Assembly (NCBI GenBank): GCA_016938655.1
Contig: JAFGUG010000009.1
Coordinates: forward strand, 1-64,000
DNA: 64,000 nt
Direction: 5' to 3'
Origin: Thiotrichales bacterium
GTDB taxonomy: Bacteria > Pseudomonadota > Gammaproteobacteria > Thiomicrospirales > Thiomicrospiraceae
Below the pieces are notes generated by a model. That model had not been told where the DNA came from. It searched no databases and saw only the letters and a program-made list of their open reading frames with translations. Every line of letters begins with the position of its first letter. Within the stretch, counting starts at the first letter, position 1. The position numbers and the translations under genes are program-made. Shown here one piece after another: positions 1 to 64,000 of the stretch.

Positions 1-8
1 GGACGCCA
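1..8 (+). tRNA. 3' tail of a tRNA cut by the window edge, probably tRNA-Glu
   Basis: The first eight bases, GGACGCCA, equal the last eight bases (acceptor strand, discriminator G, CCA) of the complete tRNA-Glu at 331-406. A tRNA-Gly follows four bases later, so this is best read as the end of another tRNA in the same cluster. Eight bases cannot prove the isotype. Confidence 0.5.
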
Positions 9-12
9 CTTT

Positions 13-87
13 GCGGGAATAGCTCAGCGGTAGAGCACAACCTTGCCAAGGTTGGGGTCGCGAGTTCGATCCTCGTTTCCCGCTCCA
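13..87 (+). tRNA. tRNA-Gly (anticodon GCC)
   Basis: The acceptor stem GCGGGAA pairs with TTCCCGC. The D-arm box AGCTCAGCGGTAGAGC and the T-loop GTTCGATCC are present, and the anticodon loop reads TTGCCAA (GCC). The 3' CCA is encoded. It is part of a tRNA cluster that begins to the left of the window and continues with tRNA-Glu. Confidence 0.95.
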
Positions 88-97
88 TATTTAAGTA

Positions 98-168
98 GGT
101 TGATTTAACGTTCGATTAGGCCCGAACATTAAAGCTAATTCAACCCACTGCTAATTGAGATATTAGCA
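98..168 (+). other. Structured spacer between tRNA-Gly and tRNA-Glu
   Basis: GGTTGA (98-103) can pair with TCAACC (140-145) around an inner GTTCG/CGAAC helix (110-114 with 123-127). A second hairpin has arms TGCTAAT and ATTAGCA (149-155 with 162-168). No open reading frame or known RNA family is apparent. It may be a 3' trailer structure of the tRNA transcript. Confidence 0.35.
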
Positions 169-172
169 ACTC

Positions 173-210
173 GTAAAAAAGTTAAGACTTTATTGAGTTA
201 ACTTTTTTAC
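173..210 (+). terminator. AT-rich hairpin after tRNA-Gly, possible terminator
   Basis: A perfect 13-bp inverted repeat (173-185 with 198-210, arm GTAAAAAAGTTAA) surrounds a 12-base loop. The descending arm carries six Ts. The stem is AT-rich, so strength is uncertain. Confidence 0.5.
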
Positions 211-330
211 AATTTAGTTCGTTTTTAATGTGACTAAGATCAAGGCAAAACAAAGGGGCATACAGTCGTATGTGACGTGTTTTAACGAAGAGATTGGTTT
301 CAGTAAAAATGAAATAAATGTAAAAAATCT

Positions 331-406
331 GTCCCGTTCGTCTAGAGGCCTAGGACACGGCCCTTTCACGGCTGTAACAGGGGTTCGACTCCCCTACGGG
401 ACGCCA
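331..406 (+). tRNA. tRNA-Glu (anticodon UUC)
   Basis: A 76-base tRNA with acceptor GTCCCGT/ACGGGAC, the typical Glu D-arm TCGTCTAGAGGCC, anticodon loop CTTTCAC (TTC), T-arm AGGGGTTCGACTCCCCT and encoded CCA. A strong terminator follows directly. Confidence 0.95.
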
Positions 407-412
407 CATTCT

Positions 413-440
413 AAAGCCCACTTTTTAGTGGGCTTTTTTA
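413..440 (+). terminator. Rho-independent terminator of the tRNA-Gly/Glu cluster
   Basis: The stem AAAGCCCACT/AGTGGGCTTT is followed by a T-rich tract. It starts seven bases after the CCA of tRNA-Glu. Confidence 0.85.
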
Positions 441-505
441 TTTCTAGCATTTATTCACACCCATTGCTAAACTTAAATTCATCTTAGGCAAAGCCTGTCT
501 TGTTA

Positions 506-602
506 TCTACACGGTCGTAGACACGTAATATTTACGTAAAATCAAAAAAACTTAAATTCTAAGCATCTTTGCAATTGTAGCTGGGTCAACATTCGCTACA
601 AT
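506..602 (+). promoter_or_regulatory. Promoter/operator region of gnd-zwf-pgl with three inverted repeats
   Basis: Three dyads lie in the 100 bases before gnd: TCTAC/GTAGA (506-521), ACGTAA-TAT-TTACGT (523-537) and ATTGTAGC/GCTACAAT (574-581 with 595-602). The last one contains a candidate -10 box TACAAT at 597-602, with TTGTAG as a weak -35 at 16-base spacing, so a bound regulator would cover the promoter. HexR or a LacI/GntR-type sugar regulator are guesses only. Confidence 0.45.
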
Positions 603-639
603 GGCAACTATTATTCTTTTCTACTTTTCAGGAGTGGTT

Positions 640-2088
640 ATGTCACAAGCAGATATTGGTTTGATCGGATTGGCTGTCATGGGTCAAAATTTAGTTTTAA
701 ATATGGCAGACAAGGGTTTTAAAGTTGCCGTCTATAATCGCAGTCCAGAAAAGACCAATGAGTTTCTTGAGAACCGAGTTGAAGATAAACCCATTATTGG
801 CGCTTACTCTCTAGAAGAGTTGGTTAAATCGCTCAAGGCACCCAGAAAAGTCATGCTCATGGTTAAGGCAGGAGAAGTGGTCGATAGCTTCATTAAACAG
901 CTAATCCCTTTGCTTGATAAAGGTGACATTGTTATCGATGGTGGTAACTCTTTGTATACCGATTCTGATCGTAGAACCAAATGGTTAGCCGATGAAGGTC
1001 TTCTGTTTATTGGTACGGGTGTCTCTGGTGGCGAAGAGGGCGCGCGTAATGGCCCTTCGATTATGCCGGGTGGCAATCCACAAGCTTGGGAGTCGGTAAA
1101 ACCGATCTTTCAAGCTATCTCAGCCAAATCCGATGGTGAGCCATGTTGTGACTGGGTGGGTTCCGACGGGGCTGGTCATTATGTCAAAATGGTTCACAAC
1201 GGAATTGAATACGGCGACATGCAACTCATTTCAGAAGCTTATCAATTAATGCGTGAAGGCTTAGGCATGAGTGCCGATGAGTGCCAAGTTGTTTTTGCGG
1301 ATTGGAATAAAGGCGTTCTCGACTCTTATCTTATTGAAATAACAGCCGATATCCTTACTTTTAAAGACAGTGATGGCGCGCCGTTAGTTGACAAGATTTT
1401 AGATGCAGCAGGCCAAAAAGGCACCGGTAAATGGACAGGCATTAACTCCTTGGATATGGGCGTGCCACTGACCTTAATTACCGAATCCGTTTATGCTCGC
1501 TGTTTATCAGCCCTTAAAGATGAACGCGTGACTGCTTCTAGTATCTACCCTCGCGGTGAAGCACCAACGGTTGAAAATAAGCAGGCCACCTTGCAAGCGA
1601 TTCACGATGCGCTTTATGCCTCTAAAATCATCTCTTACACTCAAGGCTATATGCTCATGAAAGAGGCGGCAAAAGAGTATGGTTGGGACTTAAATTATGG
1701 TGGAATTGCTTTAATGTGGCGTGGTGGCTGCATTATTCGAAGCACGTTCTTAGCTGAGATTAAACGCGCTTATGATGAAAAACCAGAACTACAAAATTTA
1801 TTGCAGGACAGTTTCTTTGAACAAGCCATTAAAACATCAGAAAGCAACTGGCGTAAAGCCATCATCTTTGGTATCCAGCAGAGTATACCAACGCCCGCTT
1901 TGAGTTCCGCTTTAGCCTTCTTTGATGGTTATCGAAGTGCAACTTGTTCGGCCAATATGCTGCAAGCACAACGTGATTACTTTGGTGCCCACACCTATGA
2001 ACGCGTTGATGCACCACGTGGCGAGCGTTTTCACACCGACTGGATTCGTTCTGGCGGTAATATCAGCTCTAGCAGTTACGAGGTTTAA
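640..2088 (+). CDS. gnd: 6-phosphogluconate dehydrogenase, decarboxylating
   Basis: It oxidises 6-phosphogluconate to ribulose 5-phosphate and CO2 with NADP, the third step of the oxidative pentose phosphate pathway in the cytosol. The 482-residue protein has the N-terminal nucleotide-binding motif GLIGLAVMG (residues 7-15), the substrate segment VSGGEEGA and the catalytic lysine 183 in HYVKMVHNG, matching the usual ~470-residue family. The start is the ATG at 640, with AGGAG five bases before it; an in-frame ATG at 601 lies inside the promoter dyad and has no ribosome site. It is the first gene of the operon with zwf (5-base gap) and pgl. Confidence 0.96.
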
Positions 2089-2093
2089 ACAGT

Positions 2094-3596
2094 ATGGCTC
2101 AGCACACCCCTTGTACTTACGTTATCTTTGGCGCAACAGGTAACTTATCTTTAACCAAGCTGATGCCCGCTTTTTATCACCTTGAAAGTGAAATGCGGTT
2201 AGCAGACGAGGTGAATATTGTTGCAATAGGTCGCCGTGATATGACCAATACCGATTGGAAAAAAATGGTGTTGGAGTCCATTGAGCAAGCTGCCAGAGGC
2301 GGCATCAATAAGAGCACGTTTAAAAAATTCTCTAAACGCCTCACGTATTTTAAGATGGATATCAACGACAAGAAAAAGTATCCCGAGCTACAACAGTTTA
2401 TTTGCGATAAAGGTTGGTCATGTAATATGGCTTTTTATCTATCTATGAGTCCATCGGATTTTGGCCCGGTTGTCAGACATCTTGGAGAAGAGGGGTTGTT
2501 AGACCAAGCGAATGGCTGGAAGCGTGTTGTCTTAGAAAAGCCATTTGGCTATGATTATGAATCTGCGAAAGCATTGCAGTATCAGCTCAATCATTATCTA
2601 ACGGAAGAGCAAACGTATCGCATTGACCACTATCTTGGAAAAGGCATGGTGCAAAATATTATGGTTTTCCGTTTTGCTAATTTGTTGATGGAGCCTTTGT
2701 GGAATCGCAATTACATCGACCACATCCAAATTACTCATGCTGAAGACAAACCCATTGGCAGTCGAGCCGGTTATTACGATAACAGCGGTGCGATGCGAGA
2801 CATGATTCAGAGCCATTTGCTACAGCTGCTTGCGTTAGTTGCCATGGAACCCCCAGCCTCTATGGAAGCGGAAGCTCTGCGAGATGAGAAAGTCAAACTG
2901 CTTAACTCGATTCGTCCGATCACCAAAAAACACGTTAATGGTCAGTCTTATCGTGCTCAATACGGTGAAGGTATGATCAATGATAAAGCCGTAAAATCGT
3001 ATCTGCAAGAAGAGGGTGTGGATGCAGACAGTGTTACTGAAACCTATGCTGCATTGAAATTATATATTGATAATTGGCGCTGGGAAGGCGTGCCTTTTTA
3101 CCTACAAACAGGTAAAAATATGCCAAAAAATCAAACGCTTATTTCGATTTGCTTTAAACACCCTCCGCAACAGTTTTTTAAAGCAACGCAAGTTAAAAAG
3201 ATGGAACCCAACTGGATTGTATTTAGCATTCAACCCAACGAGGCCATTAAGTTGGAGATGACAGCCAAACAACCGGGGCTTGAAATTGACACTCGCCAAA
3301 TCAGCTTAGATGCCAGTTTGTGTGAGCCGGGCGATCATACGAACGATGCTTATGAAGAATTGTTACTCGATGTTATTAAAGGTGACCGATCTCTGTTCTT
3401 GCGTTATGACGAAGTCAAAGCTGCTTGGAATGTGGTTGATCCTGTTATTAAAACTTGGGCAACCAACAGTGGTTACATCGATACTTACGCATCCGGTACT
3501 TGGGGGCCTAAAGACTCTAATAAGTTATTTGATCACCCAGAACAGTCTTGGCGACACCATGTTGAACCTAGTAAAAATGGCTGCACACCGCAATGA
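2094..3596 (+). CDS. zwf: Glucose-6-phosphate 1-dehydrogenase
   Basis: It catalyses the first, NADPH-forming step of the oxidative pentose phosphate pathway. The 500-residue protein shows the N-terminal dinucleotide fold with GATGNL in place of the common GASGDL, the family substrate-binding motif RIDHYLGK (residues 176-183), and a downstream [11 protein letters not shown] block. Residue 184 is Gly where most family members have Glu. It lies five bases after gnd, and its stop overlaps the pgl start (ATGA), so the three are cotranscribed and probably translationally coupled. Family assignment is certain; the two motif changes may affect cofactor use. Confidence 0.95.
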
Positions 3597-4297
3597 CAAA
3601 GTTGATTTACCCACCTGATTGGACAGTCTTTGATTCGGCAGAAGACGTCGCGCATTTTGCTGTTAATCAAATATTGGACATTGCACAACAGTCTATAGAA
3701 TTGGCTGGTGCATTTCATTTGGTAACAGCAGGTGGTACAACCCCTTTGCAGGTTTATCGCCAACTGCTCACACATGATAGTGATACAAACATTGACTGGT
3801 CCAAATGGCATATCTATATGGGAGATGAACGTTGCTTACCGGCTGATGATCCAGAACGAAATAGCTTGGCACTGCAACAGGCCTGGTTAAATAAAAGTTC
3901 CATCCCTTTGAAAAATCAACACTTTATGCCAGCAGAATTAGGTGCTAAAGAAGCGGTTAATAAGTATGAGAAGGTGGTGAAAGGGGTGGTTTTTGATTGT
4001 GTCCTTTTAGGCATGGGAGAAGATGGGCACACAGCGAGTCTATTTCCAGGCCATCAACACACGGAAGAGCAGTATCAGTTAGTACAAACGGAGTATCATT
4101 CACCCAAACCGCCTGCTGAAAGAGTCACACTTTCGAGTGCGTGTTTAAGTAATAGCCAGAATGTTATTAAACTCATTACCGGAGAGGGTAAACGCGCGGC
4201 AATGCAGCTTTGGTTAGAGGGTAAAGCTTTGCCAATTAAAAAAGTTCAGGGACAAATAACTCTTACTTTAATTAGCAAAGAAAGTCTTCCAACCTAG
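3593..4297 (+). CDS. pgl: 6-phosphogluconolactonase
   Basis: It hydrolyses 6-phosphogluconolactone, the second step of the pathway, so this operon encodes all three oxidative-branch enzymes. The 234-residue protein is of the NagB/devB-type Pgl family: TAGGTTP phosphate loop, [17 protein letters not shown] block and [16 protein letters not shown] motif. Start overlaps the zwf stop by four bases. A CAGGCCTG palindrome (3878-3885) lies inside the gene and encodes Gln-Ala-Trp. It ends convergently to relA. Confidence 0.94.
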
Positions 4298-4331
4298 CTT
4301 ATCAATTAAAAATTAAACGATTAATTCACAA

Positions 4332-4347
4332 TCAGCAGGCCTGCTGA
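4332..4347. repeat. Dispersed palindrome copy (16-bp perfect) between pgl and relA
   Basis: TCAGCAGGCCTGCTGA is a perfect 16-bp palindrome carrying the 12-bp form of the dispersed element. It sits between the convergent ends of pgl and relA, followed by a T-containing tract, so as RNA it could also form a terminator hairpin for either gene. Confidence 0.85.
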
Positions 4348-4364
4348 ATTTTAATTAACCGTTT

Positions 4365-6497
4365 TTAAAGCTTACTGATGGTTGCTGAATCGACATTTTT
4401 GATGCGTTCAATGGTATCTAAAACATCCCCCAAATGAGTTGCAGGGTTAACTTCTAAGGTCAATTTCATAAAGACGCTGCGTTGTTCACTGTCTGTATTA
4501 GTTTCTGAAGCAATCAGGTTAATATCTAAATCCGTTAAAGCCCCCATCACATCACGCAATAGTCCTTTGCGATCAAAGGCACTCACCAACAATTCAGCAT
4601 CAAAACACTCACTTTCGATATTGTTATTCCAAGAGACTTCAATAATGCGCTGAAGTTCATCATGTGTTAAATTCAACATATTGGGGCAATCACTGGTGTG
4701 TATCGTTACTCCACGGCCTCGGGTGACATAACCCACAATATCGTCTCCCATCTCTGGCTGGCAACATGGCGCTAAGTGGGTTGTGATTTGCGGTGCGCCT
4801 AAAACATAAGCATGTCGTCCCTCAGGAATGGGTTCAACTTTTTTAGGTTTGAAAACAAAGGTTTTTTGAGTCGGTTTAAGCTTTTCTTGAATGGCATTGG
4901 CAATTTGGCGTTCATTGAGCTTGCCCTTGCCTATCATCTCGTAAAGCTCTTGTGTGTTGCTTAGTTTAAACCGTTTAACAATGTCAGAAGGCTTGACAGA
5001 AACAGCATGTAAGCGTTTGATTTCACGGGCATATAATGCCTCACCGGCCTCAATATTCTGAGCTTTATCTTGTTTATTGAACCAGTTTTTAACCTTGGCT
5101 CTGGAGCTGCTGCTATTTAGATAGCCAAGGTTAGGATTGAGCCAGTTTCGACTTGGGCCACCCGTTTTTACTGTTAAAACTTCAACCCGATCCCCCGTTT
5201 TTAACTGTGTAGTCAGCGGCTGAATGCGGCCATTGATTTTGGCTCCACGACAACCATGACCCAATTCGGTGTGAATGTTATAAGCAAAATCGAGCGGTGT
5301 CGCCCCTTGTCTAAGGGTCACAATGTCGTTAGTTGGGGTCATGACATAGATATGCTGGCTCTGCAACTCATTGCGAATTTCATTAAAGACTTCAGGATCA
5401 TCGCTGCTTTCAAGCAATTGTCGAATGTTACTAATACTGCGCTCTAATCGTTCATCAACGCCTTTACCGCCTTCTTTGTAGCGCCAATGTGCGGCAACCC
5501 CAAACTCTGAGTAATGGTGCATATCGTGCGTGCGAATCTGAATTTCAACGGTTTTGTTCTCAGGCCCAATAATGACGGTATGGATCGACTGATAACCATT
5601 GTCTTTGGGTGAGGCGATGTAGTCGTCAAATTCATCTTTAACGTAATTCCAATGGCTGTGAATTAATCCTAATGCTTCGTAACAATCTTTAATGGTATCG
5701 ACATGAATACGCACCGCACGTAAGTCGTAAAGTTCATCAATTGGCAGACCTTTACGTTGCATTTTTTTCCAGATACTAAAAATGTGCTTTGGTCGGCCAC
5801 TTACTTTTGCGGTTATATCACCCGAATCGAGAAGCGTTTCAATCGTGGTTAAAAAAGAACGGATGTACGCTTCTCGATCATTACGTTTAGAATCGAGTTG
5901 TTTGGCGATGCGCTTGTATTCTTCAGGTTGCAGGAAGCGGAAAGAAAGGTCTTCTAGTTCCCATTTCAATTGTGCCATGCCAAGTCGATTGGCAAGCGGC
6001 GCAAAGATAAGATCCGTCTCTTCTGAGATCTGTTTTTGAACATCACCATTTTCAAACTTAAGATGACGCATTCTAGAAACGCGATATGCCAGCTTGACGA
6101 TCATAATACGAATATCTGACGTCATGGCTAGAAGCATTTGTCTCAATCGTTCATTCTGGACATCCGAACGACCAACATACAACTCTTTGAAATGATTTAA
6201 GCGCCGAATACCATCAACCAGATCTGCAGTTTGTTCACCAAAATGCGTTTTGATATATTCAAGGCCGTAAACAGTCTCAACGTTTGCATCACTCAGGAGG
6301 GCGGCAATTAAGGTTTCGGAGTCGACCAATACGCTTGATAGAATTATGGCAACATCGACGCTTCTAACAAAACTTGTAGCAGGTAGGTTTTTTGCCTCAA
6401 TGGCAATCTCACAGGCCTGTTGAGCTTTTATAAGCATGTCGCCACTGAGCTCAGTTGCATCAAATAAACATTTAAAAAGTTCGCTGGAATTTGTCAT
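4365..6497 (-). CDS. relA: GTP pyrophosphokinase RelA, (p)ppGpp synthetase
   Basis: It makes the stringent-response alarmone on stalled ribosomes. The 710-residue protein has, in order, a degenerate hydrolase-like domain (about 40-170) lacking the His-Asp pair, the synthetase domain (about 190-345) with the RelA-type acidic motif EFDD (289-292) and NGYQSIHT, a TGS domain (about 390-450), a Cys/His-containing segment near 575-610 and a C-terminal ACT domain. EFDD together with the missing HD pair separates RelA from bifunctional SpoT. It is monocistronic and convergent to pgl. A CAGGCCTG copy (6412-6419) encodes Gln-Ala-Cys near the N-terminus. Confidence 0.93.
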   Translation of the reverse strand: MTNSSELFKCLFDATELSGDMLIKAQQACEIAIEAKNLPATSFVRSVDVAIILSSVLVDSETLIAALLSDANVETVYGLEYIKTHFGEQTADLVDGIRRLNHFKELYVGRSDVQNERLRQMLLAMTSDIRIMIVKLAYRVSRMRHLKFENGDVQKQISEETDLIFAPLANRLGMAQLKWELEDLSFRFLQPEEYKRIAKQLDSKRNDREAYIRSFLTTIETLLDSGDITAKVSGRPKHIFSIWKKMQRKGLPIDELYDLRAVRIHVDTIKDCYEALGLIHSHWNYVKDEFDDYIASPKDNGYQSIHTVIIGPENKTVEIQIRTHDMHHYSEFGVAAHWRYKEGGKGVDERLERSISNIRQLLESSDDPEVFNEIRNELQSQHIYVMTPTNDIVTLRQGATPLDFAYNIHTELGHGCRGAKINGRIQPLTTQLKTGDRVEVLTVKTGGPSRNWLNPNLGYLNSSSSRAKVKNWFNKQDKAQNIEAGEALYAREIKRLHAVSVKPSDIVKRFKLSNTQELYEMIGKGKLNERQIANAIQEKLKPTQKTFVFKPKKVEPIPEGRHAYVLGAPQITTHLAPCCQPEMGDDIVGYVTRGRGVTIHTSDCPNMLNLTHDELQRIIEVSWNNNIESECFDAELLVSAFDRKGLLRDVMGALTDLDINLIASETNTDSEQRSVFMKLTLEVNPATHLGDVLDTIERIKNVDSATISKL

Positions 6498-6673
6498 AAG
6501 TTAATTCTAATAAGGATGTTTTAAACTAAAGCCTTATTCTATAAAAATTAGAGTGACTAGTTCGTATTTATTAGTAAAAATCGAAAAATTAACCGATATC
6601 AATTTCCATTTAAAAATTAATAGGAATATAAGACTAACTTATTAAGATGCTTATGTATTTAAAGCAAATAGGT

Positions 6674-6679
6674 TATAAT
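6674..6679 (+). promoter_or_regulatory. Candidate -10 box for the Tat lipoprotein gene
   Basis: A perfect TATAAT lies 36 bases before the chosen ATG. The best -35 at 17-base spacing (TTATGT, 6651-6656) is weak, so only the -10 is well supported. Confidence 0.45.
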
Positions 6680-6715
6680 TCGCGTAATTATTTATTTCAC
6701 AGAGGAAATAGCCTG

Positions 6716-8713
6716 ATGGACAGAAGAGAATTTTTAACTTTAACAAGCAAACTTGCTGCATCAGCCGCCATTCCAGCCACTCTTTATGGGTGTGGTGGCG
6801 GGTCAAGTTCTTCTGTTGAATCACTGTCTTCAGTGGATGCAAGAGTCGTTGACATCAATACGCAACAGGCGACAATTGACTCTACCAATGGAAGTTTAAA
6901 CACAGCGTTAACGAATGATTTAATTGGTTCAAATTCTGCTAGCTCTTCAAGTTTGATTCGCGCAACCAACGTTGCAGGTACAATCTCTGACTTCTTTGCC
7001 ACCCGTACTCCAAGCCTTTATTTTACTACGGGCGGTAATAATGTCTTTAATGATGGTCACTACCTTGATTCATCAGCTACTTTAAGTGGAACCGAGTTTT
7101 GGCAAAAAGCCATTGATTCGCATGACCAAGCGTTTTTAGATTACAAGCAACAAACAGAAAAGTTGAAAGCAGCCTTACGTATTTTTGATGCAAAAAACGT
7201 TAGTGGAACTCAATCAAATGTTTCAACGGCTTCGGTTCGTTCTGTTTCATCTGCAAATACACGTGCTGAATCATCTGGCTTGGCGGATGTTTTAGATCAA
7301 ATAATTGGTTACATTGGTACAAATTTAATTAACGCTTTACTAAGCACAAGCACCGTTACCACGATTGTTAATGCATTAATTGCAATCAACAACTACCTAG
7401 TCAGCAACGCATTCACACAATCGGTTTTATCTGAAGTGTTTACGGCTTTGAGTGGTCTTCTCGATGGCATTAAAGAAGATTCGCTCAATGGATTGTCATT
7501 TGCTAATAAAAATCAAATATTACTGAGCTTATCTAAAATTAGTGTTGCCTCTGCTGCGGTATTAGCTAACAAGCGTATCAGCGAATTAGAAACAACCCAA
7601 AACGAAGATGAGTTCGTTGAGTCTCAACTATTTTCAACGGATGTTTTGAATAAGTTATCACTAAAGTGGTTAGCTTTAGGGCAGAGTTTAGTTAACAGTA
7701 CTGTTCAGACAACTACGGGTAAAATTGACGAAGCCGTCGCTATGGGTGAATATACCGGTGAAGGCGATAACATGGTTGCGGATGAAGAAGCGAGTAATAG
7801 TTTATTTCAAACATCCGCGATTTTATCAATGACTTCTCTTGCGATGAAGACCGTATTTGGTAATGTCAGCGGTCAACTAGATGAGGAAGTTGTAACAAAT
7901 ACAGGCTTTGAAACGTCTAGTGCTGCTGACTTGTATCGTCCAATATTTACTTCTACTCGTAACAGTTACGACCAAGAACTTCAAGCTAATGCAGTAAGTT
8001 TATCTTCAGCAACAGAAGCTGGGTATCAGCAAGAGCTTAATATCTCGTCTGTATCAACGGCTTCTATCTTGCCAGATGCTGAAATGCCTCAATCAACGGA
8101 TGAAAATGCAGAAACAATTTACAGTTATGCTGCAGAAATTGCTTCCGTGGGTACTGAGGTCACTGATTTAAGCGACTTAAACTTCGCTGAATTGCTGGCG
8201 ACTTATGCTTATAACTTTGCTTCAGATACAGAAAGCGACGCGTTTGAATTTGCAATGCAAGGTATGGAATACGGTTATCTATTTGCTTCTCAAGGTGAGG
8301 ACGTTGGTATTATGGCCGATCGTATTTTATGGATGGCGGTTCAAATTGGTGTGATGGCCGACCGTATCGGTGAAATGGCAGATCGTATCGTTTATATGTC
8401 GCAATTAATTGTCTACACTGAAATCTTAATAGTTGATTTTGGTATCTTAATTTACGGAGTTATTAAACAAATCAGTAACTCAATGCTAATGGCTTTAGCA
8501 CTTATATTAGACCGTGAGTGGTATGGTGATGTAGCCACAGAACAAGCCTCATCCGAAGATGTAATCTTAACAACTATTGGTGCCAATGTTACGCAAATGC
8601 TCACTAATATGAATGAGTACTCTTTAGCTGTTCTTGATAACCAAAGCGTTTTAAGAGAATCTACTCAGTCAGCCATTGACACAATTAACTTTGCAAGTAG
8701 TGTCGAGGCCTAA
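6716..8713 (+). CDS. Tat-type secreted lipoprotein of unknown function with C-terminal heptad repeats
   Basis: No family is recognised. The 665-residue protein begins with a twin-arginine signal (DRREFL, residues 2-7), a short hydrophobic segment and a lipobox-like LYGC, so Cys26 may be lipid-modified; a Gly/Ser linker follows. The body is Ser/Thr/Asn-rich and predicted helical. Residues about 532-590 form tandem 7-residue units of the type xMADRIx. The ATG at 6716 is chosen because AGAGGAAA lies just upstream and the twin arginines follow at once; an in-frame ATG at 6647 would bury the signal. Six bases separate it from the LolA-like gene, suggesting an operon. Export by Tat is inferred. Confidence 0.75.
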   Translation: MDRREFLTLTSKLAASAAIPATLYGCGGGSSSSVESLSSVDARVVDINTQQATIDSTNGSLNTALTNDLIGSNSASSSSLIRATNVAGTISDFFATRTPSLYFTTGGNNVFNDGHYLDSSATLSGTEFWQKAIDSHDQAFLDYKQQTEKLKAALRIFDAKNVSGTQSNVSTASVRSVSSANTRAESSGLADVLDQIIGYIGTNLINALLSTSTVTTIVNALIAINNYLVSNAFTQSVLSEVFTALSGLLDGIKEDSLNGLSFANKNQILLSLSKISVASAAVLANKRISELETTQNEDEFVESQLFSTDVLNKLSLKWLALGQSLVNSTVQTTTGKIDEAVAMGEYTGEGDNMVADEEASNSLFQTSAILSMTSLAMKTVFGNVSGQLDEEVVTNTGFETSSAADLYRPIFTSTRNSYDQELQANAVSLSSATEAGYQQELNISSVSTASILPDAEMPQSTDENAETIYSYAAEIASVGTEVTDLSDLNFAELLATYAYNFASDTESDAFEFAMQGMEYGYLFASQGEDVGIMADRILWMAVQIGVMADRIGEMADRIVYMSQLIVYTEILIVDFGILIYGVIKQISNSMLMALALILDREWYGDVATEQASSEDVILTTIGANVTQMLTNMNEYSLAVLDNQSVLRESTQSAIDTINFASSVEA

Positions 8714-8719
8714 TATTTA

Positions 8720-9475
8720 ATGAGATTAAACTCTTTCAAGATCAAGATTGCTTTAACATTGGCCCTTACAGCAGCAGTAACCCCATCTGTGGCAATGGAA
8801 ACCGCTGAAGAAATCTACAAAAAAGGCGTTAAGATTTTTGTTCATAAAAGCATTGGTGCGGTGATTGATTCCACCATTCGTTATGAGAACGGTGATGAAG
8901 AGAAGCGCGCGTTCTTTTTGGGTAAAAAAGAGCACGACAAAGATAACAGTTCAATCTTAATTCTTTTTCTTGAACCGGATGACATTAAATGCACTGCGGT
9001 TTTAGTGAATAAAGAGGGTGATGAAGACAAACGTTACGCTTATTTCCCGGCTTTAAAGCGGGTTCGCATTATTCCGGAAAGTGATAAGGGAAAAGAGGTG
9101 TTTGGTATTGGTATCTCTTACGAAGATCTTGGTGAGCCACAGGGAACGTTTGAAGAGCCCAAAGAAGTTGAACGTCTAGGAGTGGTTAATTATAAGTTAA
9201 CATTGGTTGATCATGACAAGACCTCAGAATATTTTATTGATTCAACGACTTTTAAATTGAACCAGATGGATGTTTATAAAAAGGGTAAGTTAGATAAAAC
9301 TATTGTGATTAATGAGATAAAGCCCTATTTTGGAGATGATTTAATTACCTCTTGGGACATAAATTATCCGAATAGTAGTCGCTCTATTAAATATTCAATA
9401 CGCCCAGAGTCCATTAAACAAGAGTTAAGCGATAGTCTTTTTCATAAAAACAAATTGAAACGCTGTAAGTTTTAA
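8720..9475 (+). CDS. LolA-like outer membrane lipoprotein-sorting family protein
   Basis: This is a 251-residue periplasmic protein with a signal peptide ending near PSVA (about residue 25). The central part, YAYFPALKRVRII followed by GIGISYEDLG, matches the LolA-like family (COG2834/PF17131 type), whose members carry lipids or lipoproteins and are commonly encoded next to MMPL/RND exporters, as here. It follows the Tat lipoprotein gene by six bases and is convergent to the RND/barrel pair. A lipid-carrier role between the inner-membrane pump and the outer membrane is inferred. Confidence 0.8.
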   Translation: MRLNSFKIKIALTLALTAAVTPSVAMETAEEIYKKGVKIFVHKSIGAVIDSTIRYENGDEEKRAFFLGKKEHDKDNSSILILFLEPDDIKCTAVLVNKEGDEDKRYAYFPALKRVRIIPESDKGKEVFGIGISYEDLGEPQGTFEEPKEVERLGVVNYKLTLVDHDKTSEYFIDSTTFKLNQMDVYKKGKLDKTIVINEIKPYFGDDLITSWDINYPNSSRSIKYSIRPESIKQELSDSLFHKNKLKRCKF

Positions 9476-9504
9476 AAAATAGCTCTAAGTTCTTATGTTG
9501 TATT

Positions 9505-9541
9505 AAAAAACCACCTTCAATTATTTTGAAGGTGGTTTTTT
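9505..9541. terminator. Bidirectional terminator between the LolA-like and RND genes
   Basis: A perfect 16-bp inverted repeat with five-base loop; the arm is six As followed by CCACCTTCAA and the other arm ends in Ts. It can end transcription in both directions between convergent genes. Confidence 0.9.
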
Positions 9542-9566
9542 TATGCGTCTATTTTCTTGGTGTGGC

Positions 9567-11408
9567 TTAGTTATTACGAGGCATTAATTTTGAAAAGAGG
9601 GTGGGCACAAAATAAATCAAAAACAAAAGATGGGCACTTAATAAAATCGCCAGTTCAATTCCAAACACCTTCATAAAACCATCATTTACAAGCCCCATAA
9701 GAGCCATGCTTAGAATCAAAAATACGTTCGATAATATAATGGGTTTAAATACGGTTTGAAAACAGTCCACGTTGTCCATTCGGTAAGTCATTAATATATG
9801 AATGACATTATCAGTTATTAGGCCAACAAATAGAATAATGGCAATTAAAGTCATTACCGATAGATCAATTTTAAAAAGACTGTGCATAAAAAACAGGACT
9901 GAAATTGCAAGCACAGCTGGTAGTAAGCTAACCAATACTGCGAACTTCCGGTAGCCAATCAAGAACAGTGTTGCAAGTAAGGTCAGCATGGATAAAACAC
10001 TCCAAAACATTTCATTTAAGAATATAGTTTGATAGCTGGCTATTTTTGATAAATGCCCTTCCAGTTCAACAGTAAATAGACTTTGCTCATTATTCAAAGA
10101 CTCAATACTTCTTTTTAATTCTATAAGATCATCAACGGGCTCCAATAAGCTGACGGCAGCAATATAGTTGGCAGTATTTTGGCTTGAGCCATAGAGATAT
10201 CGATCAACAGACATCATATCCAAACCCAGTTTAAATTGAGCAAATTTAGCAGGTGTCACACCTTCAAAAGACTCTTCGGTAAATGATTGATATAACGTGT
10301 TTAAATCTAATATAGGTTGAAACTTAATCTCTATTTTACGTTCTATTTCACTCACAAAAGTAGACAGTTGCTGATTGCACTTTAAGTTTCGCAGCGAACA
10401 GTCTTTTGATTGGATGGTTAATAAAATAGGTTGCGAAAGGCTACTTTTTGATTCGAAGCTTTTGATCTCACTTTGGTATGAGGACATACCTAGCGGGTTA
10501 AGATTGACGTTGACTGGGGAATACAAAATCAATAAGACAAACGATAATGTAAACAAGACTATTAGCTGTAAAACAGATTTCACTTTAAAGAGTGGGGCGC
10601 GCATTTTGAACCAATCTAAGGCGTGCGGCATTCTAACTCTGACTAACAGCCTAAAACTTAAGTAGATGGCTAATACGAGCACCCAAATCATTAATGATTT
10701 TCCAAAGTCACTGATAACGCCAAAGCCTGAGTAGTAAAGCAGAAAGGCGCTGAGACCTGTCGTGACCAATGAAGCCGATAAGCTCATTACTAAAGAGTAG
10801 GTCGCAACTCTGTTGTAGTAGACTTGATTTATTAATGTAAAGATATAAATGTATGAAAATAGTAGGGAAAGTAAGTACGCTGAATTTAATGCAATTTCAA
10901 AAAAGACGATGATACTTACTACAAAAGCAGAGTAGAATAAAACCTCACCAATGGTATTTAATACAAACTTTACCGATGTAAAAAAAGCCAAGAGTGGGAT
11001 CATAATAGGAATAAAAACGACTAAAAAGGTCTGAACATCAGATATAAACTCATCCGATAGTAGGCTTCCAACAATTGAGGTGCCCATAATGGATGAAGAG
11101 GTCAAGTCATCAATGACTTGATTATGTGCGTCTTCGTTAAAAAATACCAAAAACACATCACTTTTATCCACGACATTAATTACACCATCAATGAGTTTTT
11201 GTGATTCTAAGTCGTAAAGTGGTTCAGGGTCATTGGTAGAAACAAATAGATACTGGCTTTTTTCAATATTCAGGTTGTTGTGTTGTGACGTATTTTCATC
11301 AGGAAAAAACTGTTTCACATCTGTTTTTACAAGTTCAACAGAAGAGACGAGATAGGCATTAACTATTATTAAAAATGCAATCAGTAATAGTTTGGTGATT
11401 ACTTTCAA
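9567..11408 (-). CDS. RND/MMPL superfamily transporter, compact form
   Basis: The 613-residue inner-membrane protein has the duplicated RND layout: TM1 (about 5-25), a short periplasmic loop (about 26-125), TM2-6, TM7 (about 278-297), a second periplasmic loop (about 298-455) and TM8-12, with the TM10 signature GLITDNVIHIL replacing the usual GIGVDYAIH. Typical MMPL exporters have about 770-800 residues, so the first loop is strongly reduced. The start is TTG at 11408, overlapping the stop of the barrel gene (TTGA) with AAGG upstream. Together with the LolA-like protein it suggests lipid or hydrophobic-molecule transport; the substrate is unknown. Confidence 0.75.
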   Translation of the reverse strand: MKVITKLLLIAFLIIVNAYLVSSVELVKTDVKQFFPDENTSQHNNLNIEKSQYLFVSTNDPEPLYDLESQKLIDGVINVVDKSDVFLVFFNEDAHNQVIDDLTSSSIMGTSIVGSLLSDEFISDVQTFLVVFIPIMIPLLAFFTSVKFVLNTIGEVLFYSAFVVSIIVFFEIALNSAYLLSLLFSYIYIFTLINQVYYNRVATYSLVMSLSASLVTTGLSAFLLYYSGFGVISDFGKSLMIWVLVLAIYLSFRLLVRVRMPHALDWFKMRAPLFKVKSVLQLIVLFTLSFVLLILYSPVNVNLNPLGMSSYQSEIKSFESKSSLSQPILLTIQSKDCSLRNLKCNQQLSTFVSEIERKIEIKFQPILDLNTLYQSFTEESFEGVTPAKFAQFKLGLDMMSVDRYLYGSSQNTANYIAAVSLLEPVDDLIELKRSIESLNNEQSLFTVELEGHLSKIASYQTIFLNEMFWSVLSMLTLLATLFLIGYRKFAVLVSLLPAVLAISVLFFMHSLFKIDLSVMTLIAIILFVGLITDNVIHILMTYRMDNVDCFQTVFKPIILSNVFLILSMALMGLVNDGFMKVFGIELAILLSAHLLFLIYFVPTLFSKLMPRNN

Positions 11409-12802
11409 AGTTCAACCTTAAATTTAATGGCCGCTGTGTCATTAAGATACTGTTGTTCGGAATGGGTTAAATACTCTAAAGAGATCTGATAATTATCAAG
11501 TTCTAGCTGAACGCCTGAAAAGTTTGCCCAAACATCATAACTATCGTAAACACCGTATGTAAACATGTTTTGCAAACTAACGTCCCAATTTCCAAATCGT
11601 TTACTGTCCGTTTTGAATAGCCAAATAAAGTAATAAGCATCAAGTTCTGACGAATCAAACTTTGAGTACTGAAACTCTAAATTATTATAAAAGGTAGACT
11701 GATGATCGACGCCCAACCCTAAAGTGACCATTGAAGAGGTTCGGTAGATGAGTGGGAATTTATCTCGGTAACTAAGTTCAGCACGATAACCAAATTGGCC
11801 AATGGACGATTCATAATACAAGGCAAATTGATTATAACGAAAATACTCTAAGGCTTTTATGGGTTCGTTGTTTTCATCTTCTAGGTAATCGGCAATATAT
11901 TGCTCTTTGTCCTCTTCGGTACCCAATGCACCCACCGCAGAAACAAAGTCTGTATCAAATATAAAAATCGGCAAAGAGGAGTAGGCGCTGGTATGAACCG
12001 CTCCAAATGTGTAGTTATCTTCAGTGATTACAAAGTTGAGAAAAATAGACGTATTATCAAAGCGTGGGTCTTCATTTGGTAACTTGTCAAAGATATAATC
12101 AGACCCCGCATCTTTAGCGCCACCATCCTCATAAGCAGGTAACAAGACTTCTCGGCCGATTAAATCAAGATCCGAGTTCCCTGTATTTGTCACAATAAAC
12201 GGCACCACAGAATTCAACCCAAACTGAATTGAGTCACCAAAAAGCGTATTACTATCTTGGTCATAGGGTTTAAGGTATAAGCCAAAGGTGGTGTTGTCAT
12301 CTGGATAGGCATCTAATTTAACCATCCAGCTTGGCTTGTAGTGAATATTGACATTTGCATCATCGAAGTACTCAGCGCGCGTATTATTGAATACATCTAC
12401 AAAACTTAAGAAGTCCATTACCCCAATTTTACTGACAAATTTACCTGCTTTAAAATCGAAATTATCTGCTTCATACGCATATGAAAACTGATTTAATGAA
12501 ACTTCACTCTCAGGAACATTTCTGTACATAATGCCAACATCAACCGTGTAATCTTCACCTTGATACTGAGCTTCTGCTAGCCCTAAAACAGAGTCTTTGA
12601 AGTATTGGTTATCTAAAAAATTACGGTAAATTAAAGTAGTCTTGAATTCAGTATCGTCTGCTATATCGCTTACCCAGCTTGGATATTCAAATGTGGCTAC
12701 CTCAGACTCGTTAAGGTTGTTGCTCTCAGTTTGGCTTGCAAACAAATCCAATGGCATAAAAGGGGTAATAAAAAGTGCAAATATAGATGGATGAAACTGC
12801 AT
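11405..12802 (-). CDS. Predicted outer-membrane beta-barrel protein, distantly DUF1302-like
   Basis: A 465-residue protein with an N-terminal signal peptide (to about LFAS, residue 23), then alternating aromatic/polar strands typical of barrels. The segment FKAGKFVSKIGVMDFLSFVD followed by VFNN recalls the DUF1302 block with Lys/Gly-rich turn and DxxNP; similarity is weak. Its stop overlaps the RND start by four bases, so the two are coupled. DUF1302-type barrels are known to sit beside MMPL transporters and LolA-like or DUF1329 proteins. The ATG at 12802 has only a distant AGAGG, so translation start is less certain. Confidence 0.6.
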   Translation of the reverse strand: MQFHPSIFALFITPFMPLDLFASQTESNNLNESEVATFEYPSWVSDIADDTEFKTTLIYRNFLDNQYFKDSVLGLAEAQYQGEDYTVDVGIMYRNVPESEVSLNQFSYAYEADNFDFKAGKFVSKIGVMDFLSFVDVFNNTRAEYFDDANVNIHYKPSWMVKLDAYPDDNTTFGLYLKPYDQDSNTLFGDSIQFGLNSVVPFIVTNTGNSDLDLIGREVLLPAYEDGGAKDAGSDYIFDKLPNEDPRFDNTSIFLNFVITEDNYTFGAVHTSAYSSLPIFIFDTDFVSAVGALGTEEDKEQYIADYLEDENNEPIKALEYFRYNQFALYYESSIGQFGYRAELSYRDKFPLIYRTSSMVTLGLGVDHQSTFYNNLEFQYSKFDSSELDAYYFIWLFKTDSKRFGNWDVSLQNMFTYGVYDSYDVWANFSGVQLELDNYQISLEYLTHSEQQYLNDTAAIKFKVEL

Positions 12803-12975
12803 AATAGACGATCGCTGCCTCTTATTTAAAAACCCAGATTAGCAGGCCTCTTAGAGTGAAATATTCGGTATAATTGCCATTTTGGAATGACCAAAAAATT
12901 ACTACCGATGATACCTTAATTACCTTTTGTTCGCCATTGATTTAGCATAGAACAAACCCAAAACCAAGAATATTG

Positions 12976-14064
12976 ATGACTTTAAAAATCTCACCCCTAC
13001 AAACAGTCGCTGAATTTCCACACAACAGTGCCCAATCTTTCTCTGTTGCCCCTATGCTCGATTGGACGGATCGCCACTGTCGTTATTTTCATCGTCAGTT
13101 ATCTAAAAAGGCTTCGCTTTACTCAGAAATGGTCACCACTGGCGCTATTATTTATGGCAATAATCCCCAACGTTTCTTAGGGCATAATCCAGAGGAAGCA
13201 CCGGTTGTTTTACAACTTGGCGGAAGTGACTCTAAAGATCTAGCAATCTGTGCTAAACAAGGGGATGAATGGGGTTATTCAGAGATTAACTTGAATGTAG
13301 GTTGCCCCAGTGACCGTGTACAAAACAACATGATCGGTGCATGTTTAATGGGGCATCCAGCTTTAGTCGCAGAAAACGTCGCGGCCATGAAAGCAGTTAC
13401 CCAGAAACCCGTGACCGTTAAATGTCGAGTAGGTATTGACGACCAGGAAGATTTAGAGAGCTTAATTGAATTCATTTCCCATATAAAAAATGCGGGAGTC
13501 GACGGCGTTATTATTCATGCACGAAAGGCTTGGTTACAAGGCCTATCACCCAAAGAGAATCGTGAAATACCGCCATTACATTATGACTGGGTGCATCAAG
13601 TAAAAGGGCTTTTTCCAGATTTACCCGTTGCCATTAACGGTGCCATTAAAACCTTGGATGCCGGGTTAGAGCATTTAAGCCCATACAATTATGAACAAAA
13701 AATTCTCCCTGCGGTTGACGGTGTCATGCTTGGACGCGCTATTTATGAGCAACCCTATTTACTAAGTGATGTGGATTCACTTTATTATGGTGATCATCAC
13801 AAAATCCCAACACGGGAAGACGTTTTGCAAAAAATGTATCCGTATATTGAACAGCACTTATCAGGTGGTGGAAAACTGATTCAAGTTACCCGACATATGC
13901 TTGGCCTATTTCACGGATTGCCGGGCGGACGATTATGGCGCAGACATCTTTCTGAACACGCATTTAAAACCTCTTGCAGTGTTGAAACCGTTGAAAAAGC
14001 CTACCAAATTGTAAGTGCAGAGATTCAACGAATGGAGGATAGGGTGCAACATGACGTATCTTGA
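12976..14064 (+). CDS. dusA: tRNA-dihydrouridine synthase A
   Basis: An FMN enzyme reducing uridine 20/20a in the tRNA D-loop. The 362-residue TIM barrel shows SVAPMLDWTD at the N-terminus, LNVGCPSDRVQ with the catalytic cysteine, HARKAWLQGLSPKENREIPP, typical of DusA rather than DusB or DusC, and a C-terminal HMLGLFHGLPGGRLWRR. The ATG at 12976 follows an in-frame TTG; ribosome site is weak. The end overlaps the next gene by 14 bases. Confidence 0.93.
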   Translation: MTLKISPLQTVAEFPHNSAQSFSVAPMLDWTDRHCRYFHRQLSKKASLYSEMVTTGAIIYGNNPQRFLGHNPEEAPVVLQLGGSDSKDLAICAKQGDEWGYSEINLNVGCPSDRVQNNMIGACLMGHPALVAENVAAMKAVTQKPVTVKCRVGIDDQEDLESLIEFISHIKNAGVDGVIIHARKAWLQGLSPKENREIPPLHYDWVHQVKGLFPDLPVAINGAIKTLDAGLEHLSPYNYEQKILPAVDGVMLGRAIYEQPYLLSDVDSLYYGDHHKIPTREDVLQKMYPYIEQHLSGGGKLIQVTRHMLGLFHGLPGGRLWRRHLSEHAFKTSCSVETVEKAYQIVSAEIQRMEDRVQHDVS

Positions 14065-15682
14065 TGTTCCTTTTAAAGAGAAAGATCAGGCAAAAGCCTT
14101 AGGGGCTAAGTGGGATGGTGCAACCAGAAAATGGTACGTCCCCAGTGATTTAAACGACGAGTTAGAGCAGTTTGAACGTTGGCTGCCTAATGACAATAAA
14201 ATTCAAAATCAACAGGCCTGCTCAGTTACTGACACGCAATCGGGTGATCTATTTACCTCTGAACCACTATCAAAAACCAAATTAGAAAAACCTGAAAAGG
14301 GCGCACAACTTTCGGTTGTACTTCGTAATGTGCAACATGCCTTGCGAAGTCATTTCCCAGGTGGGCTATGGGTGATTGCCGAAATCTCAAACATCAATAA
14401 AAATCGTGGCCATGTCTATTTAGAGTTGTCAGAAACAAATGCCCAAGGGCAGACCCTTGCCAGTTGTCGGGCTATGATATGGCAAAGTAACGTTAATAGA
14501 TTGTTAAGCCGATTTGAAACCGAAACCGGAAGCGAGTTTGCGGTAGGGCAAAAAGTATTATTACTTGCTGAAGTCAGTTTTCATGAGCAATATGGTTTTT
14601 CTTTTGTTATTCAGGATATTGACCCAAGTTTCACTTTGGGAGAGTTGGAAGCCAAGCTGAATGACATTCGTAAAAAATTAATATTTGAAGGTGTATACGC
14701 GCTCAACAAGCAGTTGTCGCTTCCCGAAGACTTTTTCAGGATCGCGGTCATTGCACCACCTGCAGCAGCAGGCCTGGGTGATTTTCGAGCCGATGCGGAT
14801 ATTTTACAAAGTTGTGGGCTGTGTGAGTTCACATACTTTTACAGTGCGTTCCAAGGTGAACAAGTTCAAACTGAGATGTTCTCGGCTTTAGACGCCATTG
14901 AGTCTCTGCATGCCTCTAACCCATTTGATGCTCTAGTTATTATTCGTGGTGGCGGTGCCAAACTGGACTTAAGTACCTTAAATATTTACGACATTGCCAA
15001 GCGCTTGTGTGAATCAAAGCTCCCTGTTTTAACCGGCATTGGCCACGAACGTGATAACACGATCTTAGACGAAGTGGCTCACACACGTTTTGACACACCG
15101 AGTAAAGTGATTGCCGGCATTCGCAATAAAATTGTTCAGCAAGCACAACAAGCCAAACAGAACTGGTTGCATATCGAGCAATCAAGTCGCTTAAGAGTCA
15201 AACACATTCAGCAAAGCATAGAACGCTGGGATCAATTAATTGATAAAAATAGTCAAGCAGGCCTGTTTCATTGGAAAAATAAGCTAGAGCCCTTAAAGTA
15301 TCAAATCCAACAGCAAGGCTTGAAAAGCATTCAAGTCAGCAGTCAAAAACTTATTCAAATTCAACAACATATTCAGGTAACTACAAATCGACAAATAGAG
15401 ATAACCAAGCATGATATTGATCAGCAGATGGAGCACGTTAATTTAGAAGCAGGGCGTGCACTCAGCTTTCAGCAAAATCAGATCATTCAATGGATTGCTT
15501 TTATCTTAAGTTCTGGCCCAAAAACCCAGTTAAATAGAGGGTTTGCGATTGCAAAAACCCAACAGGGTACGCCAATTAAAACCGCCCAACAAGCCAAAAT
15601 GGCAAGCAAACTAAATCTGCAATTTATTGATGGCAGCCTGCCCGTAACCGTTGATGAAAATGCGGCTATAAAAAAGAATTAA
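14051..15682 (+). CDS. xseA: Exodeoxyribonuclease VII large subunit with N-terminal DUF5710-like domain
   Basis: The 543-residue protein fuses a DUF5710-like module (residues 1-47; KDQAKALGAKWDGATRKWYV) to a divergent XseA: OB-fold (about 90-190), catalytic core with IIRGGGAKLDL and TGIGHERDNTI, and a long C-terminal coiled coil. XseA degrades single-stranded DNA with XseB, encoded next. Start at the ATG at 14051, with AGGG six bases upstream inside the dusA end. It exceeds the usual ~450 residues because of the extra domain and linker. Three CAGGCCTG copies fall here (14213, 14769, 15258). Catalytic motif residues appear kept; whether a second canonical xseA exists elsewhere is unknown. Confidence 0.85.
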   Translation: MTYLDVPFKEKDQAKALGAKWDGATRKWYVPSDLNDELEQFERWLPNDNKIQNQQACSVTDTQSGDLFTSEPLSKTKLEKPEKGAQLSVVLRNVQHALRSHFPGGLWVIAEISNINKNRGHVYLELSETNAQGQTLASCRAMIWQSNVNRLLSRFETETGSEFAVGQKVLLLAEVSFHEQYGFSFVIQDIDPSFTLGELEAKLNDIRKKLIFEGVYALNKQLSLPEDFFRIAVIAPPAAAGLGDFRADADILQSCGLCEFTYFYSAFQGEQVQTEMFSALDAIESLHASNPFDALVIIRGGGAKLDLSTLNIYDIAKRLCESKLPVLTGIGHERDNTILDEVAHTRFDTPSKVIAGIRNKIVQQAQQAKQNWLHIEQSSRLRVKHIQQSIERWDQLIDKNSQAGLFHWKNKLEPLKYQIQQQGLKSIQVSSQKLIQIQQHIQVTTNRQIEITKHDIDQQMEHVNLEAGRALSFQQNQIIQWIAFILSSGPKTQLNRGFAIAKTQQGTPIKTAQQAKMASKLNLQFIDGSLPVTVDENAAIKKN

Positions 15683-15737
15683 TTAATAAAACAACGACTT
15701 AAAATGAAATTCAATTAACTTTGATAGGACAAAAACC

Positions 15738-15956
15738 ATGACTCAAAAAGCAGAAAGCTTTAAAGCTAATTATGCAAAACTTCAGACCATTGCCCAAAAA
15801 CTCTCTAATACCGAAGAAGTTGATATTGATGAATTGGTGCCAATGGTTGATGAAGCTACCCGCGCTTACCAATTGTGTAAATCACGCATAGAAGCAGTTG
15901 AGAACGCACTCAACAAGCGTCTAGACAGTGAATCTGCACCTAAATCCGACGCTTAA
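15738..15956 (+). CDS. xseB: Exodeoxyribonuclease VII small subunit, divergent
   Basis: A 72-residue helical protein with the XseB layout: an N-terminal helix (YAKLQTIAQKLS), an acidic turn (EEVDIDELVPMVDEATRAY) and a second helix (CKSRIEAVENALN). XseB binds the XseA coiled coil. It lies 55 bases after xseA with AGGA about seven bases before the ATG. Sequence is far from the E. coli protein, so the call rests on size, pattern and neighbour. Confidence 0.75.
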   Translation: MTQKAESFKANYAKLQTIAQKLSNTEEVDIDELVPMVDEATRAYQLCKSRIEAVENALNKRLDSESAPKSDA

Positions 15957-15996
15957 AAGCGGTTTAAAAGCGAAAAAGTTAAAAGAGAAATTGCCT

Positions 15997-16350
15997 ATGC
16001 CAAACGCAACCATTTACCACAATCCACGTTGTTCAAAAAGTCGAAATACCTTAGAAATCTTAAAACCGCATAATGTTGAAATTGAAGAAGTTCGTTATCT
16101 GGACACACCACCCAGTAAAGCCGAGCTTGCTTTGCTTTGCCAGCAGATGGGAGTGAAACCGTTTGAGATTGTTAGAACGGGCGAGGCGTTATTTAAAGAG
16201 CTTGGATTAACTAAAGAAAGCACCTTAAGCGATGACCAGTGGCTAACCATTTTAGCTGAGAATCCAAAGCTCATTGAAAGACCGATTGTGCAAATAGGTA
16301 ATCGAGCCGTCATGGGTAGACCGCCAGAAAACGTCTTATCGATCATATAG
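15997..16350 (+). CDS. arsC: ArsC-family reductase (glutaredoxin-type arsenate reductase)
   Basis: A 117-residue protein of the ArsC/Spx/YffB thioredoxin-fold family. NPRCSKSRNTLEIL carries the active cysteine near residue 12, and IERPIVQIGNRAVMGRP carries the arginines of the oxyanion site, as in glutaredoxin-dependent arsenate reductases. No arsB, arsR or acr3 gene is nearby, so a role in arsenate resistance is not supported by context. The start at 15997 has AGAGAAA upstream. It ends the dusA-xseA-xseB-arsC run. Confidence 0.88.
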   Translation: MPNATIYHNPRCSKSRNTLEILKPHNVEIEEVRYLDTPPSKAELALLCQQMGVKPFEIVRTGEALFKELGLTKESTLSDDQWLTILAENPKLIERPIVQIGNRAVMGRPPENVLSII

Positions 16351-16426
16351 CAAAATAATTTCATGGATAATTGCGTTAATTGATTGGCGTAAATTCACTG
16401 TAAGCATTCAAAACACTTCAAATCTT

Positions 16427-16452
16427 AAAAGTAAGCAGGCCTGCTTACTTTT
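16427..16452. repeat. 26-bp perfect palindrome carrying the dispersed AGCAGGCCTGCT element
   Basis: The left arm AAAAGTAAGCAGG is the exact reverse complement of the right arm CCTGCTTACTTTT, with an extra T after it. The core is the dispersed palindrome. Placed 77 bases after arsC, with A and T runs at the ends, the RNA hairpin could terminate transcription from either side. Confidence 0.85.
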
Positions 16453-16775
16453 TATCCTAACCAGAAAAGCTTCTAATAACTTGAGCAATTTAAAAACATT
16501 GTAAAATTCCTAAAGCTTAACACTCACAATTGAGAGTATTAATAACGAGCAGGGTTGAAAGGGGTCATGAATAAGACAAATCATCATCAGCTATTTTTAA
16601 AATAAAACCAATTTAACATAATATATATTATACGTATATTGATTCAGGTATCTAGACCAGGTTAAAGCTGTGTCAGGCTTATAACGATATGAAATGGTTC
16701 GACTAATTAAGTTATCAATACTTCGTTTTCCTCTTAAATGACTCAAAGCTAAATGTTAATAGTTTTTTACAGACG

Positions 16776-16803
16776 AAAAAAAACCGAGTTAACCCCGGTT
16801 TTT
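16776..16803 (-). terminator. Terminator of the antitoxin-like membrane protein gene
   Basis: AAAACCG (16780-16786) pairs with CGGTTTT (16796-16802); on the minus strand a run of eight or nine Ts follows. Confidence 0.75.
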
Positions 16804-16827
16804 AATGTTTATTAACGTTTTACTGTT

Positions 16828-17271
16828 TTAATGAAACATCGGTAAAACGATAAACAGCAATAACTCAATCACACCAACACCCACTGGCATCCAGGCTTTT
16901 GGAACTTTTTCAGACACCGCCTTTAGTCCAAAGAAAATACCACCAATAGCTAAAATATATGCGACCGGTGCTAATAAAATGGAAATGAACAATAAAGGAG
17001 CCAGTGCGACCATTGCCCAACTTGCTGTCACACTGTTGTTCGGGTTATAGGTTTTTGTATTACGCATATCATCTGGTCTGGAACTCGATGAGTGCAATCT
17101 TGAGATAATTGTATTTACGTCCGAGTCAGACAAAGAGCTTTGGACAACTTCGATATCTGTCATACCAAGTGTTATTTTTTTATTTTTATAAAGCGCTCTT
17201 ACCAAATCATCCCACTCAGCACTATCTGCTAATTGATCAACTATTTCATGCGCTTCTTGCTTGATTGACAT
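16828..17271 (-). CDS. Antitoxin-like N-terminal domain fused to a two-helix membrane domain
   Basis: A 147-residue protein of unknown function. Residues 1-60 (EAHEIVDQLADSAEWDDLV, then KNKKITLGMTDIEVV) resemble the small helical antitoxin-like proteins of the form VIEHLPDDASWDDLMYRIYVR...GLADAE; this comparison is from memory. Residues about 85-145 hold two hydrophobic segments (WAMVALAPLLFISILLAPV and the C-terminal VGVGVIELLLFIVLPMF) with a short third between them, as in small DUF4190-like proteins. The start at 17271 has a very strong GGAGGAG. No toxin gene adjoins it; it stands alone, divergent from rpoN. Confidence 0.6.
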   Translation of the reverse strand: MSIKQEAHEIVDQLADSAEWDDLVRALYKNKKITLGMTDIEVVQSSLSDSDVNTIISRLHSSSSRPDDMRNTKTYNPNNSVTASWAMVALAPLLFISILLAPVAYILAIGGIFFGLKAVSEKVPKAWMPVGVGVIELLLFIVLPMFH

Positions 17272-17605
17272 AAAAACTCCTCCAGTTCTGGTTATCTCAT
17301 TCAAATTGAAATTTTGTATAGCCGTTATATTAGCAGGTTCCACCTAATTTGAAATAGCCAAAAAATGATTTAAATCATATCTTGTGCCAGTTTTTTAAAT
17401 TTTCAAATTTATTACATGCGAATGTTTACGTTTTCTTAAGTTTTCGACTATTATAGTTATTAATTAAAACACTGAAATAACGGTATATAGCTTGCTTAGG
17501 CCGTGATTTTAGTTCAACGTCCAAAATAAAAAATCAATATTGAGCGATTAACCTCCACCCTGTTTTGCTTTACAGAACCATATATTTGATTAGGAGTTAA
17601 GTTTC
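17272..17605. other. Divergent intergenic region upstream of rpoN
   Basis: No gene is seen in these 334 bases. A candidate rpoN promoter lies at 17425-17454, and the strong ribosome site of the leftward membrane protein gene abuts the left end. Confidence 0.5.
17425..17454 (+). promoter_or_regulatory. Candidate sigma-70 promoter of rpoN
   Basis: TTTACG (17425-17430) and TATTAT (17449-17454) are 18 bases apart, about 150 bases before the rpoN start. Matches are moderate. Confidence 0.4.
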
Positions 17606-19114
17606 ATGGCAATGATGCCTGGTTTACAAATTAATGTGGGTCAACAACTAAAGTTAACCCCTCAACTGCAGCAATCAATCAAAATTCTTCAATATTCTGC
17701 GCTTGAAGTTCAGCAAACGATTGAAGCAACCCTTGAATCAAACTATATGCTTGAGGTTGAAGAGGAAGGCCTGTCTGACGAAGACAAATCTAATGACCTA
17801 CTTGATAGTTCTGCAAAAGATTCAGAAGAGCGTAACCCACAGTCTGAACAGCCCATTGATATTAATGACAATGAAAATATTGGTGAGGACATGGACGTTG
17901 ATTGTAATTGGGAAGAGGTTTATTCAGATTACACCTCAACCAAAACAAGCTCTCAAACAACCTCCTCAGATGATTTTGTTGCCGCCGAAAACTACACCTC
18001 AGCAGAAAAAAGCCTGCATGATCAACTTTATTGGCAGTCTGATATTTATCAATGGGCAGAAAACGAAGAGCTCATTGCAGACTTTATTATCGACGCAATT
18101 AATGAAGAAGGTTATTTAGTTTCCCCTCTTCCAGAACTCTTAGATTCTTTAAACGATCAGTATCCAGAAGCATCATTTACGCTTGACATGGTTGAGTCGG
18201 TTTTAAAAATCATTCAACAATTCGAACCCACAGGTGTTGGAGCAAGAAGCATACAAGAGTCACTCCTTTTGCAATTAGCCAATATGGTTCAAACCCCTTA
18301 TGTGGTCACTGCAAAACAGCTCATCAGTGAAAACTTTGATTGGTTAACTTATCACGACCATAAACGAATCAAAAAAATGTATGGTTTAAATGATGAAGAG
18401 CTGACCACCCTTTTCAAATTAATTCAAACCCTTAACCCCCGTCCTGGTCGTGAATTTTCCGCTTCTGACTCCGAGGTTATTATTCCTGATTTAAGATTAA
18501 AGAGAGTTAAAGATGGCTGGTTTGTCGAGTTAAATGCGGACGCTTTTCCACGTTTAACGGTTAACGCCTCTTACGTAGACCTTGCATCGCAAATGCATGA
18601 CAACGAGCAGACAAAAAAAATTAAAGAACAACTTATTGAAGCCAAAGGTCTAATAAAAAGTATTCATAGCCGTGGTGAAACACTTTTAAAGGTTGCAACT
18701 TTTATTGTAGATAAACAACGTGCCTTTTTTGAAGAAGGTGAATTAGCGATGCAACCCCTTGTTCTCAGAGATGTCGCCGAGCACTTAGGTTTGCATGAAT
18801 CGACTATCTCCAGAGCAACCAATCAAAAATACATGCAAACACCGCGCGGCACTTTAGAACTTAAGTACTTCTTTTCATCGGGTGTTAGTCAGTATGGAAG
18901 TGCCGATCAATCAGCCATCTCGATTAAAGCGCATATTAAAGCTTTAGTTGATAAGGAAGATCCTAAAAAACCTTTAAGTGATAGTAAGCTTATGGATCTT
19001 TTAGAACAAGATAAAGAGATCACGGTTGCACGACGAACAATTGCAAAGTACCGTGAAGCACTTGGCATTCCGTCGTCTAGTGAACGTAAGAAACTGAATA
19101 AGTTTAAACTTTAG
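17606..19114 (+). CDS. rpoN: RNA polymerase sigma-54 factor
   Basis: Alternative sigma factor directing RNA polymerase to -24/-12 promoters with enhancer-binding activators. The 502-residue protein has the glutamine- and leucine-rich activator domain (about 1-50, QQLKLTPQLQQSIKILQYSA), an acidic region II (about 50-120), the core-binding domain, a helix-turn-helix (about 390-415, HLGLHESTISRATNQKY) and the RpoN box ARRTIAKYRE (475-484). AGGAG lies nine bases before the ATG. The usual neighbours lptB, hpf and ptsN are absent on both sides. Confidence 0.96.
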   Translation: MAMMPGLQINVGQQLKLTPQLQQSIKILQYSALEVQQTIEATLESNYMLEVEEEGLSDEDKSNDLLDSSAKDSEERNPQSEQPIDINDNENIGEDMDVDCNWEEVYSDYTSTKTSSQTTSSDDFVAAENYTSAEKSLHDQLYWQSDIYQWAENEELIADFIIDAINEEGYLVSPLPELLDSLNDQYPEASFTLDMVESVLKIIQQFEPTGVGARSIQESLLLQLANMVQTPYVVTAKQLISENFDWLTYHDHKRIKKMYGLNDEELTTLFKLIQTLNPRPGREFSASDSEVIIPDLRLKRVKDGWFVELNADAFPRLTVNASYVDLASQMHDNEQTKKIKEQLIEAKGLIKSIHSRGETLLKVATFIVDKQRAFFEEGELAMQPLVLRDVAEHLGLHESTISRATNQKYMQTPRGTLELKYFFSSGVSQYGSADQSAISIKAHIKALVDKEDPKKPLSDSKLMDLLEQDKEITVARRTIAKYREALGIPSSSERKKLNKFKL

Positions 19115-19151
19115 CTTGACGCTAAACGGATGTTTTTTTTTGGATATCACG

Positions 19152-19157
19152 TATAAT
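19152..19157 (+). promoter_or_regulatory. Candidate -10 box before the bicupin gene
   Basis: A TATAAT lies 48 bases before the ATG of the bicupin gene; no convincing -35 sequence is seen at the right distance. Confidence 0.35.
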
Positions 19158-19204
19158 CTAAATCTATCAAATTTTAATTATTTTAAGCGATAGGTGCCCC
19201 AACC

Positions 19205-20134
19205 ATGAATAGAGTAAATGTAGAACAAATTCAACAGGTTGCCCAACAACAATGGGAGCAACAAGCTGACTTTAAAGAGTACATGTCCGCTGTCAATCCA
19301 AACATGCCAAAAATCGATGTAATCGACTACCCAAATACCCTTCATGAATCAGGTGAAACTCGTATTATTTCATTTGATTTATCTGAACAACTCAACACAG
19401 ACTACCCTGCTACTTCTCCTAACTTAATGGCGAGTTACTTGCGCATTTGCCAAGATGACACTTTAAAAACCGACGCTAAAGCCACTTCACAGATGTTTTA
19501 CGTTATTCGTGGTGCAGGCAAAACTCAAATGTCTCACGGCACAATTAATTGGAAAGCAGGTGATTTATTCACACTTCCTGGCGTACCAGATGCACTTCAT
19601 TCTGCATCAGAAGACAGTGCAATCTACTGGGTTAATGATGCCCCTTTACTTAAGTATTTAGGTGTCACCCCAAACGAAGAGCGTTTTGAACCGGTTCTTT
19701 ACACCAAAGAACGCCTTTGTAAAGAGCTCGCATCGGTAAGAGAAGAGGCTGCTGGAAGAAATCGCACAGGGATCTTATTGGCTAACCCAAACTTCCCAAA
19801 AACAATGACTCTAACGCATACACTTTGGTCGCTTTACAACGCTCTACCTGCAGGCGTTAGCCAAAAAGCGCACCGCCATAACTCGATTGCGCTAGATTAC
19901 TGTGTTGCCGCAGGGCCTGATACTTATACCTTAATTGGTAAGGAAATTGACGAGAATGGTAATATCATCAACCCAATAAAGGCGATGTGGAAACCGGGTT
20001 GCGTTTTTATCACGCCTCCAGGTTACTGGCACTCACATCATAACGACTCAGCTGAAGATGCAATCGTACTACCTATTCAAGACGCTGGTATTATTATGAA
20101 TATGCAAGTTCTGGACTTTCAGTACATTCGATAG
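19205..20134 (+). CDS. Bicupin protein, gentisate 1,2-dioxygenase-like
   Basis: A 309-residue protein with two cupin barrels. The first (about 95-145) has FYVIRGAGKTQM and DLFTLPGVPDALHSA; the second (about 215-285) has QKAHRHNSIALDY and FITPPGYWHSHHND, supplying His ligands for a metal. The family (COG3435 type) includes gentisate and hydroxynaphthoate dioxygenases, but no aromatic catabolism genes are nearby, so the substrate is unknown. It appears monocistronic between rpoN and a two-component system. Confidence 0.75.
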   Translation: MNRVNVEQIQQVAQQQWEQQADFKEYMSAVNPNMPKIDVIDYPNTLHESGETRIISFDLSEQLNTDYPATSPNLMASYLRICQDDTLKTDAKATSQMFYVIRGAGKTQMSHGTINWKAGDLFTLPGVPDALHSASEDSAIYWVNDAPLLKYLGVTPNEERFEPVLYTKERLCKELASVREEAAGRNRTGILLANPNFPKTMTLTHTLWSLYNALPAGVSQKAHRHNSIALDYCVAAGPDTYTLIGKEIDENGNIINPIKAMWKPGCVFITPPGYWHSHHNDSAEDAIVLPIQDAGIIMNMQVLDFQYIR

Positions 20135-20195
20135 TTAAAGGCTTTATATTAAGCCGTTATGACCACTGACCTCACTTAAGCAAAACGTTTTATGT

Positions 20196-20225
20196 TTGAC
20201 AAGGTTATGAATCACAATCATTGTG
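20196..20225 (+). promoter_or_regulatory. Candidate promoter with overlapping operator dyad upstream of the response regulator
   Basis: A TTGACA (20196-20201) is followed by the dyad CACAAT-C-ATTGTG (20213-20225), which would cover the -10 region. The -10 match itself (CATTGT at 17-base spacing) is weak. Autoregulation by the adjacent response regulator is a guess. Confidence 0.35.
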
Positions 20226-20277
20226 CTCTGAATGTTCAACACGTTTTAGCGAAATAACCATTTTTTAGAAGGTACTT

Positions 20278-20991
20278 ATGCAAAATACAGACTACACCAT
20301 TGCGGTAATTGAAGATGACCCAATTCAAAGAGCCAGTCTAGTTGAAGCCCTTCAACAGCAAGGTTTTAAAATTAAGGCGTTCGAAGACAGGCTAACTGCT
20401 GAAGAGTCTTTCAATCAAAGCCTTCCTGATATTGTTATCTCAGATATTATTCTTGGTAATGAGATGGATGGTGGTTTTGATTTGGCTAAACACTTATTGA
20501 GTTTTAACCAACCTATCCCGATTATTTTTCTATCGGAAAGACAGTCAGAATTTGATATCTACACCGGTCATGCCTTAGGCGCGATTGATTATCTTCCAAA
20601 GCCAATCAGTTTGAATGTGTTGATTGTTAAGGTCAAAAATCTATTGCGCATTACTTCAACTAGCCGCGAAAGCATCCCACAAGATTTAGAGAAATCCATT
20701 ATTCCGGAACTAAGAATTGAAAGCGCCCAATACAAGGCTTATTGGCATGATCAAGCGCTTGACTTAACAGCCACCGAGTTTGAAATGCTCAAACAGTTTG
20801 CGCTTGCGGGTGAAGATAATGTGGTCTCTTATGATAACTTGCAAACCTCAACCCAAGGGGTTGTTGAACGTAACACGATTAATACCCACATTTGCCGAAT
20901 TCGAAATGCGTTCAAAAAAGTAACGCCTGAGTTTAACAAAATCCATAATGAATACGGCCGTGGTTACAGTTGGCACGATAAAAATAAATAG
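20278..20991 (+). CDS. PdsR-like OmpR-family response regulator
   Basis: A 237-residue two-domain regulator: receiver with acidic pair Asp13-Asp14, phospho-acceptor Asp56 and Lys in YLPKPIS, then a C-terminal winged helix with ALDLTATEFEML and NTINTHICRIRNAF. The blocks DGGFDLAKHL, IIFLSERQSEFD and KIHNEYGRGYSW resemble the response regulator of the proteobacterial dedicated sortase system (TIGR03787 type), from memory. The kinase gene follows after 86 bases. No sortase gene is in the window. Confidence 0.82.
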   Translation: MQNTDYTIAVIEDDPIQRASLVEALQQQGFKIKAFEDRLTAEESFNQSLPDIVISDIILGNEMDGGFDLAKHLLSFNQPIPIIFLSERQSEFDIYTGHALGAIDYLPKPISLNVLIVKVKNLLRITSTSRESIPQDLEKSIIPELRIESAQYKAYWHDQALDLTATEFEMLKQFALAGEDNVVSYDNLQTSTQGVVERNTINTHICRIRNAFKKVTPEFNKIHNEYGRGYSWHDKNK

Positions 20992-21077
20992 TTAAGCGTG
21001 CGGTATAAATTTGTTTTTTATATCTATTTATACCGAGCACTTGAATACCTTAACCCCTAAAAGGTAACCATTCTGTC

Positions 21078-22637
21078 ATGCCATTACGCCGCTTTAACTT
21101 TCGATTATCTATCCGCAACCGTTTCTTTATATTATTGTTATTATTAACAATATTACCTTTTTTAGCCTATCGTTTTGCCATTGACTTACATCGGCTCTTA
21201 CTTAACAATCAGGCGATTGTACAACAACAGACCGTTGAAAACTTAGCGCTTATCTTGCAAAACAGAACCGATTTGTGGGCCTTACAAATTCAGTCTGGTG
21301 ATCCAACACGACTATCACACCTTAATTTAGAAAACTCCGTACTTTGGATTGTTAACGAACGCGGCTTGACCACCTATGTTGTTGGTAAACTTCCCAACGA
21401 TAACAGTCGTATAGACAATGAAGAGATCTTTACCACTATTGGTAAAAATCTTATAAAAACACTGGCAACGGTGATCCCCTACTCTCTGCCCTACCCCTAT
21501 CCACAAAGCCAAACGCCAGAGTTAAAGTTAATTACCCACGCTTTAAAAGGCGAAACCTTTCAACAATATCGTATGGACGACTCACAACAACCCATTTCAC
21601 TTATGTCCGCAACCGCTCTGAGGTTTAAAAACAATATCATTGGTGCGCTAGTACTTGAAGAGAAAATGGAGAATCTCTTTAGTGATACCCTTAACTACTT
21701 CTATCGCTTGATTGGAATTGGGGCGATGATTTTTTTAATTGTGACCATTGGTGCATTGCTACATACCGCCTCTATTTCCAATCGAATCATACGGTTAGAT
21801 AATGACGTAAAACGTACCTTTAACTTACAAGGTCGCTTAAAAGATCACTATTTTCCAGATAAACAACGCCGATTTTATAATGATGAGGTCTCCGATTTAC
21901 GGCATCATATTCATGAAATGCTAGGTCAGCTAGCTGGCTATGAACGTTATTTGAAACAGCTTCCTAAAACTTTACGACATGAACTGCACAACCCTCTAAA
22001 CCGTTTATCCATGGCGCTGAGTTTATTAGAGAAAGAGACCCATCACCCACAACTTGATTCTGCTAAACATGCTGTAGAACAGTTAAAACAAATCATCGCG
22101 TCACTCTCTGAAGCCACGAGCATTGAAGAGAGCTTAAACCAAGGTGAACAAGAGCCTTTTCCAATTGGAGAAATGCTTTACCACTACCTTAAAAATAGCC
22201 AAACCTTACACCCTGAATATAACTTAAAATTTGATAATTCAATCTCTTCAGACACCTTAATCATGGGGGATGGCTTTATGATTGAACAGATGATGGATAA
22301 GCTACTGAGTAATGCAAAAGACTTTTCAGACGGTAAAGTACCGATCGAAGTGCAATGCTTTTCAAAGACTGGGAAAATCATTATCCAAGTTGATAACAGC
22401 GGTCCGAGTCTTCCAAAGGGCTTCGAAAAACAAATATTTGATGGTATGACCTCTATTAGAACAATGAACCAAGATCAACAAACCCATCTTGGACTGGGTT
22501 TACATATTGTAAAGTTGATTACCTTATTTCATAACGGTGAGATACAGGCAGAAAATATTTTATTGAAAGCCAACCCTAAAATAGATGGGGTACGCATGAC
22601 GGTTACCCTTCCTGAATTGGTAAAAGCGACAGCATAA
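21078..22637 (+). CDS. Membrane sensor histidine kinase paired with the PdsR-like regulator
   Basis: A 519-residue inner-membrane kinase: TM1 (about 15-33), a periplasmic sensor region (about 34-210), TM2 (about 213-233), a HAMP-like linker, the dimerisation box with His301 in LRHELHNPLNRLSM, and the ATPase domain with N-box LLSNAKDFSDG, DNSGPSLP and GLGLHIVKLI. The opening (LLLLTILPFLAYRFAIDLHR) resembles the PdsS kinase start, but the protein is shorter than the ~700-residue sortase-system kinases. It is cotranscribed with the upstream regulator. The signal is unknown. Confidence 0.82.
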   Translation: MPLRRFNFRLSIRNRFFILLLLLTILPFLAYRFAIDLHRLLLNNQAIVQQQTVENLALILQNRTDLWALQIQSGDPTRLSHLNLENSVLWIVNERGLTTYVVGKLPNDNSRIDNEEIFTTIGKNLIKTLATVIPYSLPYPYPQSQTPELKLITHALKGETFQQYRMDDSQQPISLMSATALRFKNNIIGALVLEEKMENLFSDTLNYFYRLIGIGAMIFLIVTIGALLHTASISNRIIRLDNDVKRTFNLQGRLKDHYFPDKQRRFYNDEVSDLRHHIHEMLGQLAGYERYLKQLPKTLRHELHNPLNRLSMALSLLEKETHHPQLDSAKHAVEQLKQIIASLSEATSIEESLNQGEQEPFPIGEMLYHYLKNSQTLHPEYNLKFDNSISSDTLIMGDGFMIEQMMDKLLSNAKDFSDGKVPIEVQCFSKTGKIIIQVDNSGPSLPKGFEKQIFDGMTSIRTMNQDQQTHLGLGLHIVKLITLFHNGEIQAENILLKANPKIDGVRMTVTLPELVKATA

Positions 22638-22641
22638 AAAA

Positions 22642-22673
22642 ACCGCTTAATGAATTTAACATCATTAAGCGGT
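22642..22673. terminator. Bidirectional terminator between kinase and SPOR genes
   Basis: A perfect 12-bp stem ACCGCTTAATGA/TCATTAAGCGGT with an eight-base loop, flanked on the left by seven As, lies between convergent genes. Confidence 0.88.
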
Positions 22674-22719
22674 ATTCGTTTTGTTCATTTGCTAAACGCT
22701 TACAAATAATTGCCAACCG

Positions 22720-23952
22720 CTATGGAAGCTTGGATGATAAATCCTTTATTTTTCTTACCCAAGGTGCAATGCCAAAGTCGTTCTTAATTTGTCTTGATAC
22801 TTGATTCGCTTCGTTTCGACTCGTATAACTTCCGACGACCAATACATATCTAGTTGATTTATCACGAGTTTGCTCAATAATACGACTCTCTTTAAGGCCT
22901 TTTTGCTTAACCATACTAAGCAATGCTTGTTTATCTGACATACTGGCTAACTGCAAAATATAGTGCTGTTCTGGTTGAGATAACAACCACTTAACATCCT
23001 CACTGTAATGATCAATGGGGGCTTTGACAACCGGCTCGACTGGGGTTGCAACTTCTTCAACCATCTTAACCAGAGGTTGTTTGATTCTTGGCGCGGAAAC
23101 ATCTGGCTCTGCTGGCTGGTTAAGCTGTTGGGTCTCAACCGAAGAATCACCATTTAACAATACTTTATCCTTTAACTCTGGCTGAACGTCCCCTTTCATT
23201 AAGACATCTAAAATCATCGATAATTTTTCATCGATACGGCGTTCTAAACCACTTGTATAGGCTTGTAACTTTTCATCAAGAATGCTTTCTGTCAGAACTT
23301 GTTGGCTTGAAACCACATTAGTTGCAACGCTCTGGGTTGGCTCCTGTTTAGTCTCTTGTTTCGGTTCTTTTTTTTCAACTAACTCTGACGCTGTTACCAA
23401 ACCAGTTTCTGGGTTTAAATTATTTCTCTCTAACTGCGCGAGTAGAGTTAACTGTTGTTTTTGCAGTGTTTCAAGTTGCTCTTCAAGCTCAATGACTCTT
23501 TGTTCTAAGGCCACAAAACGCTCTGGTGTCCCACCAGTGGCAACGGTTTGCTCAAGTTTACTCATAGATTCTTGAAGTTGAACGGCTTCATCTTTGCTGG
23601 TTTTCTTAACTTCCTGTACTTCTTGTAACTCACTGTTCACTGTGCTGTAGGCAATATAAAGAACGCCCAGAATAGTGAGTAAGAGCGACAGCAAAATAAT
23701 AATTCCAAAGAACGAAGCTTTGCTGCTGCCAGAAACAGGTGCGGATGATTGAGTTGAGGTTTGTGTGCCTCGTTTAGGTGGTTCGCTTTTACTTGGCATA
23801 ACGTCCTCTGCGGCATTTAGCCAATCTTTTAGAGTGTGACCATCCGTGTCAGGTGTATTGGTTCTGTTGGATGAAATGTGTTGTGCCTGGTTTTCAATCG
23901 CTTTGAGTAACTCAGCGCGTTCTTTTTCCAGTTCTGAAATGGTTTGGGCCAT
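22720..23952 (-). CDS. SPOR-domain membrane protein
   Basis: A 410-residue bitopic protein. A short cytoplasmic part (1-83) is followed by one TM helix (about 84-106, FFGIIILLSLLLTILGVLYI), a coiled-coil rich periplasmic stalk (about 110-290) and a C-terminal SPOR domain (about 325-405; YILQLASMSDKQALLSM, RYVLVVGSYTSRNEANQV). SPOR domains bind denuded peptidoglycan at the division site, as in DamX and FtsN. The lack of further domains fits a DamX-like accessory division protein. It is monocistronic. Confidence 0.82.
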   Translation of the reverse strand: MAQTISELEKERAELLKAIENQAQHISSNRTNTPDTDGHTLKDWLNAAEDVMPSKSEPPKRGTQTSTQSSAPVSGSSKASFFGIIILLSLLLTILGVLYIAYSTVNSELQEVQEVKKTSKDEAVQLQESMSKLEQTVATGGTPERFVALEQRVIELEEQLETLQKQQLTLLAQLERNNLNPETGLVTASELVEKKEPKQETKQEPTQSVATNVVSSQQVLTESILDEKLQAYTSGLERRIDEKLSMILDVLMKGDVQPELKDKVLLNGDSSVETQQLNQPAEPDVSAPRIKQPLVKMVEEVATPVEPVVKAPIDHYSEDVKWLLSQPEQHYILQLASMSDKQALLSMVKQKGLKESRIIEQTRDKSTRYVLVVGSYTSRNEANQVSRQIKNDFGIAPWVRKIKDLSSKLP

Positions 23953-24043
23953 AAAATTTAGACAATATATAAGCTAGAAGTGAAAATTATTGTAAAATGC
24001 TTTGCATCAAAAAGATACACACATTATACAGGAATCGACAAAA

Positions 24044-24187
24044 ATGCCAGATATGAACAGCGTAGGATCAGCCTTACTGATTACTTTGGGATTTTTAACC
24101 GTATCTGTCTTAGTTGTTGGTGCCGCCATGTGGTGGTTATATCGTTTTTTTAAAAATAACGATGATCAAGATATTGACAAAAAATAA
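24044..24187 (+). CDS. Small single-pass membrane protein (47 residues)
   Basis: Unrecognised. The chosen ATG at 24044 has CAGGAA ten bases upstream; the product has one TM helix (about residues 10-31, SALLITLGFLTVSVLVVGAA), then WWLYRF and an acidic/lysine tail (NDDQDIDKK). It is divergent from the SPOR gene by about 90 bases. The clear ribosome site and helix support a real small protein. Confidence 0.55.
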   Translation: MPDMNSVGSALLITLGFLTVSVLVVGAAMWWLYRFFKNNDDQDIDKK

Positions 24188-24202
24188 CCTTTAAAAACTT
24201 AA

Positions 24203-24210
24203 CAGGCCTG
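24203..24210. repeat. Dispersed palindrome copy between small membrane protein gene and ychJ
   Basis: CAGGCCTG followed by CTGT; it lies between convergent 3' ends, as do most intergenic copies. Confidence 0.8.
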
Positions 24211-24268
24211 CTGTCTTTTTAAACGATTTGTAAATCTAACCAGCCGTGAGCGCTCTTAGCCACTATTT

Positions 24269-24685
24269 TTAAATAAATTGACCCTCTAAATAAACCCAGT
24301 TTTGGTTCGCGTCTCTTATAAACCGGCTGATTTCAGTCATGGATTCTTGATTCAGACCAACCTGATAAAGCGCGCGGAAGGTTACCCAACCTTGCTTGTC
24401 TTTTTTTCGCCCTTTTTGGGTTTTCAGTATTTGTAAACCTTGCCAACTCAAACCATTTTCAAACTCAATGTTAGCAGGCCTGCTGGTTTCTGCCCAAGTA
24501 TCTAATAAATAGGATTCTAGATGTAAGGCATACGCAACATATCTCGATCGCATTAACTGTTCAGCCGTTAATGGATACTGTTGCTTAAGGTGAAAAGGCT
24601 GACAGCACTCTGCATAAAGCTTACCTGAACCACATAAACACGGTTTTTGTCCATGGTCAGCGATTCGATTCTTAGATTCATTCAT
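24269..24685 (-). CDS. ychJ: YchJ family protein (UPF0225) with SEC-C motif
   Basis: A 138-residue protein with the zinc-binding SEC-C motif CLCGSGKLYAECC (about residues 16-28) and the family block LMRSRYVAYALHLESYLLDTW. Function of the family is not established. The start overlaps the norM stop by eight bases, giving a norM-ychJ unit. A full AGCAGGCCTGCT copy (24473-24484) encodes Ser-Arg-Pro-Ala, the only coding copy in that reading phase. Confidence 0.88.
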   Translation of the reverse strand: MNESKNRIADHGQKPCLCGSGKLYAECCQPFHLKQQYPLTAEQLMRSRYVAYALHLESYLLDTWAETSRPANIEFENGLSWQGLQILKTQKGRKKDKQGWVTFRALYQVGLNQESMTEISRFIRDANQNWVYLEGQFI

Positions 24686-26054
24686 GATGAAAACGACTCT
24701 TTAACATGTATTTGAGTCTGAGCGAAAGTAAAATCGCTGCTAACAACAACCCTAAAATAATTCCAAACCAAAACCCTTTTACGCCCATTGGTTCAGCAAC
24801 AATCCAGTCCGTGTAAGCAAACACATAGCCCCCTGCTAAGCCCACACCCCAATAACTAATAAATGTCACAACCATGGTTACTTTGGTGTCGTGAAGCCCT
24901 CTTAAAGCGCCTGCACACCCTACTTGTATAGAATCAAAAACTTGATAATAAGCGGCAAAAATTAAGAGTGCACTGGCTAAGATGAGCACTTCGGGATCAT
25001 TGCTGTAAATCGAAACAATTTGGTTTCTAAAACCATAGCTGATAACCGATAAAAATAACCCAAGTAACAACGCAAACCCTAGACCTACTTTCAAACTTAA
25101 CATGACATTTGCATAGCTATCCTGACCATAGGCACTGCCCACACGCACCGTTAAAGCCATCGCCAAGCTTAACGGCACCATAAAAGCAATCGAGGTAAAG
25201 CTAATAGCAATTTGGTGCCCTGCAATCACCGTTGCACCAAGTTGAGCGATAAAAAGTGCAATAAAACTGAACAAACTTACCTCAAATAAAAGTGCTAAAG
25301 AGTTTGGAATTCCAAGATTTAAGATATCTTGTATCCCTGTCTGCCATTTTGGCCATGCGAGCTTGGAAAACTTGGCGAGGGATGCTGTGTGGCTAGATTT
25401 TGCAACATAAACGGCGCCAATCAATAACATCAACCACATCACAATGGAGCTTGCGACACCACAACCCGCGGCACCCAATCCATCAATTGGTCCGTAACCA
25501 TAGATAAAAAGCGCATTCAAAGGAATATTAATGAGTAATGCAAAAAAGCTGATCCACATGGTGGGCAACGTGGTGCCTAACCCTTCCCAAAAGAAGCGTA
25601 ATGCTTGATAGAGGGCAATGGCCGGTAAACCAAAAGCAATGTAGAAAAGATAGTCTTTAGTCAGCTGAAAAACTTCTGGAGACAGGTTAAGTTGATTTAA
25701 AACCCAATCTAAATCCATCAAAATAAGCATGCTCAATAAACCCAAAGGCAGAGAGAGCCATAAGCCTTGTTGAACATAGACCGTTAAGGATTCTAAGCGG
25801 TTTTCCCCGAGACTTTTGGCAACCAACGGGGTAATAGCCAATAACACACCGGTTGAGAACATAAACACCGGCAACATAATGCTTGATCCCAGCCCAATTG
25901 CCGCTAAGTCATCAGTACCAACCCAACCAGACATAATCGTATCGACGACGCCCAAGGCAGTCAGGGCCAATTGCGCAAGTAAAATAGGAAAAGCGAGTTT
26001 GGTTAATAAAATCGCCTCTTTTTTATATTGCGCCAAACGAATTTGGGTTGGCAT
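24678..26054 (-). CDS. norM: MATE family multidrug efflux transporter NorM
   Basis: A 458-residue inner-membrane antiporter with 12 TM helices in two homologous halves. The N-terminus FPILLAQLALTALGVVDTIM and the following GWVGTDDLAAIGLG are typical of NorM-type MATE exporters, which expel cationic drugs using Na+ or H+ gradients. It lies 19 bases after a small membrane protein gene and overlaps ychJ at its end. Confidence 0.92.
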   Translation of the reverse strand: MPTQIRLAQYKKEAILLTKLAFPILLAQLALTALGVVDTIMSGWVGTDDLAAIGLGSSIMLPVFMFSTGVLLAITPLVAKSLGENRLESLTVYVQQGLWLSLPLGLLSMLILMDLDWVLNQLNLSPEVFQLTKDYLFYIAFGLPAIALYQALRFFWEGLGTTLPTMWISFFALLINIPLNALFIYGYGPIDGLGAAGCGVASSIVMWLMLLIGAVYVAKSSHTASLAKFSKLAWPKWQTGIQDILNLGIPNSLALLFEVSLFSFIALFIAQLGATVIAGHQIAISFTSIAFMVPLSLAMALTVRVGSAYGQDSYANVMLSLKVGLGFALLLGLFLSVISYGFRNQIVSIYSNDPEVLILASALLIFAAYYQVFDSIQVGCAGALRGLHDTKVTMVVTFISYWGVGLAGGYVFAYTDWIVAEPMGVKGFWFGIILGLLLAAILLSLRLKYMLKSRFHHE

Positions 26055-26073
26055 TATGAATTACAAATCCACA

Positions 26074-26532
26074 TTACTGTTTTTCACTGTGTTTTACTGC
26101 CGAATTATCAGCAGACGATGATTTTGTTTTAGTGTCGTCAAAGCGGGTTTCGTCAGGGGCTTGTGGGTGTTGATTTTGCCAATACTCGTCGCCATATTGT
26201 TCTTGTAACGACTGTTCTAGTTCAGGGTCTTCGGCCAACTCTGATTGTAGGTCAAGTTCTGAGGGTGGCATGATCGCTTGCGGAAATAGATACACCACCA
26301 CTAACTTTAAAAACCAGTAAATAGTTGCATAAACGACCACCGCTAACATCAGTACGAGCGGCACCCCAAAAAGTAGGTCAACTAAGATTGCATCGCCTGC
26401 AATCACCTTAAAGACTAAATCTTTTTCAATGAACGTAAAGTTCAACCAAGCCAAAGCGCCTAACCAAGCAAGCGCCACTAATAAAAAATTAACCTTGGGA
26501 ACTAGGTGCGAATTTTTAAACAGACAAAACAT
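26074..26532 (-). CDS. Hypothetical membrane protein
   Basis: A 152-residue protein not recognised. Two hydrophobic regions (about 14-33 and 50-85, the latter possibly two helices) are followed by a hydrophilic, acidic and glutamine-rich tail of about 60 residues (EDPELEQSLQEQYGDEYWQ). It is 36 bases after nudF and 19 bases before norM, so it probably belongs to the same leftward transcript. Confidence 0.6.
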   Translation of the reverse strand: MFCLFKNSHLVPKVNFLLVALAWLGALAWLNFTFIEKDLVFKVIAGDAILVDLLFGVPLVLMLAVVVYATIYWFLKLVVVYLFPQAIMPPSELDLQSELAEDPELEQSLQEQYGDEYWQNQHPQAPDETRFDDTKTKSSSADNSAVKHSEKQ

Positions 26533-26568
26533 AGATTATTCAACGTGTTATTTATACAATTAAAAAAA

Positions 26569-27180
26569 TTACTTTGCTAACTTTTGGTAGAAAAGCCACT
26601 GCAAAGCAATAATGGTACTGCTGACATTAAACTGGCCTGAGCGCAATCTTGCTTTGGCATCTGAAAAAGGTACCTTAACAATTTTAATGTCTTCATGTTC
26701 TTCAGCTAAACCTGAAAACTCCGGTAGCAATGTGGCGTCGATTGCAGAAGCATATACGTGTAGCACTTCATCACACCCACCTGGGCTTGGGTAATACTGG
26801 CAGATATATTCTAATGAATCTAATGCGATGCCGGCCTCTTCTTGCGCTTCGCGAATCCCCGCTTGTTCAGGCGTTTCTTCAAAATCAATCATGCCGGCAA
26901 CCGGCTCAAGTAACCAGGCCTGCTCACTTTTACCGGCTTCTTGGGCATGACGTAAAGCACCAGCACGGCATTGTTCAATTAAGATCACCAGCTCTTTCGA
27001 GAGATCATACATTAAAACAACGACTGCTTGACCACGCCCAAATAACTCTCTTGAAACTGTTTCAGACCAACCACCTTCATATAAAGTGTGTTGATATTTC
27101 AAGATATCAATTCTAAAAAAACCGTTATAACCTGTTTCTACGTTACTGATTTTAATGCTTTTAATCATTGCATTACTCAC
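26569..27180 (-). CDS. nudF: ADP-ribose pyrophosphatase
   Basis: A 203-residue Nudix hydrolase splitting ADP-ribose to AMP and ribose 5-phosphate. The Nudix box GMIDFEETPEQAGIREAQEE followed by AGI is complete, and the AWLLEPVAG lead-in and YYPSPGGCDE block match the NudF group. The GTG at 27180 is preferred over the ATG at 27168 because GAGGTGA lies eight bases before it, inside the end of alr. It follows alr by two bases, so the two are coupled. Confidence 0.88.
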   Translation of the reverse strand: MSNAMIKSIKISNVETGYNGFFRIDILKYQHTLYEGGWSETVSRELFGRGQAVVVLMYDLSKELVILIEQCRAGALRHAQEAGKSEQAWLLEPVAGMIDFEETPEQAGIREAQEEAGIALDSLEYICQYYPSPGGCDEVLHVYASAIDATLLPEFSGLAEEHEDIKIVKVPFSDAKARLRSGQFNVSSTIIALQWLFYQKLAK

Positions 27181-27182
27181 GT

Positions 27183-28253
27183 TTATTTCACCTCAACAAT
27201 AGGCACTCGTTGAGTGACGCCACACAACAACTCGTAACCAATCGTGCCACAAAGTTGTGCCACCTCATCGACCGTCAAACTATCGTCTCCCCATAACACA
27301 GCGAGGTCGCCAATTTGTATGGTTTGAGCCATCTCAGTGACGTCTACACAAATCATATCCATCGAAACGCGACCAATTAACGGCTGCTTGTGACCATTAA
27401 TCAATACAGGCGTTCCTTCTGGCGCATGCCGAGGGTAACCGTCTCCGTAGCCGATAGCGACAATGGCCACATAAGTATCACGCATCGCTTGCCAGGTATT
27501 ACCGTAGCCAACAAACTCACCCTTAGGAATCCATTTAAGCGAGGTCACTTCAGAAGCCAATGTCATAACTTGCTTTAGGTCGCTTTTCAAACAGGGTTGC
27601 TGTGCAGATCCGTAAAGCATAATACCGGGACGAACCCATTCAAAATGGGTTGTTTTAAAACCTTGCAGGCCTGCTGAATTTGCCAGACTTTTAGGGTAGT
27701 TGAATTGTGCAGCGACACTATTAAAAGCGGCAATTTGCTTTTCAGTGAAAGTAATCGACTCATCTGCGGACGCTAAGTGCGACATAAGGTGAATTTGAAA
27801 TGGTTTTTTGCTTTGTTGAAGTTGATCAATAACCCACTCAACTTGGTCTAAATCAAACCCTAAGCGATGCATACCCGTATCAATTTTGACCCAAACGTTA
27901 ATTTGGCCTTGAAATGAGGATTGTAATAACCAATCAAGCTGATGTTTCGAATGAATCACTAAATCTAAACGGTGCTGATAAACTAAAGCCAGTTCGTTTT
28001 CACCAAACAGGCCTTCTAATAACAAAATGCGATGTAAAAACCCCTCTTGTCTTAAAATCAACGCTTCATCAATCGAAGCCACTCCAAAACCGTCTGCAGA
28101 ACTTAAACTGTGTGCCACTCGTAAAATGCCATGACCATAACCGTTGGCTTTTATAACGGCCAAGACTTTACTGTTTGGGGCTGTGGATTTCACAACTTGT
28201 AAATTGTGATGCAATGCAGCTAAGTGAATATAGGCTTTAGTAGGACGATACAT
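27183..28253 (-). CDS. alr: Alanine racemase
   Basis: A PLP enzyme making D-alanine for peptidoglycan. The 356-residue protein has RPTKAYIHLAALHHNL at the start, the PLP lysine 35 in VIKANGYGHG, and the second-domain blocks FVGYGNTW and AIGYGDGYPRHAPEGTPV. The ATG at 28253 gives the usual family N-terminus and lies 16 bases after dnaB, a common gammaproteobacterial pairing. A CAGGCCTG copy (27666) encodes Ala-Gly-Leu. Confidence 0.94.
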   Translation of the reverse strand: MYRPTKAYIHLAALHHNLQVVKSTAPNSKVLAVIKANGYGHGILRVAHSLSSADGFGVASIDEALILRQEGFLHRILLLEGLFGENELALVYQHRLDLVIHSKHQLDWLLQSSFQGQINVWVKIDTGMHRLGFDLDQVEWVIDQLQQSKKPFQIHLMSHLASADESITFTEKQIAAFNSVAAQFNYPKSLANSAGLQGFKTTHFEWVRPGIMLYGSAQQPCLKSDLKQVMTLASEVTSLKWIPKGEFVGYGNTWQAMRDTYVAIVAIGYGDGYPRHAPEGTPVLINGHKQPLIGRVSMDMICVDVTEMAQTIQIGDLAVLWGDDSLTVDEVAQLCGTIGYELLCGVTQRVPIVEVK

Positions 28254-28269
28254 AAATATTAGCGCGACC

Positions 28270-29721
28270 TTAATATTGCTCTTCTGGCGTAAAGCCAGCA
28301 TAGTTATCAAAGCGGGTATATTCGCCAATAAAGGTTAAACGCACGGTACCCAGTGCACCATTACGATGTTTACCTAAAATAATTTCAGCGATACCCTTGT
28401 CTTCACTCTCTTTGTTATAAACTTCATCTCGATAGATAAAGATAATAATATCCGCATCCTGCTCAATCGCACCCGATTCACGTAAATCCGACATAACCGG
28501 ACGTTTATTTGGGCGTTGTTCTAAGCTTCGGTTTAACTGTGAGAGTGCAATAACAGGAATATTTAACTCTTTTGCTAACGCTTTTAAACCACGCGAAATT
28601 TCAGAAATTTCATTGGTACGGTTTTCAGAGCCAGCCGACCCTCGCATCAACTGTAAATAATCCACCACCACTAAGCCTAACCCAGTCACTTTAGACTCTG
28701 GATCTTTAACACCAGCCTGAATGGCTTCTTTGCGTTGCGTATCACGGATATCTTTATCAATTCGTCGAGCACGTGCTCGTAATTCAGTGATCATGAGTGC
28801 GGGAGCATCATCAATGTAGACTTTAGCTTGTGAAAGCACATTGATCGCCTTATTAAGTTTTGGCCAGTCTTCGGTTTCAAGTTTACCCGTTCGCATGCGA
28901 CCGGCATCAATGCGACCAATAGAGCTGATCATACGCATGGTTAAAGATTCGCCCGGCATCTCCATACTGAACACCGCAACAGGGGTATTGTTTTTCGTCG
29001 CTATGTTTTCAGCCATGTTCATCGAGAAGGTAGTTTTCCCCATCGAGGGTCGACCAGCAACAATAACCAAATCCCCTTTTTGCAAACCAGAGGTTAGTTC
29101 ATCAAATTCCGTTAAATGCGTCGCTTCACCTGTAATAGTGCCTTCGGTATTAAAGAGTTCATCTATTTTATTAATCGCCGATTCAAGCAGGACATCCATC
29201 GTTTTATAGTGACGCTCTTTACCTTCGCCGTGCTCTGCAATCGCCATAATCTTAGATTCTGCAATATCTAAGACCTCACGAATGTCTTTACCATTTGGAA
29301 AATAAGCGGTCTCTGCCACCTCGTTACTGGCTTGAATTAAACCTCGCAATATTGATTTTTCACGCACAATTTGCGCGTAATACATAATATTGGCGGCGCC
29401 AGGTGTGTTCTTGACAAGTTCAGCCAAATACTCTTTATCCCCTGCTAACTCTAACTGCCCGGTAGAGGTTAAGTGTTCAACAACCGTAACCAAATCAAAC
29501 GGTTTATTAATTCGGCTCAACTCATTAATCGTTGAAAAGATCGCCTTATGCTGTTGTGTGTAAAAATCGGACTCATTCACAATGACCACTAAATCATCAA
29601 ACACATTGTTAGCCAGCATCAAACCACCTAAAACTGACTGCTCGGCATCAATAGAGTGCGGCGGAAGCTTAAAGAGGTTTTCCGTTGATTGAGGTGTCGA
29701 TTTTTGCTGTTGCGCATTCAT
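28270..29721 (-). CDS. dnaB: Replicative DNA helicase
   Basis: A hexameric helicase that unwinds the fork. The 483-residue protein has the N-terminal primase-binding domain (PPHSIDAEQSVLGGLML), the linker and a RecA-like domain with Walker A GRPSMGKTTFS, Walker B VVVDYLQLM and the SRGLKALAKELNIPVIALSQ segment. The ATG at 29721 is chosen over a TTG nine bases earlier; neither has a good ribosome site. Order rplI-dnaB-alr is typical. No intein is present. Confidence 0.95.
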   Translation of the reverse strand: MNAQQQKSTPQSTENLFKLPPHSIDAEQSVLGGLMLANNVFDDLVVIVNESDFYTQQHKAIFSTINELSRINKPFDLVTVVEHLTSTGQLELAGDKEYLAELVKNTPGAANIMYYAQIVREKSILRGLIQASNEVAETAYFPNGKDIREVLDIAESKIMAIAEHGEGKERHYKTMDVLLESAINKIDELFNTEGTITGEATHLTEFDELTSGLQKGDLVIVAGRPSMGKTTFSMNMAENIATKNNTPVAVFSMEMPGESLTMRMISSIGRIDAGRMRTGKLETEDWPKLNKAINVLSQAKVYIDDAPALMITELRARARRIDKDIRDTQRKEAIQAGVKDPESKVTGLGLVVVDYLQLMRGSAGSENRTNEISEISRGLKALAKELNIPVIALSQLNRSLEQRPNKRPVMSDLRESGAIEQDADIIIFIYRDEVYNKESEDKGIAEIILGKHRNGALGTVRLTFIGEYTRFDNYAGFTPEEQY

Positions 29722-29825
29722 AGTCGGCAAGGGTTTCTAATGTTTTTAAAGGGAACTTATTATAAGCTAAAAATGAATGCCAGAGGATGACATAAATAGA
29801 ATCGATTTGATTGAATTTTGGGCAT

Positions 29826-29863
29826 AAAAAAAGCGATGTCACATAATATGACATCGCCTTTTT
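29826..29863 (-). terminator. Terminator of the rpsF-rpsR-DUF2232-rplI operon
   Basis: A 9-bp stem GCGATGTCA/TGACATCGC with loop of seven, followed on the minus strand by a U-rich run (AAAAAA on the plus strand). It separates rplI from dnaB. Confidence 0.88.
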
Positions 29864-29892
29864 AGAATTAAAGCAGAGATGAAGTTAATAGA

Positions 29893-30348
29893 TTAAGCTT
29901 CAACAACCGCCTTAATATCTACCGTAATTGAAGCAACTACATCTGTGTGTAATTGAACATCAATTTCGTATGTACCAACGTGGCGGATAGCGCCTTCAGG
30001 CATACGAACATGACGGCGTTCGATTTCAAAACCAGCTGCAGCTAACGCATCAGCAATATCTTGAGTTCCAACAGATCCGAATAGCTTACCTTCGTCACCA
30101 GAAACCGCTTCAATAGCAATTACTTGTCCGTTTAGGTTTTCGTAGGTACCTTCAGCAACCGCTAATAATGCAGCGGCTTCTTTTTCTAGCTCAGCACGAA
30201 TCTTTTCAAACTCTGCAACGTTTTCTTTCGTTGCTGCTTTTGCTTTTCTTTGTGGAATTAGGAAGTTACGAGCAAAGCCAGCTTTAACTGAAACTTGTTC
30301 ACCTAATTGTCCTAAATTTTGTACTTTTTCAAGCAGAATAACATTCAT
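29893..30348 (-). CDS. rplI: 50S ribosomal protein L9
   Basis: A 151-residue protein with the conserved L9 start MNVILLEKVQNLGQLGEQV, the KAGFARNFLIP turn, the long connecting helix and the C-terminal domain (GKLFGSVGTQDIADAL). It closes the rpsF operon, after the DUF2232 gene by 15 bases. Confidence 0.97.
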   Translation of the reverse strand: MNVILLEKVQNLGQLGEQVSVKAGFARNFLIPQRKAKAATKENVAEFEKIRAELEKEAAALLAVAEGTYENLNGQVIAIEAVSGDEGKLFGSVGTQDIADALAAAGFEIERRHVRMPEGAIRHVGTYEIDVQLHTDVVASITVDIKAVVEA

Positions 30349-30363
30349 CGTTAGACCCTTAAT

Positions 30364-31254
30364 TTAATCTTGCACCCATTTGCTTCTAAAGTCAGACCAG
30401 ATGTCTAACAAGCCAATGACTGCGAGTATCAGCATTACCTGAGGAAATATAAACAGTGCAACATATAACGACACTAACCAAGCATTATGGAGTTTTTTTA
30501 CGGCTACCGTTTGATGCGCAATGGCGAGGCCTTGAAACATCAAACCAGAAATTACAATACCTGAAATATCAAATATCAATCCTTGCTGATTACCAAAAAT
30601 AGCCCCTAAAACTGCCAAAACAATAGCAACATAAGCAACATTTTTTGGTAACGCAAACTGGTAAAAATCCTTTTGAAATTGCCCAGGGTGATACAAACTG
30701 CCCTGCCACCAGCGCGCGGTCATCAAAATAGAGAACCACAAAATCAAAACAAAGCTCGCCAATAACATGGTGACCATTTCCGCTACTTTCTGGATATTCT
30801 CAACGTTGTATTCAACTTGAGAAGCATCAAGCAGCGGCTTGATTTGCTGATTAAACAAGGCTAACCACCACTCAGCGGGATTAGATACCATCAGATGAAA
30901 ACCGATCACACCTAATCCAACAAGGATCATTGCCAGTTGTAGCGTTGTAGCTAAAGAGTTGGTATTTCTTAATACCACTGCTAATAGCCAAATTGGCAAC
31001 ATGAATTCCACTACTGAAACCCAAGCCGGCAGATAACTGCCTGTTAATGCGACCGTTAAGCCTACATTTGCCAATATACTCCATACGAGTACTTTAAAAC
31101 CATCCAAGACTCCCACACGGAGAGTAACCAGGCCAATGATTGCCCCAACTAATAAACCAATTGGAGCAAACCATACCGTTAGTGCCGAAAGTAGAACCGC
31201 TGCAATCAGTGCCTGATAAGGCCCTTTCATGACAAATTTAGCGAGTCCTAGCAT
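30364..31254 (-). CDS. DUF2232-like membrane protein between rpsR and rplI
   Basis: A 296-residue inner-membrane protein with about eight hydrophobic helices (for example ALIAAVLLSALTVWFAPIGL, then a Gly/Val-rich helix pair). Its place between rpsR and rplI is shared with Pseudomonas and other gammaproteobacteria, where a DUF2232 membrane protein of unknown function sits. It lies 36 bases after rpsR. Confidence 0.75.
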   Translation of the reverse strand: MLGLAKFVMKGPYQALIAAVLLSALTVWFAPIGLLVGAIIGLVTLRVGVLDGFKVLVWSILANVGLTVALTGSYLPAWVSVVEFMLPIWLLAVVLRNTNSLATTLQLAMILVGLGVIGFHLMVSNPAEWWLALFNQQIKPLLDASQVEYNVENIQKVAEMVTMLLASFVLILWFSILMTARWWQGSLYHPGQFQKDFYQFALPKNVAYVAIVLAVLGAIFGNQQGLIFDISGIVISGLMFQGLAIAHQTVAVKKLHNAWLVSLYVALFIFPQVMLILAVIGLLDIWSDFRSKWVQD

Positions 31255-31290
31255 TCAGCTACCTTCTATTTTTAAATCTTCAACAATTTA

Positions 31291-31518
31291 TTATTTGTGT
31301 TGATCAGTATATGGCAACAAAGCAATATAACGCGCACGTTTGATTGCTGAAGACAATTGACGCTGATACTTAGCACTTGTTCCAGTAATACGACTTGGAA
31401 CAATTTTACCTGTTTCAGTAATATATGCTTTCAAAGTATCTAAGTCTTTGTAATCAATTTCTTGAACGCCATCAACTGTAAAACGACAGAATTTTTTTCT
31501 TCCAAAACCTCTAGCCAT
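31291..31518 (-). CDS. rpsR: 30S ribosomal protein S18
   Basis: A 75-residue protein with [19 protein letters not shown] and the core [18 protein letters not shown], followed by [13 protein letters not shown]. It overlaps rpsF by eight bases, giving translational coupling; S6 and S18 form a heterodimer in the 30S platform. The priB gene found between them in enterics is absent. Confidence 0.97.
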
Positions 31519-31873
31519 TTCTGTTCTCCCTAGTATCTCTTGAGTCTCTAGAATCTTTAGCTGCCATCATTACTGATGGTTCAGTAATCGCAGTTTTCTT
31601 TTTAGTAAACATGCTACGTAGAACGGCATCGTTGTAATAAAAAGCATTTTCTAGTTCATCTAGTGCTTCTTGTGTGCACTCGATGTTTAAAAGAATGTAG
31701 TGAGCTTTGTGTACCTTGTTGATAAGGTAAGCAAGTTGACGACGACCCCAATCTTCTAGACGGTGGATAGAACCACCAGACTGTTCGATAAGAGCGCGGT
31801 AACGTTCTAGCATTGCAGGAACCTGTTCAGACTGATCAGGGTGCACTAGAAGAACGACTTCATAATGACGCAT
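31511..31873 (-). CDS. rpsF: 30S ribosomal protein S6
   Basis: A 120-residue protein with [20 protein letters not shown], the [12 protein letters not shown] strand and [17 protein letters not shown]. The C-terminal tail is charged and Asp/Arg-repetitive ([14 protein letters not shown]). It is the first gene of its operon behind a strong promoter and a hairpin leader. Confidence 0.97.
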
Positions 31874-31898
31874 TCGTATTCTCCTTATGGATGATAAA

Positions 31899-31932
31899 GT
31901 CTCCTAACCATCGTGTTGGATGACAGTGAGAC
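31899..31932 (-). promoter_or_regulatory. Hairpin in the rpsF leader, candidate S6:S18 autoregulatory site
   Basis: On the minus strand GTCTC pairs with GAGAC around an inner CATC/GATG hairpin, 26 bases before the rpsF ATG. Many bacteria carry an S6:S18-binding leader here. The conserved CCG bulge of that motif is not obvious (ACG is seen), so the call is tentative. Confidence 0.4.
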
Positions 31933-31967
31933 AAGGATTTTCTAGGCACAGTGCCTGAAAGGCGCGA

Positions 31968-31996
31968 ATTATAACCGAATTAAGCCCTACTATCAA
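31968..31996 (-). promoter_or_regulatory. Sigma-70 promoter of the rpsF operon
   Basis: On the minus strand TTGATA (31991-31996) and a perfect TATAAT (31968-31973) are 17 bases apart, about 95 bases before rpsF. A CG-rich discriminator follows, as expected for a ribosomal promoter. Confidence 0.85.
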
Positions 31997-32065
31997 TTAT
32001 TTAAAAGCAGAAATGTTGAGGGTTATACTAGAAGAGCGATTTTAAGCTTCTAAAAGTTAGTAAGC

Positions 32066-32782
32066 TTATAAAATACTTTGATTAATTGAGTTTAAAACAT
32101 CAGTAGGTTTTTCAGATTGTGTAATAGGTCGTCCAACAACGAGGTAGCTTGAACCGGCATCCATAGCTTGCTTAGGTGTCATAATACGCTTTTGGTCATT
32201 AACATCACTTCCTGCAGGTCGAATACCAGGTGTAACCAAACAGAAATCGTCTTTAATCAATTCACGAATTTCAGCAACCTCTTGAGCAGAACAGACAACA
32301 CCATCCAAGCCGGAGTTATGTGCTAATTGTGCTAAACGTAAAACATTCTCTTTGGGAGTGCCTTGTAAACCAATTTCAGCTAAATCTTGTTGCTCCATAC
32401 TGGTTAAAATGGTTACCGCAATGAGTAGCGGTTTACGCTCTAAATCCATCTCATGTAAAGCATTTTTTGCAGCTGACATCATTTTTTTGCCACCCAGTGC
32501 GTGCACATTTACCATCCATACACCTAACCGAGCTGCAGCCTGAACGGCTTTTGCAACCGTGTTAGGAATGTCGTGATATTTCAAATCTAAAAAAACATCA
32601 AACTGTAAATCAATTAAACGTTTTACAAACTCAGGCCCTGCAACTGCAAATAGCTCTTTACCAACCTTTAATCGGCATGCATTTGGTTGCAATTGAGCCA
32701 CAAAGGTTAAGGCTGAATCGGCATCTGCGAAATCAAGGGCTATTAAAACTTTAGGATCGAACTGATTTTTATTTTGAGTCAT
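32066..32782 (-). CDS. pyrF: Orotidine 5'-phosphate decarboxylase
   Basis: The last step of UMP synthesis. The 238-residue TIM barrel has [10 protein letters not shown], the catalytic lysine/aspartate motif [11 protein letters not shown], and VTPGIRPAG plus VVGRPITQS for phosphate binding. It lies 23 bases after lapA, the last gene of the lapA-pyrF unit. Confidence 0.95.
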
Positions 32783-32805
32783 TAAACTAACCTATTGAAT
32801 ATTAA

Positions 32806-33135
32806 TTATTTTTCTAGCAGTGCTTGGCGATTTTTATCAAGATTTGACAGGGTTTGAACGCTGGCCTTCTTTAATTGTAAAATTTGATCTGCTTGTTTTT
32901 GATTAATCCGCTTCTGCTTTGAAAGCTGCCATTTTAGCCGTGTGATTTGTACCAACATAATGGAAGCTCCAATCAACATACCAACAATAAAAACCACGGC
33001 CATCAAGATACTTAAAGCCAGCTCCTGTTGAAACCAAATGAGATCCAGTGTGACTAATTGGGGATTAAAAACTCCGATAGCGGTCCCTGCAATTAAAAAC
33101 AGAGCGGTCAATACGATTGATATTAATTTAAACAT
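32806..33135 (-). CDS. lapA: LapA-domain inner-membrane protein
   Basis: A 109-residue protein with two TM helices (about 5-22 and 42-63) and a C-terminal coiled coil (QLSKQKRINQKQADQILQLK). The NPQLVTLDLIWFQ loop is typical of the LapA (DUF1049) family that regulates LPS synthesis. Position between ihfB and pyrF is conserved, but the lapB gene usually between lapA and pyrF is missing. Confidence 0.82.
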   Translation of the reverse strand: MFKLISIVLTALFLIAGTAIGVFNPQLVTLDLIWFQQELALSILMAVVFIVGMLIGASIMLVQITRLKWQLSKQKRINQKQADQILQLKKASVQTLSNLDKNRQALLEK

Positions 33136-33299
33136 TTACGACGGGTTCCTTTTGAAGTGCGCTGCAAATACAAAGAATTCTATACGGAAACAAGTTAAAG
33201 CTCGTCCAACATAAATATACTCGTTGGTTAAAGATTTATGTGCTTACAAAATTGACGGTATATCTACGGAGATAAAGTTTAAAATTATAGAGTATAAAT

Positions 33300-33333
33300 A
33301 AAAAAGGGGCTACCAAATGGTAGCCCCTTTTTT
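33300..33333. terminator. Terminator of ihfB
   Basis: AAAAAAGGGGCTACC pairs with GGTAGCCCCTTTTTT around AAAT. The perfect stem is flanked by A and T runs and ends just before the ihfB stop codon, so it serves ihfB on the minus strand. Confidence 0.92.
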
Positions 33334-33335
33334 AT

Positions 33336-33641
33336 TTATTCTATGATATCCGTGGATTCTCTAGATGAATCAACCTGCTCTCTTAAAGCCTTACCAGGCT
33401 TAAAATGAGGAACACGTTTATCTGATAATTCAACCGTTTCACCTGTTTTAGGATTACGGCCTGTTCTCGCTTTACGGTGATGCAAACTGAAACTACCAAA
33501 ACCACGGATTTCAATTCGATCGCCTTGCGACAAACTATGGATCATAGAATCGAGAATTTTATTAACTGCAATCTCAACATCTTTTTGGCTAAATTGAGCC
33601 TGTTGTCTTGAAATAAGTTCAATAAGTTCTGACTTGGTCAT
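33336..33641 (-). CDS. ihfB: Integration host factor subunit beta
   Basis: A 101-residue DNA-bending protein: [18 protein letters not shown] start, [22 protein letters not shown] core with the intercalating proline in the arm, and [14 protein letters not shown]. The ATG at 33641 gives the family N-terminus; an upstream in-frame extension is not conserved. It follows rpsA, as in other gammaproteobacteria. IHF supports sigma-54 promoters, relevant to rpoN at 17.6 kb. Confidence 0.96.
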
Positions 33642-33789
33642 AGGAATAATGCTCTTATATCTATAATTATTCTCGAAAATGAATATACCAAGCCACACAA
33701 AGAGAAACTTTGAAGTGACAAGGTAGACCAAATAGGTGAATTAAACGAATGAAAGAATCGATTACTCTACATTGAGTAATCGAAAGTCA

Positions 33790-35451
33790 TTACATTTTAT
33801 CTTTGAAAAGATCACCGAATGTTGTTCCAGCTGTAGGCTGATCAGAAGCGTAGTCACGCATAGCGTTTTGTTCTTCTTGAGCTTCTTTAGCTTTAACAGA
33901 TAGAGATAAAGAACGGTTTTTACGGTCGATGTTAACAATCTTCGCAGAAACTTCATCGCCTTCTTTAAGGACAGAAGACGCATCACGCGTATCTTCTAAC
34001 AACTCAGAAGCGCGAAGGTAACCTTCAACTTCTGGTGCTACATCGATAACGGCACCCTTCTCATCAACAGACTTAACCGTACCAACAACAATGCTGCCTT
34101 TACCGTTATCTGCAACAAACTGACCAAATGGGTCTTGCTCTAACTGCTTAAGACCTAAAGAGATACGCTCACGATCAGGATCGATAGACAGAATGATTGT
34201 TTCTAGTTCATCACCTTTCTTAAAGTCACGAATCGCTTCTTCACCGGTCTGGTTCCAAGAGATATCTGTAAGGTGAACTAAACCATCAATACCACCGTCT
34301 AGGCCAATGAAGATACCAAAGTCAGTGATAGACTTGATGCTACCATTGATTTTATCGCCTTTAGCGTGCGTAGCTGAGAAGCTTTCCCAAGGATTAACAG
34401 TACACTGTTTAATCGATAGAGAGATACGACGACGCTCTTGGTCAACATCAAGAATCTTAACGCTAACTTCTTGACCAAGGTGAACCACTTTAGATGGGTG
34501 AATGTTGCGGTTAGTCCAATCAAGTTCAGATGTGTGAACTAGACCTTCAATACCATCTTCGATTTCGATGAAAGCACCATAATCAGTGATGTTGGCAACT
34601 TTACCAGCTGCTTGAGCACCAATTGGGTAACGAGCAACCATATCCGCCCAAGGATCTTCTTCAAGCTGCTTAAGACCCAATGATACACGGTTACGTTCTT
34701 TGTCGAACTTAAGTACTTTAACTTCGATTTCATCACCAACCTGAACGATTTCAGATGGGTGATTAACACGGCGCCATGCCATATCAGTAATGTGTAGAAG
34801 ACCGTCAACACCACCAAGATCGATGAAAGCACCGTAATCTGTAAGGTTCTTAACGATACCTTTAAGAACAGAACCTTCTTCCATGTTGGCAAGCAATGCT
34901 TCACGTTCAACTGAATTTTCTTGTTCGATAACTGCACGACGAGAAACAACCACGTTGTTACGCTTACGATCAAGCTTAACAAGTTTAGATTCAACCATCT
35001 TACCTTCTAGGAAACCGAAGTCGCGAATTGGACGAACATCTACTAATGAACCTGGTAAGAAACCACGAACACCATCAACATCAACAGTTAGACCACCTTT
35101 AACTTTACCAGTTACCAATGCCATAACGACTTCGCCGTCTTCCATTGCTGTTTCTAAACGGTCCCAAGTCTTAGCACGTTTCGCTTTTTCGCGAGATAAA
35201 CGTGTTTCACCCATACCGTCTTCTAAAGACTCTAGGTAAACTTCAACTTCGTCACCAACGGCAACTTCAATTTTCCCTTCAGCATCTAGAAACTGGAAAC
35301 GTGGAATAGCAGACTCAGACTTCATGCCTGCATCAACTAGTACAGTCTCTTTATCAATACCAACAACGGTACCGATGATTAGAGAACCTGTGTTAAATCT
35401 GTCTTGTTGTAAAGACTCTTCGAATAATTCAGCGAAAGATAATTCACTCAT
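33790..35451 (-). CDS. rpsA: 30S ribosomal protein S1
   Basis: A 553-residue mRNA-binding protein with six S1 (OB-fold) repeats, about residues 20-90, 105-170, 190-260, 275-350, 360-435 and 450-520; repeats 3-6 contain variants of [15 protein letters not shown]. Length matches the E. coli protein (557). It lies about 198 bases after cmk with a hairpin in between. Codon choice is that of a highly expressed gene, and it carries no CAGGCCTG copy. Confidence 0.97.
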
Positions 35452-35571
35452 GAATAAAATACCAATAATTTACATAGCCGTTTGTCGTTTTCAGATGGGG
35501 GTATCAAAAAACAATCGGGTCAGTTAAACGATGTGCCAGCATCCCAAATTGCCAACACAATAAAAACAAAA

Positions 35572-35598
35572 TCCCTGTCTTGGAAAACAAGACAAGGA
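35572..35598 (-). terminator. Hairpin between cmk and rpsA
   Basis: TCC-TGTCTTG pairs with CAAGACA-GGA around a short loop, with one internal mismatch. On the minus strand an AT-rich T tract (ATTTTGTTTTT) follows. It may terminate or attenuate transcription from cmk into rpsA, or be part of the rpsA leader. Confidence 0.45.
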
Positions 35599-35649
35599 CA
35601 ATAAAACTTTTACTTTCAGTAACTTATGAAAATTCCTGAAATTAGAACA

Positions 35650-36324
35650 TTACTTTAATATGCCTTTATCCCATAGTAAACGTTCCGCCTTTTGGCATAC
35701 TTGATTCACATCTAAATCGCTGGTATCAATGATAATAGCGTCTTCAGCGGGTTTTAAAGGAGAGGCAGAACGATTTAAATCTCGCTCATCTCTTTCTTTA
35801 ATGTCCTGAGTTATCTGAGTAATGTTAGCATCAACACCTTGATTTTTCAACTGTTTAACGCGTCTTTCTGCTCGCACTTCGGCAGAAGCGGTTAAAAAGA
35901 GTTTTACCTCGGCATTTGGGAACACCACTGATCCCATATCACGACCATCCGCTATTAAACCGGGGGCCTGAGAAAACGCTTTTTGACGTTGCAACAAAGC
36001 GGCTCGAACTTCTGGAATAACAGCCACTTGCGAAGCCACACCCGCAACCTCTTCAGTACGAACCTTAGACGTTACATCCTCACCGGCATATAAAATACTG
36101 GTTGCTTTAAATTCCACCGGCAAGCTTTCTGCTAATTTTGACAGGCCTGCAATATCATCTAATGCCAATTGATTTTTAGCTGCGCCAAACGCTAAGGCTC
36201 GATAAATCGCTCCGCTGTCTAATAAGTGATAACCGGTTTTGCAAGTTAAATACTGAGCAATGGTGCCTTTACCGACTCCACTGGGTCCATCAATGGTTAT
36301 AACAGGGGTTGTAAAACTATTCAT
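35650..36324 (-). CDS. cmk: Cytidylate kinase
   Basis: Phosphorylates CMP and dCMP. The 224-residue protein has the P-loop ITIDGPSGVGKGTIA, the LDSGAIYRALA block, the DGRDMGSVVFP signature and RDERDLNRSASPLKPA. It begins directly after the aroA stop (no gap). A CAGGCCTG copy (36142) encodes Ala-Gly-Leu. Confidence 0.96.
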   Translation of the reverse strand: MNSFTTPVITIDGPSGVGKGTIAQYLTCKTGYHLLDSGAIYRALAFGAAKNQLALDDIAGLSKLAESLPVEFKATSILYAGEDVTSKVRTEEVAGVASQVAVIPEVRAALLQRQKAFSQAPGLIADGRDMGSVVFPNAEVKLFLTASAEVRAERRVKQLKNQGVDANITQITQDIKERDERDLNRSASPLKPAEDAIIIDTSDLDVNQVCQKAERLLWDKGILK

Positions 36325-37665
36325 TTAAGCTTCCTCAAGAGCGGTAACATTCATTCCAACCTGGTTAATCAACTCTAAGAAGATTGGAAAAGAGGTGTTC
36401 ACGTTCGCGCAATCATCGATGATGACTTCTGAAACGGCATTTAAACCAGCAACCGTCATGGCCATTGAAATCCGGTGGTCGTGGTGACTTTGAATGTCAG
36501 CACTCTGCTTAGATTGTGCGCCACCATTAATAATCATGCCATCTTCAGTTGGGGTTGCATCAATGCCTAACGCTTGCAAGGCATCAACCATCACCTGAAT
36601 ACGATCAGACTCCTTAACACGCAACTCTTCCGCTCCAGTTAGTACGGTTTTACCTTCCGCACTGGCAGCGACAACAAATAACACTGGAAACTCGTCAATC
36701 GCTAAAGGAACCAATTCTTCAGGGATAGCAATGCCTTTGAGCGGTGCGTATTTAATATGCACATCTGCAACAGGCTCACCACCCACCTCATGAAAGTTTT
36801 CAAGGGTTATATCCGCACCCATCAACTTCAGAATATCGACTACGCCAGTGCGCGTTGGGTTCATACCAACATGCTCAATAACTAGGTCCGACCCTTCAGA
36901 AACTGCCGCAGCTGCCATAAAAAATGCTGCCGAAGAGATGTCTGATGGCACGTCAATGTGACGTCCCGTAAGCTTGCCACCGCCAGTTAAACACGCTTTT
37001 GTTTTATGATCATCCAGCTTAGTTGAAACAACCTCGTAACCGAAACCATTCAGCATACGCTCAGTATGGTCGCGTGTCGGTGCTGGTTCTAATGCACAAG
37101 TCTTACCCTCAGCAAACAGGCCTGCCAACAATACACAAGACTTCACCTGAGCACTGGCCATTGGCAAGGTATAGTCTATGGCCTTTAAAGCTCGACCACT
37201 TCCCTTAATGTGCATGGGTAACGTTCCGCCTTCCTCAGTTTCAAGTTCAGCCCCCATTAACTTCAAAGGGTCAGTAACACGCTTCATCGGACGAGTAGAT
37301 AAAGAGGCATCGCCCACTAAAGTACAATCAAAATTCTGACCTGCGATAATGCCAGCTAATAAACGTGTCGAGGTACCTGAGTTACCCATATCAAGTGGCT
37401 TATTCGGTTTTTTAAGGCCACGAAGTCCCACACCATGAATGGTGACATTGCCATCTTTTGGACCTTCAATTTGCACGCCCATTTCACGAAAAGCCTGAAG
37501 TGTAGCAAGTGCATCTGCTCCCTCTAAAAACCCTGTTACCGTGGTGGTACCTTCAGCTAAAGCCCCCATCATAATGCTTCGGTGTGAAATAGATTTATCT
37601 CCAGGTACTCGAATACGCCCTTTTATTACGCCACCTGGTTGAACTACAAATTTAACGTTCGCCAT
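36325..37665 (-). CDS. aroA: 3-phosphoshikimate 1-carboxyvinyltransferase (EPSP synthase)
   Basis: Shikimate-pathway step joining PEP to shikimate 3-phosphate. The 446-residue protein has RVPGDKSISHRSIMMGALA, the MGNSGTSTRLLAGI motif, DASLSTRPMKRV and the DDHRISMAM-like DHRISMAMTVAGL end block. In Pseudomonas this domain is fused to the tyrA domain; here tyrA is a separate gene 83 bases upstream. CAGGCCTG copy at 37117 encodes Ala-Gly-Leu. Confidence 0.96.
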   Translation of the reverse strand: MANVKFVVQPGGVIKGRIRVPGDKSISHRSIMMGALAEGTTTVTGFLEGADALATLQAFREMGVQIEGPKDGNVTIHGVGLRGLKKPNKPLDMGNSGTSTRLLAGIIAGQNFDCTLVGDASLSTRPMKRVTDPLKLMGAELETEEGGTLPMHIKGSGRALKAIDYTLPMASAQVKSCVLLAGLFAEGKTCALEPAPTRDHTERMLNGFGYEVVSTKLDDHKTKACLTGGGKLTGRHIDVPSDISSAAFFMAAAAVSEGSDLVIEHVGMNPTRTGVVDILKLMGADITLENFHEVGGEPVADVHIKYAPLKGIAIPEELVPLAIDEFPVLFVVAASAEGKTVLTGAEELRVKESDRIQVMVDALQALGIDATPTEDGMIINGGAQSKQSADIQSHHDHRISMAMTVAGLNAVSEVIIDDCANVNTSFPIFLELINQVGMNVTALEEA

Positions 37666-37748
37666 AACTCTCTTTCCACACCTTTAAAATTTTTAAATTC
37701 TTTTACTAAACCGACTTATTCATCGGCCTATTTGTATTTTTATACTGT

Positions 37749-38621
37749 TCATTTATTAACGATATGCGTATCGCGCGCTAATCTAGCCTCTTCAAAAACC
37801 TTAAACAAGGCTTCTGAGTCCTGATTTTCAACTTTCACAATCAACTCAGAGAGGGCCTGTTGGTAATTTTTTAACCACTTTGCAATGGCTTTTGAGTTGC
37901 TAACCGAAATATCGCGCCACATAACCGCATCACTCGAAGCGATACGCGTAAAATCTCTAAAACCACCAGCCGTATACTGAAAGACGTTACCTAACTCATG
38001 ATGTTCATTCAACATATCCACCAAACTAAACGCTAATAGGTGCGGCAAATGACTGGTCGCCGCCAAGACTTCATCGTGATAATCCGGCTTCATTGAGGTC
38101 ACAATGGCGCCTAAGGCTTTCCATAAATTCTCTACCGTTTGCAAGGCTTCTGAATCAGTCTCTTCGGTTGGCGTCAAAATAACGCGATGCTCAACAAAAA
38201 GATCGGCTGTTGCCGCCGTTACGCCACTCTTCTCTTTGCCGGCAATGGGATGACCCGCAACAAATTGCGCTGGAATATGACCAAACGCCGCATCAACCGC
38301 TTCAATCACGCTCATCTTGGCACTGCCTACGTCGGTAATAATGGCATTGGGCTTTAAAAAAGGCTTCATCTCCTCTAATACCGACTGCATCACACCTAAA
38401 GGCACACCCAATAAAATCAAATCACTGTCCGTCACCGCCTCTTCCATGCTGGTTGAGAAGCTATCGATTACCCCTAACGCCACACCCATTTGAAGATTAT
38501 CTTTATTTTTGCCATACCCCATCATCAATTCGCACAGGCCTGCTTCTTTGATACCTTTCGCAAAAGAACCGCCAATCAAACCGACACCCACAATGGTGAT
38601 CTTGTGTAATTTAGTTTGCAT
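37749..38621 (-). CDS. tyrA: Prephenate dehydrogenase (TyrA/cyclohexadienyl type)
   Basis: Tyrosine synthesis. The 290-residue protein has the NAD(P) motif ITIVGVGLIGGSFAKGI, the catalytic block AGHPIAGKEKSGVTAATADL and LPHLLAFSLVDML. No ACT or chorismate mutase domain is attached. The ATG at 38621 lies seven bases after hisC; a TTG two codons earlier is possible. Because hisC and pheA adjoin, the cluster supplies Phe, Tyr and the shared aromatic precursor pathway. CAGGCCTG at 38535 encodes Ala-Gly-Leu. Confidence 0.94.
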   Translation of the reverse strand: MQTKLHKITIVGVGLIGGSFAKGIKEAGLCELMMGYGKNKDNLQMGVALGVIDSFSTSMEEAVTDSDLILLGVPLGVMQSVLEEMKPFLKPNAIITDVGSAKMSVIEAVDAAFGHIPAQFVAGHPIAGKEKSGVTAATADLFVEHRVILTPTEETDSEALQTVENLWKALGAIVTSMKPDYHDEVLAATSHLPHLLAFSLVDMLNEHHELGNVFQYTAGGFRDFTRIASSDAVMWRDISVSNSKAIAKWLKNYQQALSELIVKVENQDSEALFKVFEEARLARDTHIVNK

Positions 38622-38628
38622 ATTCAAT

Positions 38629-39753
38629 TTAGTTGGCTTCCAGCTCGTTCAAAATAACGCCAAGCGCATCGATAAAATGCTGATTTTCGCCTTCACTACC
38701 AATAGAAACCCTCAACGTTTCAGGCATACCGTAACCCCCTAACGGGCGAATAATAACCCCACTTTGCAAGAGCTTTTGGTTAATGACAGAGGCTTTTTCA
38801 CCAAAATGAACGGCAATAAAATTTCCAGAAGATGGAATGTATTCCAACTTAAATCGATTTAAAGCATCAAGAATCTGATTCATCCCCGATTTGTTTAAGG
38901 CAACGGATTTTTGCACAAAGTCTTGATCTTGAATGGCAGCAGCTGCCCCCACTTGCGCGTAATGATTAACATTAAAAGGCTCTCTCACTTGGTTGATATA
39001 CTGAATAATTTCAGCGCACCCAACCATGTAGCCGACACGTAAAGCCGCTAAACCATATGCTTTTGAAAACGTGCGTGAAACTAATAAATTTGGGTAGCTA
39101 CTTAGGTAGTCAGACCCTTTGGGATAGTCCGCATAATCGCAATACTCTAGATAAGCCTCATCTAAAACAACCACAACCTTCTTAGGTACTTGCGAGATAA
39201 AGGTTTCCCACTCATCCTTACCAAATACCGTTCCAGTTGGATTATTTGGGTTAGCAATAAATACGACTTTTGTGCGCTCAGTAATGGCTTCTAACATCGC
39301 CGTTAAATCATGACCGTATAACTTTGCGGGCACTTCAACTCCGGTTGCGCCCACGATTTGAGCACACAACGGATAAACGGCAAACCCATATTGTGAATAG
39401 ACAATTTCATCACCTGGACCGGCAAATACCCTAGCAACTAACTCCAGCATCTCATTCGAACCATTACCAACGGTGATTTGCGACATTGGCAAATTCAAAA
39501 ACTTTGAGAGCGCATCTTTTAAAATATAAGCGCCACCATCTGGATAACGGGCAATTTCAGATAATTCTGTTGTAATAGCCGCGATAACCGATGGGCTAGC
39601 ACCCAATGGATTTTCGTTAGAAGCCAACTTAGAAATTCGAGTTAAACCCAATTCACGTTGTAAGTCGCTGACCGGCTTACCTGGAACATAGGGGTGAATA
39701 CCGAGTATTTGCGGTTGAATTTGGTCACAAAACTGAGCGAGGTTAATGGTCAT
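38629..39753 (-). CDS. hisC: Histidinol-phosphate/aromatic aminotransferase HisC2
   Basis: A 374-residue class I/II PLP aminotransferase: KLASNENPLGASP, NGSNEMLEL, NPNNPTGT, DEAYLEY and the PLP lysine in SRTFSKAYGLAALRVGY. In the pheA-hisC2-tyrA arrangement shared with Pseudomonas, it may act on aromatic keto acids (phenylpyruvate or prephenate) as well as histidinol phosphate. It follows pheA by 22 bases. Confidence 0.93.
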   Translation of the reverse strand: MTINLAQFCDQIQPQILGIHPYVPGKPVSDLQRELGLTRISKLASNENPLGASPSVIAAITTELSEIARYPDGGAYILKDALSKFLNLPMSQITVGNGSNEMLELVARVFAGPGDEIVYSQYGFAVYPLCAQIVGATGVEVPAKLYGHDLTAMLEAITERTKVVFIANPNNPTGTVFGKDEWETFISQVPKKVVVVLDEAYLEYCDYADYPKGSDYLSSYPNLLVSRTFSKAYGLAALRVGYMVGCAEIIQYINQVREPFNVNHYAQVGAAAAIQDQDFVQKSVALNKSGMNQILDALNRFKLEYIPSSGNFIAVHFGEKASVINQKLLQSGVIIRPLGGYGMPETLRVSIGSEGENQHFIDALGVILNELEAN

Positions 39754-39775
39754 AAAGTCTACTTAAAAATTAATG

Positions 39776-40882
39776 TTAAGCGTCAAGAGGCGAGACGGGA
39801 AACGAACCCAGTAATTTATAAAAAGCGGCTCGCTCCTTAACCTCTTTTAAGGCTTCAGCAACATTCGGTTCTGAACGATGCCCTAGAATATCGATAAAAA
39901 ACAAGTAATCCCATTTTTTATCCGTTGCGGGACGAGAAATAATCCGTGTCATACTAATATCGCGTTTGGAAAAACAGGATAACAATTCGATTAAAGCGCC
40001 GGCTTTATTGGGTATTGAAACAATCATGGCGGTTTTATCTTCACCACTGGGTTGGGTTGCCTCTTTACCAATTATCCAAAATTTGGTGGTATTATCGCGC
40101 TGATCTTCAATATGCGTTTCTAGCACACTCAATCCATATAAAATGGCGGCTTGCTCAGAGGCAATGGCGGCTAAAGAAGCGTCTTCCTGAGCCATTTTAG
40201 CGGCCAATGCATTAGAGTCGACCGCTTCTAATTCAGCCCACGGCATATTGTTTTTCAGCCAGTGCTCACACTGTCCCAAGGCCTGTCCATGCGCGACCAC
40301 TTTGCGAATCAACTCTAAATCTTTGTCTTTTGACAGCAAACAGTGATGAATGGCCATATCGACTTCACCAGAAACGGTTAGATTGGATTGAATCAACTCA
40401 TACTCAGTCGATTTAACCACGCCTTCTGATGAGTTTTCAACAGGCACAATGCCATAATTTGCATCCCCTTTTTCAACCGTTGAAAACACCTCTTCAATCG
40501 TAGAAACGGCAACCGGATGCGCCGATGAACCAAATTGTTTAATCACACTCGCGTGCGAATAACTGCCCTCTGGCCCTAAATAAGCTACTGAAATAGGCTG
40601 CTCTAACGCTAAACAAGCTGACATAATTTCTCTAAACAAACGCGCCATTTCGTTATCATCTAACAAGCTGGTATTGCGTTCTTTCACCAAACGCAAAACC
40701 TGTGCTTCACGCTCTGGGCGGTAAAAAACAGTCTCTACCTTGCCACCTTGCGTTTTAATATCGGCTACTTTTTGGGCACATTGGGCACGCTTACCTATCA
40801 ACTCTTGGATTTGCGCATCTATCGCATCTATCTGAACACGAATTTCTGTTAACTGAGCTTGTTCTGTCTGTTTATCTGTCAT
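39776..40882 (-). CDS. pheA: Bifunctional chorismate mutase/prephenate dehydratase (P-protein)
   Basis: Phenylalanine synthesis. The 368-residue protein has an AroQ chorismate mutase domain (about 1-90; RVQIDAIDAQIQELIGKRAQ), a prephenate dehydratase domain (about 95-275; VAYLGPEGSYSHASVIKQFG, NYGIVPVENSSEGVV) and a C-terminal ACT domain (about 285-365; KAGALIELLSCFSKRDISMT followed by RIISRP) for feedback by Phe. The ATG at 40882 is chosen over an in-frame TTG. It is 35 bases after serC. Confidence 0.95.
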   Translation of the reverse strand: MTDKQTEQAQLTEIRVQIDAIDAQIQELIGKRAQCAQKVADIKTQGGKVETVFYRPEREAQVLRLVKERNTSLLDDNEMARLFREIMSACLALEQPISVAYLGPEGSYSHASVIKQFGSSAHPVAVSTIEEVFSTVEKGDANYGIVPVENSSEGVVKSTEYELIQSNLTVSGEVDMAIHHCLLSKDKDLELIRKVVAHGQALGQCEHWLKNNMPWAELEAVDSNALAAKMAQEDASLAAIASEQAAILYGLSVLETHIEDQRDNTTKFWIIGKEATQPSGEDKTAMIVSIPNKAGALIELLSCFSKRDISMTRIISRPATDKKWDYLFFIDILGHRSEPNVAEALKEVKERAAFYKLLGSFPVSPLDA

Positions 40883-40917
40883 CAAGAAAACCAACTATCA
40901 TAAAAGTGAGTTAAAGC

Positions 40918-42012
40918 TTAAGCGTATTTTTTAGCAAACACATCCATAAACTGAATCAGTGCGTATACGCCATCTTCTGGCATAGCGTTGTAAATACTGG
41001 CACGCATTCCACCAAAGGCTTTATGCCCTTTCAAACTAAGCAGGCCTGCTGACTTTGATTCGTCTAAAAAAGTCTTCTCTAACGCACTGTTTGCTAAATT
41101 AAAAGTGACATTCATCCACGAACGATTATGCTTTGAAATGCTATTAGAGTAGAAATCAGAAGCGTCAATATAAGCGTACAACTTGTGCGCTTTTAATTCG
41201 TTCATTTTAGCGATTTCAGCGACACCACCAATCTTCTTAATCCACTGAAAAACCAATCCGGCCAAATACCAAGCGTAGGTCGCCGGTGTATTAAACATGG
41301 ATTCGTTATTGGCATACACATCCCAATTCATCAGTGTAGGCGTGTCTTGTCGAGCATGACCTAATAGATCTTCACGAACAATCACAATCGCCAGGCCTGC
41401 TGGACCGATATTTTTTTGCGCACCGGCATAAATCATGGCGTATTTGCTAACATCAATTTCACGACACATAATATTTGAGGACATATCGGCAATGACGGGT
41501 TTACCTTGAGCAAAGACAATATCTAAATCATCGTCTTTAAGCTCTAGACCGGTAATGGTTTCATTCACGCAAACATGTATGTATTTAGCATCTGGACTAA
41601 ACGTCCAAGTTGAATGATTGGGAATTTCAGTCGGATTATCAGAACCGCCCTCTGCAACCACGTTAACGTTGGCATATCGTGAGGCTTCTTTAATCGCTTT
41701 ATGCGACCAAACACCGGTATCTAAATAATCAACTGTATCGCCTTGCTCAGCCAAATTCATTGGAATAGCCGCAAACTGTAACGAAGCGCCACCATGGGTA
41801 AAGATCACTTTGTAGTTATCTGGAATCGCCATGATTTCACGCAAATCGGCTTCCATTTTGTGCGCGACTCCCATGTATTCCGGGCTTCGGTGTGACATCT
41901 CCATGACCGACATACCTGAATTATTCCAGTTAAGGAATTCATGCGCTGCTTGACGCATGACATCTTCAGGTAACATGGCTGGACCTGCACTAAAATTGAA
42001 TGTTCTTGACAT
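40918..42012 (-). CDS. serC: Phosphoserine aminotransferase
   Basis: PLP enzyme of serine (and pyridoxine) synthesis. The 364-residue protein starts SRTFNFSAGPAMLPEDVMRQ, with HGGASLQF, DMSSNIMCRE and the PLP lysine in YAGAQKNIGPAGL. AAAGGAA lies eight bases before the ATG at 42012. Two dispersed palindromes fall in it: a full AGCAGGCCTGCT at 41039-41050 (Ser-Ala-Gly-Leu) and CAGGCCTG at 41392 (Ala-Gly-Leu). Confidence 0.96.
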   Translation of the reverse strand: MSRTFNFSAGPAMLPEDVMRQAAHEFLNWNNSGMSVMEMSHRSPEYMGVAHKMEADLREIMAIPDNYKVIFTHGGASLQFAAIPMNLAEQGDTVDYLDTGVWSHKAIKEASRYANVNVVAEGGSDNPTEIPNHSTWTFSPDAKYIHVCVNETITGLELKDDDLDIVFAQGKPVIADMSSNIMCREIDVSKYAMIYAGAQKNIGPAGLAIVIVREDLLGHARQDTPTLMNWDVYANNESMFNTPATYAWYLAGLVFQWIKKIGGVAEIAKMNELKAHKLYAYIDASDFYSNSISKHNRSWMNVTFNLANSALEKTFLDESKSAGLLSLKGHKAFGGMRASIYNAMPEDGVYALIQFMDVFAKKYA

Positions 42013-42067
42013 GTTTTTTCCTTTCAATCCTATCGCACAGCAATAAGAAAATGCTCTATTCCAAATA

Positions 42068-42110
42068 CAAAAACAGGGCGACGCCTAATGTTAGGCCCGC
42101 CCTATCTTTT
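42068..42110 (-). terminator. Terminator between gyrA and serC
   Basis: AGGGCG pairs with CGCCCT, enclosing GCCTAA-TG-TTAGGC; on the minus strand GTTTTTG follows. It probably ends gyrA transcripts before the serC operon. Confidence 0.75.
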
Positions 42111-42128
42111 TTTAAAAACAACGTTGTT

Positions 42129-44795
42129 TTATGACTCTTCGGTTTGACCCGACGTTGTGTCAGACTCAGTTTTAGAATCCGCGTCAGTCGATGTTTCAAC
42201 AGACGAATCGATTGATAGTTCGGCAACGACTTCACCCTCTAATACAGACTCGTCGAGCACTTCATCTTCAACGTCGATATCAACGACCGCTAAACCAACA
42301 ACCATCTCACCTTTACCCACATTAATCAGCTTAACACCTTGCGTGTTTCGGCCAACGACTGAAACCTCAGAAACTCGTGTGCGAACCAACGTTGCTTTGT
42401 TAGTGATTAATACCATCTCTTGATCTGGCGTTACCGCAACCGATGAAACAACTTGGCCATTTCGATCAGAGGTTTTAATGGAGATAACACCCTGACCACC
42501 ACGATTAATCGTAGAGTAGTCATCAACTGGCGTACATTTACCAAAACCGTGCTGTGTCGCAGTTAAGATAAGTGAGTTAGGAATCGCAACTTGCATACTA
42601 ATAACATGTGCCCCTTCCGCTAACTTCATACCACGCACACCACGAGCCGTTCGACCCATCACACGCACATCCGACTCTTTAAAACGAATGGCCTTACCGA
42701 CATTACTGAACAACATAATATCTTGGTTACCATCGGTCAGTGCCGTTCCGACTAATTCGTCGTCATCTAAAAGGTCAACCGCAATAATGCCGTTAGCACG
42801 AGGTCTTGAGAAATCGCTCAATGACACACGCTTAACAACAGAATTACGGGTTGCCATAAAGACTGAACGTTCATCGTCAAACTCATTAACCGGTAGCACT
42901 GAAGTAATGTGTTCACCCTCTTCTAAAGGCAGAACGTTTACAATAGGTTTTCCACGGCTTCCGCGACTGGCCAATGGCAACTGCCATGTTTTCTGCCAGT
43001 ACAATTTACCGCGGTTTGAGAAGCAAAGAAGCATATCGTGCGTACTGGCCACAAAAATTTGCCCAACTTCATCTTCTTCTTTCATAGCCGTTGCCGACTT
43101 ACCACGACCACCGCGTTTTTGAGCACGATAATCACTTAAAGGTTGCGTTTTGATATACCCATCTTCCGACAAGGTCACAATTCGATCCTCAACCGCAATA
43201 AGGTCTTCGGCATCTAAGTTTTGGTAGCTGTGATCAATCATGGTACGACGCGCATCACCAAATGATTCCAGTACTTCAACTAGCTCCTCTTTAACCACTT
43301 CTGTTAAACGATCAGGGTTACGAAGAATCTCTAGGAATTCGGTAATTTTCTCAATTAAAGATTTGTACTCTTCAATGATTTTGTCTTGCTCTAGACCGGT
43401 CAAACGGTGCAGACGCATCTCAAGGATGGCTTGCGCTTGGGTGGGGGAAAGCTTATAAATATCGCCATCCGAACCAAACCCTGCAGGTAAGTCTTCTGGA
43501 CGGATGTCTTTCATCTCAACACGCTCTAAGTAATCTAGAACCGAGCCGACATTCCAAGATTTCTCCAACATACGCTCTTTGGCAACCGATGGACTTGGCG
43601 AAGCTTTGATCAGCTCAATCATCTCATCGATATTGTGTAGCGCAATGGTTAAGCCCTCTAAGATGTGCGCTTTTTCGCGAGCCTTACGGAGTTCGTAAAT
43701 GGTGCGACGCGTGACCACTTCACGACGGTGCTTAATAAACGCTTCGACCACTTCACGCAAATTAAGAAGTTTTGGCTGACCATCAATCAGCGCCACCATA
43801 TTAATACCAAATACGGTCTGCATTGAGGTTTGCTTATAAAGATTATTTACAATGACTTCTGGTACTTCACCACGACGTAATTCAATAACGATTCGCATAC
43901 CATCTTTATCGGACTCATCACGAAGACCGGTGATGCCTTCGATTTTCTTCTCTTTAACCAACTCGGCAATACGCTCAATCAAGCGCGCTTTGTTCACTTG
44001 ATAAGGCAGCTCTTCAACGATGATTTGCGACTTACCTTTGGCATCGGTTTCTACGCTGGTTTTTGAACGAATCTGTACGCGTCCCCGACCGGTTTCATAG
44101 GCTTCACGAATACCCGCAGTTCCGTTGATAATGCCGTGCGTTGGGAAATCTGGACCAGGCAAATGTTCCATGAGTCCGGCAACGTCAATTTTTGGATTTT
44201 CAATAAACGCCAAGCACGCATTGATGGTTTCGTTTAAATTGTGTGGCGGAATATTAGTGGCCATACCAACTGCAATACCGGAAGAACCGTTTACGAGTAG
44301 GTTGGGAATGCGCGTTGGCATAACGACCGGTTCAGATTCGGAACCATCATAGTTTTCTGCAAAGTTAACGGTCTCTTTATCTAAGTCCGCTAGTAGATGA
44401 TGAGCGATTTTTGACATACGAATTTCGGTGTAACGCATCGCCGCTGGTGAGTCGCCATCCACCGAACCGAAGTTACCTTGACCGTCTACCAACATATATC
44501 GCAATGAGAATGGCTGCGCCATGCGAACGATTGTGTCATATACTGCTGTGTCACCGTGCGGGTGATACTTACCGATTACATCACCGACAATACGGGCAGA
44601 TTTTTTGTAAGGTTTGTTATAGTCATTACTCAACACACTCATGGCGTAAAGTACGCGACGGTGAACCGGTTTTAAACCATCTCTTACATCGGGAAGTGCG
44701 CGTCCTACAATTACGCTCATGGCATAACTTAGGTACGACTGTTCCATCTCATCTTCTAACGAAATGGGAATAATTTCACGTGCAAATTCAGACAT
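42129..44795 (-). CDS. gyrA: DNA gyrase subunit A
   Basis: Introduces negative supercoils with GyrB. The 888-residue protein has the winged-helix/tower breakage-reunion domain with the active Tyr122 (AAMRYTE), and a C-terminal beta-pinwheel including the GyrA box QKRGGRG. The resistance-determining region reads [11 protein letters not shown]: Thr83 and Asp87 in E. coli numbering, where E. coli has Ser83. A very acidic, Ser/Thr-rich tail of about 50 residues ends the protein. The ATG at 44795 is chosen over a TTG just upstream. Confidence 0.97.
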
Positions 44796-45092
44796 CAATC
44801 ATCCAATCTATTTTCAAAACAATTTAAAGCCGACATTATAACTAAACAATCCTTTTAAAGCGACATTTTATACGTGTTTCTAACCTATTAAACCCTTATC
44901 AATAGCCTCATTCAGAGCTTTTATAATGCAATCCAATCTGTCAAGTTACAAAAGCCTTTAAAAGGATTTATTTTCCAGCTTAGCCTGTTTCAAAACGGTT
45001 ATAATTTTGAACTTATTTCAAATTATAAAAACAAGCAGGCCTGCTAAGATTACGATTTTAACAACCCCTGTAATGACTAAAAATGAGACTGC
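44796..45092. other. Divergent intergenic region gyrA-ubiG
   Basis: About 297 bases separating divergent starts. It contains one full dispersed palindrome at 45034-45045 and a TTGACA on the minus strand near 44940, but no -10 at proper spacing was found. No gene is seen. Confidence 0.5.
45034..45045. repeat. Dispersed palindrome copy AGCAGGCCTGCT upstream of ubiG
   Basis: A perfect 12-bp copy, the only intergenic one lying between divergent starts rather than at gene ends; it is 47 bases before the ubiG ATG. Confidence 0.85.
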
Positions 45093-45812
45093 ATGAACGA
45101 ACCAACATTGAATAGTGGCAATGCCGATCAATCAGAGTTAGATAATTTCAACCGTCTATCGAATACTTGGTGGGACATTGAGGGGGAATTTGGCGCTTTG
45201 CACAAAATAAACCCGTTTAGACTCGAGTTTATTGAGCGACATCAAACCATTGCCGACCAGTCGATTGTCGATATCGGTTGCGGTGGTGGGATTCTGTCTG
45301 AATCATTAGCGATTGCCGGTGCGGACGTGACCGGCATTGATTTGGCCAAAGAGGTGTTAACCGTTGCCAAACTGCACGGTTTAGACTCTGGTGTAAAGGT
45401 GAATTACCAACTGATTTCAGCGGAAGGATACGCGCAAGCCAATCCAGAGAAACACGATATCGTCACCTGTATGGAGATGTTAGAGCACGTTCCAGATCCG
45501 GCGGCAATTATTCAGGCGGCGGCTGATTGCGTTAAACCGGGTGGCTGGGTCTTTTTCTCAACCCTAAACCGTAATTACAAAGCCTATTTATTGGCTATTT
45601 TTGCCGCAGAGCAAGTGATGAATTTGGTTCCAAAAGGCACCCATACCTATGACAAATTTTTAACCCCTGCCGAGATGGATTCCATGGCTCGTAAGGCCGA
45701 TCTCTATCTGCGTGACAGTGCAGGCATCGAGTTTAATCCGATATTGAACCGTTATGGTTTAAGCGATAAAGTGGATATTAACTACCTGCTTGCTTACCAA
45801 AAGGCGCGTTAA
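45093..45812 (+). CDS. ubiG: Ubiquinone biosynthesis O-methyltransferase
   Basis: SAM-dependent enzyme for both O-methylations of ubiquinone. The 239-residue protein has the UbiG opening ELDNFNRLSNTWWDIEGEFG, the SAM loop VDIGCGGGILSE, CMEMLEHVPDP and TLNRNYKAYL. It heads a rightward unit with the HAD phosphatase and yciK, the ubiG-mupP-yciK order of Pseudomonas. Confidence 0.96.
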   Translation: MNEPTLNSGNADQSELDNFNRLSNTWWDIEGEFGALHKINPFRLEFIERHQTIADQSIVDIGCGGGILSESLAIAGADVTGIDLAKEVLTVAKLHGLDSGVKVNYQLISAEGYAQANPEKHDIVTCMEMLEHVPDPAAIIQAAADCVKPGGWVFFSTLNRNYKAYLLAIFAAEQVMNLVPKGTHTYDKFLTPAEMDSMARKADLYLRDSAGIEFNPILNRYGLSDKVDINYLLAYQKAR

Positions 45813-45816
45813 CAGT

Positions 45817-46482
45817 ATGACGATAAAGTGCGTTTTATTTGATCTTGATGGCACCCTGCTGGATACCTCTCTTGACTTTAGTTTTGCGTTAAATCGCACC
45901 CTTAAAGACTTTAATCAACCCACCTTACGCTACCAAGACATCCGCAAAGTCGTGTCGCAAGGTGGATTAGCCATGACTCAGCTGGGGTTTCCAGACTTAA
46001 GCGGTGAGGCTTTAGAAGCTAAACGACAGTATTTTTTAAACATCTACTTTGAAAACATCGCCAATCACACCCAAATATTTCCAGGGTTAGAAAGCGGCCT
46101 GCAAACACTTGCAGATAAAAACATTCCTTGGGGTATTGTGACCAATAAGCCCGCAGCACTTACCACTAAATTACTCGAGTTTATTGAGTTTCCAAGCACC
46201 CCTCTGAGCGTGATTAGTGGCGATACGCTTGCGGTTCGTAAACCCAATCCAGAACCCATGTTTTTGGCTGCAAAAGAGTGTGGCGTAGCCCCTTCTGAAT
46301 GCTTGTATTTGGGTGATCACCCGCGTGACATAGAAGCCGGTATTAATGCGGGTATGAAAACCGGGGCCGCCCTATTTGGTTACCTGCCCGAACACGCCAG
46401 TAACGATGCTTGGCCAGCCAACTACTTTTTTGATACGCCGATAGAGATCAGCCACTTTATCGAAAATTTACAGTCCAATTAA
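45817..46482 (+). CDS. HAD phosphatase, MupP (MurNAc-6-phosphate) or phosphoglycolate phosphatase
   Basis: A 221-residue HAD hydrolase with DLDGTLLDTSLDF (nucleophile Asp9, acid Asp11), a C1 helical cap, the TNKPAAL motif, lysine in VRKPNPEP and GDHPRDIEAG. General annotation would be Gph, but the location between ubiG and yciK equals that of Pseudomonas mupP, which removes phosphate from N-acetylmuramate 6-phosphate in peptidoglycan recycling. The protein sequence alone does not decide. It starts four bases after ubiG. Confidence 0.8.
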   Translation: MTIKCVLFDLDGTLLDTSLDFSFALNRTLKDFNQPTLRYQDIRKVVSQGGLAMTQLGFPDLSGEALEAKRQYFLNIYFENIANHTQIFPGLESGLQTLADKNIPWGIVTNKPAALTTKLLEFIEFPSTPLSVISGDTLAVRKPNPEPMFLAAKECGVAPSECLYLGDHPRDIEAGINAGMKTGAALFGYLPEHASNDAWPANYFFDTPIEISHFIENLQSN

Positions 46483-46518
46483 AAAATCAGCAACCGATTA
46501 AACGAAGAGAATAAAACA

Positions 46519-47202
46519 ATGAGTGGATATTTAATTACCGGTGCCGCCATGGGACTGGGACAAGCCCTAACCCGTCAATTAGTTGCAGCAGGCCATGAGG
46601 TCATTCTGCTCGACAAAGAGTTTAAGGCACTGAATGCACTCTATGATGAACTCGATTCCGACTTAGTGGCGCTTTACCCGATGGATTTGCTCGGGGCCGA
46701 CGTTAATGACTACCAAAAACTGCAAGACGTGCTCGCTGAAAATTATGGCGCGTTAGACGGTGTTTTTTTAAATGCGGCGATTCTGCCCGCCTTTACCCCA
46801 ATTGAACATTTTGACTTTATGCAATGGTATGAAGTGCTGCACACCAATCTTAATGCCAACTTCCATCTGACACAGATGACTCTGCCAATTTTGAATAAAG
46901 CCGAAAGTGGCAAGTTGGTGGCGATTACCGATGAGAACATCAAATTAGCCCCAGCTTACTATGGTGCTTACGGTGTCGCCAAAGCCGGACTGGAGCAACT
47001 GATGAGAACGGTAGCGGAAGAGAATCGTGATCGGTCAGCGGAAATTTACGTGGCGAAACTTAAAACCTTTGCAACCGATACCCGTGGGCGTCTATTTCCC
47101 GGAGAGAATCCTGCGACACTGCCTAAGCCTTCGGATATGGCCAGCCATTTATTGGATATTGTGTTACACGGCCTCAATGCAGAACTGGTTAAAAAGCTTT
47201 AA
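46519..47202 (+). CDS. YciK-like short-chain dehydrogenase/reductase
   Basis: A 227-residue Rossmann protein with TGAAMGLGQALTRQL for the cofactor, LNAAILPAF and the YGAYGVAKAGLEQLM Tyr-Lys pair. The serine usual before the catalytic tyrosine is not evident: the strand reads LVAITDENIKLAPAYYGAYG. Family role is unknown, but it accompanies ubiG and the phosphatase in many gammaproteobacteria. It starts 36 bases after the phosphatase. Confidence 0.78.
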   Translation: MSGYLITGAAMGLGQALTRQLVAAGHEVILLDKEFKALNALYDELDSDLVALYPMDLLGADVNDYQKLQDVLAENYGALDGVFLNAAILPAFTPIEHFDFMQWYEVLHTNLNANFHLTQMTLPILNKAESGKLVAITDENIKLAPAYYGAYGVAKAGLEQLMRTVAEENRDRSAEIYVAKLKTFATDTRGRLFPGENPATLPKPSDMASHLLDIVLHGLNAELVKKL

Positions 47203-47247
47203 ATACCGCATTGTATAAACCTTAAGAACCCACCTTTTAAAACTCAG

Positions 47248-47255
47248 CAGGCCTG
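47248..47255. repeat. Dispersed palindrome copy between yciK and the YgjP-like gene
   Basis: TCAGCAGGCCTGCC, one-sided extended form, in the gap between convergent 3' ends. Confidence 0.8.
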
Positions 47256-47305
47256 CCAAATTCAGAGTTGACTGGCCTGTTCACTTTCAAACACACCCAT
47301 AAATC

Positions 47306-47821
47306 TTAACGCCATAATGGGATTTTTTCAGAGTCTAAGTACATCAAGTAAACCCGCAAATCAAACTCTAACTGATGATAATTTGGCTCCATGTGTTCAC
47401 ATAGCTGGTAGAAGGCTTTATTGTGATCGGACTCTTTACTGTGTGCCAACTCATGCACCACAATCATTCTCAAAAATTCAGGTGGCGTGGTTTTAAACAG
47501 TGAGGCGATGTGAATTTCACGTTTGTTTTTGTGTTTACTGCCGTGCTTTTGAGATTTACGGGTGTGCGTACCCAGGGCATTGGCAGTCATCTGCAACTGA
47601 CTGTCAAACGCCACCTTACTTAACGGGCCGGTTTTACGCATGTATTGGTCTTTTAGATTATTCACGTAATCATACAGCGCGCGGTCGGTGCGAACATGAT
47701 GCGTATTGGGGTATTTTTTAAGAAGAATCGAACCAAGCTGGTTGGCTTTTAGCAACTGCTGAATTTGTGAGACCAAGTCGGCTGGATAACCCGCTAAATA
47801 ATTGACCGATGTTTTATTCAA
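47306..47821 (-). CDS. YgjP-like metallopeptidase-domain protein
   Basis: A 171-residue protein with the zinc motif VVHELAHSKESDHNKAFYQL (HExxH plus a third His in DHNKAF), as in the YgjP/DUF45 (M48-like) family, whose role is unsettled. The first start codon after an in-frame stop is TTG at 47821; no ATG is available before the domain. It stands just beyond yejF on the same strand, 29 bases away. Confidence 0.8.
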   Translation of the reverse strand: MNKTSVNYLAGYPADLVSQIQQLLKANQLGSILLKKYPNTHHVRTDRALYDYVNNLKDQYMRKTGPLSKVAFDSQLQMTANALGTHTRKSQKHGSKHKNKREIHIASLFKTTPPEFLRMIVVHELAHSKESDHNKAFYQLCEHMEPNYHQLEFDLRVYLMYLDSEKIPLWR

Positions 47822-47850
47822 TACTCACTACCAGTAGGTTTACTCAACGT

Positions 47851-49506
47851 TTAAATAAAGTTCTTTTTGACCAGTTCAGGCGCTGAATCTAATAACTTAC
47901 GGGTGTACTCGTGTTGCGGATTCGACATCACCGACTCCACATTGCCCTGTTCCACAATTTTACCGTTTTGCATCACCGCAACCTGATGGGCAATCGCAGG
48001 GATAATTGACAAATCATGCGTGATAAACAGATAAGACATCTGGTACTTTTGCTGTAAATCATCAAGTAACGCCAGCACTTGCGCTCGAACTGACACATCC
48101 AATGCACTGGTCGGTTCATCGCAAATAATTAACTCTGGCTCCACCGCCAACGCACGGGCAATCCCAATACGCTGACGTTGGCCACCGGAGAACTCATGCG
48201 GGTAGCGATGTTTGTGCTCAGGCAATAGCCCCACTTGGTCAAGCAGCTCTTCAATGCGCTTGTCCTGCTCATTTTTATCGCTTGAACCTACCTTTAAACT
48301 GTTCATACCTTCACGAATAATTTCACTGATGGTCATTCGCGGGTTCAACGCTGAAAACGGGTCTTGAAAAATAACCTGAACCTTCTTACGCAATGGCTTC
48401 ATCTGCTTTTCGGAAAGGCGGGTTAAGTCAATGTTATCCGAATCAGCGCCTGAAATCTCGAGCCCTTTACCGTTCTGGTAAATAACTTCACCGGAGCTTG
48501 CACCCACCAATTTTAAAATCGCCTGACCAATCGTGCTTTTTCCGCTTCCAGACTCCCCCACTAGGGCTAGGGTTTGGCCTTTTGGAATGGTTAAGGTCAC
48601 GCCATCCACCGCCTTTACAAACCCAACGGTACGTTGAAAGAGCCCTTTTTTAATTGGAAAATGCACTTTTAAATCATTAACTTGCAATAATGTTTGCGTC
48701 GATATTATTGGACGGTATTCACGTTTGGGTACGGCATCTGCCAGTAATTTTTGCGTGTATGGGTGCTGAGGGTTCTCAAAGAAATGCGCTTTCTCAGCCT
48801 GTTCAACAATCTCGCCCTCTTTCATTACCGCCACGCGATCGGCCATCTCATTCACCACACCCATATCATGCGTAATGAACAAAATAGACAAACCACGGTC
48901 ATCGCGAATTTTTTTCAATAAATCTAACACTTGTGCCTGAATGGTCACATCCAAAGCCGTGGTGGGTTCATCTGCAATCAGCAAATCAGGCTCACAGGCT
49001 AAGGCCATGGCAATCATGACACGCTGCTTTTGACCACCAGAAAGCTGGTGCGGATACCAGTCGTAACGAGCATCCGCTTCTGGAATCCCCACCTCGTTAA
49101 ACAGATCCACAACCTTAACTCGTGCTTGCTTGTTAGATAAACCTAAGTGCACACGCAACACTTCGGCGACCTGTTCGCCCACTTTCATAACTGGGTTTAA
49201 CGAGGTCATTGGCTCCTGGAAAATCATCGCCACTTGTTTACCGCGCACTTTCTGCATTTGAAACTCTGGTAACGCAAACAAATCTTGTTGATGCAATTGG
49301 ATAGAACCGGTTGTGACCTGTAATGCTTCTGGTAACAAGCGCATGATGGCTAAGCTGGTTAAGGATTTACCACTGCCCGACTCGCCAACCAAGGCAAAAA
49401 TTTCACCTGACTGAATCTTAAAGCTAATCTTATTAATTAAGGTTTGCTCGGCTACGTTGACACTTAAGTCAGTAACGTGTAACACGGGTGAAGACGTCTG
49501 TTTCAT
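47851..49506 (-). CDS. yejF: ABC transporter ATP-binding protein with two ATPase domains (YejF)
   Basis: A 551-residue cytosolic ATPase holding two complete domains, each with Walker A (GESGSGKSL near residue 38; GESGSGKST near 320), signature ([16 protein letters not shown]), Walker B ([16 protein letters not shown]) and an oligopeptide-type C-terminal extension. It powers the YejABEF importer for peptides such as microcin C in enterics. It follows yejE by nine bases. Confidence 0.93.
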
Positions 49507-49515
49507 TTAAAAACC

Positions 49516-50862
49516 TTACTTGTGACTTCTTGGGTCAAGCACCATTTGCACTCGGTCTGAGAACAAATTAGCCGCCAACACTAAAATAAACATAAAGAAA
49601 AACGCTGAGAATAACGACCACCAGACCATCGGTTCGCGCGCCATCTCTAATCGCGCTTGGTTAATCATATTCCCCCAACTGTGCATGGTTGGGTCAACTC
49701 CAACGCCCACATACGACAGCACGGCCTCCGCTAATACTAACCCACTAAAATCCAATACTACGGCAATCAGTACGATGTGCATGACATTTGGCATAATATG
49801 GCGGCGAATAATTTGCAAACGACTCACGCCAAATGCACGTGCTGCAACCACAAACTCTATTTGGCTTATCTTAAGCGTTTCAGCACGCAGCAATCTGCAC
49901 AGGCCTGTCCAACTGGTCATGCCTAAAATCAGGATTAAAAACAGTAACCGAACATCGGCGCGCTCTTCGGTGGTGCTAAACCAGTCTGGGTTATTGCTCA
50001 TAATCACTTGCATGACCAACACCGCGGCAGCAATTAACAGAACCCCCGGTATCGAGTTAAGAGTGGTGTAGAGGTATTGAATTACATCATCCACCCACCC
50101 TTTGAACAGGCCTGCTGAAATTCCTAAAATCAGGGCAACCGGTAACATCACTAAGGTGGTCAACACCCCAATTAACACCCCAGTACGGATGCTTTTGAGC
50201 GACTCATACAACACATCGCCACCGACTTTGTCGGTCCCTAATACATGGTAAGAGTGACTTAAAATATACAACCAAGTTAATGAAACAATCATCGCCATAA
50301 CAGTTAAATAGGCGGTCTTCCAAGGCAGTTGCATTTGACCTTTTAACACCTGTTTAAGGTGCTTTAAAACCCCAACTTGTTGTTTACGACTCTGCCAAAA
50401 AAGGTGTAATGCAATCGCAAACACACTGATTACTAAACCGATTAAAATCGCTTTAATACTCTCAGCGGCAACCGAAACCGTTCCATCAACGTACTTCAAA
50501 GGCCGGTAATCGTGAACCACTTCGCCACTGTCCATTACCTGCATCGAACGGTTGTATTCAGTGGTGGCAAACGGTGCGGAATAGGTGCGCTCAGTTTGAT
50601 CAACCAAGTGTGGAAGTGCTGCATCTAAGATACTTTGAGTTTTAGCGCCTTCGCCCTCGGTGGTAAAGTGCACCGAATCCAGTAACGCAAACGCCACGTA
50701 AAACAGCAGAACTAAAGCAGAGGTCATGGCAATTTTAGATTCAAATACTTTTAACCACTGCTTTTTAACTTGAGCAGAACGCCCTACCACGCGTCCCCAC
50801 GCCACCAGTGACAGAATCAGCCCCCAAATCATGATGTCGGTCCATAGAAGAGAAATAGCCAT
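49516..50862 (-). CDS. yejE: ABC transporter permease (YejE)
   Basis: A 448-residue permease, longer than the ~340 of E. coli because of an extra N-terminal TM and a periplasmic insert (about 60-140). The membrane core includes the EAA loop ARAFGVSRLQIIRRHIMPN. Its start overlaps the yejB stop by one base (TAATG). Two dispersed palindromes (49900, 50107) encode Gly-Leu. Confidence 0.9.
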   Translation of the reverse strand: MAISLLWTDIMIWGLILSLVAWGRVVGRSAQVKKQWLKVFESKIAMTSALVLLFYVAFALLDSVHFTTEGEGAKTQSILDAALPHLVDQTERTYSAPFATTEYNRSMQVMDSGEVVHDYRPLKYVDGTVSVAAESIKAILIGLVISVFAIALHLFWQSRKQQVGVLKHLKQVLKGQMQLPWKTAYLTVMAMIVSLTWLYILSHSYHVLGTDKVGGDVLYESLKSIRTGVLIGVLTTLVMLPVALILGISAGLFKGWVDDVIQYLYTTLNSIPGVLLIAAAVLVMQVIMSNNPDWFSTTEERADVRLLFLILILGMTSWTGLCRLLRAETLKISQIEFVVAARAFGVSRLQIIRRHIMPNVMHIVLIAVVLDFSGLVLAEAVLSYVGVGVDPTMHSWGNMINQARLEMAREPMVWWSLFSAFFFMFILVLAANLFSDRVQMVLDPRSHK

Positions 50863-51839
50863 TATTGCAACCTCACTCTTGGATCAAAATAGGTGTACGA
50901 AATATCGGTTAGGATAAGCCCAATGATGTATAGCACGGACCCTAAAAACACCATCGCTTTAACAATTGAAAAGTCCTGCGCGTTAATTGCATCAATGGTG
51001 TAACTGCCTAAACCAGGAATGCCGAAGAACGACTCCATGATTAAACTGCCCATAAACAACGTAGGAATGACGACCACCACACCGGTTAAGATGGGCAATA
51101 AACCGTTTTGCAACACGTGACCAAACAACACTTTAATTTCGGATAACCCTTTTGCACGGGCGGTACGCACATACTCTTTATTAATTTCTTCCAAAAAGAT
51201 GCTGCGATACCAACGTACCCCCGCACCCAAGCCAGCAAACACGCCAATCAATACTGGCAGAACCAAAAACTTTACACCGTCCCAGCCACTTTCGTACCCC
51301 GATATAGGCACCCAATGCCAGATTTTACTGAATAACACTTGCCCAGCAATAATATAGAACAGACCAGAAATGGACATAATCGCCACCGCAATCATCATGG
51401 TGGCGGTGTCTAACACAGACCCTCTAAACAACACAATTAACAGCGCAAGTGCAATATTGGTGGTTAAACCGATAATAAAACTTGGCAATGCAATTTGCAG
51501 ACTCGGCCACATCCGTTCATAAATATCTGCAGAAATCTGTCGACCCGAATCGGACTGACCAAAGTCAAACACAAACAGCTTGAGTGATTGGTCAACAAAC
51601 AGCGTGTTTGTGACTTTTGACAGGCCTGCTGATTCTTCATTAAAAAACAGTGGTTTATCATAACCATGTTCGACCTTCCAAGACTCAATCATCTCTGGCG
51701 TGGTTTGTTTAGCACCGAGCTGAGCACGTGCCATATCTTCTGGTGTGTTCACCATAAAAAACAGTGCAAAGGTAATCAGATTAACGCCAATCAAAATAGG
51801 GACGGCAAACATCAGTCGGCGAATAATATAAGCAAACAT
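50862..51839 (-). CDS. yejB: ABC transporter permease (YejB)
   Basis: A 325-residue permease with about six TMs; the EAA loop reads YVRTARAKGLSEIKVLFGHV, and the start FAYIIRRLMFAVPILIGVNL is typical of dipeptide-type permeases. The ATG at 51839 overlaps the yejA stop (TGATG). One palindrome (51621) encodes Ala-Gly-Leu. Confidence 0.93.
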   Translation of the reverse strand: MFAYIIRRLMFAVPILIGVNLITFALFFMVNTPEDMARAQLGAKQTTPEMIESWKVEHGYDKPLFFNEESAGLSKVTNTLFVDQSLKLFVFDFGQSDSGRQISADIYERMWPSLQIALPSFIIGLTTNIALALLIVLFRGSVLDTATMMIAVAIMSISGLFYIIAGQVLFSKIWHWVPISGYESGWDGVKFLVLPVLIGVFAGLGAGVRWYRSIFLEEINKEYVRTARAKGLSEIKVLFGHVLQNGLLPILTGVVVVIPTLFMGSLIMESFFGIPGLGSYTIDAINAQDFSIVKAMVFLGSVLYIIGLILTDISYTYFDPRVRLQ

Positions 51840-54082
51840 CAATTGACCTCCTGGTTAGACGAAATCGGTTTAATCACTGCTTTTTGACGAGCACGATATG
51901 CTTGCATCAGTGGGTAGATAGAACCGATAACAATGAATAACATTAATAACAAAGGCCAGATAACTGGTTGATTCCATTGAGCTTGCTGCTGTGCTCTTTC
52001 CACCGGATCAATACGTCGATACTTAACCGTATTATTGGCTAATGGGTTTGCCCAGACATTATGATACCAACTGTGAAACAAGGCTAAAGACTTGGGATGA
52101 AAGCCCCAAATCCATGGTGCATCTCGCTGTGCAATTTGCACCATTTGATTAATTAACTGCTGACGCTCTTCGCCACTTTCCATCGTCTTAATCTGTTCAA
52201 ATAGCTTATTAAATTTAGGGTTGTCGTAGTTGCTGCTGTTGATACCCGCGCCATTGGTATTTATAGCGGCGTTGCCACCGTAGAGCAAAAACAGGAAGTT
52301 CTCCGGATCTGGGTAGTCAGCATTCCAACCCCAAACAAACATCTGCGCTTTGGCGCCACGCACCTTGTCTTGAAAACGGTTATAGTCGGTCGCACGAATC
52401 ACCAAATCAATCCCCAACTTTGCAAACTGTTTACGATACCAGTTCAACATCGCCTTGCTGTCAGGCCCCGTTGCCGGCGTATCAAAGTACAAGGTTAATG
52501 GCGAACCATCTGGCAAACGCCCATCTGGATAACCCGCTTCCGCTAATAACTTTTTAGCAATAGCCAACGGCTTGCGTTCCATGCGATTATTAGTGACATT
52601 AAAGACCATGGCATTGACCCCCGCTAAACCCTCTTGATAACCAAAAATACCTGGCGGAATCGGTCCTTGCGCCGGAATGCCACGTCCATTTAAAAAGATA
52701 GAGATGTACTCCTCGTAATTAATGGCAATACTTAATGCTTGACGAAGCTTCTGCTTTTGCTCTGTGTAACCACCCACCACCTCGTCAGCCATATTAAAGC
52801 CAAAGTACATAATCGAAGGCTGCACGACATTTAAGAACTGAATGCCTTTCTCTTGCATCTCAGTGGTTAAGTTCATATCGCCACCGGTTGATACCAATAC
52901 CGCTTGGTCAAAACTGTCCGAGCTTACACCCGATGCATCGTAATACCCTTGTAAAAATTTATTCCACAAAGGCACACTCTCTTTCTCGAGCGAATAAATG
53001 ACCTCTTTAATAAAAGGGAGTTGCTTGCCCGCATCATTTAAAAGTGCCGGATCCGCCCCTTCTGCTAATCCATCAGTGGGGTAAAATTGAGGGTGGTAGT
53101 TTGGGTTTGCTAACAGGCGCATCTGTTTATTAGGATTGTTCTCCACCAACATATATGCGCCCGTTCCAACCGGCGAGGTATCCAGCGTTAAGTTCTTTTC
53201 TACCAGGCCTGCTTGTTTATAAAACTGGTCAACCTCCCAGGCAATCGGTGCAAAAAAGTTCATACTCAACCAGTATTGAAACTGCGGATAAACCCCTTTA
53301 ATTTTGATTTTAAACGTTAGGTTATCAATAACTTGTACACCACTAATCTGGTAATTTCTTAAATCAAAGTAATCATTTTTTGCCGAATTGGTTTCTGCAA
53401 AGGTTTTAAAATCTGCGGTAACGGTTTTGGAATACGCTTCTAAGCCAACAATGTATTTGGTCATTGAATCTAAAACAGGCGAGTGATTTTGACGAAGCCC
53501 CATTCGCTTGATGGCATACACATAATCATCGGCCGTTAACGCTCGATAATCCATCTCTGCAAAATCAGCAATTTGCTTAATGCCTTTCAACTGATCAGAA
53601 GATAAATTAGCAAACTTTAAACTGCCGTCTGGGTTTTTAACAAAGGCAGGATGCGGCTGAAATAGAATATTGGGTTTTAATGTAAGCGTGTACTCACTGA
53701 AGCTGGCCCGTGCTTCATCAACCGATTGGCCTTGAGCATCGAGATATTGAACCTGAGGCATTTGAGTTAAGGTCAATGGCTCTAGGGTATAAGGTCGCTT
53801 TAGATAATGGTATTGCAGTGGCGGCTCATACACTTGACTTAATATTGCCCATTCGTTTGAGCTGTAAGAGACCACTGGATCTAAATGTTTGGGGGGCGCT
53901 GAAAAAGAACTGAAAAGCGTTTCAGACTGAACTTGCGAATCACTGTAAGGTTGGTTCCATTGTGATTCACTGCATGCCGTGAGTGCGAGTAAAAAAACCA
54001 GGCTCAACGCAAGCTTAAGCTTAGCTGACAGATCGCATAGAAAAACCTGCTTACGACGGAACAATACTTGAATAGGCGTCAC
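51839..54082 (-). CDS. yejA: Extracellular solute-binding protein, family 5, with C-terminal TM (YejA-like)
   Basis: A 747-residue peptide-binding lipoprotein: signal with lipobox LTAC (Cys near residue 37), an SBP family 5 body (residues about 60-700) and a hydrophobic helix near the end (PVIWPLLLMLFIVIGSIYPL) followed by basic residues. E. coli YejA is about 600 residues and lacks that helix, so this one may be held at the inner membrane. The start is GTG at 54082 with GGA upstream. It is the first gene of yejABEF. Confidence 0.88.
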   Translation of the reverse strand: MTPIQVLFRRKQVFLCDLSAKLKLALSLVFLLALTACSESQWNQPYSDSQVQSETLFSSFSAPPKHLDPVVSYSSNEWAILSQVYEPPLQYHYLKRPYTLEPLTLTQMPQVQYLDAQGQSVDEARASFSEYTLTLKPNILFQPHPAFVKNPDGSLKFANLSSDQLKGIKQIADFAEMDYRALTADDYVYAIKRMGLRQNHSPVLDSMTKYIVGLEAYSKTVTADFKTFAETNSAKNDYFDLRNYQISGVQVIDNLTFKIKIKGVYPQFQYWLSMNFFAPIAWEVDQFYKQAGLVEKNLTLDTSPVGTGAYMLVENNPNKQMRLLANPNYHPQFYPTDGLAEGADPALLNDAGKQLPFIKEVIYSLEKESVPLWNKFLQGYYDASGVSSDSFDQAVLVSTGGDMNLTTEMQEKGIQFLNVVQPSIMYFGFNMADEVVGGYTEQKQKLRQALSIAINYEEYISIFLNGRGIPAQGPIPPGIFGYQEGLAGVNAMVFNVTNNRMERKPLAIAKKLLAEAGYPDGRLPDGSPLTLYFDTPATGPDSKAMLNWYRKQFAKLGIDLVIRATDYNRFQDKVRGAKAQMFVWGWNADYPDPENFLFLLYGGNAAINTNGAGINSSNYDNPKFNKLFEQIKTMESGEERQQLINQMVQIAQRDAPWIWGFHPKSLALFHSWYHNVWANPLANNTVKYRRIDPVERAQQQAQWNQPVIWPLLLMLFIVIGSIYPLMQAYRARQKAVIKPISSNQEVN

Positions 54083-54115
54083 TGATTATCCATTTAAATC
54101 TTTTAATGAACCGAC

Positions 54116-54153
54116 ATTATAGCGAATAAATTCACTTAAATAAGCGTTATAAT
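54116..54153. promoter_or_regulatory. Back-to-back -10 boxes between yejA and fabI
   Basis: TATAAT occurs on the minus strand (54116-54121, towards yejA) and on the plus strand (54148-54153, towards fabI). The -35 sequences are poor on both sides. Confidence 0.4.
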
Positions 54154-54256
54154 GCCCACATTCAAATGAATTTTAACCACAAAATGGCGGCTGAATTTGT
54201 TCACTCGCATAGAGTCAAATTTGGCAAGGTCGTCAAACCTTTACGGAGAAGTCAGA

Positions 54257-55036
54257 ATGGGATTCCTTACTGGAAAAAAAGCCTTAATTATTGGTGTTGC
54301 AAATAACAAATCAATCGCCTATGGCATCGCCAAGCAGATGCATGAACAAGGTGCAGAAATTGCGCTGACGTACCAAAACGAAAAATTAAAAAGTCGTGTT
54401 GAAAAAGTAGCTGAGGAACTTGGCTCTTCAATCATATTGCCTTTGGATGTTGCCAATGATGCTGAAATTGAAACCGTAATGGCGGAGCTTGGTAATACTT
54501 GGACAGACGGTTTAGACATTTTAGTTCACTCGGTTGCGTTTGCCCCACGTGAAGAGCTGGAAGGCCGAATGATTGACGCCTCAAGCCGTGAAGGTTTTAA
54601 AATCGCTCACGACATCTCTGCTTACAGCTTAACCGCCTGTACTAAAGCCGCTTACAGCATGTTAAAAGCTAAAAATGGGTCGGTCATGACGGTCTCTTAT
54701 TTAGGTGCCGAGCGCGCAGTACCTAATTACAACGTAATGGGCATCGCAAAAGCCTCTTTAGAAGCAACGGTTCGCTATTTAGCGGCTGACTTGGGTCAGG
54801 ATGGGATTCGTGTAAACGCCGTTTCTGCAGGCCCTATTCGCACCTTGGCAGCGGCCGGAATCAAAGACTTCCGCACAATGCTGGATAAAGCTGCGGCCTC
54901 AACCCCTCTTCGTCGTAATGTATCGATTGAAGAAGTTGGAAATACTGCGGCGTTCTTATGTTCAGACTTAGCATCGGGGATTACCGGTGAGATTACTTAT
55001 GTGGATGGCGGATATAACATCACCGCTTCAACCTAG
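54257..55036 (+). CDS. fabI: Enoyl-[acyl-carrier-protein] reductase [NADH]
   Basis: Final reduction in fatty-acid elongation. The 259-residue SDR-like protein has [14 protein letters not shown], the [19 protein letters not shown] catalytic block with Tyr148, Tyr158 and Lys165, and the DGGYNIT end. The residue matching E. coli Gly93 is Ala94 (HSVAFAP), a position linked to triclosan sensitivity. The ATG at 54257 has GGAGA about eight bases before it. It is monocistronic and divergent from yejA. Confidence 0.95.
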
Positions 55037-55080
55037 ACACACATGAATGTAGATTAATTAATAAATTAATCGAAACTTAT

Positions 55081-55110
55081 AAAAACCGCATCTATGAATG
55101 CGGTTTTTTT
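55081..55110 (+). terminator. Terminator of fabI
   Basis: AAAAACCGCAT pairs with ATGCGGTTTTT around CTATGA, with a T run, 45 bases after the stop. Confidence 0.92.
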
Positions 55111-55185
55111 GTCCCAAGAGATTGATTGTCTAAATCATTTAACTGCTTTATACCGGTCATTTTGATGAGACTTTTGTAAAATCAA

Positions 55186-55193
55186 CAGGCCTG
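55186..55193. repeat. Dispersed palindrome copy between fabI and the tRNA cluster
   Basis: CAGGCCTGCT, in the gap between the fabI terminator and the convergent tRNA operon. Confidence 0.8.
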
Positions 55194-55267
55194 CTAACTT
55201 TGATTCATCTTAAGAGTGTTTCAATTAAATTTTCAGATAAGTAAGTTCATGAATATATTTTAGATAT

Positions 55268-55302
55268 AAAAAAAGCGATGGTCGTAATACGAACATCGCT
55301 TT
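55268..55302 (-). terminator. Terminator of the tRNA-Val/Asp operon
   Basis: AAAGCGATG (55272-55280) pairs with CATCGCTTT (55294-55302), with an inner CGT/ACG. The plus-strand A run at its left gives U residues on the minus transcript, directly after the last tRNA-Asp. Confidence 0.82.
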
Positions 55303-55309
55303 AGTGTGA

Positions 55310-55386
55310 TGGCGGAGCGGACGGGACTCGAACCCGCGACCTCCTGCGTGACAGGCAAGCATTCTAACCAGCTGAACTACCGCTCC
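55310..55386 (-). tRNA. tRNA-Asp (anticodon GUC), copy 1
   Basis: A 77-base tRNA: acceptor GGAGCGG with CCGCTCC, anticodon loop CTGTCAC, T-arm GCGGGTTCGAGTCCCGT, encoded CCA. The mature sequence appears identical to the copy at 55579-55655. Confidence 0.96.
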
Positions 55387-55392
55387 TAATTG

Positions 55393-55468
55393 TGGTGGGT
55401 GATACTGGGCTCGAACCAGTGACCCTCGCCTTGTAAGGGCGATGCTCTCCCAACTGAGCTAATCACCC
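55393..55468 (-). tRNA. tRNA-Val (anticodon UAC), copy 1
   Basis: A 76-base tRNA: acceptor GGGTGAT with ATCACCC, anticodon loop CTTACAA, T-arm CTGGTTCGAGCCCAG, encoded CCA. It precedes tRNA-Asp copy 1 by six bases in the transcript. Confidence 0.96.
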
Positions 55469-55477
55469 AGGATATTC

Positions 55478-55544
55478 TAAAAGCCATCTATAAACCCAAG
55501 ATGCTTTTAGTTTTACTTATTGCAAACTCCTGAAGATTTGCAAT
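55478..55544. other. Hairpins between the two tRNA pairs
   Basis: AAAAGCCATCT can pair with AGATGCTTTT (55478-55506, one bulge), and ATTGCAAA with TTTGCAAT (55519-55544). They may be processing structures or the 3' flank copied with the tRNA pair. Confidence 0.35.
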
Positions 55545-55578
55545 AAAAAAGGCAGTATAAAAACTACCTTTTGAAATA

Positions 55579-55655
55579 TGGCGGAGCGGACGGGACTCGA
55601 ACCCGCGACCTCCTGCGTGACAGGCAAGCATTCTAACCAGCTGAACTACCGCTCC
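55579..55655 (-). tRNA. tRNA-Asp (anticodon GUC), copy 2
   Basis: A second 77-base tRNA-Asp with the same sequence as copy 1. It follows tRNA-Val copy 2 with a one-base gap. Confidence 0.96.
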
Positions 55656-55656
55656 T

Positions 55657-55732
55657 TGGTGGGTGATACTGGGCTCGAACCAGTGACCCTCGCCTTGTAA
55701 GGGCGATGCTCTCCCAACTGAGCTAATCACCC
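55657..55732 (-). tRNA. tRNA-Val (anticodon UAC), copy 2
   Basis: A second 76-base tRNA-Val identical in the mature region to copy 1. It is the first gene of the tRNA operon, about 60 bases after its promoter. Confidence 0.96.
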
Positions 55733-55792
55733 AATTAAACCGCGTATTTAAGCCGTTTGGCTTGGTGTCGCTGTGCTTAATTGATGTGGCGT

Positions 55793-55820
55793 ATTATAGG
55801 GAGTTGAGAGAACTTGTCAA
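55793..55820 (-). promoter_or_regulatory. Strong promoter of the tRNA-Val/Asp operon
   Basis: On the minus strand a perfect TTGACA (55815-55820) and perfect TATAAT (55793-55798) are 16 bases apart, followed by a GC-rich discriminator (ACGCCAC), typical of stable-RNA promoters under stringent control. Confidence 0.9.
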
Positions 55821-55857
55821 ACACTTTTCTGTCTTTTTTACACTTTTTTCGCAGAAA

Positions 55858-56130
55858 TTAATTAACTGCGTCTTTTAGTGCTTTACCAGCTGTAAACTTA
55901 GGTACTTTAGCCGCAGGAATCTGCATTTCTGCACCCGTTTGTGGGTTACGTCCAGTACGTGCAGCACGATCACCAACTTTGAATGTACCAAAACCGATGA
56001 TAGCGACAGAATCACCTTTGCTCATTGCACCCGTGATTGTTGCAACTGTTGCATCTAGTGCACGAGCCGCATCTGCTTTTGTTAATCCAGCTTCTTCCGC
56101 AATTGCACTTACTAATTCAGACTTGTTCAT
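55858..56130 (-). CDS. hupB: DNA-binding protein HU
   Basis: A 90-residue nucleoid protein: [57 protein letters not shown]. The ATG at 56130 has GGAGA before it. The position after lon is conserved. It has its own strong promoter. Confidence 0.97.
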
Positions 56131-56192
56131 TTTTATCTCCATGAGTACCGATTTTATTTGTTTTTTCCTTGCCCCGATAAGAGCTAGCAACA

Positions 56193-56222
56193 TTTATAGC
56201 AATCCTTACTGAACAGTGTCAA
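56193..56222 (-). promoter_or_regulatory. Sigma-70 promoter of hupB
   Basis: On the minus strand TTGACA (56217-56222) and TATAAA (56193-56198) are 18 bases apart, about 63 bases before the ATG. Confidence 0.8.
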
Positions 56223-56245
56223 GTAAAATTGCTATTTTTACCGTA

Positions 56246-58672
56246 TTAATGCCTATTTGAGCCTTTTTCAGGGGTTTTTTGCTTGTCAGCGGTACCAAAT
56301 ACGGCAATTTCATTCACGCCCTCAGTGGCCTTTTTATTCGCTTCAGGTAAGCTCTCTAAGGCAATTTTAAAAACCTCTTCCACCCACTGAACAGGATGAA
56401 TATCCAATTGATCTTTAACCTCACTCGGAACATCTGCCAAGTCACGAACATTATCATGTGGAATAAGAACCGTCTTTATTCCTCCACGAAGTGCTGCCAA
56501 TAATTTCTCTTTCAGACCACCAATGGGTAACACTTCACCTCGAAGCGTTATTTCACCCGTCATTGCCACATCGGACTTAACCGGTATGTTGGTTAATACT
56601 GAGGTTATTGCGGTGCAAATTGCAATACCAGCGCTTGGCCCATCTTTTTTAATAGCACCTTCCGGAAAATGCAGATGTAAATCCAGTTTTTCATAAAAAT
56701 CGGCATCTAAGCCAAACTTGTCACTTCTACTTCGAATCACACTCATTGCAGTATCAACAGACTCTTTCATGACACTACCTAATTGACCGGTACTCGATAA
56801 TTTACCCTTACCAGGCATTGCGGTTGCTTCAATACGCAAAAGATCACCGCCAACACGAGTCCACGCGAGTCCGGAAACCTGCCCTACTCGGTTCATCTCA
56901 TCTGCTAAACCTATACGGTATCGAGCAACACCAAGATAGTCCTCAAGGTCTTTAGGTTCAACGGTAATCGATCCTTTTACTTCATCCGTTACAATCTTCT
57001 TAATGGCTTTACGGCAAATTTTAGCTAACTCACGAGCTAATAGACGAACCCCCGCTTCTCGCGTGTAAAACTGAATAATGGCATGAACAGCTTCATCGGT
57101 TACATTCAGCTCACCTACTTTTAAACCGTGGTCTTTTTTGGCTTTAGGTAATAGATACTTTAATGCAATATTTAATTTCTCAGGTTCCGTATAGCCTGAT
57201 AAATTAATCACCTCCATGCGGTCTAACAGCGCCTCTGGAATATCCATGGAGTTGGATGTTGCAACAAACATGACATCCGAAAGATCATAGTCAACCTCTA
57301 AATAGTGATCATTAAAGGTGCTGTTTTGCTCAGGATCAAGCACTTCAAGCAATGCACTGGCAGGATCGCCACGCATATCACTCGACATTTTGTCAATTTC
57401 ATCTAAAAGAAACAGTGGGTTACGTGTACCTGCGTTGGTCATTTTTTGAATGATTTTTCCAGGTAAAGCACCAATGTAGGTTTTACGATGACCGCGGATT
57501 TCAGCCTCATCGCGAACGCCACCTAAAGACATGCGAACATATTTACGATTTGTGGCTTCTGCAATCGAACGTGCAAGCGAAGTTTTACCGACACCAGGAG
57601 GCCCCACTAAACACAATATCGGCCCTTTTATCTTCCGTACGCGCTTTTGAACCGCTAGATATTCAACAATGCGTTCTTTTACTTTTTCAAGGCCATAGTG
57701 CTGACTGTCTAAAACGGCTTCAGCCTTATGTAAATCTTTAGAAACACGGCTGCGTTTTTTCCAAGGAACATCGATCAACCAGTCTAGATAATTACGAACC
57801 ACGGTCGCTTCAGAAGACTGTGCGGGCATCATTTTAAGTTTCTTTAATTCAGAATTGGCTTTCTTTTGGGCTTCTTCTGGCATGCCAGCTTCGGTTATAC
57901 GCTCAACATACTGCTCATACTCACTACATTGCTCTTCATCACCAGAAAGTTCATTGTGAATGGCTTTAATTTTTTCATTTAAGTAATACTCGCGCTGCGT
58001 CTTATCCATCTGTTTTTTTACACGCGTTGTTATACGCTTTTCGGATTCAAGCATTTCTAGCTCAGTTTCAACAATGGTTAGCATACGCTCTAATCGTTCG
58101 TTAATAGCGAGCATCTCCAACAACTCTTGTTTATCGTGTACTTTTAAGTTGACATTGGCTGATACTAAATCAACTAACTTATCAGCAGATTCTTCTTTTT
58201 TAACTGAACTAATAACCTCTGAAGAAACTTTCTTTTTAAGCTCCGCATATTTGGTAAAGCTCTCTTTTAGTGCACGAATAAGCACGACTGTATCACTGGC
58301 ATTCTCTTCAACTGCCGCAATCGCTGAAATATCACCCAATAAAACCGGCGATTCATGATTTAAACTCACCAATTGAAAGCGCTGAACCCCTTCAACCAAT
58401 ACCTTCACAGTTCCATCAGGTAACTTAAGCAATTGTAAAATATTGGCCATCGTACCAACACTATAAAGGTCTTCTAAATTCGGAAGGTCTTGCTCAGCAC
58501 TCTTTTGAGTGACTAAAAAAATTTGCTTGTCGCCGTCCATTGCCTCATTGAGTGCTTGAATCGATTTTTCACGCCCTACAAACAGCGGCATAACATTCCC
58601 TGGAAAGACAACAACATCACGTAAAGGAAGAACCAATACATTCATTTTCATTGCTACTTGATCAAGTTCCAT
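56246..58672 (-). CDS. lon: ATP-dependent protease Lon
   Basis: An 808-residue AAA+ serine protease degrading misfolded and regulatory proteins. Substrate domain (about 10-200, LPLRDVVVFPGNVMPLFVGR), coiled coil, ATPase domain with GPPGVGKTSL and DEIDKM, and the protease domain with the Ser-Lys dyad in KKDGPSAGIAI and GGLKEKLLAALRGG. Length and order fit. AAAGGAA precedes the ATG at 58672. It follows clpX after a terminator. Confidence 0.97.
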   Translation of the reverse strand: MELDQVAMKMNVLVLPLRDVVVFPGNVMPLFVGREKSIQALNEAMDGDKQIFLVTQKSAEQDLPNLEDLYSVGTMANILQLLKLPDGTVKVLVEGVQRFQLVSLNHESPVLLGDISAIAAVEENASDTVVLIRALKESFTKYAELKKKVSSEVISSVKKEESADKLVDLVSANVNLKVHDKQELLEMLAINERLERMLTIVETELEMLESEKRITTRVKKQMDKTQREYYLNEKIKAIHNELSGDEEQCSEYEQYVERITEAGMPEEAQKKANSELKKLKMMPAQSSEATVVRNYLDWLIDVPWKKRSRVSKDLHKAEAVLDSQHYGLEKVKERIVEYLAVQKRVRKIKGPILCLVGPPGVGKTSLARSIAEATNRKYVRMSLGGVRDEAEIRGHRKTYIGALPGKIIQKMTNAGTRNPLFLLDEIDKMSSDMRGDPASALLEVLDPEQNSTFNDHYLEVDYDLSDVMFVATSNSMDIPEALLDRMEVINLSGYTEPEKLNIALKYLLPKAKKDHGLKVGELNVTDEAVHAIIQFYTREAGVRLLARELAKICRKAIKKIVTDEVKGSITVEPKDLEDYLGVARYRIGLADEMNRVGQVSGLAWTRVGGDLLRIEATAMPGKGKLSSTGQLGSVMKESVDTAMSVIRSRSDKFGLDADFYEKLDLHLHFPEGAIKKDGPSAGIAICTAITSVLTNIPVKSDVAMTGEITLRGEVLPIGGLKEKLLAALRGGIKTVLIPHDNVRDLADVPSEVKDQLDIHPVQWVEEVFKIALESLPEANKKATEGVNEIAVFGTADKQKTPEKGSNRH

Positions 58673-58707
58673 GTTTTTCCTTTCTTTTTATTTTTATGCG
58701 GATTACC

Positions 58708-58735
58708 TAAAAAAATACCCAGTCAAGCTGGGTAT
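58708..58735 (-). terminator. Terminator of clpX
   Basis: ATACCCAG pairs with CTGGGTAT around TCAAG; on the minus strand seven Ts follow. It separates clpX from lon. Confidence 0.85.
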
Positions 58736-58777
58736 CTTCAAGATGAGTTCACTCTAAATTTGCTAATAAGCGACTTT

Positions 58778-60037
58778 TTATTCGCTTGATGCAGTTTTAG
58801 GTTCGTCTTCCTTGTATACCTTCATGGGTGGTTTTTTACCCTGAATCACTGCTTTATTAATAACGACTTTCTCAACATTTTTCAAGCTTGGTAAGTCATA
58901 CATTGTATCAAGCAACATTTGCTCCAGTATTGAACGTAATCCACGTGCACCGGTTTTACGTTCGATTGCAAGCTTCGCAATTTCAGTTAGTGCGTCTTTG
59001 CGGAATTGTAATTCTGCCCCTTCTAATTCAAACATCTTTTGAAATTGTTTGACTAACGCATTTTTAGGCTCGGTTAATATCTGAATTAATGCCTTTTCAT
59101 CCAACTCTTCTAAAACGGAGATCATTGGCAATCGACCCACAAACTCTGGAATCAAACCAAACTTAATTAAATCTTCAGGCTCTATGACTTTGAGCTTTTG
59201 AGAAAGCGTTTTTTTAGTGTCTTCAGAACGAACTTCTGCAGAGAAACCAATCCCCATATTCGTTTCTGTTCTCTGGTCAATGATTTTATCTAACCCTTCA
59301 AACGCACCGCCCACAATAAACAAGATTTTTGAGGTATCTACCTGAATCATATCTTGATTCGGGTGCTTACGCCCCCCTTGCGGAGGAACAGACGCCATGG
59401 TGCCTTCAATAAGCTTTAATAAAGCCTGCTGAACACCCTCGCCAGAAACATCTCGAGTAATCGATGGATTTTCAGACTTACGGGTAATCTTGTCTATTTC
59501 ATCAATATAGATGATACCGCGTTCCGCTTTTTCAGGATCATTGTCACAACGCTGAAGCAGCTTTAACACAATACTCTCGACGTCTTCTCCAACGTAACCG
59601 GCTTCAGTTAGCGTAGTTGCATCCGCAATCGCAAATGGCACGTCTAACAAACGAGCCAATGTTTGTGCAAGTAACGTTTTACCGGAACCCGTTGGACCAA
59701 TGAGCAAGATATTACTTTTGGTTAATTCAACTTCGTCTTTTGCATGGGCGTTCTGTAGACGTTTGTAATGATTATATACTGCAACCGAGAGTACCTTTTT
59801 AGCTTGGTGCTGACCGATAACATAATCGTCCAAAATATCGCTAATTTCATGAGGAGTTGGCAAGTTATCAAGTTCGAATTGAGACAGTGCTTCTCCACCA
59901 AACTCTTCTTGTAAAATGTCGTTACAAAGCTCAACGCATTCATCACAAATATAAACCGACGGCCCTGCAATTAGTTTTCTAACTTCATCTTGCCCTTTTC
60001 CACAAAATGAGCAGTAAAGCGTTTTTTCATTACTCAT
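58778..60037 (-). CDS. clpX: ATP-dependent Clp protease ATP-binding subunit ClpX
   Basis: A 419-residue AAA+ unfoldase. The N-terminal zinc domain has Cys9, Cys12, Cys31 and Cys34, then [22 protein letters not shown] and the C-terminal [14 protein letters not shown]. It unfolds substrates for ClpP, encoded nine bases upstream. Confidence 0.97.
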
Positions 60038-60046
60038 AATTTCGCC

Positions 60047-60649
60047 CTATCGCTCATTTAAAACTTTATCAACTAAACCATAATCACAGGCCTGTTGAGC
60101 ACTCATGAAATTATCTCGATCAGTATCTTGTTCAATGGTTTTAATGTCTTGACCGGTATGATCCGCTAATGCTTGATTCAGAGTATTCTTAATCTTCATA
60201 ATCTCTTGAGCATGGATTTGGATATCACTTGCCTGCCCTTGAAACCCACCTAACGGTTGGTGAATCATAACTCGCGAATTGGGCAGTGCAAATCGCTTAC
60301 CTTTTGCACCGGCTGACAATAGGAATGAACCCATGCTTGCGGCTTGACCAATACACATAGTACTGACGTCAGGCTTAATAAAACGCATGGTGTCATAAAT
60401 AGCCATACCCGCGGTTACACTTCCTCCAGGGGAGTTAATGTAAAGGTGAATATCTTTATCAGGATTCTCAGATTCTAAAAAAAGCATCTGTGCGACAATT
60501 AAGTTAGCCATGTGGTCTTCAACCTGACCGACAAGAAAGATAACGCGCTCTTTTAATAGACGGGAGTAGATATCGTAAGATCGCTCACCACGACTGGTCT
60601 GTTCAATAACCATTGGAACTAATGCATTTTGAATCAAATTACTCTCCAT
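60047..60649 (-). CDS. clpP: ATP-dependent Clp protease proteolytic subunit
   Basis: A 200-residue serine protease forming a double ring. The triad is Ser105 ([11 protein letters not shown]), His130 (MIHQPLGG) and Asp179 (DTDRDNF). It is cotranscribed with clpX. A CAGGCCTG copy at 60087 encodes Gln-Ala-Cys near the C-terminus. Confidence 0.97.
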
Positions 60650-60710
60650 TCTTTTTCTAATCCCTATTTGTAATCAATGTTTAGGGTGTATCTTAGCCTT
60701 TTATAAAACA

Positions 60711-60777
60711 AAAAAAAACTTAACCCCAAAGACAATTCGAAAAAAAATCGATTTTTCTTTGGATGGTTAAGTTTTTT
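60711..60777. repeat. Long imperfect inverted repeat between tig and clpP
   Basis: Arms of about 21 bases (60711-60732 and 60756-60777), AAAAAACTTAACC-CCAAAGA against TCTTTGG-GGTTAAGTTTTTT, with a two-base bulge. It can act as the tig terminator on the minus strand or regulate clpP from its leader side. Confidence 0.7.
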
Positions 60778-60836
60778 GACAAAAAGCAGCGTTATTTGAC
60801 GTTAAATCCGTCTTTTAACACTTTTTTTGGTTATTT

Positions 60837-62150
60837 TTAAAGTGCAGGGTTTACTACTTCTTCAAAGGTTTTAGCTTTTTCGGTAACCGTTGCTTCTGCA
60901 ATGATTTTTTCAGCCACTTTGTTTTCAACAATAATCGCCTTGATTTCATTTAAAGCCTGAGGGTTTTGCTTATACCAAGCAATCACTTCAGAAGGATCTT
61001 CATAAGAAGAAGCTTGCTCAGCTATAAATGCATTCACATCTTCATCTGTAGATTCAATTTTGTTTGCACGAATAACGTCACCAATAATCAAACCTAGCTT
61101 AACACGCTTCTCTGCATCTGCCTGATACATGTCGGCTGAAATATTAATGTCTTTTTCGTTCATGCCTTGCTGCTTCATTTGCTGAACCATGTTGTTCATT
61201 AAGTTTTGAACTTCTTGGTCAACTAATGCTTTAGGTAGTTCAACATCCACCACCGTTTGTAGTGCGTCTAATGTCGCTGTACGATTAAGGTTTTGAACAG
61301 CACGTGCCAACTCTTTTTCCATATTTTGACGAATCTCAGTACGAAGCGATTCTTCAGTTCCGTCTTCAACACCAAATGACTTAACGAACTCTTCATCAAT
61401 TTCAGGCAATTGCTGAGTTGAAATTGAGTGAACAGTGATATCAAAAGTCGCCAACTTACCTTTTAAGTGATCCGCTTGATACTCTTCAGGGAAGGTCACT
61501 TCAATCGTTTTCTCTTCACCTTTTTTCATTCCAAGAACACCATCTTCAAAACCAGGAATCATTCGACCACTGCCTAGCTCTAAAGGAACGTTTTCAGCGG
61601 AACCACCTTCAAAGATTTCGCCATCAATCTTTCCAACAAAGTCCATGATAACCTGCTCGCCATTTTTTGCTTTTTTAGCAGCACTTTTTGAAGGTTTCCA
61701 AGCCATACGCTGTTCACGTAGACGAGTGATCATTTTTTCAACGTCTTCATCTGTTACTTCAGCTGTCACTTTTTCAACCTTTACACCTGAAAATTCAGGA
61801 ACAGTGATTTCTGGATAGGTTTCAAAACGTGCAACAAAAGAGACTTTTCCGTCTTTCTTGTTCAACTCGTCAAACATTGGGTAACCAGCAACTTTTAAAG
61901 ATTCCTGCGCAACCGCATCGTAGAACATTTGTTGAACTTTTTCGCCTAAGATCTCTTGTTCAACTTGTGCGCCGTGTCGCTTTTTAACAACATTTAAAGG
62001 GACCTTACCAGGACGAAAACCATCCATTTTGATCGTACGACGGATTTCGTTCAAACGCTTCTCTACTTGACTGCTTAAGTCAGCAGAAGGAAAGTTGACA
62101 GAAATTTTATGCTCAAGACCTTGTTCTGGCTTTTCTACAGTTACTTGCAT
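60837..62150 (-). CDS. tig: Trigger factor
   Basis: A 437-residue ribosome-bound chaperone. N-terminal ribosome domain with the FRPGKVPLNVVKKRHG signature, PPIase domain (about 160-245, GEQVIMDFVGKIDGEIFEGG) and C-terminal helical domain. Position before clpP-clpX-lon is conserved. Confidence 0.97.
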   Translation of the reverse strand: MQVTVEKPEQGLEHKISVNFPSADLSSQVEKRLNEIRRTIKMDGFRPGKVPLNVVKKRHGAQVEQEILGEKVQQMFYDAVAQESLKVAGYPMFDELNKKDGKVSFVARFETYPEITVPEFSGVKVEKVTAEVTDEDVEKMITRLREQRMAWKPSKSAAKKAKNGEQVIMDFVGKIDGEIFEGGSAENVPLELGSGRMIPGFEDGVLGMKKGEEKTIEVTFPEEYQADHLKGKLATFDITVHSISTQQLPEIDEEFVKSFGVEDGTEESLRTEIRQNMEKELARAVQNLNRTATLDALQTVVDVELPKALVDQEVQNLMNNMVQQMKQQGMNEKDINISADMYQADAEKRVKLGLIIGDVIRANKIESTDEDVNAFIAEQASSYEDPSEVIAWYKQNPQALNEIKAIIVENKVAEKIIAEATVTEKAKTFEEVVNPAL

Positions 62151-62415
62151 GTGTAATTCTCAAAGTTGGTTATTATCAAAGAAACTAATGTTATTTAATA
62201 AGCATTAGCGAATAATTAAGGGTTGAAATTATACGTTTTTCTGATGAGAAATTAAAGAAAAACCGTTAAATACTCTAACAAATAGTTCTTAAAGTCTTGA
62301 ACATCTTAGAAAAAATGATAGAATTTCATAAATTTTTTATATGCACACATTAATAGTCTTTAGTAAGCGATTTAAAAGTGTGTTTTTTTAGCTTTAAACT
62401 CAAGGAAGATGAATT
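62151..62415. other. Divergent intergenic region upstream of tig
   Basis: About 265 bases without a gene, AT-rich. A minus-strand TATAAT at 62228-62233, with a weak TTTAAT 17 bases away, is a candidate tig promoter. Confidence 0.45.
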
Positions 62416-62619
62416 ATGAGTATTGAAAGAATCGTTATGCTAGTGGCTGGTTTTATGGTCCTATTAAGTGCAATTTTAAGTGTTTACCACACACCAGAGT
62501 GGATTTACCTAACAGGGTTTGTTGGCGCTAACCTAATGTTTTCAGCCATGACAGGTTTCTGTCCTATGGTTAAGATTTTAGAAAAGTTTGGTTTCCAGCA
62601 CGGTCGTACGTTTAAGTAA
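62416..62619 (+). CDS. DUF2892 inner-membrane protein (YgaP-like TM domain)
   Basis: A 67-residue protein with two TM helices (about 6-24 and 29-48) and the family end TGFCPMVKILEKFG. The family is often attached to rhodanese domains or lies near sulfur or detoxification genes; no such neighbour is here. AAGGAAG lies six bases before the ATG. Confidence 0.85.
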   Translation: MSIERIVMLVAGFMVLLSAILSVYHTPEWIYLTGFVGANLMFSAMTGFCPMVKILEKFGFQHGRTFK

Positions 62620-62641
62620 GTTAGCTTAACCGCACCTAGAA

Positions 62642-62676
62642 ACCAAAAAGGCCTGATACATTCAGGCCTTTTTGGT
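62642..62676. terminator. Bidirectional terminator between DUF2892 and ABC-F genes
   Basis: A perfect 15-bp stem ACCAAAAAGGCCTGA/TCAGGCCTTTTTGGT with a five-base loop. The arms include AGGCCTGA-type sequence close to the dispersed palindrome. Confidence 0.92.
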
Positions 62677-62705
62677 ATTCAGGGTGCTTAACTCTTCGAT
62701 TTTGA

Positions 62706-64000
62706 TCAACCCTCTAAATCGGCATAAAACCTATCGGTTACCTCTTCAATTTTTTCTTGGTGTTCAAGCCAGTCCATCTCTACCTCTTCAATCAAACCTT
62801 CCAGCTCAGCCTGACGCTTAATAACATCCGTTAGCTTTTGTTTATTAGCTGCTTCATAAATTGCACTGTCTTCCATTTGAGCGTGCAGTGAGGCTAATTC
62901 TACCTGTGCCGCTTCTAACTGTTTTTCGAGTTTCTTTACAGCCTGCTGCAATGGTTTAATTTTTTGGTCTAACTGTTTCCGTACATTGGCATTTTGTTGA
63001 CGTTGTTGCTTTTTGCTTTTAGACAAGACCTCTTCACTGCCAACTGATTTCGCAACCGCTTGAGTCTCTTTAATTGCCTTTAAACGTGCCTGTAAATAGG
63101 ATTCTAAATCCCCATGATAGAGTTGAACATCGCCATCATGCACCCACCAAAACTGATCGGCAATACTCGCCAACAAATGCTTATCGTGAGTAACTAAAAT
63201 TAATGCGCCGTTAAAATCTTGTAACGCCATATCCAAGGCATCACGGGTATCCATGTCCAAGTGGTTGGTCGGTTCATCTAGGATAATTAAATTCGGTTTT
63301 TGATAAACAATCATCGCCAAGGCTAAACGTGCTTTTTCACCACCGGAAAAGGTGGCTACAGGGGTTAGCGTTTGGTCATTTGAAAATCCAAACTGACCCA
63401 AAAAGTTGCGTGCTTCTTGATCAGAAATTTCCGCATCCATCGACATTAAATGCTGCAACGGACTGTTTTCCATGGTTAAAGCTTCTAACTGATGTTGGGC
63501 AAAGTAGCCCACAGCGACCCCTTTACTGATTTGCACCAGACCGGCCTGCGGATTTAAATCACCCACTAAAAGCTTAATTAACGTCGATTTACCAGAACCA
63601 TTAACCCCAACCAAACCAATACGGTCACCAGAACGTAAAACCAAAGAAGCATTGTTTAAAATCACTTGATCTGGATAACCAAAATTCAATCCTTCGACTC
63701 GAATCATCGGATCTGGATTATGTTTTGGCTCAAAGAATTCAAAATGAAATGGATTGGTCGCTTGAACCGCAGCCACCTCTTCCATACGTTCAAGCGCTTT
63801 TACACGGCTCTGCGCCTGTTTGGCTTTGGAGGCTTTAGCTTTAAAGCGTTCAATAAACGACTTTAAATGCTGCATTTGCTGCTTTTGCTTTTCGTGTAAC
63901 GCATGCTGTTGCATTAACTGCTCATTGCGTTGACGCTCAAAGGCTTCAAAGTTACCCGAATAGTAGGTTATTTTTTGATCATGAATATGCGCAATCCCCT
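62706..64000 (-). CDS. ABC-F ATPase, YheS-like (partial, truncated by window end)
   Basis: The reading frame stays open to the right edge and continues before residue Met at 63914, where upstream codons encode HIHDQKITYYSGNFEAF, the YheS pre-ATPase insertion. Visible: a linker with KAKQAQSRVKALERME, the second ATPase domain (GVNGSGKSTLI, FSGGEKARLALAM, LDEPTNHLD) and a C-terminal coiled coil. ABC-F proteins act on ribosomes. The first ATPase domain lies outside the window. Confidence 0.9.
   Translation of the reverse strand, partial: GIAHIHDQKITYYSGNFEAFERQRNEQLMQQHALHEKQKQQMQHLKSFIERFKAKASKAKQAQSRVKALERMEEVAAVQATNPFHFEFFEPKHNPDPMIRVEGLNFGYPDQVILNNASLVLRSGDRIGLVGVNGSGKSTLIKLLVGDLNPQAGLVQISKGVAVGYFAQHQLEALTMENSPLQHLMSMDAEISDQEARNFLGQFGFSNDQTLTPVATFSGGEKARLALAMIVYQKPNLIILDEPTNHLDMDTRDALDMALQDFNGALILVTHDKHLLASIADQFWWVHDGDVQLYHGDLESYLQARLKAIKETQAVAKSVGSEEVLSKSKKQQRQQNANVRKQLDQKIKPLQQAVKKLEKQLEAAQVELASLHAQMEDSAIYEAANKQKLTDVIKRQAELEGLIEEVEMDWLEHQEKIEEVTDRFYADLEG

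Follow-up and report, generated by a model that had tools for sequence, protein, structure and literature searches.

A four-gene envelope set with a compact RND-type pump and a repeat-rod lipoprotein: a candidate trans-envelope conveyor

Four neighbouring genes of a Thiotrichales bacterium, lying in a 64,000-nucleotide stretch of DNA (the window, whose genus is taken as Thiomicrorhabdus by its named relative), encode a Tat-signal lipoprotein, a LolA-like carrier, a compact RND/MMPL-type pump, and a barrel-like protein. They look like one linked unit that is gained and lost as a block in two phyla. The best explanation, to which a probability of roughly 0.45 is given, is that they form a single trans-envelope conveyor of the RND/LolA-family/DUF1302-barrel kind, which would supply the outer membrane with a hydrophobic or acylated cargo. 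Few cargoes are known for such lines, and the compact version described here moves as a block.

Layout and distribution of the gene set

The four genes were found where the original prediction had placed them (Table 1), and its picture of two pairs converging on one terminator, the lipoprotein gene with the LolA-like gene and the barrel gene with the pump gene, was borne out by a hairpin between them. In the window, the lipoprotein and carrier genes are spaced by +6 bp and the barrel and pump genes by -4 bp, the TTG start of the pump overlapping the barrel stop by 4 bp. The whole intergenic segment folds as a hairpin at -31.3 kcal/mol (z -7.3), with an A run before it and a T run after it; a hairpin between the convergent pairs was absent from the list of a simple terminator scan.

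Table 1. Features of the four-gene set, in window positions
Feature	Position	Strand	Details
Tat-signal lipoprotein gene	6716-8713	+	665 aa
Lipoprotein rod core	8105-8665	+	residues ~464-650; 11-residue repeats running into 7-residue repeats; MADRI motif
LolA-like carrier gene	8720-9475	+	251 aa; signal peptide by eye
Terminator-like hairpin common to both convergent pairs	9505-9541	.	from fold z of 9476-9566
Compact RND/MMPL-type inner-membrane pump gene (putative)	9567-11408	-	613 aa; TTG start
Outer-membrane-barrel-like protein gene (putative)	11405-12802	-	465 aa; remote DUF1302 relative

The convergent layout and the 4-bp barrel/pump overlap are constant in all nine complete sets, four of which come from the window's genus and five from one Campylobacterota family. 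In each of the nine, the lipoprotein and LolA-like genes adjoin (using the longest ORFs, they overlap by up to 113 bp or are separated by up to 22 bp), and no set has space for an extra gene inside it. A fifth and a sixth gene beside the barrel gene in three loci (L029-L031) were rejected as core members, because BLAST found no counterpart in L082 or L083 (genomes G122 and G130) and the corresponding neighbour in Thiomicrorhabdus 6S3-12 is a DUF481 gene.

The lipoprotein and the pump have identical distributions in 32 genomes of the genus (both in 5, neither in 27), and among 151 Campylobacterota the 8 genomes with a full-length match to one also have a full-length match to the other. Lipoprotein, carrier, and pump occur together in Thiomicrorhabdus, Sulfuricurvum, Sulfurimonas, and a Campylobacterales MAG. 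The set is scattered over the genus tree and sits at several genomic sites; of the 29 relatives examined, 13 have an empty site, and this absence in close relatives makes gain and loss comparable. Separate gain or loss of either pair, named originally as the finding that would speak against a single system, was not seen, with one possible exception in genome G140, where a pump fragment and a barrel gene lie at a contig end with no full lipoprotein match. The layout is kept despite identities of 27% for the pump and 26% for the barrel across phyla, and together with the joint presence it argues for one system. Linkage, layout, and conservation pattern are directly supported by these comparisons. 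Correlated identity matrices (r 0.70-0.97) were set aside as evidence, since they are dominated by the split between the two phyla.

With regard to foreign origin, a dispersed palindrome (CAGGCCTG) has 24 copies in the window and, as had been noticed, none between 6412 and 14213. The hint of separate origin drawn from this absence did not stand, because the palindrome is also missing from 16436-24203 and 27666-36142, two gaps of similar or greater length. The four-gene stretch has a G+C content of 0.373, compared with 0.413 for the window, and 3 of 116 sliding windows of equal size are lower; low G+C is nevertheless a weak mark of recent import, as the G+C of the set tracks that of its host, from 0.36 to 0.61.

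The four proteins

The family of the carrier is directly supported: the LolA_like profile PF17131, which had been proposed for it, matches at 5.5e-19 (69 bits against a cut-off of 30), as it does the carriers of L031, L082, and all five set-bearing genomes of the genus. The window's carrier also matches PDB entry 3bk5 (3.3e-7), and matches DUF1329 below the cut-off only.

The two other profiles proposed, PF03176 (MMPL) for the pump and PF06980 (DUF1302) for the barrel, matched neither of these two proteins of the window at E <= 1. No family-level sequence match was found for the window's pump in Pfam or NCBIfam, and PF03176 matched none of eight pumps scanned (E <= 1, or 0.5 for some). The structure model of the pump (pLDDT 61, pTM 0.54) has twelve long helices and two large periplasmic loops, of which the first, from the first to the second long helix, has ~95 residues and the second ~155; this moderate-confidence model agrees with the strongly reduced first loop predicted from the sequence. 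Mycobacterial MmpL proteins are exporters of lipids and siderophores, and the model, which itself falls in the RND fold class, is nearest to them. Foldseek placed it on MmpL4 at 9e-10 in a loose superposition (TM 0.47/0.41), and among the 50 matches listed the TM-scores on pump length are 0.31-0.51 with rmsd of at least 16 Å; comparison with MmpL5 by VIA gave Z 27.2 and an rmsd of 4.9 over 336 residues. In addition, a weak profile match to HpnN was obtained (E 0.045), and an hhalign alignment with an MMPL protein (1.7e-5) paired D533 of the pump with an Asp of that protein. The MMPL proton relay has an Asp in both TM4 and TM10. In the eight aligned pumps, D533 of TM10 is invariant and the TM4 position equivalent to the relay Asp, read by eye, is non-acidic throughout, so that proton drive could be impaired by the lack of the second relay Asp.

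The window's barrel-like protein has no Pfam match, and a profile search against the PDB found no relative of it. Among ten orthologous barrels scanned, the DUF1302 cut-off was passed by one, from Sulfuricurvum (L031; 38.8 bits against 23.2). The remote link to DUF1302 is made through this orthologue, and we infer both the barrel nature and the location of the protein.

The lipoprotein consists, in order, of a twin-arginine motif, a lipobox Cys, a Gly-rich linker, a poorly conserved helical region, and the conserved rod core. As read by eye, the lipobox Cys occurs in all nine sets and the RR in eight, the lipoprotein ORF of genome G079, as read, beginning downstream of the RR site. The protein carries Tat-export and lipoprotein signals, from which Tat dependence and acylation are predicted. 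It had been described as lacking a recognised family, and this holds across the libraries tried, with no family above cut-off in Pfam, NCBIfam, or PHROGs. A PDB profile search gave two weak matches, with E values of 0.06 and 0.41, to a heme oxygenase fusion, which were not credited, and the structure model (mean pLDDT 44) is too poor for any fold.

Compared with itself, the rod gives a z of 4.5 at an offset of 11 residues and of 8.7 at an offset of 7. Mean identity across phyla, counted from the GMEYGY motif on, is 67%, compared with 26-31% for the partner proteins, and the rod is also present in genomes without the compact pump. This more than twofold stronger conservation, together with the occurrence without the compact pump, indicates that the rod works independently of the conveyor. 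Leaders read by eye differ among rod proteins outside conveyor sets: L034 and L036 have no signal peptide, L087 has Sec-type leaders, and a haloarchaeal protein has a Tat-type leader. The rod represents a repeat family that occurs in bacteria and a haloarchaeon, in some proteins with an export signal and in others without one. In plasmid and phage searches, one query matched three Natribaculum plasmids over 40 residues and the other matched nothing, and no paper came up in a text search of the literature with the rod motif. Judged by its sequence, the 11-residue to 7-residue repeat rod is a domain undescribed in the libraries tried.

Possible functions of the set

In the favoured conveyor, the RND pump, proton-driven via the single conserved MMPL-relay aspartate, would take hydrophobic or acylated cargo from the inner membrane, the LolA-like protein would ferry it through the periplasm, and the barrel would insert it into the outer membrane or let it cross to the outside. 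By the E. coli sorting rule, a Gly after the lipobox Cys directs a lipoprotein to the outer membrane, and the Tat lipoprotein, as the set's own fourth component, is probably anchored there. Its rod may bind or organise the delivered material, or self-assemble, at the outer membrane. The fourth component could be a receptor for the cargo or the cargo itself. The conveyor reading draws on the Pfam assignment of the carrier, the MmpL-nearest pump model, the other LolA_like modules of the genus (L131, L132, and L133), and the related sets cited below. Counted against it were the Pfam results for pumps (0/8) and barrels (1/10), the loose Foldseek superposition, and the missing TM4 Asp, as well as the independence of the rod from the compact pump, the poor lipoprotein model, and G140. 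A free hydrophobe or lipid is slightly favoured as cargo over the lipoprotein itself.

The alternative that the Tat lipoprotein is the cargo, and that the set exists to export this single lipoprotein, is less probable. Tat would deliver the folded lipoprotein, the RND pump would extract its acylated form from the inner membrane in the place of LolCDE, and the LolA-like protein would hand it to the barrel for the outer membrane or the cell surface. The lipoprotein and LolA-like genes are neighbours in all nine sets, and the rod, found with differing leaders in proteins without a conveyor, looks like a functional domain used in different compartments and here by its own line; its conservation, independent of the partners, also fits a cargo. 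The sister module L132 employs a MacB/FtsX-type ABC permease, the type to which LolC/LolE belong. However, a Cys-Gly lipoprotein should follow ordinary Lol sorting by the E. coli rule, and no lipoprotein gene was noticed on inspection of the modules in this genus that have an MMPL or ABC engine. Moreover, the sets in the literature are tied to hydrophobes, and the available portions of the sources describe no lipoprotein cargo (PMC6394551, PMC10866462, PMC6304351). The specific scheme of proton-driven lipoprotein export, in which a compact RND pump stands in for LolCDE, a LolA-like chaperone and a barrel serve this one protein, and the 11/7-repeat rod assembles with itself on the surface, is considered unlikely. 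If the lipoprotein were the cargo, the set would be an example of an RND pump exporting a lipoprotein; a bacterial RND pump acting on a lipid-modified protein would parallel Dispatched, the RND-type exporter of lipid-modified Hedgehog.

It is quite improbable that the cargo is zero-valent sulfur, as rings or hydrophobic polysulfanes, which the conveyor would move for storage outside the cell or for uptake and which the rod would coat. The hosts Thiomicrorhabdus, Sulfuricurvum, and Sulfurimonas are sulfur oxidisers, but the set occurs in only 5 of 32 genomes of a genus that oxidises sulfur as a whole, no sulfur gene was recognised among the few neighbours scanned, and we know of no RND pump that moves sulfur. 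A point in favour is that, according to the accessible part of a 2023 paper, membrane proteins moving S0 were without experimental confirmation (PMC10045233). Finally, two independent two-gene units adjoining by chance would suit the opposite, converging strands, on which each pair needs its own promoter; such a chance arrangement is highly improbable and already contradicted by the co-occurrence of the pairs, which are present together, in an unchanged layout, in two phyla and at more than one genomic site.

Comparison with known systems

The composition of the set resembles RND/LolA-family/DUF1302 lines such as AmeABCD. In the portions of the sources available, AmeABCD of Castellaniella is described as a DUF1302 protein, a LolA-superfamily DUF1329 protein, a COG4447 protein, and an HAE3 RND pump, and deletion of AmeABCD lowers monoterpene tolerance (PMC6394551). 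Likewise in partial sources, PP_0765/0766/2018/2019 of P. putida are essential on Tween 20 (PMC10866462), a C28 alkane induces a predicted porin and a protein that combines an MMPL with a LolA-like domain (PMC6304351), and Bacteroidetes pair MMPL with a LolA-like protein in iron-regulated operons (PMC10434189). AmeABCD of Castellaniella defragrans and the P. putida set likewise combine a DUF1302-type barrel, a LolA-superfamily periplasmic protein, an RND-type pump, and one further component. The likeness to MMPL/LolA-like/DUF1302 sets proposed originally holds in part, for the pump by the match of its model to MmpL/RND structures and for one of ten orthologous barrels by DUF1302; in terms of the Ame-type trio, the pump is placed by its model, the carrier by Pfam, the linkage by all nine sets, and DUF1302 via one orthologue. 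By analogy, the set may transport lipids.

Several features differ from AmeABCD-type sets. The fourth component is a COG4447 protein there and a Tat lipoprotein with a repeat rod here, the carrier belongs to DUF1329 there and to PF17131 here, the pump has 787 aa there and 613 aa here, and the two convergent pairs are unlike the AmeABCD-type arrangement. PF14870 (PSII_BNR), which we take as the equivalent of COG4447, was above cut-off in none of seven set-bearing genomes searched, with one weak match in G122; control genomes were positive.

Within the genus, an operon of MMPL, LolA_like, and a third gene (L131) also has an RND pump (a PF03176 protein of 784 aa, whose best NCBIfam match, HAE3, is below cut-off), a PF17131 carrier, and a further gene taken for a barrel, which is not detectably related to the window's barrel. 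The L132 module (and L133, by gene order) likewise has a PF17131 carrier beside a 431-455 aa gene taken for a barrel, but its engine is an ATP-driven MacB_PCD/FtsX ABC transporter instead of an RND pump. No lipoprotein was noticed in these modules on inspection. HpnN, MmpL3/4/5, and other RND lipid transporters share the fold of the pump model, whereas the window's pump has no family-level sequence match, and we know of no LolA_like or Tat-lipoprotein partners of these transporters. In the literature on LolA-like, MMPL/RND, and DUF1302/DUF1329 combinations and on hendecad coiled coils, no paper was recognised as describing the four-gene set. Compared with the known lines, what is new here is the compact pump and a fourth component that ends in a rod of 11- and 7-residue repeats.

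Gene layout and co-occurrence

On re-reading of the sequence, the originally predicted positions of the four genes proved exact. The lipoprotein begins with MDRREFLTLTSKLAASAAIPATLYGC, a twin-arginine signal and lipobox followed by a Gly/Ser linker, and its gene is separated by 6 bp from that of the LolA-like carrier; the pump and barrel genes lie on the opposite strand and overlap by 4 bp. Folding of the interval between the convergent ends gave a single strong hairpin (z -7.3). It is preceded by an A run and followed by a T run, so that it could terminate transcription from either side. The assembly comprises 108 contigs and is 95.66% complete and 7.72% contaminated. In addition, the palindrome CAGGCCTG occurs at 24 sites in the window (~0.4 expected from base composition alone) and is extended to AGCAGGCCTGCT in five copies.

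Coordinates of the set and of related features
Feature	Location	Strand
Tat lipoprotein	window 6716-8713	+
LolA-like carrier	window 8720-9475	+
Hairpin interval	window 9476-9566	
Compact RND pump	window 9567-11408	-
Barrel	window 11405-12802	-
Palindrome sites, range	window 3878-60087	
Shared ORF stretch, NP51/G007	L022:1-421; L023:11536-11943	
Extra genes beside Campylobacterota sets	L029:5737-7629; L030:14445-16334; L031:6423-8282	
Stand-alone repeat protein	L037:656-1825	
Tandem pairs with rod motif	L086:5283-7685; L087:6847-9147	
Haloarchaeal protein	L119:5704-6189	
LolA_like module, MMPL pump	L131:3975-8352	
LolA_like modules, ABC engine	L132:5737-9739; L133:5067-9197	

Strong lipoprotein and strong pump matches were found in the same five of 76 genomes (the window's own, which is included in the sample, G007, G018, G021, and G026), all within its genus, to which 32 of the 76 belong. 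Beyond these five, the lipoprotein query hit G044 and G066, by the rod motif only (the C-terminal repeat part) in proteins of ~270 aa, and the pump query gave weak hits (E 3e-4) in G037 and G057, where the reading frames are longer. In the Campylobacterota family around G081 (151 genomes), the rod query matched 29 genomes and the pump profile 49 at E <= 0.001. Strong matches of the rod (E < 1e-70, each in a frame of 540-700 aa) and of the pump (E < 1e-100) were confined to the same eight. Three further genomes (G083, G204, G208) lacked a pump match and had the rod at ~1e-45, within 418-440 aa frames; all other rod matches were 1e-7 or weaker. With the exception of G140, pump matches outside the eight were no better than 4e-11 and lay mostly within 700-1040 aa frames. 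At a contig end, G140 carries a pump fragment (E 2.7e-19) and the barrel; it gave no full-length match to the lipoprotein.

The layout of the set is constant, the convergent order and the 4-bp barrel/pump overlap recurring in 9/9 measurable sets. This count covers complete sets and leaves out L027 and L032 (contig ends), G007 (broken across contigs), and G096 and G113 (lipoprotein and pump matches alone inspected). In MAG NP51/G007, an identical ORF stretch is present at both of the contig ends that cut the set, which would fit a repeated element within the carrier/pump region; the lipoprotein is also split into two ORFs. Adjoining three Campylobacterota sets (L029-L031), a ~260-aa protein overlaps the barrel gene and is followed by a divergent ~330-aa protein; in L031, the former has an autotransporter-barrel match below cut-off, and a family scan found no family for the latter.

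The repeat core of the lipoprotein

In the lipoprotein core, which comprises the GMEYGY motif and everything after it, mean identity between the two phyla (four versus five sets) is 67%. It is 27% in the part before the motif, and the partners reach 31% (carrier), 27% (pump), and 26% (barrel). The core opens with 11-residue repeats, whose self-match z is 4.5 for the window, 7.8 for G026, 13.8 for L033, and 18.1 for L037; 7-residue repeats bearing the motif IGxMADR follow, with z 8.7 for the window and 10.4 for G026. In the stand-alone L037 protein, 11-residue repeats of the FATHGMDLATM type occur about ten times in a row.

Stand-alone core proteins were found in five other loci (a Sulfurimonadaceae MAG, three Proteobacteria MAGs, and a Desulfobulbaceae MAG), and no compact pump was detected in these five genomes (two without a match, three with weak matches in frames >1000 residues). 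A 161-aa haloarchaeal protein on the Natribaculum luteum plasmid NZ_CP095398.1 has a Tat-type leader and a C-terminal IGEMADRIGEMADRI helix that matches the core; two further Natribaculum plasmids match too. Tandem pairs of ~380-410 aa with short rod-motif matches occur in two Campylobacterota genomes, the L087 pair having Sec-type leaders by eye. Within the class, 5/321 genomes have the core at E <= 1e-8 (the window's own and those of G026 and G066, plus two in which the match is short). From its spread and identity pattern, the core is rare and portable, and its conservation probably has a cause other than pump or barrel contact.

Carrier, pump, and barrel

Of the family assignments originally suggested, PF17131 LolA_like stood for the carrier (69 bits against a cut-off of 30; remote relative of solved structure, 3bk5), the MMPL model failed for the pump, and DUF1302 was reached by one barrel orthologue only, from Sulfuricurvum (L031; 38.8 against 23.2 bits), and by none of nine other barrels scanned. 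For the window's lipoprotein, pump, and barrel, NCBIfam gave no match, and no Pfam match exceeded its cut-off.

The AlphaFold model of the pump, of moderate confidence (pLDDT 61, pTM 0.54), has twelve long helices in RND order and loops of ~95 and ~155 residues. Foldseek places mycobacterial MmpL4, MmpL5, and MmpL3 entries at the top (best E 9e-10), followed at lower rank by Dispatched, Patched, NPC1, SecDF, and HpnN; superposition is loose (TM-scores 0.31 to 0.51 on the pump's length), and a second structural aligner gave Z 27 and rmsd 4.9 over 336 residues against MmpL5. A profile of eight pumps found HpnN weakly (E 0.045), and its second half aligned to the first half of a congeneric standard MMPL pump (1.7e-5, probability 78.5); in this alignment, the invariant D533 falls on an Asp taken for the putative relay aspartate. 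The corresponding TM4 place is non-acidic in 8/8 aligned pumps, as the alignment was read.

As engine, other LolA_like modules in the genus have either a MacB/FtsX-type ABC transporter (L132, and L133 by its identical gene order) or a standard MMPL pump (L131), for which the best NCBIfam model, HAE3, scores below cut-off; each has a further gene taken for a putative barrel. These modules and the compositionally related known systems suggest that carrier and barrel form a common second half whose engines may have been exchanged.

Genomic site, function, and known systems

The dusA regions of 29 congeners were compared with 1.5-kb flanks, neighbours being named by reading the sequence, without family search. 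A RelA/SpoT-like gene lies within ~410 bp of the dusA match in 13/29 and within ~1.2 kb in two more; its match is absent from the flank in 14, comprising G018, the short contigs L101, L114, and L118, and ten others, in which a different neighbour must lie beside dusA. The set sits between these two genes in the window, together with a glycosyltransferase gene in G018, and at another site in G021, where RelA/SpoT adjoins dusA. Mapping the set onto a DusA tree (30 genomes) requires 5 changes for the five species that carry it, a number no lower than with shuffled labels. The four genes seem to have been gained, lost, or relocated as a block, and a recent common donor is unlikely, since the set's G+C tracks its host.

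With the compact pump as the presumed engine and the Tat lipoprotein as an added component, the favoured reading is that the pump, carrier, and barrel would take their cargo, hydrophobic or acylated, to the outer membrane, the lipoprotein being the anchored partner there (probability about 0.45). Relatives by composition are linked to hydrophobes in the papers on AmeABCD (PMC6394551), P. putida Tween 20 proteins (PMC10866462), and an alkane-induced pair (PMC6304351). That the lipoprotein itself is the cargo is a serious though less likely rival, since the core also serves in proteins that lack the conveyor. A sulfur cargo, an idea based only on the hosts' lifestyle, is improbable; S0 transport proteins are called unconfirmed in a further paper (PMC10045233).

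The set may work like an Ame-type line. It is outside AmeABCD membership, because it has no COG4447-type component, the MMPL model does not recognise its pump, and only one orthologue reaches DUF1302. The COG4447-type component has no place in the window-type set, and PF14870, which we take to be its Pfam counterpart, was over cut-off in 0/7 set-bearing genomes searched, with one weak match (G122). The set as a whole is a variant of a known transport line, with an undescribed fourth component, the Tat lipoprotein.
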